A DNA stretch of 63,103 nt from Basidiobolus meristosporus CBS 931.73 (lineage: Eukaryota; Basidiobolomycota; Basidiobolomycetes; Basidiobolales; Basidiobolaceae). Shown here one piece after another: positions 1-63,103 of this stretch; the first letter of the stretch is position 1; each line of letters begins with the position of its first letter. The position numbers and the translations under genes are program-made. The stretch lies in contig MCFE01000519.1 of NCBI GenBank assembly GCA_002104905.1, positions 1 to 63,103 of the forward strand. The letters run 5' to 3'. The notes under the pieces were generated by a model. The model was given only the letters and a program-made list of their open reading frames with translations, ran no database searches and was not told the origin of the DNA.

Positions 1-627
1 GTTCCCGTCACCTTGATTGCTGAGGCCGTCTTCTCTCGCTGCCTGTCTGCTTTGAAGGATGAGCGTGTGAGAGCCAGCAAGATTCTGGAGGGACCCAAGA
101 ACCTCAAGTTCACTGGTGACAAGAAGCTATTCATCAAGCAATTGGGACAAGCCTTGTATGCCTCTAAGATTATCTCTTATGCTCAAGGATTCATGGCCAT
201 GAGAGAGGCAGCCAAGGAGAACGATTGGGAGCTTAACTATGGTGGCATTGCCTTGATGTGGCGTGGCGGTTGTATCATCAGATCCGCCTTCCTTGGTGAC
301 ATCAGAAAGGCCTTCCAAACCAACCCCAACTTGGAATCCCTTCTCTTTGACCCCTTCTTCCAGAAGGCCCTTGCCCGCACTCAACAGGACTGGCGTACTG
401 TGGTTGCCCAATCTGTCATGCTCGGTATCCCCACCCCAGCCATCTCCACCGCCCTTGCTTTCTACGATGGATACAGAACCAGCAACCTCCCCGCCAACTT
501 GTTGCAAGCACAACGTGACTACTTCGGCGCCCACACCTACGAACTCTTGGAAGCCCCAGGCACTCACATCCACACTAACTGGACCGGCAAGGGAGGAAAC
601 GTTAGCAGCTCCACCTACATGGCCTAA
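1..627 (+). CDS. GND1: 6-phosphogluconate dehydrogenase, decarboxylating (C-terminal part)
   Basis: Oxidative pentose-phosphate enzyme that converts 6-phosphogluconate to ribulose-5-phosphate with production of NADPH in the cytosol. The window opens inside the gene; the frame is open from base 1 and gives 208 residues to the TAA at 625-627. Visible is the all-helical C-terminal domain: the ALYASKIISYAQGFMAMREA helix, the GGIALMWRGGCIIRS segment and the tail HTNWTGKGGNVSSSTYMA, which are hallmarks of 6PGDH. No intron is seen in this part. The NADP-binding Rossmann half lies upstream of the window. The symbol is by analogy with yeast GND1. Confidence 0.95.
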   Translation, partial: VPVTLIAEAVFSRCLSALKDERVRASKILEGPKNLKFTGDKKLFIKQLGQALYASKIISYAQGFMAMREAAKENDWELNYGGIALMWRGGCIIRSAFLGDIRKAFQTNPNLESLLFDPFFQKALARTQQDWRTVVAQSVMLGIPTPAISTALAFYDGYRTSNLPANLLQAQRDYFGAHTYELLEAPGTHIHTNWTGKGGNVSSSTYMA

Positions 628-805
628 ATGCCACACCCTGAATAGATAACCATCGATGTACACATACAAATAAATCCATGATTAGTAACCATCCCGGGAA
701 TCCGGTACATAACCATTCTGCATTCAATATCCGGATAAGGGCGGAAAAATTTTAGTTCTAGATAAATTCCATTCTCTCCTGGAATTCTCCAGTTTGGATT
801 TGACC

Positions 806-1117
806 ATGCTAACGATTATTCAACGCGGAGTGACCCAGAGGCTCTCAGGCGGCGCGCTGCGTCGTCTCTACTCGACACCAAGTTCGGAGAGCCTCCAGAA
901 CGAAGCCCTACGCCCCAAACCGCTGACGTTCTGGCAGATCTTTGGCGGCCCTCTGACCAACCTCTTCCTCTGGGGCTCGGTAACTACAGTGGGGCTTCAC
1001 TTCGCCTGGAGTAAACTGTACCACTTGGAGTATGTCGAGGAGATGGAAGCTAAAGTGCAGCTCCTCGAAAACAAAATCGTCGCTCTGACCCAACAACAAA
1101 CCATCCCTCCCTCATAA
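806..1117 (+). CDS. small single-pass mitochondrial membrane protein, function unknown
   Basis: A 103-aa protein from the ATG at 806; an in-frame TTG twelve bases upstream is not needed. The first 25 residues are rich in Arg and Ser without acids (RGVTQRLSGGALRRLYS), like a mitochondrial presequence. One hydrophobic segment follows at about residues 50-70 (NLFLWGSVTTVGLHFAWSKL), then an acidic heptad-like stretch (about 75-95) that could form a coiled coil. The layout resembles small inner-membrane assembly factors such as the INA complex proteins of ATP synthase, but I do not recognise a family. Size, intact frame and position between conserved genes support a real gene. Confidence 0.6.
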   Translation: MLTIIQRGVTQRLSGGALRRLYSTPSSESLQNEALRPKPLTFWQIFGGPLTNLFLWGSVTTVGLHFAWSKLYHLEYVEEMEAKVQLLENKIVALTQQQTIPPS

Positions 1118-1523
1118 ACAAGCCCATTCCCATGCTGCATCCCTCACTTCTGCAAACCGCCAGAGGCTCGGTTGAATAAACAACGACCGACCCCTCTGGT
1201 ACGTCACGCAGGCCTAACTTGTACATCCCACAATTGGTCAATAAATCATATTTTGCTATCTACTTGGTCGAAACCACTCTTGCAGGCAGGGCTGCGGCGG
1301 GCATCCAGGAAAGCAGACATCTTGAAGTGGCCTAAAATTTTCAATCGTATCCAATGCAAAAAAAACGGGAACCATCGTGATTGGCCGGCGAGAGGAAAAT
1401 CGGGCAAATCAGCGACGGTCGCGGAGCGAATCATTGTTCGTGAGGTGGGGGCAATAAAGGAAGAAAACTCGCGGACTGATTCTCTCTCTTTCGACTTTTC
1501 GATTCGTTTGGCCGTTCTTCAAA
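1118..1523. other. intergenic: downstream of the small mitochondrial gene, promoter of RPL38
   Basis: Holds the 3' UTR of the preceding gene and the TATA-less upstream region of RPL38, with a C/T-rich stretch (TCTCTCTCTTTCGAC) just before the ATG. A 119-aa open frame over this stretch has no recognisable content. Confidence 0.5.
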
Positions 1524-1821
1524 ATGGTTAGCATAGTGATCCATCGATGGATGGCCTTCAATAAACCCCAGATGCTTCGTTCACCTCACTAACCCCTTCC
1601 TTGCGTCCCTCTAGCCTAAGCAAGTCCAAGACATCAAGAACTTCCTTGAAATCGCCCGCCGCAAGGACGCCAGGTCCGCCCGCATCAAGAAGAATGGTGC
1701 TGAAGTCAAATTCAAGATCAGATGCTCCAAATACCTCTACACCCTTGTTGTTGCCGACCTTGACAAGGCTGAGAAGCTTAAGCAATCCCTCCCTCCTTCC
1801 CTCACTGTTGCTGAGATCTAA
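1524..1821 (+). CDS. RPL38: 60S ribosomal protein L38 (eL38)
   Basis: Two exons: the ATG alone (1524-1526), an 88-nt GT-AG intron (1527-1614), and exon 2 (1615-1821). The 69-aa product begins [20 protein letters not shown] and ends [11 protein letters not shown], which is diagnostic for eL38, and the family is 69-70 aa long. The protein is a small component of the large cytosolic ribosomal subunit. An intron immediately after the start codon is common in ribosomal protein genes. The exon 2 frame is 207 nt including the stop, so the join is exact. Confidence 0.95.
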
Positions 1822-2154
1822 GCTCGCTAAACCCTCATTTTCAATAAACCCGAAGATCAAACGTGTTGGCCATTTGAGCGGGTATTCGTTTGGCTTTTGT
1901 TGGTTTGAAGATGTGTGTCGACCCCCAGTGTTGATAGATACATAATAAATGCAAAATGTCCACCTACAATACACGTCGTGCTGTGGTTTGTTTTATTGGC
2001 CCATTACCGGATATGGATTTGGTGGTTGGAATTACTAGGGTGTTGGTGCTGGGTGACCGGTGGTTGATGTTGTTTGAGCAGGGAAAGTTTATTTATTATG
2101 ATAAATTGGGCTGAAATCGAGCTCAGCCAGTGTTGGATAGCCTACTGTTTTGAA
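1822..2154. other. intergenic: RPL38 3' region and exportin promoter
   Basis: Nothing coding is seen. Contains AATAAA-like signals at about 1841 and 1943 for RPL38 and the upstream region of the exportin gene. Confidence 0.4.
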
Positions 2155-5100
2155 ATGAGCGACTTACAAGCCGTAGCAAACCAGCTTGTTCAAGCAGTTC
2201 AAACGATCTACGATATCGCCAAGAACAATGAGGAGCGCAGGGTGGCCCAACAGGTAGCGTCCTTATCGTCTCGATTGGCAACCTCCTTTTCTTTTGCTCA
2301 TCGGCTTTATTACTTCCGCAGTTCTGTGACGAGCTAAAAGAAAGCAAGTTGAGCCCAGTGTATGGCTACTATCTAGCGGACAAGGATAAATTTGCCGACG
2401 AAGTGAGGCATGTGGGCCTAGGTATGATGGAGAATGCCGTTCGTTATCACTGGGGAAATTACACAGAAGAAGAGCAAATCAGCATCCGGGAGAACATAGT
2501 GAATTTGATACTTGGGGTAACCAGGCTTCTCCTCTAGGTTTCGGGGGACTTTTACTAAAACCACAGCTTTGCACCAGGGAACCCATGATATTCTTCTGGA
2601 GAGGAAGTTTATTAAGGAGAAGGTGGCCTCAATTTTCGTCGAGATAGCCAAGCGTACTTGGCCAAGCAAATGGCCTCAGATGGATGGCCTTTTAAGAGAT
2701 ATGTACTACAGATCGGTAAGAGCAAACCCACGAACAAACCAACACCTCTACCTTTCCTGAGCAATTCTATTCCAGCACACCACTCAGGAGTATGCTCTGA
2801 TGATCTATAGATCACTGGCCGAAGATGTCTTCGAATACGATGACCCGATCGTCGAGTTACGCCGGAAAGAGCTACGGGCGGCCATGATCTGCTCCGTGGC
2901 CAGTGAGGCTGCTTTGGCCTCGCAATATCCAGATGGGTTGAAAAAGGAGACAGACGACGAAGCAGTGGTCATGAGAGGGGAAGCTGGGAACGAAGGTTGG
3001 CTGATTAGATGGACTAGGGGCCTCGAGGCGCTAGCTAATCAATGGAACTCCGACGTAAGTCATTCATACGCGGATGGCTCGAACGAAGTTACTCATCACA
3101 CTCTTTACGTTTACAGCGCAGCAGAGGTGCAGAGCTACTGTCCATCACCACACTGAACACCATCGCTGCCCATCTCGACTGGGTTACAGCCAAGGCTATT
3201 GCTGAAACCCGCATCATTGGCCTGCTCTGCACACTTCTTAGCAGCGAGTCCCATGATATCAGAATGGGTGCGATCGAGTGCCTTCTGATCGTGTTCAGTC
3301 GGAACTTTCCCCAATTTGAGGATAGGTCCACGGTGATTTGGCCGGTTCTAGACGAAGGTGGCTTGGAGCTGATCTTCTCCGCTTACACCAAAATCTACCA
3401 GGCAAACGTGGAGCCTCTGGGCAGTAATGAGTATCTTTTCATGAAGAGAGTGTTTCAGGTCAGTGTCTGTGGTTAGTGCAAGAAAGGCCAGTGGCTAACG
3501 CTCGCGCAATGTAGACAATTGTTGCTTTGGGAGTCAACAACATATGCTTCAAGAAAAACAGCTCTCTTATACCCAAGCAATTCAAGCAGTACATCTCGCT
3601 GATCAACGCGCTCTCCGAAAACCAGTCCATCCTCTTGTCATCCATGATCACCGAGTTTTGGATCGTTGCCCTGAAGCACGAGTACATCAGTAAGCAAGAG
3701 GCGATCATTGAGCAATTCCCATATCTGTTGAACCTGGCCTTCCGCCATCTGCACAAGGTCGAAACCACCAACGACTTCCCCAATGAAGTCACCCAACAGT
3801 ACGCTGCCGATGATTTCGAGACCCAGGCGGAGTTCCGTGGCTTTGAGGATGGCCTTCGCACCAGAATGGTAGAGATACTGAAGCTCCTGGTTTCCTCGAA
3901 ACCGTTAGACATTCTCTCTTGGATGTTCGAGAAGGTCTCCAACTTTTTGGACGCCCCCGCGGATACCGCCAACCGCAATCCTCAGGGGATGTGCACTGCC
4001 CGCTCCCCATATTACATCCAGTTCGACGCACACATGACCCTCCTGGAGTCGACATTGGGCGGCCTGCCTGCGGAAGTGATCTCCAATCCAAAGGATGAGA
4101 GTCAGCAGACGACACAGATGCAAGTGGTCATGGCCTTGAATGGGCTGTTGACCAAACTCATCAATTTCCAATACCCAGACCCGCTGATTGTCACCCGACA
4201 GCTGCCTGGCATAGTGGTATTTGGCAAACTGATGCAGGTGGATTCGTCGTGTCTGATGGGCGCTTTGCAGAAAATCTTTACCTTCGTGACGTTCAAAATG
4301 AATGACGAGAACGTGAACAACCTCAGTGAATCCACTCTGCAGCTTCGTCGCAAAGCCTCCACCTCGTTGGTGAAGCTGGGAGTCACCATCCCCGACGTTC
4401 TGATGAAAATATTCTCCGACATCATGTCGGCCGTCCAGCCACTGTTGGAGGGCAGTGACTTGCGACCACCGGAGAAGAACTACATCTTCGAGTGGCTTCT
4501 GGCGATCGGCCACCACTCCACCTCCCCTCTCGAGCACAAAAAGAACATCTTCACCTCCGTGCTGGACCCCTTCATGCAGGAATGGTGCTCGCCCGAGATC
4601 CAAAATGCCATCGCCTCCCAGTCTGCATTCATGGAGTATGTCGGGATCAATGACTACGTGTCGGCCGTGACAAAAGTAAACGGCGACCCCTCCCTAAACC
4701 CATCCACACCACTTGATCGTGACTACGCCCAGCCCTCGCAGGAAAGGCGGACTAAAATCCTGCGCACAGTCAATGCGCTCTCCCTGTTTCTGCGCCGCAC
4801 ATTGGACTCGAACGCGAAGCTCGGCTCCTCCAGCCCCGAGGACCAATTTTGGTTCCCGTACCTGGAATACATTCTTCCCAATCTATTGTCACTTATCAAG
4901 TGCGTCCATGGCTTGTGGAATACTCAGCACTGGCAGGCCTATCCTCAAGAAGCCCTCTCCATGCTGGAGATGAGCCAAAACGAGCGGATCCTATTGATCG
5001 GGGGCGTCCCATCGAAACGTCACGACACCCTGACCCCAGGAAGCCTCGAGTACGCCACCAGCGTGTACACCAGCTGGTTCGGCAACATTCGGCAATCCAG

Positions 5101-6178
5101 CTATAGTGTGCTGGGGATGTTGGCCACCATTGAGAATGGATTCTACAATATCCCCCGGCTGAATGAATATCTGGTCAACTCGCTGTTCGAGAGTGTGTCT
5201 CACGTATCAACTCGCCACTGGAAGTCGTTGATCACCCTGGTTGTGCGCCCGCTGATCCTCCACTGTGTTCCGGACCGTCTGGAGACCACGTTTAATTCCT
5301 TCCTGCCGTCGATGATTCAATTCATCAACGACAGACTGCAGACAGAATGGCAAGCGTTGTACAGAAAAGGGCTTCAACTGACCACTCCGGAGGAGGCCGT
5401 GGCGTTCGAGAACGACCTGGAGGAGGGAGACGTGTCGGATGAGATGATCACCGAGAAAATCCTACGAGATTTCACCCGCTCTTACGTCGACCTATGGAAC
5501 AAGATCTTCATCCCTGCCGACGCACACGATGAGGGACTTACGGCACGATACACCATATTGCAGGAATACATGCTCAAAACAACCGTGGCCTCGCCGCTGA
5601 TTCAGGCCCTGACCCAACTGATCGCATTCAAGGACACGATTTCCTGTCTGAGAACGGTCAACATCTGTCTGAAGATCATTCCCAGCATTAAGCCCCTTCC
5701 TCAGCTCCACCCATTGATCGGAGGGGACCTTCTGATGGCCGCACTGCAGGCGTTGCATGACGGCTACCATCAAGAAGGGCATAGCAACATCATCTCTCTG
5801 GTTGTAGAGATTTACATCACCCTGCGAGGCATCACCACCGTACCGTATGAAACATTCGCCAAACTGCCCGACATGAACCCGCAAAAGCTTGAAGCGTTCG
5901 AGGCCTCCCTGGCGACCACCACCGAACCACGCTCACAGAAGGCGCTGATGCGCACATTCCTTCAGAATATTATTGGAGTAAGTGGCTCGCTTAGTACGAT
6001 ACAATTCCCATGGTTCCTAACAATTTTCCACTAGACTTCCAAGGGAGAATGGTTCAAGAAGAAGCAGAACTACGATCCGGAATCGGCGCCTCGTGCCGCC
6101 CAGGTGGTCCCACTCTCCTTCCTCAAGACGCAACGACCTGACGACGAGGAAATCGACCTGGGATGGTTGTTCGATTAA
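2155..6178 (+). CDS. MSN5: exportin-5 / Msn5-like karyopherin
   Basis: Nuclear export receptor of the importin-beta superfamily, RanGTP-dependent, carrying phosphoproteins (yeast Msn5) or dsRNA and tRNA (XPO5, HASTY) out of the nucleus. Seven exons: 2155-2253, 2322-2516, 2578-2715, 2776-3054, 3117-3458, 3515-5977, 6035-6178, with introns of 56-68 nt; all joins are in frame and give 1219 aa, close to the usual 1200. The N-terminal block aligns by eye with XPO5: an FCDELKE helix, AVRYHWGNYTEEEQ, KEKVASIFVEIAKRTWPSKWP and LMIYRSLAEDVF. The third intron boundary uses the AG at 2577 rather than 2566, because only that keeps the NGTLNIL-like motif (here GGTHDIL) in frame. Repeated helices fill the rest and the tail is acidic (DDEEIDLGWLFD). 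Confidence 0.9.
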
Positions 6179-6266
6179 TACCATTAGCTCGATTAGACAT
6201 TTAATAACTTAGAATATCCCCCGTCTGTAATAAATCGTGTATTGAATGCTATACCGCCTTGACTAG

Positions 6267-6849
6267 TTAAATATCCTTGTAAATCAGATCGTATTGCGGG
6301 ATTCTAGCTTTGTCGATGGGACAGTCCACTATACGTTTGCCTCGCATAGCACCTCGGTACACCACCTCGACCAGGTCAATGAAATCCTGCTTCGTATGGA
6401 ACGCCCCGACGAATTTCGTGTGGTCGGGGGTGCTGGAAAAAGAAGAGGGGAAGGTGCGTTGTTACTTCATAGCAGCTAGAGGTATGGAAAAGCAACCGTC
6501 TCGTTACCCGTAATCGACCTTCATGTGCTGCGCGTTGAAGAAGAATATGGTGGAAGGTATCAGGGAGATGTCGAAATACTTCACATACTGAGGCACCGCG
6601 TCAACCTCCACCGTGTATATCCTTGCCATGTTGGCTAGTTCTGGCTCGGCTTTTGCTAGCTGCCGAGGTCTCGTGAGTGGCGGAGGCGAAAGGGTTGTTC
6701 GGGAATCATCTACTTACCAGATGGTCCAATTGTAAACATACAGCGTCGGAAGCTCTGCCGAACCTTAGCACCACAACCAGCTCTTCCGTCTCTCTAATCA
6801 CCGTGTCGATCTCTCGCTTTTTGTTCAGACTGGTCAACAAGTAGGACAT
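6267..6849 (-). CDS. TXNL4B: thioredoxin-like protein 4B (Dim2-type)
   Basis: Relative of the U5 snRNP 15-kDa protein Dim1, with a thioredoxin fold lacking a redox CxxC; family members act in pre-mRNA splicing. Three exons on the minus strand: 6849-6718, 6659-6508, 6432-6267, giving 149 aa, the same length as human TXNL4B. Exon 1 reads [20 protein letters not shown] and continues with [16 protein letters not shown]. Exon 2 contains [20 protein letters not shown], and exon 3 contains [19 protein letters not shown] and ends in YDLIYKDI. The CLQLD signature and the tail separate it from Dim1/TXNL4A. No single open frame spans it, so it is easily missed without splicing. Confidence 0.9.
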
Positions 6850-7164
6850 ATTTGTCAAGAAGCCACCTGGATGGTTTGGAGTGTGATTATAAAGGGTGCT
6901 TAACCAGTTGGATAAAATCGGGTTGGTTTAAACCTCATCCAAGAGGATGAGCTTCTCGCGACTCACGTGACGTAAGGTTCACCATCAACACGAATTTCTC
7001 TGGCATGCATCCATCTGGCATCTGTACACTTCATAGAAAGTCATGTCAGCACCAGCCTTCTACCAACATGCCTACGCCGAAGCGACCGATCCTACGGCTC
7101 AGATGGTGAATATTTTTCATGTATTCCTGATTTTCAGCGTAACCAAGGCTAATCGTTCGAAACG
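6850..7164. promoter_or_regulatory. shared promoter between divergent genes, CACGTGACGTAA element
   Basis: 315 bp separate the start codons of the minus-strand TXNL4B gene and the plus-strand gene at 7165. A compound CACGTG (6964-6969) overlapping TGACGTAA (6968-6975) looks like joined E-box and CRE/ATF sites. Binding is inferred from the motif only. Confidence 0.45.
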
Positions 7165-7696
7165 ATGAACACCTCACAGACAAAAACTGCCCTGGCCAGT
7201 TCGGAGCTTCCAACCTCCCCGACATCTCAGAACCCACATTTGGTCAACGTGACTAGCGGGCCGGAACTGAATTTAAGCCCGGAGACCGGTAGGTACTATA
7301 GCGAAGTTCGAGACCTTGCTGCCGATTAATCTCTCCTCGCTTCCCACGAAGTGAGCAACTTTTGCACCTCGGACAACGGACAGCTTCTATGGTTCGCCAC
7401 GCCCCCATTGGTACTGGACGCCCCCACCAAACCGCAGCATTCGCTGGAGTACCTGTACCAGAAACTTCGCCAACGAAAAGACAAAGTATACACACTGTTA
7501 AGCATTCCATGCAGTTCGATAAATATTCACCCGTCTTTGCTCTGGCAGAAATCTTCCAAGGATACCGGTGGTAAAAAAGGTAGATACCCCTCGTTTGTCG
7601 ACCCACCCGCCCCGACAATAGCCTCACCTCCTTGACATCGTGACAGATGCCCACTCACACCAGGCTACCGAAGACATGGAGATAGACGTGGCGTGA
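7165..7696 (+). CDS. unrecognised small, probably nuclear protein (spliced)
   Basis: Model of four exons: 7165-7288, 7352-7485, 7549-7579, 7647-7696, all phases matching. The second intron (7486-7548) is 63 nt with no stop, so it may be retained; the protein is then about 21 aa longer than the 112-aa spliced form. The N-terminus is Ser/Thr/Pro-rich and low in structure. The centre holds what looks like a conserved box, GQLLWFATPPL followed by HSLEYLYQKLRQRKDK (a basic amphipathic helix), and the tail is Lys-rich then acidic. I do not recognise the family. Real-gene support is the clean splice sites and the shared promoter with TXNL4B. Confidence 0.55.
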
Positions 7697-7862
7697 TCAA
7701 TGTAAACTACGGGCAGGTTTGTACAGAACGCAAATGGATACATAATAAACAGGGGCCAATTGGGAAGTCATGATCAATGCGAAGATAGGATAGATCGAAT
7801 TTATTGAAGATGTATGAGTGTGTATGTATGTAAAGAATAAATCGACGTTGGCTGCCATGCGA

Positions 7863-8828
7863 TTAACGTTTGACCCAGGTGTTCTTCTTTCTAGCCTTGG
7901 GCTGGCCAGTCTTTTTACGTTCGACTTGGCGGGGATCGTGGGTGAGGCATCCGGCTAGAGAATGATTGGCCTTTAGTAGATGGTCTAGGATGATGCTGGT
8001 GCTCCGGTTACAAATTACCTTCTCTAAGTTCGGGTTTCTTGGTTGGCTCTTGGATCACCAGAGCTCTGGTCACTCCGAGGGCGATGGCGTCGGCTTGACC
8101 TAATGATTGCTGGGTCAACAAACAGAACAGACTGGCTCAGGCTACCGTACCGTATGCTTACCTGTGGTTCCACCACCTTGGGCCAATGCCCAGGTATTGT
8201 ATCTACCCAAGGTCTGGGAGGCAATGAATGGGAAGACGATCTTCTGGCGATCGTGTTGGTGATAAAAGTAGTCGGCCAAAGGCTTTCCGTTGACAAAGAA
8301 CTGGCCCTCTCCCTCGACCATCCAGACACGGGCTGAGGAGGTCTTGCGCTTCCCGAAGCCGTAGGACTTGCCGCACTCGTCGACGGCTTTGGTCTTCTTG
8401 GACTCCTCGCCGATATCCATTGCTCTCTTGAACCGCTGGATATATGTGGTGATATGCTCGGGTAGGTTCTGCTTGCGATGCAATACGTTCAGACGAGAGG
8501 TGATCTTTCTGTACTGAGCCGAGGTCAAGGAAAGTCTTAGCTCCTCCGAAAGGCGTTTGTTGGACAACCAGGGAGAGACGGTGGTGTTGATGGTCAACTC
8601 CGGAAGCTCCGAACATTCCTTCTGAAGTTCGTCGAGGTTCATGAGGAGATCATTGTAGTCGGGATTTCCAGAGAAGTAGGTGGCAGAACGAGGGACCTCG
8701 CGTGGTCTGATGGCTATCTCTTGGGAGGTGTAGCTGAAGGTAGAAGCCATGCGGGCACCGAGACAGCCTGTGGCTCCACGGAAGGCGGTGTAACGAGCGA
8801 TTTGGGCACCCCGGACGAATGAAATCAT
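7863..8828 (-). CDS. MRPS9: mitochondrial ribosomal protein uS9m
   Basis: Small-subunit mitoribosome protein. Three exons on the minus strand, 8828-8162, 8099-8019 and 7954-7863, give 279 aa. The N-terminal ~120 residues include a basic, acid-poor presequence (MISFVRGAQIARYTAFRGAT) and a mitochondrial extension. The C-terminal S9 domain carries YGFGKRKTSSARVWMVEGEG, the FPFIASQTLGRYN region, GQADAIALGVTRAL and the basic tail ending NTWVKR. The GKRKTSSARV block and the arginine/lysine tail that reaches the decoding centre are family hallmarks. Confidence 0.93.
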
Positions 8829-9240
8829 TGTTCTAGGTGGAATGAAGAGGGTTTTCGACCAAGTGGACTGTCACAGTTCAGCTTTCTCTCGGGCTAGTTA
8901 GAACTTTTTTCTTGCCGCACTCCCCTGGGCAAAGTATAAAATTTTTGGATGATGCGGGAAAAACGGGGGACAATTCGAATCGGCATCACGCCAACCCCAG
9001 ACCCCAGAAATCCTCACTCCACGGTGTGGCCCGGTGTGGATGGGTGCTCCGAGGGATGGAGGATGGATTGGATGTGGAATAGACTGCAGTTGATCAGGAG
9101 ATTCATGATTTATTGATTCATTGTTTCTTAGGCATGGCTTTCAAAGAAAGTCTCAAGGGAAAGATGGGATGAGTGGTTGTCTAGTTTAGAGAAGTATGGA
9201 TGAGAGTGCGATATGCATGTTGTTGTCTTGAATGTGGAAT
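8829..9240. other. intergenic: MRPS9 upstream region and 3' end of the next minus-strand gene
   Basis: No coding signal. A purine/pyrimidine-biased stretch near 9040-9110 and TTTATTGATTCATTG (9109-9123) could supply the poly(A) signal for the gene ending at 9241. Nothing else is seen. Confidence 0.4.
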
Positions 9241-10222
9241 TCATTGCTGGGTTTGGCTTGCCGCGGCTGTGGCCCACTTCTTTCTGAGAGCGACGATCTT
9301 TCCGACGATATCCTGGTGGCCACGCTTCTCATAGGCTGAAATCAACTTGTTGACAGCTTCCTCGGACAGCTGCTTGGCCTCGCTCTTCGAATGCTTCGCC
9401 CAATGCTTATAGTCACTGAAGGTCATTCTGCCTCTTTCCCAGCCGATTTTGGTGTCTCCGTGCAGGCAGGTCTCTATCAGAAGAGAGAAGTTGCTGGCCT
9501 CGTGCTCGAGGTCATAATAGGGCATGATGCCGAAAGTGCGGAACATGTTGTCCAAATGTTGGACATATTCCTCTTCATTTCCATCCTCGATGGCTTGGAC
9601 TGCTTTAGTCTTGAACGATTTCATCACATCGGCAAAGTTTGAGGAGGCGGGGAAGTGGTGGTAAGTAGCAGGGTCCGAGAATACAGTGAGGGCGACCTCG
9701 GGGGTATTGTACTTGCTGCACAACTTGACAAGATATCTGGTGGAAAACACATCAATGGGGTATTGTTGGTTTCTCCACTGGGCAAGGAGCTGTGGCAACA
9801 GCAAAACCTCGTCGGCGCTGGAGACCTTCATGAGCAGATTGTTTAGCGCAGAATGGCGAATGGGTTGGAGGCCATGGACTTTAGGGACAGTGCGGTTGAA
9901 TAGGCTCTTGTAAACCTTGTAGAAGTCAGCATTCACACCGGGAGTTTTGGCGGGAATAGAAATAGGTTCGGAAGAAGCTTCGCTCTTTGGAGCGGCTGTC
10001 AAGGAGAAGGGTTTAGAATAATGCTTCAGCGGGGAGTGGACAAGAAAATGGTTACCAAAGAGAGCACTAGCACTTTGCAGCTGTCTTACTATTTGAACGG
10101 AACACTCTATGTTAAGGCTGGAGGAGTAGTCGACGCTTCATAACATTCTTACCTTGAAGTGCTGACGAAATTCTCTGTTGTAAGGAGAATGGTTTGAAAT
10201 TCTTGAGGATATTGGCAGCCAT
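9241..10222 (-). CDS. putative mitochondrial helical-repeat (PPR/TPR-like) protein
   Basis: Two exons, 10222-10153 and 9995-9241, joined in phase 1, give 274 aa. Exon 1 encodes an amphipathic basic leader (MAANILKNFKPFSLQQR) typical of a matrix presequence. The body is predicted mainly helical, with paired helices around LPQLLAQWRNQQYP and STRYLVKLCSKYNTPEVALTVF that look like PPR/TPR repeats, and a Lys/Gln-rich end. It recalls MRP-S27-type or translational-activator proteins, but the family call is weak. An upstream in-frame ATG (at about 10303) exists; the one at 10222 is preferred because it starts the presequence. Confidence 0.6.
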
Positions 10223-10873
10223 CTCTTCGAATGTCACGGTCAACCCACAGGCACTGAGAAAGGTTCCTCTCTTTGTCAAAATTTTCCCCGGCACTATCAC
10301 CAAAAAAATTCTCGCTCCATCCTAGCAAGTCATCACTAGATCATATTTGGGACAGTGTGTTTAACTGGACCGTACTTTGGTGATTATATTTAACCAAGCC
10401 CACACAAAGCTTGGCTAAATCAAACGACCGGAAAAGACTGAAACATGGGAGCCCTAACCCTAAAGCCGCCGGCATCTTTCATCCATCTCCAATGACTGTA
10501 ACCTATGGTCATGAAGGAAACATTTCGATTTCCAAAACTTCAGAAAAGGCATCCTACATGAATGCTTGATTGGGTTGTGTCATTCTACTTAATATAGTAT
10601 GACAGCATTCCAAAAATGCCCTTTTTCCACCAATCAACCGCCAGGAGAATCATGCCGATTCCCCATGGATTTACAATATTTACTTTTTGTTGGAATGTTT
10701 CAATTACTCATTCCAATCCGAATGTGGTGGTATATAAAGGTAAATCCCATCCGCCATGTTTCTAATTTCTCTTAACCCTTACCCTATTGTTATTTCAACC
10801 AGTTCCCTTTACCTTTATTCGTAGTAGTACCTCTGTAGAAAAGCTGTCTTAATCCTATCCGTTAATCCCGACC
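10223..10873 (+). promoter_or_regulatory. upstream region with TATA box for the RNR-inhibitor gene
   Basis: 650 bp between divergent genes. TATATAAAGG at 10731-10740 lies about 135 bp before the ATG at 10874 and is followed by a C/T-rich leader (ctcttaacccttaccc), a typical fungal core promoter. The rest holds no recognisable element. Confidence 0.5.
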
Positions 10874-11182
10874 ATGCACAAATCCAAAAAAGTTAGAGTT
10901 CCTGAAGGCCCCTCGGTCGACCTTAGCCACAGTATCCGCCCCAAAGTCCCACAGCCTGTCCAATCTTCCTTGATGTGCGGGCCCATGCGTGTTCGCAAAG
11001 CCGTGAGTGAGGGCTACAAGCACACGAACATCATGGCCAACCCACTAAATGCCCACCCTACGCAACAATCCCCAAACAAAGTTATGGAAGTTAGCTCTGG
11101 CCAGACTCACGGAATCAAACACAAGGCATCCCACCAGACGTTGCTGACCAAGTACTTTGAGGCCGATTATATGGATATATAA
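10874..11182 (+). CDS. Spd1/Dif1-like ribonucleotide reductase inhibitor with a PIP box
   Basis: 102 aa, no intron, basic and probably disordered. Residues 38-49 (MRVRKAVSEGYK, preceded by LMCG) match the Hug motif of the RNR_inhib family (yeast Dif1 has a very similar GMRIRQRVDQGY), which binds the small subunit of ribonucleotide reductase and controls its location and activity. Residues 88-95 (QTLLTKYF) fit the PCNA-interacting PIP box, Q-x-x-L-x-x-aromatic-aromatic, near the C-terminus. In fission yeast Spd1 is destroyed through PCNA and CRL4-Cdt2, so this box suggests the same route here (inference). The acidic end EADYMDI lacks the basic residue a classical PIP degron carries just after the box. 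Confidence 0.7.
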   Translation: MHKSKKVRVPEGPSVDLSHSIRPKVPQPVQSSLMCGPMRVRKAVSEGYKHTNIMANPLNAHPTQQSPNKVMEVSSGQTHGIKHKASHQTLLTKYFEADYMDI

Positions 11183-11749
11183 CTGCTTCGCGAGACCCTA
11201 TCCCTACCGCTTCTTACCTTGGCTATACTACATATCTATGTGTATACTTTTTGGTTGGATCCCTCAAGAACCCGCTTTTCACGTTTCTCTAATGTTTATT
11301 AGCACCTTTGATTTCGCAATTTTCCCACTTCCCTTCTTCGTACCTTCAAACGGGGCAAACGCCCAGTAGTTTCTTAGTGTAGTCTCTTGGAAGAGTCATG
11401 TCCGGCCGCGTTCACGAAACCAGTTCTTCGTGGCGTGCTTTCATGGTCAGATCAACATTAATACAGTCATAATAGCCAAACGATGCAATTGGAGTTGTCG
11501 GAAGAATTAGGCTGAGCTGAAGTTTGCAACGTAATTTATGTGTAAATCATTGTAGCACCTCTGGTGCGTACCTAACCTTTCCCATTTGTACATTAAACTG
11601 GTCTTTTCTCCCAAGCATCTACCCATTTCCAGCAGTGGGGCTGTACCACCCACATGCATGAGATCACATCGACTGGCTGGTCAATTTCAATCCAATTTTA
11701 TTCTATGTCGTCCCCTTGCTGCGATAGTACAGCTTCACCAAACGGATTA
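11183..11749. other. intergenic between convergent genes
   Basis: 3' UTRs of the RNR-inhibitor gene and POP5, which converge here. Short open frames at 11157-11369 and 11654-11875 show no family features; the latter is antisense to POP5. Confidence 0.45.
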
Positions 11750-12374
11750 TTAAGTCTCCAGTGCCATGATATCGCGGCGGGATTTTACTATAAGTTCGGG
11801 AATATCTGGCTGTTTATCTTTTCCTGTTGGTTGGCGCAGTTAGGGTCAGAGCTGAATAAATACGCATTAGGTTGAAGTGAGAGGCTTACTTTTACTCAGT
11901 ATTTGTTGCAGTTTCAAAAGCAGTTCGCGGTCATATTTTATGGCCGCTTGTTGACATGACTTGATGGTGCCACCCAGATGAATCACTCGGAAGAGGCAAT
12001 CTTGCTTTTCGATGGAGGTGATGAACGTTAGAGTCGCCCATAATGTGTGATAATGGTCTCTTGCTACACGCGCGATTCCAATGTTCGTGTATGGACTAAA
12101 ATATTTGACTGAGACGGGTGAATATATGGAAACGGTCAGGGGGCGCAGTCTATTTTGGCTAGGGAGACGACTAACCTTGTAACGAGGAGCCTAAACAGCC
12201 TTGTCCGTAATCGCCGAAATTCAAGACGATTTGCTCCTTGAATAGGTTTTGTAACGTGCGTGTATTCAAAGGTGTGTCGAATGGGTGGGTTGGTTGAAGA
12301 TGCGTGGCCTTCGAGCCATTGGTTTCCTCGAAAAGGATTTCGAATAAAATGTATCTGTTCTTGAAACGAACCAT
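11750..12374 (-). CDS. POP5: RNase P / RNase MRP protein subunit Pop5
   Basis: Subunit of nuclear RNase P (tRNA 5' maturation) and RNase MRP (rRNA processing). Exon 1, 12374-12176, starts MVRFKNRYILFEILFEE, the defining Pop5 opening. Exon 2, 12108-11890, carries VKYFSPYTNIGIARVARDHY, a LWATLTFITSIE segment and the signature RVIHLGGTIKSCQQAAIKYD. A third exon, 11823-11750, is inferred from a GTAAGC donor with a CTAAC box and AG acceptor, giving 163 aa. If that intron is retained, the protein instead ends six codons later at 11867. The acceptor at 12109 is the only one that keeps the family frame. Confidence 0.88.
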
Positions 12375-12722
12375 GTCACCGTCCGAGGGGAAGTTGGTTG
12401 TGGTGCTTTCACAAAGTGGTCGATTTGGTCATTCCATGGAAATTCATGGTTATCCATCTTGAGTGATTTCTTTTTTTTTATTTCGATTTTCACTTTAAAT
12501 CGTCTTACCGATATGATCCAGAGTATCAACCTCCATGGATAATGACTTTCCTGCCTTTTCCTGCCTTCATACGTTGATGTTGTGATGCGATTGATGGTTT
12601 ACTCCATGACTACCCTTGACGAAATATATTCAAAATGTTTGTCCCGATGATTTATTGAGGATGTGTGGAATAAATTGTGCGATGATGTATCAATGGATCT
12701 TTGAATGAGTTACGAAATTAAA
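12375..12722. other. intergenic: POP5 upstream region and 3' end of SHMT copy 1
   Basis: Contains a T-run (12471-12480), a short direct repeat CCTGCCTTTTCCTGCCTT near 12551, and TTTATTGA (12651-12658) as a likely minus-strand poly(A) signal for the SHMT gene. Confidence 0.4.
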
Positions 12723-14225
12723 TTATAAGGAGTATTTCATGTCGGACTCATTGAAACCAACAGTGGGGAATTGGCGAGAGAAGGCAATCACATCCTCCTT
12801 GAGCTTGGTCACCTCGGGGATATGCGAGCCATCACCAACATAGGCCTTGAAGTCCTTCAGCTTGGAGCCTCCGGCCTTCTTGTCAGCCTCAGCTGCAATG
12901 TTGACAGCACGGTCGATGAACTCGGCGATCTTCTCGAAGTCAGCCTCGTTGAGGCCGCGGGAGGTCATGGCGGGGGTGCCGACACGAAGACCACTGGGCA
13001 CAAGGGCGCTCTTGTCTCCTGGGACTGTGTTCTTGTTGGCAGAGATGTTGACAAGCTCGAGGATACGCTCGACACGGGAGCCATCGACGCCACGAGGGCG
13101 GAGGTCCACCAAGACAAGGTGGTTGTCGGTACCGCCAGAGACTAGCTCAAAACCACGGGAGAGGAAGCCCTTGGCGAAGGCTTGGCAGTTGGACAACACT
13201 TGCTCTTGGTATTGACGGAACAGTGGGTTCTTGGTTTGCTTCAAGGCAACGGCCAACGCAGTGATGGTGTGGTTGTGAGGTCCACCTTGGTGACCAGGGA
13301 AGACGGATTGGTTGATGGGGTTCTCCAAGTTGTAGAGGACCTCCTCACCCTTCTTGTTCACCTTGCGGACACCCTTGCGGAAGAAGATGATGGCTCCACG
13401 AGGACCACGGAGAGACTTGTGAGTGGTGGTGGTGACAATGTCAGCATGCTCGAATGGACCGGGAAGAACTCCGGCAGCCACAAGGCCAGAGATGTGGGCC
13501 ATATCAGCCATCAGGTAGGCATTCACCTTGTCAGCGATCTTTCTCATGCGAGCATAGTCGATGTTACGAGCATAGGCAGAGGTACCGGCAACAATCACCT
13601 TGGGTCTGTACAAGACGGCGTTCTTCTCCAAGGCATCGTAGTCAATGAGACCAGTGGTCTCATCGAGACGGTATGGGAGCGACTCGAAGTATGCGCTGGT
13701 GGCTGAGATCTTCTTGGTGTCGGTTTGGAAACCGTGGGACAAGTGACCACCATGGGTCAAGTCAAGTCCCATGAGGCGGTCGTGGGGCTTCATGATAGCA
13801 GAGTAGACGTACAAGTTGGCAGGAGCACCGGAGAGGGACTGGACATTGACACCCCACTTGGCTGGGTCAAGGTTGAAAGCCTCCAAGGCTCTCTTTTGGC
13901 ACAAGTTCTCGGACATATCGATGAACTCGTTACCACCATAGTAGCGGGCACCGGGGTAACCCTCAGAGTACTTGTTCTGCATCACGGAGCCAAGGGCATC
14001 CATGACGGAGCGAGAGGTGGAGTTCTCAGAGGGAATGAGGCAGATACCATCACGTTGTCTGGTCTTCTCCTTCTCAATGATATCGAAAATCTCGGGGTCA
14101 ACCTCAGTCAAAGGAGCATTGAGGAGGTCCTTCTGCTTGGCAACGAAAGACATAGCCCTCAAGGGCACGCGAGAAGCGACAGCAGACACAGAGGCGGTTC
14201 TCAAAGCACGAGTAATAGCAAACAT
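12723..14225 (-). CDS. SHM1: mitochondrial serine hydroxymethyltransferase, copy 1
   Basis: PLP enzyme that interconverts serine and glycine with tetrahydrofolate, feeding one-carbon metabolism in mitochondria. 500 aa from the ATG at 14225; the frame extends 14 codons upstream, but [20 protein letters not shown] is the obvious presequence start. Family marks: [10 protein letters not shown] (60-68), the [10 protein letters not shown] region, [15 protein letters not shown], and [13 protein letters not shown] with the PLP lysine at 270. Oddity: residue 69 is Ser where the SENFTS motif normally has Phe, and copy 2 has Phe. Its protein looks identical to copy 3. A TTATAAATA-type TATA box lies upstream near 14288 on the minus strand. 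Confidence 0.93.
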
Positions 14226-14674
14226 TTTGGAAGAAACACCAGTAACTTGTGACACCGATGAACACACTGACGAGGCTAGTCCAGGCTTATAAATAAAAAG
14301 CGAAAACCAAATCTGTTAAGATCAAGATGCGATGATTATGGTGTGAAATCATCTCGAGATGCTGATATAAATCGAGTTACACTTCAGTGTTCTCAGTGAT
14401 CGAAGTAACAATGCATTGAAATTGAAACTATTCATGAGAACAAGTAATCAGAATGATCACCGGTGTTGGAATTATGTGCTAGATAATCTCAATCAATCTA
14501 GTACTGGTTCATCCATGATATGTCTTTGTATACAGTTAGATACGTAATATCAATCTAGAGCTGGTGTGATGTGTAAAATGCTTCAGGAATAGATTTATTC
14601 GATGGATTGAGGAGGTTGAGTATTTATGTGAATTATGTTCAATTGTAGGTTGGTAAACAGATAATGCACGACTA
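14226..14674. other. intergenic between SHMT copies 1 and 2
   Basis: 449 bp, A/T-rich. Contains the copy 1 upstream region (TATA-like at about 14288-14296) and the copy 2 3' end. It is not obviously similar to the spacer between copies 2 and 3, so the duplicated unit is essentially the gene body. Confidence 0.4.
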
Positions 14675-16177
14675 TTATAGGGCATACTTCATTTCTGATT
14701 CATTGAAACCAACAGTGGGGAATTGGCGAGAGAAGGCAATCACATCCTCCTTGAGCTTGGTCACCTCGGGGATATGCGAGCCATCACCAACATAGGCCTT
14801 GAAGTCCTTCAGCTTGGAGCCTCCGGCCTTCTTGTCAGCCTCAGCTGCAATGTTGACAGCACGGTCGATGAACTCGGCGATCTTCTCGAAGTCAGCCTCG
14901 TTGAGGCCGCGGGAGGTCATGGCGGGGGTACCGACACGAAGACCACTGGGCACAAGGGCGCTCTTGTCTCCTGGGACTGTGTTTTTGTTGGCAGAGATGT
15001 TGACAAGCTCGAGGATACGCTCGACACGGGAGCCATCGACGCCACGAGGGCGGAGGTCCACCAAGACAAGGTGGTTGTCGGTACCGCCAGAGACTAGCTC
15101 AAAGCCACGGGAGAGGAAGCCCTTGGCGAAGGCTTGGCAGTTGGACAACACTTGCTCTTGGTATTGACGGAACAGCGGGTTCTTGGTTTGCTTCAAGGCA
15201 ACGGCCAATGCAGTGATGGTGTGGTTGTGAGGTCCACCTTGATGACCAGGGAAGACGGATTGGTTGATGGGGTTCTCCAAGTTGTAGAGGACCTCCTCAC
15301 CCTTCTTGTTCACCTTGCGGACACCCTTGCGGAAGAAGATGATGGCTCCACGAGGACCACGCAGAGACTTGTGAGTGGTGGTGGTGACAATGTCAGCATG
15401 CTCGAATGGACCGGGAAGAACTCCGGCAGCAACAAGGCCGGAGATGTGGGCCATATCAGCCATCAGGTAGGCATTCACCTTGTCAGCGATATTTCTCATG
15501 CGAGCATAGTCGATGTTACGAGCATAGGCAGAGGTACCGGCAATAATCACCTTGGGTCTGTACAAGACGGCGTTCTTCTCCAAGGCATCGTAGTCAATGA
15601 GACCAGTGGTCTCATCGAGACGGTATGGGAGCGACTCGAAGTAGGCGCTGGTGGCTGAGATCTTCTTGGTGTCAGTTTGGAAACCGTGGGACAAGTGGCC
15701 ACCATGGGTCAAGTCAAGTCCCATGAGGCGGTCGTGGGGCTTCATGATAGCAGAGTAGACGTACAAGTTGGCAGGAGCACCGGAGAGGGACTGGACATTG
15801 ACACCCCACTTGGCTGGGTCAAGGTTGAAAGCCTCCAAGGCTCTCTTTTGGCACAATTTCTCGGACATATCAATGAACTCGTTACCGCCATAGTAGCGGG
15901 CACCGGGGTAACCCTCAGAGTACTTGTTCTGCATCACGGAGCCAAGGGCATCCATGACGGAGCGAGAGGTGAAGTTCTCAGAGGGAATAAGACAGATGCC
16001 ATCCCGCTGTCTGGCTTTCTCTTTTTCAATAATGTCAAAGACTTCGGGATCAACAGTATCCAAATGGGCGTTCAACAACTCCCTTTGCTTAGCGGCATAA
16101 GACAAAGAGCGGAAAGGCACACGAGCGGCAACAGCGGAAACGGAGGCGGTTCTCAAAGCGCGAGAGAGGGCGAACAT
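14675..16177 (-). CDS. SHM1: mitochondrial serine hydroxymethyltransferase, copy 2
   Basis: Same enzyme, 500 aa from the ATG at 16177 (presequence [20 protein letters not shown]). It has the normal SENFTS motif with Phe69 and the PLP lysine at 270. Differences from copies 1 and 3 are packed into the first ~75 codons (for example [12 protein letters not shown] versus [12 protein letters not shown]) and the last few residues (NESEMKYAL versus NESDMKYSL). The roughly 420 residues between are almost identical even at silent sites. That pattern indicates gene conversion over the catalytic core. A TATA-like TTTTATAAGG lies upstream near 16344 (minus strand). Confidence 0.93.
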
Positions 16178-16654
16178 ATTTTCAGAGCTGTGAAGTGAAG
16201 GTTGGAGCACAGGCAGGTGGGGAGGAAATTCTTGACATTTTGATACTTGTAAAGTGTTGACTCGGTGGAAGGAATTCTTCTCTGATTGCACTGTGTTTCG
16301 TACATTTCTTATGCTGCACCAACTCCAAACTGAGACCCTTTCCTTATAAAATCAAAAACTGGACAATTGATTTGTACCAATTAGTATGAGATCCTGTCAA
16401 TTTCAAATCTTTTAATATCCTGCTATAACAAAATCGCTGATTGATACCATATTGTCTGCTAGCATCCCCATAAATTAAGCCACTTCTCGGATTGAGGTAA
16501 CAATGACTAGGATTGACGCATCACAGCCAGTAGTTACAAGCGTCGGAGTTCTGTCAAAATTATGATTTATTCATCGATGCTTGGATATATGCGTTACAGA
16601 TGCCTTGATTTAAATGCGGAAATAGAGGGATTACTTCTATGTCGGTATATCAAT
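16178..16654. other. intergenic between SHMT copies 2 and 3
   Basis: 477 bp, A/T-rich; upstream region of copy 2 and 3' end of copy 3 (TTTATTCATC near 16565). No other element is seen. Confidence 0.4.
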
Positions 16655-18157
16655 TTACAATGAGTATTTCATGTCAGACTCATTGAAACCAACAGTGGGG
16701 AATTGGCGAGAGAAGGCAATCACATCCTCCTTGAGCTTGGTCACCTCGGGGATATGCGAGCCATCACCAACATAGGCCTTGAAGTCCTTCAGCTTGGAGC
16801 CTCCGGCCTTCTTGTCAGCCTCAGCTGCAATGTTGACAGCACGGTCGATGAACTCGGCGATCTTCTCGAAGTCAGCCTCGTTGAGGCCGCGGGAGGTCAT
16901 GGCGGGGGTGCCGACACGAAGACCACTGGGCACAAGGGCGCTCTTGTCTCCTGGGACTGTGTTCTTGTTGGCAGAGATGTTGACAAGCTCGAGGATACGC
17001 TCGACACGGGAGCCATCGACGCCACGAGGGCGGAGGTCCACCAAGACAAGGTGGTTGTCGGTACCGCCAGAGACTAGCTCAAAGCCACGGGAGAGGAAGC
17101 CCTTGGCGAAGGCTTGGCAGTTGGACAACACTTGCTCTTGGTATTGACGGAACAGCGGGTTCTTGGTTTGCTTCAAGGCAACGGCCAACGCAGTGATGGT
17201 GTGGTTGTGAGGTCCACCTTGGTGACCAGGGAAGACGGATTGGTTGATGGGGTTCTCCAAGTTGTAGAGGACCTCCTCACCCTTCTTGTTCACCTTGCGG
17301 ACACCCTTGCGGAAGAAGATGATGGCTCCACGAGGACCACGCAGAGACTTGTGAGTGGTGGTGGTGACAATGTCAGCATGCTCGAATGGACCGGGAAGAA
17401 CTCCGGCAGCAACAAGGCCGGAGATGTGGGCCATATCAGCCATCAAGTAGGCATTCACCTTGTCAGCGATCTTTCTCATGCGAGCATAGTCGATGTTACG
17501 AGCATAGGCAGAGGTACCGGCAACAATCACCTTGGGTCTGTACAAGACGGCGTTCTTCTCCAAGGCATCGTAGTCAATGAGACCAGTGGTCTCATCGAGA
17601 CGGTATGGGAGCGACTCGAAGTAGGCGCTGGTGGCTGAGATCTTCTTGGTGTCAGTTTGGAAACCGTGGGACAAGTGACCACCATGGGTCAAGTCAAGTC
17701 CCATGAGGCGGTCGTGGGGCTTCATGATAGCAGAGTAGACGTACAAGTTGGCAGGAGCACCGGAGAGGGACTGGACATTGACACCCCACTTGGCTGGGTC
17801 AAGGTTGAAAGCCTCCAAGGCTCTCTTTTGGCACAAGTTCTCGGACATATCGATGAACTCGTTACCACCATAGTAGCGGGCACCGGGGTAACCCTCAGAG
17901 TACTTGTTCTGCATCACGGAGCCAAGGGCATCCATGACGGAGCGAGAGGTGGAGTTCTCAGAGGGAATGAGGCAGATACCATCACGTTGTCTGGTCTTCT
18001 CCTTCTCAATGATATCGAAAATCTCGGGGTCAACCTCAGTCAAAGGAGCATTGAGGAGGTCCTTCTGCTTGGCAACGAAAGACATAGCCCTCAAGGGCAC
18101 GCGAGAAGCGACAGCAGACACAGAGGCGGTTCTCAAAGCACGAGTGATAGCGAACAT
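16655..18157 (-). CDS. SHM1: mitochondrial serine hydroxymethyltransferase, copy 3
   Basis: 500 aa. The protein appears identical to copy 1, including Ser69 in place of the family Phe and the NESDMKYSL end. DNA differs from copy 1 at scattered silent positions, several of which match copy 2 (for example AAGCCACGGG near 17081 and AACAGCGGGT at 17151), so the three genes share a mosaic history. The PLP lysine (270), DMAHISGL and [10 protein letters not shown] blocks are intact. TATTTATAAA lies upstream near 18233 on the minus strand. The 5' flanking sequence differs from the other copies, so expression may differ. Confidence 0.93.
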
Positions 18158-18948
18158 GTTAGTTATGAGAGAGCTAGGTAATCAAACGAAAGCAGCACCA
18201 GTACTATCTCAAGTAGTAACCCATTCGCGGTTTATAAATACAACTTGGTTTGACTCGGTGGAAAGATCAAGATGCGATTGTCATATATGTGAAACGTAAC
18301 AATGCTCAGTATTTGGTTTTGTGTGCTACACTGTAGATATATTGTGGTTACTATAGTCTTAAATATCAGTAAACAAGGCCAATCTGTTTTTGTCATTTGA
18401 GTGGACTTAAGTGTTAACTCAACTGAGAGATAATCAGTCAAATCCTGATGATCGTGGCGCTCAATTTCCCTGATGATAATCTTATCTAGGAGATCTAACT
18501 AGTAAAGGCAAGCTTAGTCAACTTTGTTCAATTCCTACATACTTGAGCACTTTGGTGATGCAAATCACCTCAAGAGAAGTAAGGTTGAGTGGGGAAGCAA
18601 ATAACCTCAGGTAATGACCCAATACTGCATTATAAGCACCAGTAGAATCAAACCTGTTTCACTCAATCTACCAACATTGGCCTTGACATTCAAGCCACGG
18701 AAAGTTGTTAGTCAGGGCCCTGGTACGTGGCCACGAGTAGGAGTTTGAACACAGTTACTGGGAATGGTAATCCGTGAACCACCTCGACCCAACCATCACC
18801 AGCCCGATGTAAGCAAGAGCAGCCTTTGGTGATCGGAATATTGCTACCTGCCCAATCAACACCCCTCTCAGGGCGATGGGAAAACAAACGGTCAGTATAA
18901 AACGAAGCGGTGCCGATCGTGACCAAACACTCCCTTAGAACACTCGTG
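18158..18948. other. divergent intergenic region between SHMT copy 3 and the MADS gene
   Basis: 790 bp with the SHMT copy 3 TATA region at one end. Near the MADS gene GTATAAAACG at 18893-18902 is a good TATA box about 50 bp before the ATG. No other element is identified. Confidence 0.45.
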
Positions 18949-19654
18949 ATGGGCCGCAAAAAGATCAAAATCCAAACGATCAGCAACGATCGCCAGAGGA
19001 ATGTCACTTTCGCCCGTCGCCGCTGCGGGTTGATCAAGAAAGCTCACGAGCTGGCGGTGCTATGTGAAAGCAAGGTTGCCCTTCTTATGTTCGACGCCAA
19101 GGACACGTGCCATTTCGTAAGTGCATACGATACTTTCACTGAGGACAACTGACTAACGCTAGCTGCAGTATTCATCGGAGAAAGACCACGATGAGTTGAT
19201 CCGAAAGTACTACTACAAAGATTTCCGCACGCTGACCAGAAGATCCCAAGATTCCTCAAAGTATAGTCATCGCGCTGCTGCAGTCATCCATCAATACACG
19301 ATCACCACTGACGGCGACGGCTCCGAACATCTTCACGTAAGGCAAGCAAGGAATTTCCATAATCTTCCCGCCCCACTGGAAAAGCCATCATCAGAGCTTT
19401 CTCACTACTCAAGTGAGCCGACCACACCAATAGAGTGCTCGTATCCACAGCAGCAGCTTTTCGAGAGCCCATACTACTCTGAGCTCCTTCAACCAGATCG
19501 ACTGGATTCCACTAATGAAGTGGCCTCTCTAGACTCGCAAATCCCCCTTGCAGATTATACAGTTAGCAGTGATAGGCTCATTCCGGCCGAGTCTGTGTTT
19601 CCATTCGATGTCAGCTTAGGATATCAATTACCGTTCACAAATATTTGGAGCTGA
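18949..19654 (+). CDS. MADS-box transcription factor (MEF2/Rlm1-like)
   Basis: Two exons, 18949-19116 and 19169-19654, give 217 aa. Residues 1-58 form the MADS domain: MGRKKIKIQTISNDRQRNVT, then FARRRCGLIKKAHELAVLCE and the strand VALLMFDA. The start GRKKI, without an N-terminal extension, is typical of MEF2/Rlm1 rather than SRF/Mcm1 types. After the domain come a Tyr-rich segment (ELIRKYYYKDF) and a Ser/Pro/Gln-rich region suited to activation. Such factors dimerise on CArG-like A/T-rich sites and often respond to MAP kinases; no target is suggested by the window. It is shorter than yeast Rlm1. Confidence 0.85.
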
Positions 19655-20001
19655 GATGGAGATGGTTCTACGGCTCATCTGTATATTTTGATGACTTCCA
19701 TGTAGTATGATTTGTTTCTAAAGTGTTCATAAACAGATACGTAGTCCCAGCCAATGATGTGTGATTGTGGGGATAATAACAAGAGCAGACGAATCGTGAT
19801 CAATCCATTCTATAACGAGCGGCTTTAATCAAGAATTCATGCCGTAACTAATGACTTTAATCAAGAGCTGACTGTCGCATGCCATGATTCATGGAGATTT
19901 TTGCTTAGATTTTGAAAAGCCACAATTACTATCGTGTACGTTTCAAGAAGCTTACGCTCTACCAATTCATCTGAAAGCACTTTACACAAGTCCCGCACAT
20001 T
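19655..20001. other. intergenic: MADS 3' region and upstream of the AGTRAP-like gene
   Basis: 347 bp. A short imperfect repeat (GACTTTAATCAAGAGCTG near 19852 resembles CGGCTTTAATCAAGAATTC near 19821) is the only structure noticed. Confidence 0.4.
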
Positions 20002-20757
20002 ATGAACTTCGTCACCGATTTCGCACGTGAAGTTGATCTATCACGGTTGCTTGGTATGCATTCGGTAGGCATTTGTTTACTTGGGGTTGGCTACCTGCCT
20101 CGTTCCTATCTCATATTCCAACTTACACAGATTTTCCTTCGATAAAAGACTTTAGGCCTCCTTGCTTGCATGTCCGATGCCCCCAGTTACAATCTGCCCA
20201 TTTATTTGTTCGGTATGTGGGCCTACCAAGACCATCAAGCGACAGGCTCAATGAAATTGGTAAGTAACCCGTCGTAGGAGCATCCAGAGAATAGAATCCG
20301 ACCATTAAGAACGGGTTTCTTGCAGTTCACTTTTATGCTGGCGGGCTCTTTAGTCTTGGATATATTATATCTTATCAAACATGAATGGACTTGGTTTGCT
20401 TTGTAAGTGTTACTGTAAGATAAGTTGGGATCTCCTTTTCGAGTGTTGACCTCTATTGGATTGTTCTATCATTAGGTTTACTATCCTCAGTTTGGCCTTA
20501 AAGGTAAACTTACTTTGGCTCTTCGCTCTTTACGTCAAGTGAACTCACAAGCCTTCGATAGCCTATCACCATCCTTTCTTCTACCCAAAACCTTCAAATC
20601 CGAGGGGACCCTGTAGATACTTCAAGTACGTACATCTCTCCTAGTTTTGCTTCCACCTTTTTCATACTCATGGGGGTTCAAACACGTAGACTGGGCTTCT
20701 AACATCCCTGGCGTGAGTGCTAAGCCGAACAACAATAGTGCTTACGAGGAGCTCTAA
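20002..20757 (+). CDS. AGTRAP-like multi-spanning membrane protein (six exons)
   Basis: No long open frame exists here; the gene appears only on splicing. Exons 20002-20053, 20156-20259, 20326-20402, 20476-20503, 20562-20625 and 20645-20757 all join in phase and give 145 aa. Hydrophobic segments are LSRLLGLLACM, YNLPIYLFGMWAY, FTFMLAGSLVLDILYLI and FALFTILSLALKPITIL. The order and words match human AGTRAP (angiotensin receptor-associated protein), including ILSLLLKP and a C-terminal SAY motif (here NNNSAYEEL). Animal AGTRAP promotes receptor internalisation; in a fungus the role is unknown, perhaps endosomal membrane trafficking. The fourth exon is only 28 nt. The 18-nt intron between exons 5 and 6 (20626-20644, GTACGT to CTAG) is implausibly short, so that junction is the weakest part of the model. 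Confidence 0.62.
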
Positions 20758-20888
20758 TCTGATTGTAACCATTTCTGTGACATTAATTCATTGGCAATCT
20801 TGCACCTTTTCCATATCAACTGCACTGAATAAACTACTGCTCCGAGTCGATTCGAAAACATCCAACGGGTTTATTAGGGATTGGTCAT

Positions 20889-21281
20889 TTATGTGGTGGC
20901 TACCTTACTTTTAGCATACTCGGCCAACGCATCGGTGCTGCGAGGACCGGTATATTCCTCCACAAAGACCCCTTTGCGGTACAGATTGATTGTGGGATAT
21001 CCGTTGACCTTGTTTTGATCACAGAGGGAACCATACAGCGTGCAATCCACCTCGCCTATGTGGAAATTCTGGGATTGCAGTGATTGGAGATTCTCGGCGG
21101 AGAATTGCTGCCACACTGGCGCCAGTCGCTTGCAGTAACCGCAAGTGGGCGAGAAGAATTTGATCAGCCAAGTGCCATTGTCAACATTGGCAGCGAAATT
21201 CTGGCTGTTCAAGACCGAGTCCTGACCCTGAGCAAAGGCAGCGAAGTACAGGAAAATGACAGAGGCAAAGAGGGATTTCAT
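20889..21281 (-). CDS. secreted small thioredoxin-domain protein (PDI-like), CGYC
   Basis: 130 aa: signal peptide (about 1-19, MKSLFASVIFLYFAAFAQG) and one thioredoxin domain with WLIKFFSPTCGYCKRLAPVW carrying the CxxC redox site, cis-Pro in NGYPTINLYRKG, and a short tail. It ends AKSKVATT with no KDEL/HDEL, so it is likely secreted or retained only through partners. PDI enzymes have two such domains; this is a single-domain form. A TATATAAATATC TATA box lies upstream near 21308-21319 (minus strand). The next gene is a tandem paralogue. Confidence 0.88.
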   Translation of the reverse strand: MKSLFASVIFLYFAAFAQGQDSVLNSQNFAANVDNGTWLIKFFSPTCGYCKRLAPVWQQFSAENLQSLQSQNFHIGEVDCTLYGSLCDQNKVNGYPTINLYRKGVFVEEYTGPRSTDALAEYAKSKVATT

Positions 21282-21458
21282 TTTATTTGATCTCGGGGCT
21301 AGTCCTGATATTTATATATTTTGGCAAGTTCAGTTCATGGTTAATATTAGGTCTTTCCTTGACTCCAGCGGTACTTGAAATATGCTTTTGCATATATTCA
21401 TAGACGATAACACTTGCGCTTAATTATTCTAAACAAACAATTTCGATCGATTGGAGAT

Positions 21459-21842
21459 TCATGCTTTATTTTTAGCATACTCAGTCAATGCTTCAGTGCT
21501 GCGAGATCCGATGTACTCCTCCACAAAGACCCCTTTACGGTACAAGTTGATAGTGGGATACCCATCGACCTTATTCTCATCACAGAGTGAGCCATATTTA
21601 GTGCAGTCCACCTCACCTATGTGGAAGTTCTTGGTTTGTAGTAATTGGAGACTCTCCTTGGTAAATTGTTCCCATACTGGCGCCAATTTCTTGGAATAAC
21701 CACAGGTAGGCGAAAAGAATTTGATCAGCCAGGTGCCATTGTCGACCTCGGTGGCGAAGTTCTGGGCGTTTAAGATAAGATCTTGACCATGAATAGTTGC
21801 GGCAAGAAGGGTCAAAATGGCAGAGACAGTGGGGGATTTCAT
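21459..21842 (-). CDS. secreted thioredoxin-domain paralogue with CGYS site
   Basis: 127 aa from the ATG at 21842, chosen because it begins a signal peptide (MKSPTVSAILTLLAATIHG); 24 more codons are open upstream. It is a clear tandem duplicate of the gene at 20889-21281, with the same FFSPTCGY block, GYPTINLYRKGVFVEEY and length. The second active-site cysteine is serine (SPTCGYSKKLAP). A CxxS site cannot release a mixed disulfide by the usual route, so the protein may act as a monothiol isomerase or a trap, or be losing function. TATA-like sequence lies near 21880 (minus strand). Confidence 0.85.
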   Translation of the reverse strand: MKSPTVSAILTLLAATIHGQDLILNAQNFATEVDNGTWLIKFFSPTCGYSKKLAPVWEQFTKESLQLLQTKNFHIGEVDCTKYGSLCDENKVDGYPTINLYRKGVFVEEYIGSRSTEALTEYAKNKA

Positions 21843-22396
21843 CGTGAGCTTTTTGGAACTCTTTGGATCGTTATCAGTATATTTATAGTTCAGCAGGAGC
21901 AATTTTAGGCCCATAAACCGACTCTCTCAGCCTCATTGTTGTCTTCTACATTACATAAAGCCATTCACACACCACTGCTGGCTAGTTCGCATTAAATATA
22001 ACCATTCATTCCCTGAACCTACTTGTGATTGGAATGCTGATGAGAGTAAAAGCTAGATTTAGCATCATTACCAGAGTAGATTCCGTCCATTTGCTAATCT
22101 TATATCAATGCGGGTTGATTTTAGTATTCACCACGAGGCATTGCTGTATCAACGGAGCACAGTCACGAAATTAGACTCTGAAGCATCGCTAACGACCACC
22201 AAATTGTCTGGATGCTGATTCGTGTGTAATTGTCACGGTTACAGCTTGATACACCTATCACTTTATACACCGAGAGAAAAGGGCACTTTTCTCATCGACA
22301 ACCAGTAGATGTATTTCCATATCAAAATAATACTTTATTGGGTTGACTTGAGATCCCACATTAGAACTGTTAGTTGACAACCTCGCGTTACGATGA
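21843..22396. other. intergenic between thioredoxin-like and chitinase arrays
   Basis: 554 bp, A/T-rich, upstream of the CGYS gene and downstream of chitinase A. No element is recognised beyond the CGYS gene TATA region. Confidence 0.4.
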
Positions 22397-24049
22397 TCAG
22401 CAAGCCCCGAGGTCAGTCCAAACATTTTGACTGTTGTTGCCTGGGGTATCATTCTGAGTCCACCACTTGGCTTGCCAGAGGTGTGCCTTGTACACTGCCT
22501 TTTGTGCTCCATTGTACGCGGTGGATGCGTTCCAATCAGCAACGCCGTTGCAAATCCCGGGAACTGAGGTGGGGCTGGGTGATCCAGAGGTAGTGGAAAC
22601 ACTGGAGGTAACAGATGGGACAGTTGAGGTCTTGCTGGTGATGGTCGTGGTTGGTTGCACAGTGGATGTGGGTACTGGTGGAACGCTGGGTGATGGGCAT
22701 CCTGAGCCAGTGCAGCGGACTCCTTGCAGGACGTTGAGAAGCTCGTCGTTGGAGTCATGACTCATATCCCAGTACATCACGCCTCGAAGGCCAGATTGTC
22801 TGGTGTGGTCAACCTTGATCTTGAGTGATTGAGGATCGTCGTAGGAGATGAATCGCTTGTCACTGGCTCTGAACAGCCAGGGGGTCTGGGTGGTGTTGTC
22901 CCAGTAACGACTCCAGCCACTGACGGGGGTGGTGGTGCCGGATTGGAGGATGTCACTGCGGATGGACTTCCACTTCCAGATGCCAGAGTAGAACGTCCCT
23001 TCGTTACAGAACGAGTTGGGCTCATTGGCGTCATACGAGTCACCCTTGGGTGTCACGCTATCCTTCGCAGCATACATGTTGCCGGGGTTGGCATTCATGT
23101 CAACAGTGGCAGTGAGGGAGCGGCCATAGAACGGCACTCCCATGACAAGCTTGTTGGCTGGCCACTTGGCCCCGAGCCAATCATTAATGGACTGGCGGAA
23201 AGAGTAGGCATCACCACCCTTCGCAGTATCGTAGTCGAATGGGGCATTTGGGCCAGTGGTGGCCGACCATGATCCCATGATGTCGTAGGCCATGACATTG
23301 ATGAAGTCAAAGTACTGAGCATACGCTGACACATCAGCCATCGGCTTGCCATCCACACCATCGAATGGCTGAACTCTCACGGCAGCGGTCAGCAGCTTGT
23401 GCTCGTTGGGGAACTCGGCATCAAGGGCGGCTCTGAGCTCCTTGAGGAGGATGAGGTAGTTGGCACTGTCGTTCTTGTCAACGATGTTACAGATGGCCGC
23501 ATTTCTGCCAGGATACTCCCAATCGATGTCAATTCCGTCAAGGTCCCAGCCATCTGGGTTCTCATCGTAGTCGGGCTTTGTGTTCTTGCGCACGAACACA
23601 AGTGCATTGTTGATGAACTTCTTGCGCAATGCTGCATCTCGTACAATGGTGGAGAATGTCTGGCTACCTGTCCAGCCACCCAGTGACATCAGTGTCTTGA
23701 CACCCTTTGCACTGGCAAGCTGCTTCAGCTTGCGGATTCTGGTACCATCGTAGTATCTATCAATAGTGATGGCGGTCGGGTCACTGGTCTTCTTGGTTAG
23801 TACTCCGAAGCCTATTCACAGACAAGCGGTTAGTCAAGGACAGATCAACCGAGAAGTCGTCTAAAACCACTGTTTGGACTGACCATAGTTGATGTGGGTG
23901 ACCTTGTCGAGGCTTAGCTGCTCAGGCTCCACCTTACCCCACGGTACATAGTAGCCAACGACCACCTTGTCGTCTGCAGCCTCAATGGCGAAAGGAGCAA
24001 GCAGTAAGGTGGCAGAGATCGTCGAGATCAAGAAGAGTTTGAGTTTCAT
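22397..24049 (-). CDS. GH18 chitinase with C-terminal chitin-binding module, copy A
   Basis: Exons 24049-23884 and 23811-22397 give 526 aa. Signal peptide at about 1-24, then a GH18 barrel starting KVVVGYYVPWGK; the catalytic motif DGIDIDWEYPG is intact (DxxDxDxE, Glu as acid). Other marks are SLGGWTGS, VMAYDIMG and the end strand GVMYWDMSHDS. A Ser/Thr/Pro linker (PSPSVPPVPTSTVQPTTT) leads to a CBM5/12-type module with ADWNASTAYNGAQKAVYKAH and WQAKWWTQNDTPGNNSQ. The secreted enzyme hydrolyses chitin in cell-wall remodelling, nutrition or attack on chitinous hosts. Intron (72 nt) and N-terminal half match copy B. Confidence 0.93.
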
Positions 24050-24631
24050 TGCAAGCAGTAGATGATGCTTCAGTTGATGAGGACATGAGGACGACCGCTT
24101 GGCTTTATAGTTAAAACGTGGGTAATTCTATTTTGTTACCATTGAATATGGTAAGATCGGCACCAACTCTGGCAAGGAGTAACAAACCAATAAAGCCAAA
24201 TACGGTAGAGGTGTGCAGCTCGTGTAACCCAACAGCCGGGAATCTAAGTTTGAGGAACCCGGACTGTTGCCAAACAAAAGAATAAACTTTGCTGGGTGAA
24301 CTGAAACCGCGGAGGTGCGATCCTCTAGAATATCTATCTGAAAGTAGTATGAATAGCTAGGCGAAATTTTGCTTTGGTGCAGCACTTACTGCCACAGTTA
24401 GCAGCCATCGATTATTTCAAGGCAACTAATTCTCGGTCAAACCACTAAATAAATGAATCTAACTGCTTGGAATAATACCTGATTACAACTATAGTGACTG
24501 TTGCTCAGCAAACATTGGGTTTGAGGGCTATCATCGAAGTACACTGGGAAGCAATCTTTATTTTTCAATATAGCGGCTTCGTAATCAATGTGATATAAAG
24601 CAAAAGTGGTATTGGTGGTAATACTTGGTTA
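24050..24631. other. intergenic between chitinase copies A and B
   Basis: 582 bp: upstream region of copy A and 3' end of copy B. The minus strand has a TATAAAGCC-type element near 24104, about 55 bp before the copy A start. Confidence 0.45.
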
Positions 24632-26284
24632 TCAACAAGCCCCGAGGTGAGTCCAGACATTCTGACTGTTGTTGCCTGGGGTGTCGTTCTGAGTCCACCA
24701 CTTGGCTTGCCAGAGGTGTGCCTTGTACACTGCCTTTTGTGCTCCATTGTACGCGGTGGATGCGTTCCAATCAGCAACGCCGTTGCAAATCCCGGGAACT
24801 GAGGTGGGGCTGGGCGATCCGGAGGTGGTGGTGACACTGGAGGTAGCAGATGGGACAGTTGAGGTCTTGCTGGTGATGGTCGTGGTTGGTTGCACAGTGG
24901 ATGTGGGTACTGGTGGAACGCTGGGTGATGGGCATCCTGAGCCAGTGCAGCGGACTCCTTGCAGGACGTTGAGAAGCTCGTCGTTGGAGTCATGACTCAT
25001 ATCCCAGTACATCACGCCTCGAAGGCCAGATTGTCTGGTGTGGTCAACCTTGATCTTGAGTGATTGAGGATCGTCGTAGGAGATGAATCGCTTGTCACTG
25101 GCTCTGAACAGCCAGGGGGTCTGGGTGGTGTTGTCCCAGTAACGACTCCAGCCACTGACGGGGGTAGTGGTGCCAGATTGGAGGATGTCACTGCGGATGG
25201 ACTTCCACTTCCAGATGCCAGAGTAGAACGTCCCTTCGTTACAGAACGAGTTGGGCTCATTGGCGTCATACGAGTCACCCTTGGGTGTCACACTCTCCTT
25301 CGCAGCATACATGTTGCCGGGGTTGGCATTCATGTCAACAGTGGCAGTGAGGGAGCGGCCATAGAACGGCACTCCCATGACAAGCTTGTTGGCTGGCCAC
25401 TTGGCCCCGAGCCAATCATTGATGGACTGGCGGAAAGAGTAGGCATCACCACCCTTCGCAGTATCATAGTCGAATGGGGCATTTGGGCCAGTGGTGGCTG
25501 ACCATGATCCCATGATGTCGTAGGCCATGACATTGATGAAGTCAAAGTACTGAGCATATGCTGACACATCAGCCATCGGCTTGCCATCCACACCATCGAA
25601 TGGCTGAACTCTCACGGCAGCGGTCAGCAGCTTGTGCTCGTTGGGGAACTCGGCATCGAGGGCGGCTCTGAGCTCCTTGAGGAGGATGAGGTAGTTGGCA
25701 CTATCGTTCTTGTCAACGATGTTACAAATGGCCGCATTTCTGCCAGGATACTCCCAATCAATGTCAATTCCGTCAAGGTCCCAGCCATCTGGGTTCTCAT
25801 CGTAGTCGGGCTTTGTGTTCTTGCGCACGAACACAAGTGCATTGTTGATGAACTTCTTGCGCAATGCTGCATCTCGCACAATGGTGGAGAATGTCTGGCT
25901 ACCTGTCCAGCCACCCAGTGACATCAGTGTCTTGACACCCTTTGCACTGGCAAGCTGCTTCAGCTTGCGGATTCTGGTACCATCGTAGTATCTATCAATA
26001 GTGATGGCAGTCGGGTCACTGGTCTTCTTGGTTAGTACTCCGAAACCTATTCACAGACAAGTGGTTAGTCAAGGACAGATCAACCGAGAAGTCGTCTAAA
26101 ACCACTGTTTGGACTGACCATAGTTGATGTGGGTGACCTTATCGAGGCTTAGCTGCTCAGGCTCTACCTTACCCCACGGTACATAGTAGCCAACGACCAC
26201 CTTGTCGTCTGCAGCCTCAATGGATAAAGGAGCAAGCAGTAAGGTGGCAGAGATCGTCGAGATCAAGAAGAGTTTGAGTTTCAT
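24632..26284 (-). CDS. GH18 chitinase with CBM, copy B
   Basis: Exons 26284-26119 and 26046-24632, 526 aa. Same layout as copy A: signal peptide (MKLKLFLISTISATLLLAPL), GH18 domain with DGIDIDWEYPG, S/T/P linker, CBM5/12-like end. Its first half follows copy A (TSDPTAIT, DYDENPDGW, QSINDWLG). The linker region follows copy D (VPSATSSVTTTSG). The upstream ~50 bp resemble copy A, then diverge. Confidence 0.93.
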
Positions 26285-26778
26285 TGCAAGCAGTAGATGA
26301 TGCTTTGGCTGAGAAGGATTAAGGGCTGGATATATAGGCAGAACGTGAGTAATTGAGGCATCAGGCGAAGACCAATTTAGCATAATTGGAACCAAGTCTA
26401 GTAAGGAGCTGCCAACCAATAAATCCGTATAAGGTGATGTGAAGAAGCCCATGTTGCATCAAAGCCAGGAAATCAGGGAGAGAAAACTGGAAAATTTCCT
26501 GGATGATCATCAGTGATATCTGGAACTCCACCACTTGGAGAGGGATCCTTGCATTTCTAGAACAAATACTTCAGCATGCAATCTTGATCCTAGCCAAATA
26601 CGAATATAGCACAGAGGAACAGTTGTATCTGAGATATTCATACCAAAGAATGGATGTAATTATGCACTTGTAATTTTTACCGATATATCATACATTGAAG
26701 CAATATTGTTGGAAAGGTATGTTTTATTGTTGTCATAGTCAGGGAGAGTAATCAAAAATTGATTCCTGATTCGGAAAT
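26285..26778. other. intergenic between chitinase copies B and C
   Basis: 494 bp. On the minus strand a TATATATCC-like element lies near 26331, about 45 bp before the copy B start. The rest is A/T-rich with no recognised element. Confidence 0.4.
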
Positions 26779-28416
26779 TTAACAGGACCCGAGGTCGTTC
26801 CAGACATTTTGGCTGTTGCTGCCAGGAGTATCATTTTGAGTCCACCACTTGGCTTGCCAGAGGTGTCCCTTATATACTACCTTTTGAGCTGCATTATAAG
26901 CGGTGGCAGCACTCCAATCAGCAACACCACTACAATTTCCGGGAGCTGAGGTGGGGCTGGGCGATCCGGAGGTGGTGGTGGCACTGGAGGTAGCAGATGG
27001 GACAGTTGAGGTCTTGCTGGTGATGGTCGTGGTTGGTTGCACAGTGGATGTGGGTACTGGTGGAACGCTGGGTGATGGGCATCCTGAGCCAGTGCAGCGG
27101 ACTCCTTGCAGGACGTTGAGAAGCTCGTCGTTGGAGTCATGACTCATATCCCAGTACATCACGCCCCGAAGGCCAGATTGTCTGGTGTGGTCAACCTTGA
27201 TCTTGAGTGATTGAGGATCGTCGTAAGAGATGAATCGCTTGTCACTGGCTCTGAACAACCAGGGGGTCTGGGTGGTGTTGTCCCAGTAACGACTCCAGCC
27301 ACTGACGGGGGTAGTGGTGCCAGATTGGAGGATGTCACTGCGGATGGACTTCCACTTCCAGATGCCAGAGTAGAACGTCCCTTCGTTACAGAACGAGTTG
27401 GGCTCATTGGCGTCATACGAGTCACCCTTGGGTGTCACGCTATCCTTCGCAGCATACATGTTGCCGGGGTTGGCATTCATGTCAACAGTGGCAGTGAGGG
27501 AGCGGCCATAGAACGGCACTCCCATGACAAGCTTGTTGGCTGGCCACTTGGCTCCGAGCCAATCATTAATGGCTTGACGGAAAGAGTAGGCATCACCACC
27601 CTTCGCAGTATCATAGTCGAATGGGGCATTTGGGCCAGTGGTGGCCGACCATGATCCCATGATGTCGTAGGCCATGACATTGATGAAGTCAAAGTACTGA
27701 GCATACGCTGACACATCAGCCATCGGCTTGCCATCCACACCATCGAATGGCTGAACTCTCACGGCAGCGGTCAGCAGCTTGTGCTCGTTGGGGAACTCGG
27801 CATCGAGGGCTGCTCTGAGCTCCTTGAGGAGGATGAGGTAGTTGGCACTATCGTTCTTGTCAACGATGTTACAAATGGCCGCATTTCTGCCAGGATACTC
27901 CCAATCGATGTCAATTCCGTCAAGGTCCCAGCCATCTGGATTAGCATCGTAGTCGGGCTTTGTGTTCTTGCGCACGAACACAAGTGCATTGTTGATGAAC
28001 TTCTTGCGCAATGCTGCATCTCGTACAATGGTGGAGAATGTCTGGCTACCTGTCCAGCCACCCAGTGACATCAGTGTCTTGACACCCTTTGCACTGGCAA
28101 GCTGCTTCAGCTTGCGGATTCTGTTGCCATCGTAGTATCTATCAATAGTAATCTCGGTGGGATCAGCAGTTTTCTTGGTCAACACACCAAAACCTTGAAA
28201 GAAATTAGCATAAGCGCCTCAATGCATTTGCAACATTCGCGGATACTAACCATAGTTGATATGGGTGACTTTGTCCAAGCTTAGCTGCTCAGGCTCCACC
28301 TTACCCCATGGGACGTAGTAGCCAACAACCACCTTGTCATCAGCTGCTGAACCCTCCAAAGGAGCAAAGAGTATAGCGGCGGAGATAGTCGAGAGCACAA
28401 GGATGTTGAGTTTCAT
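26779..28416 (-). CDS. GH18 chitinase with divergent CBM, copy C
   Basis: Exons 28416-28251 and 28193-26779, 526 aa. The signal peptide differs (MKLNILVLSTISAAILFAPL) and the intron (57 nt) is of another type, shared only with copy D. The first third of the catalytic domain carries the C/D markers (TADPTEIT, DYDANPDGW, QAINDWLG), while the later part is nearly identical to all copies. The CBM is the odd one: NCSGVADWSAATAYNAAQKV and a NVWNDLGSC end, with several substitutions absent from A, B and D. The catalytic DxxDxDxE motif is intact. Confidence 0.93.
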
Positions 28417-29095
28417 TGCGATACTATCGAAGTATTTGAGTTGATGCACTACTTCATTACTGAGGAAGTATATTTATACCAATTGGTGAAATACCAATTT
28501 TTATTAAGTCGCCAGTAATCTAACCAGTTTCTGAACATACATAGTGATAATTGCTAGTTACCAGGCCGTTTGTAGTTACACTTGACTCGTGATAGCGGAG
28601 TTGCGGTCATCCTTACCAAATTAGTTCTAATCGAGCTTTGATTTGCCCGTAGCATACTGATTAATGCTGAATATACTTTGCTCACTGTGAAGACCCAGCT
28701 ACTTTACTTGAAAGGAATGTTATCGGTTAGAAAATCTAGATATGGTATCTCACTATGGTTCAGGGGCTTTACGCAATAATGGTCTCCGGCATTTCCGAGA
28801 GCCTATTTTGGTATGCAAATTTCGTTTATTGAATGCATAGAACACTTTTGATGCAGTCCATAAGGTAGTGCTTTCTGAACATCAGACAAAGTATGGCGAA
28901 GTTGGTAATTTCCCACAAGCGGTGCCGTAGGAGGTAAAAGTATGTTTACGCATGCTAATTTTCCTGGAGACTACTGGAAACGGTAAGGATGAGTGTTTAA
29001 TCATCAAGGTGGATACTAGGAGAGGTAACTATCTGACCATTCAAACAACCAAAACAGTATCAAAAGAATTGTTTATTCAGATTCCCACATGCTAA
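28417..29095. other. intergenic between chitinase copies C and D
   Basis: 679 bp. TATTTATACC (28471-28480; minus strand GGTATAAATA) is a TATA box for copy C. The remainder has no recognised element. Confidence 0.45.
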
Positions 29096-30733
29096 TTAAC
29101 AAGCACCGAGATCGGTCCAGACATTTTGGCTATTGCTACCAGGGGTATCATTCTGAGTCCACCACTTGGCTTGCCAGAGGTGTGCCTTGTACACTGCCTT
29201 TTGCGCTCCATTGTACGCGGTGGATGCGTTCCAATCAGCAACGCCGTTGCAAATCCCGGGAACTGAGGTGGGGCTGGGCGATCCGGAGGTGGTGGTGACA
29301 CTGGAGGTAGCAGATGGGACAGTTGAGGTCTTGCTGGTGATGGTCGTGGTTGGTTGCACAGTGGATGTGGGTACTGGTGGAACGCTGGGTGATGGGCATC
29401 CTGAGCCAGTGCAGCGGACTCCTTGCAGGACGTTGAGAAGCTCGTCGTTGGAGTCATGACTCATATCCCAGTACATCACGCCTCGAAGGCCAGATTGTCT
29501 GGTGTGGTCAACCTTGATCTTGAGTGATTGAGGATCGTCGTAGGAGATGAATCGCTTGTCACTGGCTCTGAACAGCCAGGGGGTCTGGGTGGTGTTGTCC
29601 CAGTAACGACTCCAGCCACTGACGGGGGTAGTGGTGCCAGATTGGAGGATGTCACTGCGGATGGACTTCCACTTCCAGATGCCAGAGTAGAACGTCCCTT
29701 CGTTACAGAACGAGTTGGGCTCATTGGCGTCATACGAGTCACCCTTGGGTGTCACGCTATCCTTCGCAGCATACATGTTGCCGGGGTTGGCATTCATGTC
29801 AACAGTGGCAGTGAGGGAGCGGCCATAGAACGGCACTCCCATGACAAGCTTGTTGGCTGGCCACTTGGCTCCGAGCCAATCATTAATGGCTTGACGGAAA
29901 GAGTAGGCATCACCACCCTTCGCAGTATCATAGTCGAATGGGGCATTTGGGCCAGTGGTGGCTGACCATGATCCCATGATGTCGTAGGCCATGACATTGA
30001 TGAAGTCAAAGTACTGAGCATACGCTGACACATCAGCCATCGGCTTGCCATCCACACCATCGAATGGCTGAACTCTCACGGCAGCGGTCAGCAGCTTGTG
30101 CTCGTTGGGGAACTCGGCATCAAGGGCGGCTCTGAGCTCCTTGAGGAGGATGAGGTAGTTGGCACTGTCGTTCTTGTCAACGATGTTACAAATGGCCGCA
30201 TTTCTGCCAGGATACTCCCAATCGATGTCGATTCCGTCAAGGTCCCAGCCATCTGGATTAGCATCGTAGTCGGGCTTTGTGTTCTTGCGCACGAACACAA
30301 GTGCATTGTTGATGAACTTCTTGCGCAATGCTGCATCTCGTACAATGGTGGAGAATGTCTGGCTACCTGTCCAGCCACCCAGTGACATCAGTGTCTTGAC
30401 ACCCTTTGCACTGGCAAGCTGCTTCAGCTTGCGGATTCTGTTGCCATCGTAGTATCTATCAATAGTAATCTCGGTGGGATCAGCAGTTTTCTTGGTCAAC
30501 ACACCAAAACCTTGAAAGAAATTAGCATAAGCGCCTCAATGCATTTGCAACATTCGCGGATACTAACCATAGTTGATATGGGTGACTTTGTCCAAGCTTA
30601 GCTGCTCAGGCTCCACCTTACCCCATGGGACGTAGTAGCCAACAACCACCTTGTCATCAGCTGCTGAACCCTCCAAAGGAGCAAAGAGTATTGCGGCAGA
30701 GATGGTTGAGAGCAGAAGGATATTAATCTTCAT
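29096..30733 (-). CDS. GH18 chitinase with CBM, copy D
   Basis: Exons 30733-30568 and 30510-29096, 526 aa, the outermost and first of the array in transcription order. The signal peptide is MKINILLLSTISAAILFAPL. The 57-nt intron looks identical to copy C's and the N-terminal half follows copy C, but the linker and CBM follow copies A and B (CNGVADWNASTAYNGAQK, NVWTDLGAC). So this copy is a mosaic of the two groups. The active-site motif is intact. A TATAAAAGG element on the minus strand lies near 30781-30789, about 50 bp before the start. Confidence 0.93.
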
Positions 30734-32732
30734 CGTAGGCTTGCTTCGATTATGAATTACTTGGCTTTCCAAGATGATGCCTTTTATAGTTTCTGTCATC
30801 ATATGGAGAGCCTTTTGAATGTTGTTGCCACGGTATATGGGAATCCACCATAACAAGATTACGATTCCCGATTGAAGCATGGCAACACAGCATTTAATAT
30901 ATCTACGAATTGCTTATCCCTTCCTAAAGTGTTCATATTAGCGACAATTAAGGCATCTATGTGGGATTGAGAAAAGGAGCATTGGTAATTCATGTAAGCC
31001 TATGGTATATTTTAACATTTGGCTTGAATGCGAATGAACATACCTGACCGACCACGGTCCGAGTTTTGTCTTTACAATACTTGATACTTTTTCCAGGATG
31101 AAGGATATTCTCGTTAAACATCACGGAAGATTTCATTTTATTGCTTGTTCACAAACTGTTCGTTGTATTATACAAAGTAGCTGTATATTCAAAGCGAAGA
31201 ACGGGGGCATATGTGACTTGCACTGCGCAGTTAATGGATTGATCGTGTCGAAAGTGACAAGGGACTTGGATCTGACAACTTTCCCAATTAAAGCTTGGTT
31301 TAGTTGAACAAAATACATTCGTAGAACGAAGAAACTGGTTCAGTGTAATAAAAGTCCTAATCAAATTCTCATCTGGATCCCACCTAACTTACAGTCATTT
31401 ACGGTATCTAACATTTCGTTGCGGCAAAAAATGTTAGCTACACTGGGGTAGATATATTGCTAATAATGCAGGTCTGTTTACGGTATTACAAGTACCTAAT
31501 CTACTTCAAAGTCTATCATTGTTCTTTCTACACTCTCTAATCACTAGCATATGGCTTTGGCTTGGATTATGTCAAGTCATTTATATATATTTATCGGCAC
31601 GTTCTGGTCGGGTTTAGTACTTTCATAATGATATGCCTACCCCCGCGATTTCGTAGGTTTTGTTGATTCTTCGCTCTGACTTGTAAGCACGCTATGTACA
31701 TTTTCCAACCACATGAAGTATTATGGCTTGATTTGTTCGATTATAAAACTGAATTAATTGCTGATTAATCATTACAATATACAATGAGCGTGTTTTGATT
31801 TCGTCATAGTAGAGGCCTCTATACATGACTTGCACCACGTCAATATTGATGAGAGTTACCACTGCGAGGTTCCGGTTGTGCTGGGACCAGACTGGCAGAT
31901 CTACACCTGCACTGATTGATAACCGTGATTGCATCAGGTTACTAAGGTGGATGCTGTTGAGTAACCAAGTAGCGACCTTATACGAATCGAACTTACTAGG
32001 GGGTAATCTCGTTTTAGTATCGAGCATCACGCATTGAATCTTGCCTAGTCCACCAGGTACCCCGCTCAGTAGATTATCAAAAATCTGGTACAGCGGCATC
32101 TTTCCTTTTTTGGGATGGACAGCATAATTTAAGGATCACCAATACAATAAAATGACCATAATAAAGCTTTTCAGGAAGTAGTTCAAGGTCAGGGTCAAAG
32201 CGGAGATGTGATTATCAATCATAAGGGATCTTCAGAGAGTGTGCTACTTGATACTGAAACTGAGTTGGAGGATAAACTTCTGGGAAATGGATTGTGGAAT
32301 GTACTAAAATGGTTTTCTCAAATATATACGCGTATGAATTGAATTTCAACATGGCCTCAGATATATATATATATACACATGAAATGAATTTCTACATGAC
32401 CTCAAATATACACCTGAAACTCGTTCTTGGTTCAACACACTTGAGCCATCGGTGATCTGAATCAATCAGATCAATGACGGCCTCCGCGTAAACGTACGAC
32501 ATGGCTTATTTATTTACCAGCTATAGGAGAGGAAGCTCGCTAAAGATTCCAATGCTTGCTCGCATGACTCAGCTCCGCCAGTTTCACCATAATATATTTT
32601 ACCTCACCCATTGGTCTACAGCTACAAACCTGTTGTGTTGGTTGCGCTAGGAAATAGCTATATATACAGAGGGGAGATACTTCCAAATGAAACTAGCCAT
32701 CTAGAGACCTTTGCACGCTCCATCTTGTTATC
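30734..32732. other. 2-kb intergenic region, gene-poor
   Basis: Apart from the doubtful reading frame at 31692-32099 nothing coding is recognised. It holds AT dinucleotide runs at 31582-31594 and 32358-32373. The right end carries the zinc-finger gene promoter, with TATATATA at 32659-32666 about 70 bp before that ATG. Confidence 0.45.
31692..32099 (-). CDS. doubtful hypothetical protein, 135 aa
   Basis: One uninterrupted frame of 135 codons (starts MPLYQIFDNLL) in an otherwise non-coding 2-kb stretch. It has no signal peptide, membrane segment, repeats or known motif. The middle (AVVTLINIDVVQVMYRGLYY) is hydrophobic but not clearly a helix. It may be a chance frame or a decayed gene. Confidence 0.2.
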   Translation of the reverse strand: MPLYQIFDNLLSGVPGGLGKIQCVMLDTKTRLPPSKFDSYKVATWLLNSIHLSNLMQSRLSISAGVDLPVWSQHNRNLAVVTLINIDVVQVMYRGLYYDEIKTRSLYIVMINQQLIQFYNRTNQAIILHVVGKCT

Positions 32733-33623
32733 ATGTATTCTAACTGTCTCCGGTTCACAACTCACCCCGACTTCCTCCCTGTTACCACTAGAGCTGAAGA
32801 AGGTCTCGAGAACCAAATTTACCATGACATTTGGTTCAAATCCTCCAAAGGGAATGAGCTTCATGTGACAAAACCTTCTAAGCTGTCACCAAACGCAACC
32901 GCCCAGGTGACTCCTTTATTCCTATTTCCCTCTTCAAGCCAGGCCTCCGATTTGATCTGTTCGCAAAGCGTCAAATCGTGTGGCCCGGAGTTTTCCCCTA
33001 TCAACAGCCAATCAAGCACATCTGGAAGTGAGCACGGAGCAAATCTCTTCGATCTAATCGGTTTGGACGTCCTCCCTGATTACCAGACAACCTTTAAAAA
33101 CATTATTCGTTGGAATTCCACCATCGACAGCAAGGCAATCCCTCCATTAGATCGCAGGTATAGTATGGACTCGGCCATTTCCCTGCCCCTTGGTGTGTGG
33201 AACAAATTCCACGACACACCAGCAACATCCTCGGATGATTCCTTACTACTTACTTGTCCCTACTCACCGATATCAAGTAATACAGCAGATTCGAGGTTCT
33301 TATCTGATAGTAGACACTCTTCATCATTGAAATGCCCATACGGTGGGTGCAGAAAACTTTTTACAACTGTACATTCCCTTCGCATCCATCTTCGCTTGCA
33401 CGATCCAGAAAGGCCATATCAGTGTGATCAATGTGGGAAATATTTTGATAGAATCCATGACCTACAACGCCACTCCTTGACCCACCTACCAGTCAAGGGA
33501 TTCCCTTGCACTTCGTGTGGACGTGGATTTAGTCGATCCGATGCGGTGAAGAGGCATGCCCGCAGATGTACCGGAAAGCCCAGCAAAAGCCAGGCCAAAG
33601 GAAACAAATCCAAGCCTCAGTAG
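32733..33623 (+). CDS. C2H2 zinc-finger transcription factor
   Basis: 296 aa in one exon. The N-terminal 200 residues are Ser/Pro-rich and low in order. Three C-terminal zinc fingers follow: residues 201-223 (CPYGGCRKLF..H..H), 231-251 (CDQCGKYFDRIHDLQRH) and 259-279 (CTSCGRGFSRSDAVKRH, closing with Cys instead of His). The linkers (HDPERPYQC, HLPVKGFPC) fit the TGEKP-like class. The tail is Lys-rich, a likely nuclear signal. The RSDAVKRH helix of finger 3 resembles that of many fungal regulators, so G-rich DNA binding is likely, but no specific orthologue is recognised. Confidence 0.83.
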   Translation: MYSNCLRFTTHPDFLPVTTRAEEGLENQIYHDIWFKSSKGNELHVTKPSKLSPNATAQVTPLFLFPSSSQASDLICSQSVKSCGPEFSPINSQSSTSGSEHGANLFDLIGLDVLPDYQTTFKNIIRWNSTIDSKAIPPLDRRYSMDSAISLPLGVWNKFHDTPATSSDDSLLLTCPYSPISSNTADSRFLSDSRHSSSLKCPYGGCRKLFTTVHSLRIHLRLHDPERPYQCDQCGKYFDRIHDLQRHSLTHLPVKGFPCTSCGRGFSRSDAVKRHARRCTGKPSKSQAKGNKSKPQ

Positions 33624-34341
33624 CCATTGAATGGTTCACTTCCATACCTGAGCCTCAACATTCGGTGGAACCCAGTGTTCAAGATTTGTCCGATCTTGAG
33701 ATATGCTGTAATATGTGATTATTGTACAGAAATTTTGTTATAATGAGCCTGCATCCTACCCATCCCCGCATTTAGCCAATAAACATGTCTTGATATATAT
33801 ATATATAGCTTTACACAACTACACTAGATATACTTCACTCCGGTTGTGACTTTCCTCATATACTTTGCGTAGAACTTGTTCAGCATTCAGATTTTAGATG
33901 ATTGTGGGGTTGGACAAGTCTTGACTGGGATATCAGAAACCGATAAGATTACATATCTATGTTACCAATTCTAGTCCTAACCTAACCTAGCCCAACCCTA
34001 ACCACTTACCCCATATACCTGACCTAAACCAAGTGATCCAAATTTGCTTAAACCTAATCATCTTTTACTGCATGATTAATTCGATTCACTGAAGTCCCTT
34101 GGCATAACTTACTCAAGCCAATCAGAGTTAAGGGTGACGGATGGTTTACGACTCTTCTGTTCTGGCTTCTACTATCAATCGCTTAACCACCATATATCAA
34201 CTGGTTTCGAAAGTTCAAGCTTTCTCAGATATTACTCGTACGTATTCCACATACACTGTATTTTCTTTTTAGAGCCTCTCTCTGACCAACCTCATACCTA
34301 TATCCGTACAGCACTATTCTACTCGATTCAATTCCATCACG
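33624..34341. other. intergenic with degenerate CCTAAC repeats
   Basis: 718 bp between two plus-strand genes. An AATAAA (33779) lies downstream of the zinc-finger gene, followed by an AT dinucleotide run (33795-33807). At about 33976-34030 the sequence repeats CCTAACC/CCCTAACC-like words, which could be old telomeric DNA on the opposite strand. Confidence 0.45.
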
Positions 34342-37300
34342 ATGGACGCCAACCTCATAAAAACTGTCAATAGGTTACAAGATGCTTTCGCTACTGTTGG
34401 AGTTCATAACCCAGTAGATTTACCTCAGATTGCAGTTATCGGAAGGTAAATATCCACTTACTCTTGTCACGTGGTGCTTTGATTTCTCATCTTGAATCTT
34501 CCTTCTAGTCAGAGTAGTGGTAAAAGTTCTGTGTTAGAAAACATTGTCGGTCGTGATTTTCTTCCTAGAGGCACCGGGATTGTAACACGAAGACCCTTGG
34601 TACGCACCACCTCTGGTATTGGCCCCTCATCGCCTCCCTAATCTATTATTCCACGTGCAGATTTTGCAACTCATCAATAGACCATCCAAGAAAGACGCGG
34701 CTAACAAAGCTGCCACTGATAGCAAGGGAGCTACTGAAAATGGAGAATCTGACAACACTAAAGGTAATATCTCCATTTCATTCACCGGCTGTCTATCCCC
34801 AACTTATAATACGCAATCACTAGCCTCTGCCACAAATGGGAAACAAGAGGAAGCGGAAGAGTGGGGAGAGTTCCTTCACTTACCTGGAGTCAAGTTCACC
34901 GACTTCAACAAGATCAGAGAAGAGATTGTCAAGGAAACCGAGTCCAAGACCGGTAAAAATGCAGGTGAGCTTACTTATACTCTCGCTTTACCTCCTCGCC
35001 GGGGCCTAAGAAAGCGCAAATCTTCTCTCCGTAGGAATCTCTCCTCAGCCTATAAACCTTCGAATCTATTCGCCCAATGTGTTGACCTTGACTTTGGTCG
35101 ACTTGCCTGGTTTGACGAAGGTGAGTTGGTTTTCAGCTTGAAGACAAATCTCAAGACTGACTCAAACTCTGTCCACTCTCCAGGTTCCTGTGGGCGATCA
35201 ACCGAAGGACATTGAGAAACAGATCAGAGATATGATCATCAAATACATCACCAAGCCCAATGCGATTATCCTGGCTGTTACTGCTGGCAACACAGATCTT
35301 GCCAACTCTGACGGCCTCAAGCTTGCTAGAGAAGTTGACCCCGAAGGTAATCACCCATTTCGCATTGCACTGAAAGATCATACTAAATGCTTCCCTTTCA
35401 TGTAGGTCTTCGCACCATCGGTGTTCTTACCAAGATTGACCTAATGTTAGTGATGATTCATTGTACAATTGGATTTTTGGCAGTGGTCTAACTGAATGTG
35501 CTTGTAGGGATCATGGCACCGATGTAGTAGATATTTTGGCTGGCCGCATTATCCCCCTTAGATTAGGTATGATTGAGAATAGTCTTGGATGATTCTGCAA
35601 GCTCATGTTCTTTCCAAAAATAGGCTATGTCCCCGTCATTAACCGTGGACAACGCGATATTGACAACAAGAAGTCCATCCACTCGGCTTTGGACAATGAG
35701 AAGCAGTTCTTCGAGAACCATCCTTCCTACAGGAGCAAGGCCCAGTATTGCGGTACCCCATTCTTGGCAAGAAAGCTCAACATGGTAAGAGTGATGTGTC
35801 TGAAGATATCGACCAAACGGGTATTCAAAGTGGCCTTTAGATCTTGATGCATCACATCCGCAACACACTTCCAGAGATTAAGGCCAAGATTCAAGCTGCT
35901 CTGGCCAAATACCAAGCTGAGCTTGCGCAACTCGGAGATCCGGTGGAGGATAGCAACTCTCACCAGGTATGCATCCCTCATCTCCTCACTCGAATGAGCC
36001 AATCCTGATCATTCCCCTCCCGTAGGCTAACATGGTTCTCAACGTTATTACCGAATTCTGCAATGAATTCCGCACCATTATTGATGGTAAATCAAATGAG
36101 CTAACCAGCTTCGAGCTGAGTGGAGGTGCGCGAATTAGCTTTGTGTTCCACGAGGTGTTCGCAAATGGTGTCAAGAGCATCGATCCATTCGACCAAGTCA
36201 AGGATGTGGACATTCGCACAATCCTATACAACTCATCTGTACGTCCTTCTCATTTGAACCATTGGTGCTGATAGAAGAGAATAACACGTCTCCCTAGGGT
36301 TCTTCGCCTGCGTTGTTCGTCGGCACTGCTGCCTTTGAGGTGATTGTCAAGCAACAAATCAAAAGACTGGAAGAGCCAAGCACGAAGTGCATCACCCTTG
36401 TTTATGACGAACTGGTTCGAATTCTTTCCCAACTATTGCAGAAGCAGGTGCGATTTAAATCCAGTTGAAATCAAGTGAAACAGATGTTGACTCTCATTTG
36501 AATCATCAGTTGTTTAGAAGATTCCCCGAGCTTAAGGAGAAGTTTTATTCGGTGGTGATCGCTTTTTACAAGAAAGCGTTGTCTCCTACTTCCAAGCTTG
36601 TGCAGGATTTGATCTCGTAAGTTGAGAAACTCAGTATACTCCCCAGTATGGCTTACCAATCGATTGCATTTTCACCCGGGAAACAGCATGGAGTCCTGCT
36701 ATATTAACACCGGACATCCCGATTTCCTTAGCGGACACAAAGCATTGGCTATAGTCAACGAAAGAGTCAATGCAACCAAGAATCCTCCCAATCATCCTGA
36801 CTCCAAGAAAAGTGGCACAAGCCCCCCAACCGGCAACCCTGGACTCTCATTGCTCAACCAAGATTCGGAAAGCTCTACCGGATTCTTTGGCAGCTTCTTC
36901 TCTAGTAGCAGCAACAAGAAAAAGACTGCTCTCATGGAGTCTGTAAGTGTCTGGGATAGCTAATTTTGTACGTATCAATGGGGTACTAAAGATTTGGTTA
37001 TGACACAGCCTCCAGCTGTTCTAAAAGCAAGTGGCACTCTTTCGGAGAGAGAGTACATGGAGACGGAAGTGATAAGTAAGTTCATTGAAACGGATAATAT
37101 CTCCCCTCCTGGCGAGCTAACCTCGTTTATCCCGCAGAGCTTCTAATCCAGTCGTACTACAATATCGTCAAGCGAACCGTCATTGACATGGTCCCCAAGG
37201 CCATTATGCTCAATCTGGTTACACAGGCAAAGGAGAACCTTCAACGGGAGTTGCTTGCGGAACTCTACAAATCTGAGGTGCTGGATGAGCTGTTGAAGGA

Positions 37301-37544
37301 GAGCGAATTCACCCTCCAAAGACGCAAGGAATGCAAGAAGATGATTGAGGTAGATTCACATCAATCAACCATTGTTTACCAAAAGCACGCACTAACCTAG
37401 GATTGTATTGGGGAACCAAATTTAGGCACTTCAAAAGGCAGATGAGGTAATGCAAGTCCACCAATCAGGCCCATTTTGACAAACCTTATTAATTAGTTTT
37501 CCCGATCACCGACCACTTTCATATAGATCGTTGCTACTGTTTAA
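34342..37544 (+). CDS. VPS1: dynamin-like GTPase Vps1
   Basis: Large GTPase for vacuolar/endosomal membrane fission and peroxisome division. I assign 18 exons: 34342-34445, 34509-34599, 34661-34763, 34824-34964, 35035-35120, 35184-35346, 35406-35445, 35508-35566, 35624-35784, 35841-35966, 36026-36238, 36298-36447, 36510-36616, 36687-36942, 37009-37075, 37138-37349, 37426-37446, 37527-37544. All phases match, giving 705 aa against 704 in yeast. Marks: [17 protein letters not shown]1 SQSSGKSS (35-42), [10 protein letters not shown]3 VDLPGLTK, G4 LTKIDLM, the stalk with FLSGHKA, a Ser-rich insert in place of a PH domain, and the GED ending ALQKADE-IVATV. The 60-nt intron at 34764 is in frame without a stop, so it could be retained. 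The last two exons are tiny (21 and 18 nt). Confidence 0.93.
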
Positions 37545-38776
37545 CCAGGCTGGAGCAAAGAACTTCATAAAATGATATTTTAATTAATTTTTCATCAATG
37601 CATCCAAGATTAAAGAGAGGGGGCGATTTCAAATACCTGTCAACTGTCCGTTAGCATTAGTAATGGTGATCAGAGATCTTCCAATATGTTGCTGCAGGCA
37701 ATATTCTTCGTGTCAGACCAGGCGTGATAACTCTCTCTTTCTACCAAGAAAACGTCAAGTGAGACTGTGCTGTGGCTGTCACGCTACGGTCATAAATAGT
37801 GATGTGCACCCATAATGAATGGTTGTTACGTATAGTGAGTATAAATACATGTCAAACACCAACCCATTTCGAGAAGGTGTCTTTCATGGAAATGTGGGAT
37901 AATATGTGGGAGTGCCCAATCACAGCGGCCCAACAGCATGGGCTTCTCACGTTAGCAAGATTAATTTTGTCATGAATACTATTTATCCATTTGCCAGATT
38001 AGATATTCGCACCCAACGCATCCAACAGTCGAGTTCCATTCGGAATTCTGCAACAATCGTGCTGTCAAAGTGACACTGTATTCGTCAGAGCTTGCGCCAG
38101 TAGAATATGCAATGTTGGGGTGGCTTTGTTGAATCAATGGGAGGCGAGCATTTGGTGCTTAGAAAAGTAGACTTGTAGATTAGCCAGGTATTCAAGAGCT
38201 TCTAGCCCTTGTTCCGCCCTAGGTGGTTGTTAATGAGTTCGTGCTCCCAGGAGAAATTGCAAAGCAGCTGTTTCGATTGTGAGTATTGGAATCCACTGAG
38301 ACTTACATAATGAGTCATTCCGCACAATCGAGTTGAATACCAGAGAGTTGTACTACAGCCGTCTACATTAGCAAATATATTTCATAACTCTATTTCCATC
38401 TGTTATATCCTGGTATTTCCATTTGCGTGTCAATGCTAGTGATTATATCCTGGAATTTCCATTTGGGTGTCGAGGTCTCAAATGGAGGTCTCATCTGCTA
38501 ACCCTCCTTGACTGAGCCTGAAAACCATCACTCAATATGGTATGTTTTGTACACTGCATTCCAGATGGAAATCTCCATATTGGGACGAAAAATGTCAAGG
38601 AGAATTATGGATTTGTCAGGAAACCCATACAGGAACCCACACAATAGGTGCCATTCATTGCTCATTTAGGCCGTCCTGATCGTAATTGCACGAGTGTATA
38701 AGAGCCATCAGCCCTTTATAACCGGGACTATGCTATACTCCAATTACCATCACCACCATTCGCACCTCCATCCACA
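37545..38776. other. 1.2-kb intergenic region with a short direct repeat
   Basis: A direct repeat of about 29 bp (38403-38431 and 38443-38471, beginning TTATATCCTGG and ending GTGTC, two mismatches) lies 300-370 bp upstream of the F-box gene and may be a regulatory duplication. A Y-rich leader (CACCACCATTCGCACCTCCA) precedes the F-box ATG. Nothing else is recognised. Confidence 0.45.
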
Positions 38777-39811
38777 ATGACTTCCTCCAACTTGCTATCG
38801 CTTCCGTGCGAAATCCTGGCTCATATATTGACCTTTGTTGACAATTCGTCATTGGCTTCGCTGACTTTTGTCAATGCTACCATGGCCGCTTTGGTTAGTC
38901 AAGGTCTCCAATCGAGAGAGAACCTTCTAACCTCGTTGATTGTGGCTGAAAATGACTCGAACAACCCAGCCATCCTGGCTCGTGCCACTCAAAAGCCAGC
39001 CTTGCAATTAGGTGTTCCCGCTTCTGCCATCTATAAACGCACCGACTCCTTGCTGCCACAGGAGCCTATGCCTGCACTTGCCAAAGTATACTCAGTAAAA
39101 AACTTGTTCTTTTTACTCAGCCAAGTGAAAGAGAGACAACGGAAAGCTATTGACTCCATCGTTGACGAATGCCAGTTCCGCCGCTGCATTAGAGATAACG
39201 ATCCAGTCACTGCACGCCCCTCCTGCTTTATGAAACATCCTAATGGTGCAATGAGGATCTACAGCCTTCCCACCATGGAGCAGGTGATCCAGTTGGAACA
39301 GCGTTTGAGCATCTCCCTGCCTATGGATTACGTTCATTTCTTGTTAAATCATTCGCACAAACTCCACCATTTTCTTTCTTTCTCACGAGAGGCAAAGTGT
39401 GAAGGAGTCCAAATCACGGAGTTGGGCAATCTAGATTACATCAAAACCACAAAGACCATCGAGTCGATGTCCATTTATCAACCTAGCGTCTTGCTCGCAC
39501 AAGGACGCCCAAGACGTTTCCTGTGCGTCTATTCCAGCAGGAACGCCGGATATAAGATTTATCTGGATGTGACGGATCCTCTACACCACAGCTTCGGATG
39601 CGTGTACAGCACCTGGGATTCGGAGCTAAATAATCCAATTCCGACCTGGGTTGACCACTCATTCACTGATCTTCTGGCACGTATGAGTGCTACAATCAAG
39701 GAAAGCCCAATCAAATCTCCATCCAAAGTGAATGCTAGAATTCTTACCGAACCTCCAAAAGTTATATCAGCATTCCGACAGGAAACACACGTTAGAGGCA
39801 TCTTCCAATGA
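38777..39811 (+). CDS. F-box protein with SMI1/KNR4 (SUKH) domain
   Basis: 344 aa, one exon. The N-terminal F-box (about 6-45: LLSLPCEILAHILTFVDNSS) would bind Skp1 in an SCF ubiquitin ligase. From about residue 166, EQVIQLEQRLSISLPMDYVH followed by FLLNHS reads as the start of a SUKH/SMI1_KNR4 fold (the family pattern is a short helix then LPxDYxxFLL), running to about residue 310 with FLCVYSSRNAGYKIYLDVTD. The SUKH part is a probable substrate-binding module. Fungal F-box/SUKH proteins of this type exist, but no substrate is known to me. Confidence 0.78.
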   Translation: MTSSNLLSLPCEILAHILTFVDNSSLASLTFVNATMAALVSQGLQSRENLLTSLIVAENDSNNPAILARATQKPALQLGVPASAIYKRTDSLLPQEPMPALAKVYSVKNLFFLLSQVKERQRKAIDSIVDECQFRRCIRDNDPVTARPSCFMKHPNGAMRIYSLPTMEQVIQLEQRLSISLPMDYVHFLLNHSHKLHHFLSFSREAKCEGVQITELGNLDYIKTTKTIESMSIYQPSVLLAQGRPRRFLCVYSSRNAGYKIYLDVTDPLHHSFGCVYSTWDSELNNPIPTWVDHSFTDLLARMSATIKESPIKSPSKVNARILTEPPKVISAFRQETHVRGIFQ

Positions 39812-40431
39812 GCTCCAACAGGGAATCATTCCATGTAAATACCCGATCATCTGCTTTTTTGTTATATAGAAATCCCTAATTCTACTGAAATAAATCAATT
39901 CCATTTATCCCAATCCTGTCTAAGCTGTATGATTAGTAGCTAATACACAAAGGAGCAAACTACAAAAAAACTGCTAAGATGCCACCCTCATAGAGGAGTA
40001 GCTAATGTCTTAACACAAGTGTTATTAAAGGCACTGTTGTGCCACTTCCGTCCTTATCGAGGGGATTGCTAACTTTCTCTCGACTCGTATCAACACAATT
40101 GCTAGGTTAACGAAAACGCTTATAACTTATTTGAATCTCTAGTGTCTTGAGTTTATGGGATTGGACAGAAATTCTGTAGTCGGTCGGAAATGTGGTGGTG
40201 ACCCATCTCCCTGATCAGAGTTGTTTACCATTGATGCTCGAGAGTACATAATTAAAAGGTTTGGCTCTATTAGGGAACCTTTTTATCCTACAGCTGGAGT
40301 TGTATATAGAAGCCAATTCTTTCACAGCGTATAAACCAAGTGTGAGATACTTCCTTTCCGTAGAAAGCGTGATCCCTCTCTGCTTCATTAACGCACATTT
40401 GAAAGTCTGGCAACCTTCGCGTTTATGCCAA
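39812..40431. other. intergenic: F-box gene 3' region and FHA-RING upstream
   Basis: 620 bp. AATAAATCAA at 39889 is the likely F-box poly(A) signal. The frame of the next gene is open back to about 40261, but no coding similarity is seen before 40432. Confidence 0.4.
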
Positions 40432-42259
40432 ATGTTGACACTCGACCTGTTGCCAACCCAAACAACAATCCATTCGAAAGTTCCCAAAAGAATTTCTATG
40501 GAAACCGACTATTTGAGCTTTGGGAGAGATAAAACAAAGCATTACGTTTTGTTGGCAAACATCATTTCTAGACAGCACGCGGAAATTCATTACGACAATG
40601 GTGCGTACTATATAGTGGACTTTGGCAGTACGAATGGCACATTGATCAACCACGTCAAGATCATACCGAACACACGTAATAAGCTTCACGATAAGGATAT
40701 TATTGCTTTCGGCGGAGGTGGTGGGCTGAAGCCTGGCCAGAAAGTAAGTGTCCCTGATACGCCATTCTACTACAAGTGCAGTATTTCAGTACGAGAGCAA
40801 GACGACGCACCACCTACGGGCTTATGCACCCCAAAGCCTTTGGAAAAACAACACCCAGCAGCCCACATTGTTGAGATCCCCTCCTCGTCCCCTATCTGTA
40901 AACCAGCGGAAAGTCCCTCCCAAAGAAAATTCTGGAATGGCCTGTGTAATATGGCAAACATTTCGGAAGAACAGAAGCCTCCTTTGGCATTCACCAAGAA
41001 ACTACAGAAACAAGAGATACTGTCGCCGGAAATCCAAGCGGCCTCTTCAAGTATTAGAGAATCGAGGTTGCCAGATGATCCATTCCATTCGAGCACATCA
41101 AAACCCACCCCTATATCCACGGTGCAGCAAAATAGTCGAGCCAGGCATCAAAGCGATTTGCAGAAGCCATCGCAGCAGCAGAATCCTTTCTTTCTTGGGA
41201 AGTCGGCCTCGCTGGATTTACTTAATTCACATGTTATTGATGAGCCGGTGGATACTAGCATCTCCACTTCAAGCCATCCAAACCTACAACCTCAAGACCC
41301 CCAACTGACAATCAACGAAGCATACCAAAACTCCTACCACCTGGAAGAAAAGCTGATCGACCTGAGTTCCGAGTTGTCGGAGGGTTATTTCTCACAGGAG
41401 TACAAATTCGACCTGAGAATCCCCACGCCTTTGGATTCACAACCTTCGCTTTCTAAACAAGGAACCACCTTGGCCGAGGATGTCTCGGGAAAGAGAGAAG
41501 GGAAGGCCAGGGAGATCATCAGCCCAGCTACCCCAGTTGCGCTAAAAGAGTCCTCTACAGTGGAGATGCAAGAGGATGTCGAGGCTCCCGACACATCCAA
41601 TCAGTGCTTCAAGGAACTCGAGTCAGAAATCACCTGTGCTATATGCTGGGAGTATCTAGTCTCCGCCCACTTTTTGAACCCGTTAGTTGGACTGTCTCTG
41701 GTTTGGATAACATTATCGTTCTAATTTCCTTTCTTAGATGCGGCCATATATTTTGTGGTGAATGCATATCAGAGTGGATATCAGCCAATGAGGTAAGTGG
41801 TGAGGCAGTTTATAGAACATGGCTTACAACTGCTGACCAATTCAAAGGTCCCGCAATGCCCCTCATGCCGAGTGAAATTCAAAGGGTACGTGAGTTTGGT
41901 ACACACAGTGGATATTCCTCAGAGACTCAATGAGCTCCAAGTGTTCCTATAGCTTCCACCACCATGGACAATATAGTGTCAGTAGTAGCAACCCGGTTCC
42001 TTTCTTCCTCAGAAGTGGAGGAACGCACCAATCGTCAGCAGTAAGTACCGCATTTGGGTTGGTTTAGCAGTGCTAGTGCTTACCAGGTGATAGATCTTGG
42101 AAGGAGAAATCTCAGAAACGGAAGTTTACTGAAATCAACATAGAAGAAGAGATGGGTGAGCGTAGACTGAGACGTAGAAATCTACCGTTCAGCAGGCCTC
42201 AAAGAAGTCAATCCATAACTGACATGTTCCGTGAGCGCGCTCGGAGAGGCCTTAATTAG
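40432..42259 (+). CDS. FHA-RING E3 ubiquitin ligase (Dma/CHFR/RNF8-like)
   Basis: Five exons, 40432-41681, 41738-41792, 41848-41885, 41942-42040 and 42094-42259, give 535 aa. The N-terminal FHA domain (about 1-110) has the phosphothreonine-binding residues GR (31-32), SRQHAEIH (46-53) and FGSTNGT (64-70). A Ser/Pro-rich linker of ~290 residues follows. The C3HC4 RING uses C402, C405, C418, H420, C423, C426, C439 and C442 (CAICWEYL, CGHIFCGEC, CPSC). The start at 40432 puts the first FHA strand at the N-terminus; the frame is open further up. The fourth exon acceptor is chosen because it restores MDNIVSVVATRFL, comparable to ILNNLVEAYL after the CHFR RING. Likely role: checkpoint or DNA-damage ubiquitination. 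Confidence 0.82.
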
Positions 42260-42941
42260 CACTTTATTCCACTCTTCTTGGTAAGATTGCTCGTTTTCGG
42301 TAGTGTACACGTCCTACCTACTAGCGTTTAGGTAATGTAATTCTTGGACTTGTTCCGCACAAATTTTGAATTGGACCAAAACAATATCAAGCTTTGTAAA
42401 CATGCTCGCTCTTGCAAACAATAGATAAATATGTATTATAAACACAGCTGCCATTGCGTAGATAGTAGGCCTTTGCCTGGGGTATTACTAACAACCAACG
42501 ATTCCTGCAAATCCATTCTATCCCTTTGTCTAGAACATAGCCCTGGAGGAAATGCAACAACAACGATACACCGGTTGGAGCTGACCCAATCAAACTGGGA
42601 AAGGGAGTGTTTCGACCACCCAGAATAGTGATGTGGGTTAGGATTAGGCCCCAGACTTTGTTACTTAATATTATCGTTAAACATCACTGGGTGTTGCGGT
42701 GATGTTGACTTTTCTACCCCGAACGTTCTGTCCACTCACCTTGGGTCGAATAATTGATTTTCCAAAATTGATTTCGATGGACTTTTTATCGAACTTGCTT
42801 GGATTCTTGCTCACATCCTCTTGTCTATTTTGGACTTGCTCCTTCGTAGTTTTGCTATACAACCATCTTGCATTTCTCCAACGCCCAACGCGGTGGACTA
42901 TCTTGCCTTCTCCTTTAGCCGTATAAACCAGACACCTGCTT
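42260..42941. other. intergenic: FHA-RING 3' region and CK1 upstream
   Basis: 682 bp. GTATAAACCAG at 42921 lies just before the CK1 ATG. A TTAGGATTAGG word at 42638-42648 is telomere-like but isolated. Nothing else is seen. Confidence 0.4.
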
Positions 42942-44565
42942 ATGTCTAAGAATCCTGAAGATGGGCGTCGGGAGGTTCCTGGGGTAGTTGGTATCCACTA
43001 CCGTGTTGGAAAGAAAATCGGCATGGGAAGTTTCGGCGTCATATACGAAGGTCGGGCCCATTTTACCTGTAGATGCAAGCGTGGTCATCTGTTTTAACGC
43101 TTCCATTTGATTTCCGCTACGATTAGGCACCGACCTCGTCAAAAACCAACAGATTGCAATTAAATTTGTATCCTTTGCTTCATTCCTCAACCTCCACCGG
43201 TTTCAGCCAGGTACACTTTCCTCACCTTAACTCGTAGCGTGCCTCTTCCACAGGAAGCAAAAAGAACCGAGGTGCCTCAGCTACGTGATGAATATCGCAC
43301 CTACAAGATTCTTGCCGGAACACGTAAGCGCAACTCTAGCTCTCTTGGGAAAGCAGTATCTCACGTTGCTTCCAAATGGAAACATAGCTGGTATCCCCGC
43401 CGCGTACTACTTTAACCAGGAAGATATATACAACGTGTTGGTCATCGACCTGTTGGGGCCCAGTTTAGAAGATCTGTTTGAAAGCTGTCACCGTAAGTTT
43501 AGTGTGAAAACGGTGGCCATGCTTTCCAAGCAAATGGTTTGTACATCTCCAGACTAGCAGTTGCTTCATCAAGGTTGTTGAACGGTCCATTGTGTGTAGC
43601 TTGCCCGGGTTGAATCTGTCCATGAGCACAACCTCATCTATCGTGACATCAAGCCCGACAATTTTTTGATTGGCCGCCCTCACTCGAAATACGCCCACCA
43701 AGTGTTCATGGTGGATTTCGGAATGGCCAAGTACTACCGCGACCCTAAAACTAAGCAGCACATCCCGTATAGAGAGCGCAAAAGCCTAAGTGGTACCGCT
43801 CGCTACATGAGCATCAATACCCATCTTGGCCGAGGTACCGTATGACTTGACTAATCCAAGTGGAACGCTGGCTCATGCGTCTTTTTAGAGCAATCTCGCC
43901 GGGATGATCTGGAGGCGCTTGGCCACGTTATTATGTACTTTTTGAGAGGTGCCCTCCCTTGGCAAGGACTCAAGGCTGCGACTAACAAGCAAAAATACCA
44001 ACGCATCGGTGAAACCAAGCAGACCACTCCAATCAAAGAGCTTGGTCAGGGCTTTCCAGGTAGGCGTCGGGTTGCGCCATCTCTACACCGCTCATGGCTA
44101 ACATTGATCAGAGGAGTTTGGCGAGTATCTTAGATATGCTCGGGAGCTTGCTTTCGACGAAACTCCTGATTACAAGTACCTCCGCGGATTGTTCGACCGC
44201 GTCCTCGAGAAGCTGGGTGAGCGTGACGATGGGATGTTCGATTGGATGCTAACCGACAAGAGCGGTGGAAATGATGTAAGTAGGCGTGCTTTCTTACCAT
44301 GCCTGCTGTGGATGCTCACACACCTTTACTCTAGACTAGCGAACACGGCTCTCAGTCCTTCCTTCAGCCAGAACGTAGCACTACCCCGCGTAATTCACAG
44401 CACCGCCCGCAGTATAACAAAAGCCCTAACAGCAGCAGCCACCATCACCGCGCCCATAGATTGCATGATTCGAGACGCAACATCTCGCCTCCATCCACCG
44501 AGTCATCCAAGGGATTCTGGGCAAGATTGATGGAGGTTTTGACATGTCGCTCGTGTTGCACATAA
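42942..44565 (+). CDS. YCK2: casein kinase 1, membrane-anchored YCK type
   Basis: Eight exons (42942-43050, 43127-43167, 43254-43323, 43388-43536, 43600-43834, 43889-44059, 44112-44275, 44335-44565), all phases matching, give 389 aa. Kinase marks: glycine loop GMGSFG (27-32), Lys49 in [12 protein letters not shown] (137-144), DFG at 162-164, and the CK1 replacement of APE by [14 protein letters not shown]. The [20 protein letters not shown] block and DDGMFDWML are closest to yeast Yck1/2. The tail ends [14 protein letters not shown]-terminal cysteines are the palmitoylation anchor of Yck kinases at the plasma membrane. The C-terminal extension is short (about 75 residues, rich in Ser/His) compared with yeast. 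Confidence 0.9.
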
Positions 44566-45145
44566 AGCAATTATTTCACTCCATTAATGCATCTACTATT
44601 CTATCCAAATTCCATTCCATCTTCCCTCATTTTTGACACCTCTCCATATGTGTAACCCTAGCGTGGCCCTAATTTACAATCATTAGACAACTGAAATAAA
44701 CTTGGTGAATATCAGAGAATAGCTGTCAATCGGTGATAATGCTGACCCAACAACGAGTTTGAGCTATTGTTGTTGCAGGGGTTAAGCTTGGTGTTTTGTG
44801 GGCACTAGATGCCATTCATGTAGTGTTTTGATGGCATCATGTCTGTCTTTGTGGCAATTTTATCCTATTTTTGGACATGCCTTAAATAGTTATCCTAGTT
44901 CTGGATATACATAGCCTCACACCAGTACTTGTCAAATGATAGACATGCTCCTACCTCCATATATAGTAAAGGGATTTGTTGTTCCTGAGGTTGGTACAGA
45001 GTTTGGTCAAGTTGATTTGAGTTGGATAGCGCATCAGTATTAGTAGAAGAGTACCCGTTAACATTTTCTAGTAGAGCCTTGGTTGGCTAAAGCTTTGAAA
45101 TGTCCGCTGGTAAAACGAGTGCAAAGTTCGTGATTAGATGACTAC
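44566..45145. other. intergenic between convergent CK1 and the decayed solute-binding gene
   Basis: 580 bp of A/T-rich sequence with AATAAA at 44695. Nothing coding is recognised. This is where the conserved gene-rich part of the window ends. Confidence 0.4.
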
Positions 45146-45937
45146 TCATATTGGCAACAATTTCCAAAATACACCATAGTACAGCTCCATTGACATTAGT
45201 TTCCATATAGGTGTAACAAGGAAAGTGGGCGAAGTTCCACGAACAACTAGTGGCCTTTGGGTAAGCAAGGACTTGAACAATTTGAGGCCCTTCTGCTTGA
45301 TTAGTTGCATGAGTTGATAGAGAGTCACATCTTCATCCTGAGGATAAGTATAGATGACTTTTCCTTCTTTGAGGCGTGGGTTCAAGTAATCTTTGGCTTC
45401 AACCGGCTGTTTCCTATAGGATCAGTGAAGTAAAAGACGTTGGTCGCCCAGTAGTATCCTTCCTCGTCTTTGTACGGTGCATAGGTGTGTTTAAAACCGA
45501 TGGATTTGTACCTATTGGACTATGAGCATTCATTTTATCATCGAGAGTTTAGGAACCTACTTTGATAAGGCTCATTATACCTTCCAGTGAGGGATATCAT
45601 GTAAGGGTTGTAAGCGAATGACATCAGGCTCCAAAGCATCCCCGCTCTTGGCAAGCTGGGAGTCAATTGATACATTATGATGCCTGCTAAGATCAGTAGT
45701 GATATTGAGCGTGATCCCAGGAAACTTGCTGTAGAATGCTTTGACCACATCCGCATCTGCATTCGGTAGATCCCCTCCAGCAAAGACAGTTATTATGCCA
45801 CCTTCGGCAAGGGCCTCCTTGCAAAGTCGTTGAAGCTCGGCCTCCTCCCTTTTTAAGTACCGTGGCTTAGCACGCGACTCGAAAGGAAGAAGTGATACAA
45901 TGGCAACAAATAAAGAAAATGAGAGAGAAAACTTCAT
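45146..45937 (-). pseudogene. decayed secreted extracellular solute-binding (ABC-type) protein
   Basis: Exon 1 (45937-45581) encodes a signal peptide (MKFSLSFSLFVAIVSLLPFE) and EALAEGGIITVFAGGD, AFYSKFPGITLNITTDLSRH and a DVIRLQ block, as in periplasmic-binding-like type II proteins. Splicing to 45519 (AG at 45521-45520) continues in frame with YKSIGFKHTYAPYKDEEGYY and WATNVFYFT. Around 45395-45412 the frame breaks: the next family words, VEAKDYLNPRLKEGKVIYTY and the VVRGTSP block, are in another frame. The frame then stops at 45146, well before the usual length (over 300 aa), and the end (FLVTPIWKLMSMELYY) does not look like the family. I see no plausible intron across the break. Homologues are secreted binding proteins of bacteria and fungi. 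Confidence 0.68.
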
Positions 45938-47920
45938 GGTTGAATTGCAGTAAACCCAAGATTGCCTTACCATTTTATAGAAGTTTAATGTAACGAACTC
46001 TGAACTGTGTTACTAGCTCGAGTTCAGCAAGAACCCAGATATTCGGTGCCTAGTATGGAATATGGGGTTGATATAACATATATATACATGCCTTCGATGC
46101 CAAAAACCTAAATAGGCTAATTTATCCTACCCACCGTTCGGTTAGTGATTCATTCCAATTATATTATGGCTTATACTCAGATTATATATATAATGTATCG
46201 AGCCACAAGGGTACTCGACCTCAAGTAGTGGATGCATATACTGTCAATCAGTCCGATCTACCAGATACTGTTCTTAGTTGTCAGACAACTTCATGGCAAT
46301 TCGTTTATTCTCTTGATTGCCGCGGCTGGTCAGAATTGGAGGGTGGGCTTATGATGATGCGCGGGGGAGCAATCAGTACTTGGATAGTGTAAGCACTTTT
46401 TTAGTAGCCAAATAAGATGTGGCTACCACTGTATAGATGACACAAATATATATAGAATCCGCTTTTGGTTGGCACGAAGTATCGTAATACGGAACAAGCA
46501 AACGTAAGCGCAATGGTCAGGGCCTTGGTGTCGAATACCGTGGTTTGCTGCATTCATTGCTTACTAGTATCTGCCATTGCCTGAGTGGCTTTCTAGTATA
46601 ACTTTAGTGCGGAAAGCAGCAGATGTCCGATAGTCATGTTGAGGAATTTTAGATAAGATTGACCAGAAAGCTTGTTGACAATATATGCAGCCTGAGATCC
46701 TTCAGGCATGTGAGGTATAAAGCACGCAAAATTAGTACTTAAAGTGAAAGAGCAACACTTATAAGAGTAGAAGTAGAGCTTGAAGTATTCGAATGTACGT
46801 GATTTCAACAAATTACCTCGGTGTGAAATGGGTTATCAGTGGTAATACCTACTCCTACTCAACCAACATTTCATACCATTGGACTTAAATTTATCTATAG
46901 GTACAGCATTGGTAAGAAGTCATTCCACCTGTTAGAAGATGAAGAAGTTCAAAATACTTAAGGTTTATACTGTGATGCTTCAAAATGCGAAATAACTTTA
47001 GGTAACGACACAAGTGTACCCATTATGGACCAGAGTACTGAATATTTATCAAAGATCCTACCACTGTTTATGTCAAACCTTTCCAAAATGGGGAAATCAT
47101 GAAAATTGTTACTAGTGGTCTGGTGTTGTAGGATTCTAATACTCAAATGAGGCCTAAGAGGAGGTGCTTCCACCTCATAAAGTTATTCCATGAAGGTCTC
47201 TGGCTTTCAAGTATAATGAAATTCGTTGAGTCTATGGTATCATCAGAAAAGGTTACGAACTTTGAAGAGTCTATACCATCTCAAATATCGGTACACTATA
47301 GTGGTTACAATATACCAGCAACCTATATATATATATCAACATGCTCTAATATGGTCGCAGCCGCAACAAGCACCATGTGCGGATATCAGTTGAGACAGTC
47401 CGATTCAAATCAGTTTGATCAAACAATCTTCACTTCGATTAATTTCATTTTAGATGGTTAATTGATGACAAGTTGAATGTTTAAATATATGATTAAGAGA
47501 GCAGCGATAAAGATCTGAAAAACTGTAACGAGACAGAGTGACAATAAGCATTATTCCATCTGTTTGTATATTTCACAAGCACATGGAGTTTTCCTGGCTT
47601 CTCTGGGAAAAAACCAACATCAGTTGTTGCGTACTTTTCATTTATTCTCTACAGCAGATTAGGATGATTATGACATATATCTTGGCATTTTAATCAGCTT
47701 TTGGGTCACCACGTGTTGTTCTAGCTGTAGAGTTTAATTTGCTTATGTTGTCGTACTATGCTGTAGTAATGGATGAACAATGTGGGAAGAATGCTTGGAA
47801 TAAAGGAAACCAGTTTGGACAAAAGTTTCCCATAACACAGCACGACAATTGTATGGATGGAGTATTTTTCATGTACTAAGCCTGCTGGTGAGCTTCCAAG
47901 TTCCCAGAAATTTTAAGAAA
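45938..47920. other. 2-kb A/T-rich subtelomeric intergenic region
   Basis: No convincing gene. Contains an AT run at 46182-46193 and TATATATATATATC near 47324. Short frames (72, 71, 104 aa) show no composition or motif that supports coding. Confidence 0.4.
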
Positions 47921-47928
47921 TATAAAAG
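47921..47928 (+). promoter_or_regulatory. TATA box of the cysteine-rich peptide gene
   Basis: TATAAAAG, 64 bp before the ATG at 47992, in the same spacing as at other genes of the window. Confidence 0.55.
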
Positions 47929-47991
47929 ATGAGCATTGAGCAGTTGAAAGTATAACAAATTTATATCTTCTCTCTAGGCGTCTTCCGAAAG

Positions 47992-48159
47992 ATGAAACTA
48001 TCTGCTGCTACCCTTTTCGCTACTTTTGTTGCCCTGGCCACCGTGACTGCTGAGGCTACTCCAGTTCCTGGTAGTGACACTATTGAACCTCTTGCTTGCT
48101 GTGTCGAGTGGTGTGTTGATCAGAATAGGTGTTGCCATTGGAATGCTTGTCTTCCATGA
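47992..48159 (+). CDS. small secreted six-cysteine peptide
   Basis: A 55-aa protein too short for most gene finders. A clear signal peptide (MKLSAATLFATFVALATVTA) is followed by a short Pro/acidic stretch (EATPVPGSDTIEPLA) and a compact mature end with cysteines in the pattern CC-x3-C-x5-CC-x4-C, ending ACLP. The even number of cysteines and the spacing suggest three disulfides in about 20 residues. TATA box, ATG and stop are all in place. Such peptides in fungi include effectors, antimicrobial peptides and signalling or mating peptides; I do not recognise this one and make no claim of toxicity. No paralogue is seen in the window. Confidence 0.68.
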   Translation: MKLSAATLFATFVALATVTAEATPVPGSDTIEPLACCVEWCVDQNRCCHWNACLP

Positions 48160-49280
48160 ATCAAGCTGTCAAATTAACAAACGGACCCTTGTGGCAGATT
48201 GTTTGAAGCGCAATAATGTTTGCTGAACCCAAATAGTGGTAAAATCTGAAACAACCGGTATGAAAATCCCAATATTTAAAAGTTACACTTACTGAAAGAT
48301 GAGAAGACACGCAAAGAATAGCAATTACAACATGAGCGAGTATCTATCGGATACAAAGTGTTGGATTATTTCTAATAAAACTATCAGGCATAATGTGTTT
48401 ACAGTAGTGATGCACAAAGCAAGCGGTGCTAGGAACTTCATGGGATTTGGAACAATTGGGTGAAAGTATGGTTTTACATCAAAGTATTTGAGAACTCTGT
48501 ACGTCTTAATTACTTGCAATGCCAAATTGATTGTAGATATATTGAATCTCTAAAGTCCTCATTTACAACCACTTTTTTGTAAGCATTGTTGTGAGAGAGC
48601 TAACACTCTCAAATCCAGAATATTTTTTTGGCTTCTCAAGTGCTTCTCTCCGAGGATGAGGTAAGTAATGAAGTAGGGTTGATTACCTCAACAACCACAA
48701 TTCCCAAGAGCCTCATAGACTTGAGCCTCATATTGGGGACATGCGAGTGCTTGCACAGAGAGGCTAGTTACAGTAGCATGGATACTGCACCAGGTAGGGA
48801 ATCCCCGTAAGCAGAGTGCGCAGCAGATTTAACAATGAAAGTCTAAAACCGAAGCAAGAAACAGGTTTTGCGGATACGCATCTTTGAGTACTCTTTGGCA
48901 CATTCACATTCGAATCGTGTATTGCTTTTTATTTCCCACGAAAAACCTAAATCACAGGGTACGATAGGTCATTTACATATTCTCCTACCAACCTCCACAT
49001 ATATATGCAGAAACAACTTCGGCTTGACAATGGCATTGACAGTTACACTTATACGTATACTTTTGGTCAATTTACGGAGTTACCAGCACATTCCTGTGTT
49101 ACAATAAATAATAATAAAGCCTCGGCTGGTATATCCTTGGCAATAGGAAGAAAATACCACTAATGATGTAAATGCTAATTGTCTTCCGCTTTGGTATTGA
49201 TTTTTACCTGTCTCTTGCCCAATTGCTATAATCTACTTAAGAATTGTTCATTTCTAATTTACTTCGCCCAACAAATACTT
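48160..49280. other. A/T-rich intergenic region before the repeat block
   Basis: About 1.1 kb with no recognised gene; frames of 60-79 aa are without motifs. Confidence 0.35.
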
Positions 49281-50335
49281 TATATCACTGGCAAACGTTT
49301 TATTCCACGCTACATTTCGAATCAATACAATCGATACATTGGCTTTTCATCTGCGGTCTGGCGTTCAGAGATGATCGGAAACGAGACGGAAGTCAAGTGC
49401 GCATAGCAACCACTTTGCAGAATGGTGGGCTCCAAATGCAAGGCTGAGTGGCGGAGACCTTGTAGGCGGAATAATCGGCTTAACGGTGAGGCTTTTGGAG
49501 AGTGGAAAGTAGTACAATGTTCATCAGTTGACAGCCGTCCTTTTATACAGCATTCTTCGGTATTGATTTATCCACTCTTTACATATTGCGTAATGAGCTA
49601 CCGGATCCATACACCAGGGTACTGGCTGGCAGTATTCCGGTGGTACTTCGGAGTCAGTCACTTCACTCCAAGCATCTCGAGCCATTTCTAATCTCGCAAT
49701 CTTCCCTATTTGGACTAGTGACTGTGTAGTATTAATTCCAGATTAAGCGGTATCAAATCCGCGAGAATGTACCTTGGTCCACAAAAGGTCATAGATAGTC
49801 TATTTGTTGCATACTATCTAATACTAGAATACACCGGTGCCCCATTGACAGAATGAGCGTACCTTACCTAACGGGCAAATTAGACCCTGGCCTCAAGGAG
49901 TGTCTGTGATTGGACCTACTTGTCCGCCAAATTCAGATGCCTTCGATCTATACAGAACATTTCAAAGAATATGACTTGCCCTCGTTAAATTACACTTGTC
50001 CTCACGCAAGGGGACAGATAGTAACTGAAGAAGTATATTTTTGGCGTGATCAGGTAAGTAGATAGGTGATAGTAACCATTTTTATGGATATACCGGATTC
50101 GAATTTAGGAGCACAACAACAGGGCTAGATGGAATGTGCGACCCGTAAAATCTCCGTAAATTTTCTGACAGACCTGGAACTCGGCTTCGGAAAATATGAT
50201 TTGATATTGTTAAGTATAAAGACAACAACAACCAATACTTCAAAAAATTCGTGTGATAATTCCACTATTCGGGATCTAAGCGTATGCTCTTAATTAAATC
50301 AATGATCGTTTGATATTACGCTTTGTTGCTGCCAA
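49281..50335. repeat. subtelomeric repeat, type 1 unit, copy R1
   Basis: Most complete copy of a ~1.05-kb unit. Its left part holds, on the minus strand, GTATAAAAGG (about 49548-49539), an ATG at 49524, a 14-codon frame starting MNIVLLST, and AATAAA (49303-49298). That gives a possible short transcript of about 250 nt. The right part contains TCAGTCACTTCACTCCAAGC and a GGGACAGATAGTAACTGAAG word that recur in other copies. No long conserved frame exists, so coding is unproven. Confidence 0.75.
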
Positions 50336-51110
50336 ATCCCTAATATTACGCTTTGTTGCCAATTCTCTACCCAGGAGTTACTGGTGCGAGTATTCCAGCA
50401 GTACTTCAGAGGTTTTCACCTCACTCCAAGCATCTTGAGCCACTCCATTCTCACAATCTTTCCTTAATTGGGACAGTAGCTATGGACGGTTGGCAGCAGA
50501 TTTAGCCGCATCAAATCCCGGAAAACATACCTTTGCCCCAAACAATCGTAGATTATCCGTTTTTTGAGTACTATGTAATACAAGATTGTGCTGGGGCCGC
50601 GTTGATGTGTATACGGCTTAACGATAAAAACCAAAGGAGGGTTTGAAGATATATGAGCAAGAAATAAACGCTGTGGAAGCGTCCAGCTGTTTCGATTTAT
50701 CAGATTTGGGATATCAAAGATCCTAATTGGTAGAGCCTGACATGACTATTAAGATAGAGATTAGTAGAATGTGCAGGACCTGGATTTCGCTCTGGCTGAT
50801 GTTAAGAATTAAAAAGTAAAAACCAATGTTTTTGAAACATGGAGGGTGTATTCCACTGTTCTATATCGAGCCGTTTGGTCGAGCCGTTTGGTTCTCTGAT
50901 TAGACATTATTTTTATTATTACAGAGTCATCAAAAGTTGGTTGGATTCACTGCCATACCGTAAGCCATTAATCGGGGTCACTGTTGACATTTTTAGTATA
51001 GTGAAAAAATGAATTATCACCAGGACGTAAAAACTCTTTTTTACTTCCTATGCTTTTGACCCATATTCAAGCACTGGCTTAGTATGTGCCAGTACCCTCA
51101 ACAAGCAAAA
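50336..51110. repeat. subtelomeric repeat, type 2 unit, copy 1
   Basis: Starts with a diverged form of the TTCACTCCAAGCATCT block, then CTTTCCTTAATTGGGACAGT and GGGGCCGCGTTGATGTG. The same order recurs at 56475-57320. Together with R1 it forms a ~1.85-kb higher-order unit. Confidence 0.7.
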
Positions 51111-51139
51111 TACAAAAATATCATCGGTATGCTTTTTAT

Positions 51140-52340
51140 TCCGTTTCACAATTCTCATCAATACAATCGATACATTGGCTTTTCATCTGCGGTCTGGCGT
51201 TCAGAGATGATCGGAAACGAGACGGAAGTCAAGTGCGCATAGCAACCACTTTGCAGAATGGTGAGCTCCAGATGCAAGGCTGAGTGGCGGAGACCTTGTA
51301 GGCGGAATAATCGGCTTAACGGTGAGGCTTTTGGAGAGTGGAAAGTAGTACAATGTTCATCATTTGACAGCCGTCCTTTTATACAGCATTCTTCGGTATT
51401 GATTTATCCACTCTTTACATATTGCGTAATGAGCTGCCGGATCCATACACCAGGGTACTGGCTGGCAGTATTCCGGTGGTACTTCGGAGTCAGTCACTTC
51501 ACTCCAAGCATCTCGAGCCATTTCTAATTCTCGCAATCTTCCCTACTTTGAACCAGTAACTGTGTAGCATTGATTCCGGATTAAGCCGCATCAACCCCGG
51601 GAGAATATACCTTGGGCCATGCACAGCCGTAGATAATCCATTCGTCGCGTACTACCTAACATAAGAATATACCGGTGCCTCATCGATGGGAACATGTGCT
51701 GGCTTCGACGAAAATATCAAAACATCTATGATTCTCAACCAAACCTGGTAGCTGGAGATTAATACAGAACACTGCCAAGTGCAAGACTCATATTTAAATC
51801 AGATCTAGCCTCCCAAATGGTGCTGATAATAACTAAAGGAGAATTTGAGGACATAGGTGCAAAAAACTCACGCAGTGGATATACCACATTTGGGATATCA
51901 AGATCACCACCAAAACTCCTAGTTAGTAGAGACTGACATGTCAACCACGACGATAGAGACTAATGGAATGTGCGATTTGGCCTCCAGAACGGTGTGGCAA
52001 TGGTTGATATTACGAATTAAAAGAAAAGACCAATGTTTTTAAAACTTGAAGCGTGAATACCATTGTTCTATATCGAGCCGTTTTGTTCCATGATTACATA
52101 TTATTTCATATGGCTTTAGCAACATACGAAGGTTGCCATACCGTAAACCAATTATCTAGCATATGGATGATATTGTAAATAAGTGATTTGTCTGAGAATA
52201 TAAAAACACTTTGTTCATGGAAAACCAAATTCTCGCTGTTTTCTGTTGTATCGATTTCTTTCCATCCCGTGGATCCAAGTTGAAGAATGTAGCTAGGGAC
52301 TTTCCATCCTCAGACTTTAGCTTAGTATGTCCCAGCTCGT
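51140..52340. repeat. type 1 unit copy R2 with attached type 2-like part
   Basis: 51160-51620 is almost identical to 49318-49780 by eye (a handful of differences), including the minus-strand TATA, ATG and leader. From about 51820 it carries the AACTAAAGGAGAATTTGAGG block of the type 2 unit. It is the most recent duplicate in the block. Confidence 0.75.
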
Positions 52341-52364
52341 TCAATAAACAAAATACAAAAATAT

Positions 52365-53240
52365 CACTGGTAAACGTTTTATTCCGTGTTACATTTCGAA
52401 TCATCTACGGCCCGGTGTTCAGAGATATTCTGACATGTATCCGGAAGTCAAGTGAGCATAGCAACTCCTTTGCAGAATGGTGCAAGGCTGGGTAGCGGAG
52501 ACCCTGTAGGCGGAATATTCGGCTTAACGGTGAGGCTTTTGGAGAGTGGAAAGTAGTACAAGGATCATGTATTTGACAGCCGTCTTTTTATACTGCATTC
52601 TTCGGTATTGATTTATCCACCCTTGACATGTTGCATCATAGGCTGCCGGATCTATACTGCAGGATTGTTGTACTCAGCACTCCAGTGGTACTTTGGAGTC
52701 AGTCACTTCACTCCAAGCATCTCGAGCCATTTCTATTTTCGCAATCTTCCCTATTTGCACTAGTTACCGTGTGGTGTTGAGTCCAGATTAAGCGGCATCA
52801 AATCCGGGAGAATATACCATGGCCCACAAAAGGTCATAGATAGTCTATTTGTTGCATACTATCTAATACTAGAATATACCTATGTTATGGTTAAATTAGA
52901 CCCAGGCTTCAGAGGCCATTTGTGATTGGACCTACTTGTCCGCCGAATTCAGATGCCTTCGATCTATACAGAACATTTCAAAAAATAAGACTTGCTCTCC
53001 CACAAAGGTACAGATAGTAGCTGTAGAAGTATATTAGGTACAGATAGTAGCTGTAGAAGTATATTTATAGCTTGATCTGGTAAGTAGATTGGTGATAGAC
53101 GCCCACACTACGGAAAGGAACTAGATAGAATGTGCGGTCCGGTTAGTTTTCTGCCAGACCTAGAACTCGGCTTCGGAGAATAAGATTTAGAATTAAACAG
53201 AAATGCTAATGCTTTTGAAACTTGGAAAGTGAGTTCCATT
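52365..53240. repeat. type 1 unit copy R3
   Basis: Same order as R1 with more changes: TATAAAAA (minus strand, near 52590), an ATG in the same place (frame MILVLLST), and AATAAA near 52380. It contains an internal 29-bp tandem duplication, GGTACAGATAGTAGCTGTAG at 53008 and again at 53037. Confidence 0.7.
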
Positions 53241-53499
53241 GCTCTATATCAAACCGCCTGGATCAAATACTACTTCATATGGCTTGAGCAATATACAGAG
53301 TCTCCTAAAGTGCACACGTAAACAATAATCTGATGAAGAAATATATCGTGGAAATGTATTCTTCGGAGGAGGTAATAGCATGTAGCTAGTGGGGAATCAA
53401 ATTTGTTGTTTCTGTGAGATCGATTCTTCCATGCGTGGACCAAGCAAGAATTTAGCACTTGACTCTCGAACTTTAGCTTCGTATGTGCAGTAAGTTCAT

Positions 53500-54140
53500 A
53501 ACAAATATCACTGTTAACATTTATTCCGCGTTACATTTCGATCAGTACAGTGATTATATGATCATCATCTACGCCAGTGTCAGAGATATCTGACTGAATC
53601 GAAGTCAAGTAGCATAGCAACCCTTTGCGAATGGTGAGCACAGACACAATGTTGGGTGCGGAGACTGTAGCGGATATCGCTAGCGTGAGGCTTTGGAAGT
53701 GGAAGTATACATGTTGTCAGCAACACTCTCTTTATAGTGCATGTATGGCAAGAATGATCAACCTTGCATGTGGCATCATGGGATGAAAATCTTCGTTCCG
53801 GGGTTCTGGCCAAAGACCTTTTAGCGGCACTGTAGAGTCGGTAGCTGCACTGCTTTGTAGAATATCTACACTCACAGAACGGTATTGATAGTACCAGAAT
53901 AAGCATTTTGCTTTATAATCCGTATCTGCGGATTGTTGAGACAAACCAATACTATGAGGTGTCCATATTCTCCGATCCATCATATTTGGTATATCAAGGT
54001 TACCATGGAAATACCCGATTTGACTTGATTATGATGGTAATTGCCAAGATTAGAATAGAAGGTATGTGCGGCCCCTCCAATTATTGAAGGAATAAGAATT
54101 CATCCTCCAAAAATAAGATTTGGCCATCGCTGATGATAGC
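53500..54140. repeat. type 1 unit copy R4, strongly decayed
   Basis: Recognisable words (CACCATTCGCAAAGGGTTGC and TATAAAGAGAG on the minus strand) remain, but with many single-base losses relative to other copies. Confidence 0.55.
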
Positions 54141-55454
54141 TGTGGAGAAAATAGCAATCTTCTTGGGCTTGGCATGCGAATTCCATTATTCTGAATCTAG
54201 GCATCGCAATCCCCAATTAAATCATTAATCGTTCGATTGTATATCCCTTTTAAGCACTAGGTAGTTGCACTTGCATCCATGTTGTCAGTTTCACAACAAT
54301 AATATTGATTATGGTGGATATTCCTGCTTTGAATAGCAAACCTCTCAAGATATCAGAGAGCACCTGGTAAATCCTTCTCTTTGTGCAAACCTGGACTTCA
54401 AAACCACCATCGTGCAACCCATAAAAATTGTTTCAAAGCCGCATTATTATTCCCTGCTGTGTTTTGTTCATTGGAATATTTTTGGGTATTCAGACAAACA
54501 AAAAGAGCACATTTCTGCAGGCATCATTGGTGTTCAGCTTACGTCATGTTAGCGGTTGCTCTACTGCAGTTCGTTGCTAATAGATTGCTACAAAAAAGCT
54601 TTGTCAATTGTTTTTATAGCAGTGAAAGTGTCGGGAACTTGTCAATCTTAACATTGTCAACCTCCATCTAGCCCTCCATTCTCTCCGCCTATGGACCTTG
54701 TGCACATGGCCCTAAAATAGCATATCTGACGGAGTATCTAGAATATTCAAAGATCCTTGATATCCTTTATTTGTATAAACGAAACTGTATCAAGATTGTT
54801 CCTTGGTCATACCCATGGAATATTTATTAAAGACTACTATCTCCCTCCACCTGTGTCTCAGATTTGTATCTTGTATTGGCAACAAGCAGGTTAATACAGT
54901 GAGTACTCCTCAGTGATAGCAACCGTATCAGTATCGCAACTATATGTCAACAGCCTTGTCTTTCTACGAAATTAAGCACACTGATTTACAATTGGTGGAC
55001 TACATAGCAACTGGCGGTACATTGCAGAGTTCTTATAACCTCGTGAGGTTTTATCTAAAAATGTAGATTTCCAAGTCTCGGTACTGCCAACGAGGTTAAT
55101 AATTGTTTGCTACTCCAAATCCTGGTTTATTAATGTTGTATATATTTAGTTTACACATAAAACACAACATACAGAGTCGTTCAGAAATCAACTATTGGCT
55201 GGATTCACTGTTATACCATAAACCAATAATCGGGTAAACGGGTGATACAAAACTGCGTATTTTCAATATGGTGGCAATAAAATTTTCTGTGGACGTAAAA
55301 ATACGTTGTTAATGGCACACTAAACTGTCGTTGGTTTCAGTGGGTCCAATTTTTCCCCTTGTCTTTGGCTCAAGCTCAGGAGTCTATCGAGGGACTTTTC
55401 ATCCGCAAACTTTAGTTTAGAATATGCCAGTACGCCCAATAAACAAAATACAAA
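54141..55454. other. A/T-rich region between repeat copies
   Basis: 1.3 kb with no gene recognised; a 96-aa frame at 54381-54671 has no family features. From about 55090 fragments of the type 2 tail recur (ACCATAAACCAATAATCGGG). Confidence 0.35.
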
Positions 55455-56450
55455 ATATCACTGGTAAGCGTTTTATTCCGTGTTACATTTCTTATCAATA
55501 CAACGATTATATTGACTCATCATCTACAGCCCGGTGTTCAGAGATATTCTGACATGAGTCGCAAGTCAAGGGAGCATAGCAACCACTTTGCGGAATGGCG
55601 AACTCCAGATACAAGGCTGAGTAGTGAAGACTTAGTAGGCGGAAAAATCGGCTTAACGGCGAGGCTGTTGGAAAGTGGAAAGTAGTACAATGTTCATCAG
55701 TTGACAGCCTTCCTTTTATATGGTTTTCCGGTGGTACTTGGGAGTCGGTCACTTCACTCCAAGCATCTTAAGCCATTTTCATTTCCGCAATCTTCCCTAA
55801 TTTGGACCAGAAACTGTGTAGTGTTGATTCCAGACTAAGCTGCTTCAACTCCGGGAGAATGTACCTTGGCCCACAAAAAGCCATAGATAGTCCATCTGCT
55901 GTATTCTATTTTACACTAGAATATATCGATGCCCCATTGATAGAATGAGCGCACCTTAGTAACGGGCAAGCTAGACCCTGGCATCAAGGAAAAATGGAAA
56001 TACTATTTGTGATTGGACTAACTTGTCTGCTAAATTCAGATGTTTTTGATCTATACAGAACATTTCACAGAATATGACTTGCCGTCATTAAATTAAACTT
56101 GTCCTCACGCAAGGGGACAGATGGTACCTGAAGAAGTGAATTTGTGGCATGATCAGGTAAATAGATAGGCGATAGAAGCCTTTACTATGGCAGTGTCCTT
56201 TTTTGTGGATATAACGGACTTAATATATCAAGAATGAAAAATATACATCCTTCACAAAGATCAACAATGGGGCTAGATGAAGTGTGCGGCCCATTAGTTT
56301 TCTGCCAGACCTGGAACCTGGCTTGGGAAATATGATTTGATTATGCATGATGTTAGGTACAAAGACAACAACCAATAACTTAACCGATTTGAGTGATAAT
56401 TCCACTATTCAGAGTCTAAGCGTAATGCTCTTAATTGAAGCAATGATAGG
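55455..56450. repeat. type 1 unit copy R5
   Basis: Same order as R1, including AATAAA (minus strand, near 55475), ATG near 55703 and the CTCACGCAAGGGGACAGATG block near 56104. A ~45-bp stretch between the TATA region and GGTGGTACTTGGGAGTCGGT is deleted. Confidence 0.7.
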
Positions 56451-57330
56451 TTGATGATATGCTTTGTTGCTGCCAAATCGCCTCTCAGGTGTTACAACTG
56501 AGAGTATTCCAGTAGTACCTCAGAGTTTGTCACTTCACTCCAAGCATCTTGAGCCATCTCCATTTTCACAATCTTTCCTTAATTGGGACAGTGGCTATGG
56601 AGTGTTGGCTGCAGATTTAGCCTCATCAAATCCCGGAGAATATATATCAGCCCCCAAACAGCCTAGATTATGCGCTTGTTGAGTACTCTATAATACAAGA
56701 CTATGTCGGGGCCGCGTTGATGTGTACACGGTGCACTGATAATAACTAAAGGAGGATTTGAAGACATAGGAGCAAGAAATAACCGCTGTGGAATTGTCCA
56801 GCTGATTAGATATACCAGATTTGGGATATTAAGATTAGCACCAACGACCCTAGTTAATAGAGATCGACATGTCAACCACCAAGATGAGGATTAATGGAAT
56901 GTGCTGTGCGGTAGTTCGTTGAAGGACCTGGATTTGGCCAGGACTGATATTAAGAATTACAAAGAAAAGACCAATGTTTTTATAACGGGGGCTGTGTATT
57001 CCACTGTTCTATATGATATGGCTTTAGCAACATACAACCTTGTGCTGAAACCACCTAAAATCACCTGTTGATTGGACTCACCACCATGCCATAAACCAAT
57101 AATCAGGCACACGGGTGATAGGAAATTGCGTATTTTCAATATAATGGCAATGAATGATACAGCGTAAGAACTCAATGTCAATGAAAAACAAACTCACGTT
57201 GTTTTCTGGGAGACCAATTGCTTCTCATGCTTTTGATCCAGATTCAAACATCAAGCAAGGTACTTTCAATTCTGAGACGTTGGCTTAGTATGTGCCAGTA
57301 CGTTCAATAAACAGAATACAAATATCACAA
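56451..57330. repeat. type 2 unit, copy 2
   Basis: Matches 50336-51110 in order and sequence words (CTTTCCTTAATTGGGACAGT, GGGGCCGCGTTGATGTG), so 55455-57330 is a second copy of the higher-order unit at 49281-51110. Confidence 0.7.
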
Positions 57331-57520
57331 TTAAACTTTTTATTCTGTTACGTTTCTCATCATCTACGGCCTGGTGTTCAGTGTTAATCTGTCATGAATT
57401 CGAAGTCAAGTAAGCATGGCTACCACTTTGCAGGATGGTGAGCTCCAGATGCAAGGTTGAGTAGCGGAGACCTTGTAGACGGAATATTCGGCCTAACAGT
57501 GAGGCCTAATATTTGGACTA
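57331..57520. repeat. type 1 unit copy R6, truncated
   Basis: Begins like other type 1 units (CATCTACGGCCTGGTGTTCA) but stops after the GGCCTAACAGTGAGGCC word, where unique sequence of the cysteine-rich gene begins. Confidence 0.6.
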
Positions 57521-57601
57521 TCTAGACATAGGCAGTTTATTAACATTCACTCGAACTCAAAGCTACAAGCATGCAATGGAAAATGGTGCTGCAAAATAAA
57601 C

Positions 57602-58225
57602 CTAGTGTGGAATGGTTCCTAAGCCTGATATAGAGCCATACTGATAACCACCTCCAGGTACCGAAGTGGCTCCATAATTAGCACTCATCATCTTATTCTC
57701 TGGTGACAAACCATCTGCCATACCGGACTCCATTTCGATTGCCCTGTCACCTTTACCACAAGTTGAGCGGCAGTAGTGATGATCGCTCAGACAGGCGTTC
57801 TTGCAAAATGGATCACCAGCACACTTTGGCGTGCAGCTTCGTAGAGTTATGGAGCATTCTCGGTGATAATTGGCACATTCTTTGCTTCTTGCTCCCGGCA
57901 TGGGCCCTAATTTCTGCAAGGGAGAGTAGTACTGTCGCAACTTATCATAGCCCATATCTGCTCCCCCTCCGCCACTTTGGCCTTGCTCATCTCCGGAGTA
58001 TCTGTCACCTTTACCACAAGTTGAAAGGCACTTATGGTAGTAACCATGACACTTGGAGGCGCAAAACTGGTCACCCTGGCACAAAGGTAGGCAGCTTTGA
58101 CGGGCAAGCGCACAACGATGATGAAATTGGGCACACTCGGGAGTCTTTGCGCCAGGCATTGGTGGTAATCTGTTTGCATCTATGGTAGTCAATGCCAGGA
58201 AAGCAACCAGTAGTGCAAATATCAT
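57602..58225 (-). CDS. secreted protein with two eight-cysteine modules
   Basis: 207 aa from the ATG at 58225, which starts a signal peptide (MIFALLVAFLALTTIDA); the frame is open 44 codons further up. Two repeats follow. Module 1 has cysteines at 31, 38, 45, 49, 55, 59, 66, 70, and module 2 at 117, 124, 131, 135, 141, 145, 152, 156, with the same spacing 7-7-4-6-4-7-4. Each is preceded by PMPGA(K/R) and closed by CGKGDR. A Gly/Ser-rich hinge (DEQGQSGGGGADMGY) separates them, and the end is Gly/Ser/Tyr-rich. I recognise no family; it could be a cell-wall protein, adhesin or effector. Confidence 0.75.
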   Translation of the reverse strand: MIFALLVAFLALTTIDANRLPPMPGAKTPECAQFHHRCALARQSCLPLCQGDQFCASKCHGYYHKCLSTCGKGDRYSGDEQGQSGGGGADMGYDKLRQYYSPLQKLGPMPGARSKECANYHRECSITLRSCTPKCAGDPFCKNACLSDHHYCRSTCGKGDRAIEMESGMADGLSPENKMMSANYGATSVPGGGYQYGSISGLGTIPH

Positions 58226-59061
58226 TGTAGTAAAGCTGTGAGAGATGGCAAGTCCATTTGGCAACCACAACGCTTTTATGCATGTTTGCCAGGTAGATAA
58301 CGGCATTAGCTGAATTGCATCCAAAGGGGTTTCACCTGAAACTATATCAATGCGCAAGTTTCATAAAGTCCAATAGATGTCTGTATGCTTTAATTTTAAT
58401 TGTTTCATTTGCCATGCGTTTCGCAAGTAAAGGACGGTGCGTCAAGGCAATATAAGAAATGACCCCAAAATAATCATGAATTTAGGTAATTTGTAGATAT
58501 CTAAACAAAAGCTTGAAGGAATTTGATATATTGCCACCACACACTTTTCCAGATTCAGAATTCCATGCCAGTAACAGTGTAATCAGTGACAACATACCTT
58601 TCATGGTGATATTTCCGAAACTCCTGAACTGCAATATATATATGCCATACCTAGCCATACCTCTCAAACAATCCACTAGCCTGGGAGATATATGCAAAAA
58701 TGGTGGACGTAAAATTGCTCTAGAAGATTTGAAATCGAAGCCTGTACCTTCACTAAAATCCCCTTTGCAGAGGAAAAAATATCATGCTTGCGCACCAGCA
58801 TGTTTATGGCCGGGCTTGTTTGGTAGAAGGAATAGCAAACGCCGCAATCCTGCTGGCTATGTGATCTGAAACTTTTTGTTGTGTCAAACTGAGCCTGCAT
58901 ATCTGATTCAATACACCTGGTAGGTCTTAGGTCAAGTTTATGTAAAACCAAGTATATATCATAAATATCTCATGTTTGAAAAGGGGCTGCAGATGCTTCA
59001 TCCTAAAGCTTGGTAACAGTTTACTCTATATTATAGTAGTGATTAGACCAATAATTTGTCC
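58226..59061. other. intergenic region before the LTR remnants
   Basis: About 840 bp, A/T-rich. TATATATATG near 58633 is isolated. The 118-aa frame at 58513-58869 lacks any recognisable feature. Confidence 0.35.
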
Positions 59062-59328
59062 TGACCAAATTTCTTGTTGGGTTTACTTAGAATATTTTCA
59101 ACAAATTATCAGGTACCCAGACTATGGCCTTTCTCAGAGTTGTCCAAAAGACCCCAAGCAGTGCACAGCTACTCTTGAGACCTTTCTTAACAAACCCATA
59201 CATTTGTTTGCCCTACTTTATCAAAAGTATAAATACCATACATTTGTTCAATAACTCTACAAGTATATAACATGTAAATCCTCTAGTTCTCCTTGTCAAT
59301 TCCTAAACTCCTCAGAGTATTGCAACTG
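59062..59328. repeat. degenerate LTR, probably solo
   Basis: Resembles 59408-59658 along its length: TGACCAAATTTCTTG at the start, TTACTTAGAATATTT, CCAAGCAG, AAAAGTATAAATA (TATA-like) and TTCAATAA, ending near TATTGCAACTG. It looks like a diverged long terminal repeat with no internal region attached. Confidence 0.5.
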
Positions 59329-59407
59329 CTGTAAAAATTTGTAATTCCACCTAAATATTCACCTAACTGAGTCACTTAGATCACTACCTTCAAATCCTAG
59401 AGAATAC

Positions 59408-59658
59408 TGACCAAATTCCTTGTCAGGATCTACTTAGAATATTTATCCAGAACATCAAGATTAGATAAGTAGTCCAAGCAGCCCCAGACTTTGTACATAT
59501 GTTCTTGGGACATTCCTTAATCTGTTCTACATGTTTTTAGCGCCATGACCATGTAAAAGTATAAATACTACTTTAACATTCAATAAATTATTAAGTGAAA
59601 ACCACATAATCTACTTGCACTCCCAATCACTTCCAATATCTCCAAGACTCTTACAACA
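59408..59658 (+). repeat. LTR of a Copia-type element
   Basis: 251 bp beginning TGACCAAATT and ending CTTACAACA, so with the usual TG...CA termini. It contains GTATAAATAC (TATA-like) and TTCAATAAATT (poly(A) signal) in LTR order and is directly followed by a primer-binding site. Confidence 0.6.
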
Positions 59659-59670
59659 GGTTATGAGCCC
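59659..59670 (+). other. primer-binding site, half-tRNA-iMet type
   Basis: GGTTATGAGCCC immediately after the LTR. It is complementary to GGGCTCATAACC, the anticodon-stem region of a Met tRNA (CAT anticodon). Drosophila copia uses such an internal half of initiator tRNA-Met as primer, and its site begins GGTTATGGGCCC. Confidence 0.55.
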
Positions 59671-59795
59671 CAAGCTGTCACTCTCTGCAATGTCTACTAC
59701 TGCTATTACTGGAATTTTTCCCTCTGCTGAAAAGTTGGATGGATCTAACTAACAAGTGTGGAAGGTGAAGATTAAGATGCTGCTACAGGAAAGGT
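59663..59795 (+). pseudogene. start of a Copia-type gag, truncated and with a stop
   Basis: From the ATG at 59663 the frame reads MSPKLSLSAMSTTAITGIFP and then KLDGSN, a TAA stop (59750-59752), and QVWKVKIKMLLQ. The words LDGSNYxxWKxxIKxLL are the usual start of Copia gag (UBN2/DUF4219 region), so the TAA replaces the Tyr codon. The element is cut off at about 59795 by the non-LTR array. Confidence 0.65.
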
Positions 59796-60129
59796 TTAGG
59801 GGGAGGGAAAGTCACCAAGGTAGATGAAATCTTTATTTGATTTCAGACAAGTCTAACTACAAATAAAGAAGCCAGCTAGGAATAGAAGATTCCCAAAGTA
59901 AACACTAAGTTGAATATAAATAAATCCATGCTAAAGTTAAGGCAGTATCCCAGAATACACTGGAGTTCAGGTTCATGGGAGAGTGAAGTAGATAAGCTTG
60001 AGAGATATAATAATCCTTGAGGAAGTGGGTAACAGCAGGTGAAGGGGAGTTTTTGATAGGTGAAGTGAATCTTGAGAGCAGAGATTCCTCTAATGAGAAG
60101 GTCTTGTAAACTGGAGAATCAGGAAGCTC
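59796..60129 (-). mobile_element. 5'-truncated non-LTR retrotransposon copy (3' end only), segment 1
   Basis: Begins at TTTAGGGGGAGGG and carries the conserved 3' box (plus strand): GTCACC at 59811, GATGAAATCTTTATTTG, then AATAAAGAAGCC. No coding part remains. Orientation is 3' end left, toward the centromere. Confidence 0.65.
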
Positions 60130-60299
60130 TTTTAGGGAGGGAAAGTCACCAAGTTGATGAAATCTTTATTTGAGTTAAGAACCAATCTAAGTACAAATAA
60201 AGAAGCCAATTAAGAGGTCTAGAACCTCTCTAATAAGTAATCTAACTTATGTTTTGTTTCATCTCTAATGTTTGTTTCAATAAAGTAAAGCTCATCAGG
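60130..60299 (-). mobile_element. 5'-truncated non-LTR copy, segment 2
   Basis: Starts TTTTAGGGAGGG, then GTCACC at 60145, GATGAAATCTTTATTTG and AATAAAGAAGCC. About 170 bp long. A perfect hairpin GAGGT-CTAGA-ACCTC lies just after the box. Confidence 0.62.
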
Positions 60300-60379
60300 G
60301 GTTAGGGGGGGATGATCATCACCAAAGGGTGAAATCTTTATTTAAATAATAAATAAAGAAGCCAAGTTTGAATATGAAG
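60300..60379 (-). mobile_element. 5'-truncated non-LTR copy, segment 3 (about 80 bp)
   Basis: Starts GGTTAGGGGGGG, then TCACCAAAGGGTGAAATCTT and AATAAAGAAGCC, and ends where a new TTTAGGGTTAGGG begins. Confidence 0.6.
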
Positions 60380-60630
60380 GGTTTAGGGTTAGGGGGGGAG
60401 ACAGTCACCAACAGGTGAAATCTTTATTTCAGTTGAAACAAAGAAGCCAGCGCTACTGTTGTAGCTTTGATACAAGAGTGTGTAGCTGAGGGGAATTTGT
60501 AGGTAAGTTAATAAGAAGTGATGATAGTTCTTCAGTGCTCAAGACACTGTTCAGTGGGAAGGGGGGTAGCAAGAGAGGTAAGAATGACTTGTGAACAACA
60601 TTAATGAGGGGAATGTGATAAGGGTTGATT
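60380..60630 (-). mobile_element. 5'-truncated non-LTR copy, segment 4
   Basis: Follows TTTAGGGTTAGGGGGGG. Its ~230 bp (60400-60626) are nearly identical to the 3' end of segment 5 (60641-60868), including the last codons and 3' UTR. So it is the same element family, cut at 5' after about 230 bp. Confidence 0.75.
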
Positions 60631-62750
60631 TAGGGGGGGGAGACAGTCACCAACAGGTGAAATCTTTATTTCAGTTGAAACAAAGAAGCCAGCGCTACTG
60701 TTGTAGCTTTGATACAAGAGTGTGTAGCTGAGGGGAATTTGTAGGTAAGTTAATAAGAAGTGATGATAGTTCTTCAGTGCTCAAGACACTGTTCAGTGGG
60801 AAGGGGGGTAGCAAGAGAGGTAAGAATGACTTGTGAACAACATTAATGAGGGGAATGTGATAAGGATTGATATTCATCATAAAGGGAGTATGCTGCTGCA
60901 GATATTGCTGCCAAAGGTCTGTCAAGTACTTCAGGTAGGCCAGCTTGGGTTTTTCTGACTGCAGAATATAGTGAGCAAACTTCTTGACTTCAGGATCTCC
61001 AAGTATAGTTCTCCAGCAGGAGCCAGGTGTTGTGTGGTGTGTTCTCTTCCAGGCCTTAATCAGTGGGTTGTTGCAGTTGTGAAGTCTGAGGTATAATCTG
61101 GTTCTAAGGTAGAGAAGTCTGATCTTATAGGGCATAAACCCAAAAGCACCAAGAATAGCATGTCTGTAGGGGCATTCAGGCAAATGAGGCACCAAGGAGG
61201 TAATGCACCATACTGCAAACTTGTCAAGCTTAGTGCAGTCTCTAGAAGTAAGAGAGAGAAGTGGTAAGCCAAATTCCAGGACAGGGAAGACAAACTGCTT
61301 GAGTAGAAGGAGGCAGCTGGGAGCTGAAGTTGTAGGAGGAGTAACAGCCAGTAGCTTGTGGAGTGCCTGTCTTGCCAGGATAATTCTCTTCTTCAGGTGT
61401 GCTCCAGAGTCTAATCCAGTAGGAAGGAAAGGAAAGCCAAGATATGTAGCAGAAACCTGAGCAGGTAGAGTGGAGTTCTCCAAGTTGATGGGAGAGCCCA
61501 AAGGTACTGTCTTTGCAATGGAAAGCTGGAGATTATTCTTCTGCAGATACTGGTGGATGGTCTGGGAGTCTTGTTGCACATTGGAGGAGGATATTCTGAT
61601 GTCATCAGCAAAGAGAGTAACCAGGCAGTCAGCTGAGAGTCTTGGGAAATCATTCAGGAAGATGGCAAACAGTATAGGACCAAGCACAGAGCCTTGAACC
61701 ACTCCATTAGGAACTGAGAACACAGCTGATTGCTCACTTGGGTGCAGAATTCTTGCTTGTGGATCCAGAAACAGAGACCTGACAAGGAGGGTGAGAGAGG
61801 TACTGGAGAAGCATTGCAACTTGGACCAAAGCAGATTTCTGTCAACTGAATCAAAGGCCTTAGTAACATCAAACAGAACAGAGGGATACTTGCACTGGAG
61901 AGAGTGATCTTGGCTAAGTATGACTGCATATTCCAAGGAGAGGCCAGGAACAAAGCCAAACTGTGCAGGATGAAACTTGAGGGAGTCAGAGTAGAGCTCC
62001 TGAGCAAGCAGAAGCTCAAACACCTTTCTGCAGGTGGGCAGCAGAGATATTGGCCTGTAGGAGCTAGGATCCAGGTGCTTTCCTTTACCCTTGTACAGTG
62101 GCAGAACATTTGCAAAGGACCATTCCTCAGGAGTAGAAAGCTGGGCTGAGCATTGCTGAAACAGTGGAAGCAGAAGTGCAGACATGGCCTTGGCACTAGT
62201 CTTCAGAAGCTCATAGGAGATTGTGTCCACACCTGGAGCAGTAGAGTTGGGAAGCCTCTTGAGCACATTATGGATTCTCCTTTGATCAAGTGCAAGTGGT
62301 ATGGGCAGAGTCTTGAAGTCAGGATGAAAGCCAGGAGTTGAGTACTGCTTTGTAGAGAAGAAGATGTTAGCCAGCTGTTCTGTTGAAGGTAACTTCCTGG
62401 AAGAGGGCCTCATTGCCCTGTAGAGTCTTGATACTGTTCTTGTTATAGAGTTGGAAGATTGCAGTGGCAAAGAACTCATAATATGATCCCAGAGCTGAGT
62501 ATGCAGAGTGTGGTGAATTGCCTTGGAGTGGTGTATTGCTGTCAGGAGGAGTTTCTCTGTTTTTGGGTTAGGGAAGCTCAGGTAGCTTTGTTGCAGGGCT
62601 GAAACAATGGATTCCCATTTTCTTGAGGTAACAGCAGTAGTCTTGCATGGCAGTGAGAGGGAGGCAGACACCAGAATCAGATGCTTCACAAAGAGCCAGG
62701 CAAAGTTGAGATCATCTGGCAGAGAAAGTAGCAAACTGGCAAGCTTCAAG
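60631..62750 (-). mobile_element. non-LTR retrotransposon copy with reverse transcriptase, 5'-truncated (segment 5)
   Basis: The longest copy, 2.1 kb: 3' end at TTTAGGGGGGGG (60630-60638), 5' end cut at about 62750, where the 3' box of segment 6 begins. It encodes the RT domain and C-terminal extension, but no endonuclease domain remains. The 3' UTR is short: the stop at 60695 lies about 60 nt from the G/C-run. Confidence 0.8.
60695..62750 (-). CDS. reverse transcriptase of a non-LTR element (N-terminus missing)
   Basis: Open for about 685 codons. The first few codons of the frame (62770-62751) belong to the neighbouring copy's 3' tail, so the true N-terminus is lost. RT motifs in order, numbered from the frame start: NSTAPGVDTISYELL (175-189), SYRPISLLPTCRKVFE (237-252), FDVTKAFDSV with catalytic Asp (301), GVVQGSVLGPILF (356-368), and LFADDIRI with the FADD box (387-390). 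A long C-terminal region with no clear RNase H ends TLVSKLQQ. No stop or frameshift is seen, so the copy is young. A CCHC knuckle is not evident. Confidence 0.85.
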
Positions 62751-62928
62751 TAGGGGAGGAAAGTCACCAAGTGGTGAAATCTTTATTTACTTATGACAAG
62801 TATCTAAAGAAGCCAAGTTAATCTGAAGTTATTCCTAGAAAGCTAGGTCTGAGAGATATCTTCCTGGTAAGCCAGGTCTGAGAGTTGAGAAGCTGAGTGG
62901 TACTATATTTCCTAGTTAGCTAGGTCTG
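62751..62928 (-). mobile_element. outermost 5'-truncated non-LTR copy, segment 6
   Basis: Starts TAGGGGAGG with TCACCAAGTGGTGAAATCTT and AAAGAAGCC, as in the other copies, then about 110 bp holding three small hairpins, and passes directly into telomere repeats. Confidence 0.6.
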
Positions 62929-62930
62929 AG
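62832..62930. repeat. three hairpin repeats next to the telomere
   Basis: Perfect 5-bp stems with 4-nt loops: CCTAG-AAAG-CTAGG (62834-62847), CCTGG-TAAG-CCAGG (62863-62876) and CCTAG-TTAG-CTAGG (62911-62924). Each is preceded by TT and followed by TCTGAG. The middle stem has A-T replaced by G-C on both sides, so pairing is kept. Confidence 0.65.
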
Positions 62931-63103
62931 GGTTAGGGTTAGGGTTAGGTAGTTAGGGTTAGGGTTAGGGTTAGGGTTAGGGTTAGGGTTAGGGTTAGGG
63001 TTAGGGTTAGGGTTAGGGTTAGGGTTAGGGTTAGGGTTAGGGTTAGGGTTAGGGTTAGGGTTAGGGTTAGGGTTAGGGTTAGGGTTAGGTTAGGTAGGGT
63101 TAG
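62929..63103 (+). repeat. telomere, (TTAGGG)n
   Basis: About 28 TTAGGG units running 5' to 3' to the end of the window, with one irregular unit (TTAGGTAG near 62945) and a few near the tip (TTAGGTTAGGTAGGG). The orientation means the right end of the window is the physical chromosome end. Confidence 0.97.

Follow-up and report, generated by a model that had tools for sequence, protein, structure and literature searches.

Very probably telomere-directed LINEs, gag-only elements and a SINE, with a common 3' box, at chromosome ends of Basidiobolus meristosporus

The window, a stretch of 63,103 nucleotides that is contig C779 of the Basidiobolus meristosporus CBS 931.73 assembly (89.0 Mb, 1311 contigs), carries at positions 59795-62933 six 5'-truncated element copies that lie head to tail with their 3' ends inward, the outermost running into TTAGGG repeats. 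All six have one orientation, with the minus strand as RNA sense, and alignment to longer reference copies from other ends gave the family order C, E, D, A, A, B from the inner to the outer side (Table 1). Of the five families, two are LINEs (LINE-A, present twice, and LINE-B), two are elements with ORF1/"gag" only, and one is a SINE that has a pol III-type B box. We hold it very probable that these elements are directed to telomeres by retrotransposition, whether by overhang priming or by nicking; that all five families use the chromosome end itself as their insertion site, by overhang priming, is the reading we favor with some reserve.

Table 1. Features of the terminal element array, with positions in the window
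Feature	Position	Strand	Basis
Telomere-like stub TTTAGGGG, first junction	59795..59802	+	Sequence inspection
Family C copy (ORF1/gag-only), 330 nt of the 1389-nt reference copy, 5' truncated	59803..60132	-	Alignment; longer copies L061, L062
Family E copy (LINE-B 3' end), 166 nt, 5' truncated	60137..60302	-	Alignment; LINE-B in L059/L060
Family D copy (second gag-only-like element), 68 nt, 5' truncated	60311..60378	-	Alignment
Stub: two telomere-like units and G-run	60379..60397	+	
LINE-A 3' box: two predicted hairpins, then C-run (RNA sense)	60392..60466	-	
Family A copy (LINE-A), 232 nt, 5' truncated	60398..60629	-	Alignment
Family A copy (LINE-A), 2114 nt, 5' truncated	60640..62753	-	Alignment
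Open frame, 695 codons, with RVT_1; upstream end crosses the junction into the next copy's tail	60698..62782	-	
Family B copy (SINE), 178 nt of 521, 5' truncated, directly abuts telomere	62756..62933	-	
Terminal TTAGGG tract	62929..63103	+	

An earlier note on this DNA had described six tandem non-LTR copies of one orientation with their 3' ends inward, each starting at a telomere-like word and the last one entering the telomere. All six words and copies are present, and it is the SINE copy that ends in the terminal tract; the non-LTR label fits the two LINE-A copies and LINE-B, whereas the remaining three are two copies of gag-only relatives and a SINE. The idea that all copies derive from one LINE was rejected when alignment resolved five families, and a 242-bp tandem duplication as the source of the fourth and fifth copies was rejected because two LINE-A 3' ends are present, with differing stubs and G-runs. 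Boxes related to that of LINE-A terminate the other five copies of the window.

The pattern exceeds chance by a wide margin: the 16-base box GGTGAAATCTTTATTT has 1705 exact matches in the genome, 1555 forward and 150 reverse (reversed control, 0), and LINE-A tails occur 602 times forward and 43 times reverse. Telomere tracts gave 7428 forward and 81 reverse matches, a skew like that of the box, indicating that most telomeres are at the right ends of contigs. In contigs of at least 60 kb, 298 of the 299 listed matches point their 3' end away from the nearest contig end, into the contig (47 of 48 for RT, 44 of 44 for the SINE, 107 of 107 for ORF1 and 100 of 100 for gag), where the 299 are best candidates and not independent elements, as probes overlap and the same element can match twice. 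The orientation test relied on 18 known contig sizes, the others being interpolated, and the distances are accordingly rough: interpolation put C424 at 335 kb against an actual 312.6 kb, and the median distance to the contig end was about 1.2-2.4 kb. Among the matches listed, boxes were carried by all 11 telomere-bearing contigs chosen by telomere alone among C1-C77 (C1, C2, C21, C22, C25, C36, C40, C47, C58, C62 and C77); the sole listed box of C58 lies about 8 kb from the telomere.

Exceptions were seen in two contigs. C726 has three inverted copies within its terminal array, and C558 (218 kb) has five mapped copies, partly decayed, in a mid-contig array at about 95-100 kb; a gag match there, C558:98156, was scored as toward the nearest end, yet is 98 kb from it. 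Most of these exceptional copies retain telomere-like stubs, and they may be rearranged ends or misjoins. The expectation of the earlier note, that one 3' box follows TTAGGG genome-wide and that copies are neither internal nor inverted, holds for nearly all copies listed, which are terminal and inward with short stubs, and fails for the C726 trio and the C558 array. We also observed that the C558 array adjoins an LTR-type polyprotein frame, named by eye.

Junctions were compared in 77 copies mapped in 28 stretches (157 kb), nearly all of which had been fetched for box or RT/EN/gag matches. At least three telomere-phase bases stand left of the G-run at 62 of the 77 mapped element starts, whereas in the first 57 kb of the window TTA precedes none of 212 runs of at least four G (both strands). 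The stub and G-run below the box have a median length of 9 nt, are at most 20 nt long in 72 of the 77 copies and reach 44 nt at the longest; terminal telomere tracts measure roughly 144-246 bp (14 ends). Among the first 100 LINE-A tails listed, 85 have TTAGGG no more than 8 nt upstream, mostly as TTA plus 5 to 11 G. Visible 5' ends in 67 copies make up 58 distinct family/end-point pairs, the recurrent ones being the full-length SINE end (8 copies), A110 (2) and C197 (2); for families A, C, D and E, full length is the length of one reference copy each. Tail-only copies of 21 and 41 nt occur as well.

Truncated 5' ends were compared with the telomere phase. In 18 scored ends (truncated, with at least seven bases in clear phase), microhomology with the telomere phase averaged 2.0 nt compared with 0.77 in simulations (P = 0.0002), and 17 of the 18 have 1-4 nt in common with it, though one event could underlie both the C2 and the C484 end (A110), and likewise the two C197 ends. 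A looser set of 38 truncated ends gave a mean of 2.03 shared bases, with nine zeros. At 9 of the 14 fetched telomeric ends a mapped copy abuts the telomere directly. A tail-only piece intervenes before the telomere in C726, C1005 has LINE-A ORF1 sequence whose 3' end is outside the fetched stretch, and the remaining three (C1, C23 and C1024) have other sequence before the telomere or no mapped copy.

Alignment uncovered a 3' box common to families A-E, consisting of a hairpin, a second hairpin of the form TCACC-loop-GGTGA, pyrimidines and a C-run, so that the SINE shares its 3' tail with a LINE of the same genome. None of the junctions printed has poly(A); the C-run follows the two hairpins instead. 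Single-sequence folding predicted both hairpins in the A, B, C and E copies of the window, and D folds otherwise. Pairing of the two helices was seen in 95.6% of cells across 18 tails, compared with 51% or less when the helices were slid; neither this figure nor the two-sided change of a hairpin pair rose above column shuffles of the same tails (131 of 500 reached it). Rfam searches yielded a single chance-like match on four ends and nothing informative on L053.

The LINE-A reference copy (4557 nt, in L058) contains ORF1 of 523 codons and ORF2 of 922 codons in one frame, parted only by a TGA stop followed by CTA. TGACTA was found in 10 of 10 LINE-A junctions printed and in the single LINE-B junction seen, and TGA is also the stop of two of nine likely host frames checked. 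The first Met of ORF2 is residue 142, past the GDLN motif at 125, which makes readthrough the simplest route to a whole protein. The UGA-CUA context favors readthrough, and the product would be an ORF1-ORF2 fusion. LINE-B ORF1 is about half identical to that of LINE-A (53%). The RT is of LINE type (RVT_1, E = 3e-25), with LINE-1 ORF2p as its best PDB sequence match. RT copies at 99% identity were found among 64 scored of 1580 candidates, and protein searches that scored the best 8000 candidates gave five relatives at 47-79% identity (ENA/lgn sources), followed by sequences at 36% or less.

In families C and D, which lack an RT, an ORF1-like open frame lies right above the 3' box; it is 271 codons long in C and about 290 in D, counted from a provisional upstream limit. 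In L061 a tandem repeat of 101 nt makes up the 5' part of family C. The SINE, family B, is 521 nt long, and its exact 5' end recurs in eight copies. Its B box is GGTTCAAATCC; an A box was seen by eye only, the A-box pattern of the script giving none, and ARAGORN found no credible tRNA in the SINE. LINE-A and LINE-B would supply the protein machinery, which the gag-only elements and the SINE would borrow through the shared 3' box.

The full-length ORF2 carries an APE-type endonuclease domain before the RT, assigned by motifs together with a PF14529 match (E = 2e-4, 21.6 bits) below the Pfam cut-off of 27.4. The earlier comparison with HeT-A/TART therefore stands for geometry, that is, orientation, 3' box and telomere caps, but an endonuclease-less terminal element had to be rejected. 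PF14529 matches weakly at 21 genome places, of which the seven fetched are LINE-A; the sole place over the cut-off, in C439, belongs to a different element. Family members covering these sites retain Asn, GDxN and SDH, whereas at the catalytic Glu position of the second motif all four family sequences reaching it (LINE-A, LINE-B and two metagenome relatives) have Asp; the 27 outgroup sequences that show a letter at this position all have Glu. The domain is also less conserved than the RT (39% versus 54% to LINE-B). The putative cutting domain is thus kept but altered as a clade trait. After the RT, where CRE-clade elements have a restriction-like endonuclease, Pfam models gave only a chance-level match. 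The telomerase RBD has two matches over the cut-off, both in C880, and none in 14 control genomes, a weak control in that those named are prokaryotes.

These observations can be accommodated in the following scheme. The RNA 3' end, with two hairpins and a C-run ending in something like CCCUAA, would be held by ORF2p, and the C-run would pair with the G-rich telomeric 3' strand, whose 3'-OH would prime reverse transcription. The sense RNA corresponds to the C strand and has a 3' C-run complementary to the G strand, so that first-strand cDNA would lengthen the G strand tipward; the primer could be the chromosome's own 3' end or a G-strand nick. Copying would halt early in most copies, giving 5' truncation, and telomerase would then seed new TTAGGG on the cDNA end via 1-4 matching bases. 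Repeated rounds would stack elements tail-inward about one repeat apart. The arrangement suggests that TTAGGG and reverse-copied elements both build chromosome tips.

The choice of primer is where the readings part. Endonuclease-nicked target-primed reverse transcription within double-stranded telomere, in which ORF2p would cut the G strand and copy the RNA, after which the distal telomere would be rejoined and long inner stubs would later break and shrink, is possible, although we would not expect it to be the correct account. The APE-type domain, with N, GDxN and SDH intact where covered, makes a nick possible and counts against overhang priming, and parts of the cited papers offer precedents: SART1 combines an AP-like endonuclease with telomere targeting (PMC7265360), and interstitial tracts within MoTeR arrays undergo breakage when they contain at least three repeats (PMC7367193). 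Against nicking are the Glu-to-Asp change and the shortness of nearly all stubs, as nicks placed at random within 150-250 bp of telomere would be expected to leave stubs of many repeats. Short stubs may reflect addition to nearly bare ends; given the breakage of longer MoTeR stubs, they may also reflect loss of longer ones.

Growth of the arrays mainly by recombination, through break-induced replication or unequal subtelomere exchange and not retrotransposition, seems improbable to us. A boundary and truncation point common to C2 and C484 argue that recombination also acts, some SINE units are tandemly repeated, and MoTeR arrays behave likewise in parts of PMC7367193; however, the 5' end points mostly differ, G-run lengths vary by junction, tails are intact and family order is mixed. 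We give hardly any credence to an assembly artefact or to ordinary random insertion that merely looks terminal. The near-absence of telomere tracts from contig left ends is an assembly oddity, and C558 does have an internal array, but the same junction type occurs in many separate contigs with different neighbors, and boxes were listed for every telomeric contig chosen. Overhang priming is thus weighed chiefly against nicking. A bolder extension of it, which we regard as rather unlikely, is that two end-maintenance systems operate at once, telomerase and a LINE/gag-only/SINE consortium priming on the G overhang; the clade-wide Glu-to-Asp change would have turned the APE domain into a non-cutting end-docking domain, a step toward a Drosophila-like telomere with a pol III SINE as chromosome-end material.

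The comparison with known systems draws on parts of the papers cited. In MoTeRs it is always the 5' end that lies closest to the tip, and 5' truncations with telomere-phase seeds occur; MoTeR2 shares the 3' end, and the host has TERT (PMC7367193, PMC8381367, PMC12857005). Seeds in telomere phase were reported in 17 of 23 MoTeRs (PMC7367193). MoTeR1/MoTeR2 of Pyricularia oryzae and FoTeR of Fusarium oxysporum are, like the present elements, fungal and telomeric, but they are of the CRE clade with a restriction-like endonuclease, whereas the Basidiobolus LINEs have an APE-type domain in front of the RT and a UGA-CUA link between ORF1 and ORF2, and their partners include two gag-only elements and a SINE. 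Cnl1 of Cryptococcus neoformans also forms chromosome-end arrays of truncated insertions, with telomeric repeats outside, but is an R2-superfamily, CRE-like element with a single ORF (PMC12810828). The fungal telomeric LINEs named in these parts (MoTeR, FoTeR and Cnl1) are all CRE-type. The literature titles and abstract openings listed had nothing on Basidiobolus telomeric elements or on a telomeric SINE, nor did the part of PMC4700185 covered have anything on SINEs at telomeres.

Outside the fungi, TRAS inserts in the CCTAA strand, and SART1 has two ORFs, an AP-like endonuclease with RT, and a poly(A) end (PMC7265360); TRAS/SART of Bombyx belong to the R1 clade (PMC10088271). TRAS is telomere-specific with the same strand choice as here, a likeness that rests on targeting and not on RT clade, and SART1 differs in its poly(A) from the C-run that follows two hairpins here. 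TRAS too has an AP-like endonuclease domain. HeT-A/TART/TAHRE arrays are head to tail with 3' (poly-A) ends toward the centromere (PMC10088271), in Drosophila, a telomerase exception (PMC5537684). Array direction is the same here, but the present genome has a TERT domain, TTAGGG caps and a SINE partner, and no poly(A) at the junctions seen. The Drosophila set includes a gag-only element beside RT-bearing ones. Penelope-like elements have an RT class different from LINE RT. Athena and other endonuclease-deficient members of that group are telomere-associated (PMC10088271, PMC3846280), as are the elements here, which instead have a LINE RT with an APE-type domain.

The Basidiobolus elements are thus very probably telomere-directed like MoTeR, TRAS or HeT-A, but are neither CRE-type nor endonuclease-less. 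Telomere targeting appears to have arisen separately here, by way of an APE-type element in an early-diverging fungus that encodes a telomerase domain. One genome unites autonomous LINEs, gag-only elements and a SINE, all telomeric, which makes it a natural test case for how chromosome ends come to be taken over by retrotransposons and for whether this requires an endonuclease.

A stronger match to the APE endonuclease (E 6.5e-11) was found in L045, a stretch from another contig of this genome (C439:109639, + strand). This match lies about 17 kb from the end of C439 (127292 bases), and L045 is an element of another kind, differing from those of the array. Near other contig ends, the frame with a helicase-like motif in L044 and the frame in L043 have a KNFGVYLATV stretch in common (see table).

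Frames near other contig ends and tandem frames in the window
Feature	Position	Number	Remark
Frame with helicase-like motif DSMGLGKT	L044 5455-6729		
Frame	L043 2932-4260		different contig end from L044
SHMT-like frames		three	tandem, near-identical; named by eye
Chitinase-like frames		four	tandem, near-identical; named by eye

The array starts at a broken frame (window 59549-59795), whose peptide SPKLSLSAMSTTAITGIFPSAEKLDGSN recurs at the beginning of a long frame in L041, another stretch of this genome; by eye, this long frame is Copia-like. Several of the array copies are followed by inserts with TGTTGTA at their start. Near-identical frames occur in tandem at window 12723-18181 (SHMT-like) and 22397-30535 (chitinase-like).

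Telomere tract matches over all contigs of the assembly numbered 7428 forward versus 81 reverse, and nearly all of the tracts are at contig right ends, a bias that is probably due to the assembler.

Window 50000-57600, which contains many families of diverged repeated stretches, has a GC content below that of the first 30 kb. When the window was scanned in 3-kb steps, GC skew was +0.30 over the array (60001-63000) and between −0.13 and +0.13 in the other steps; a G strand bias of telomeric elements is reported in a published paper (PMC10088271).
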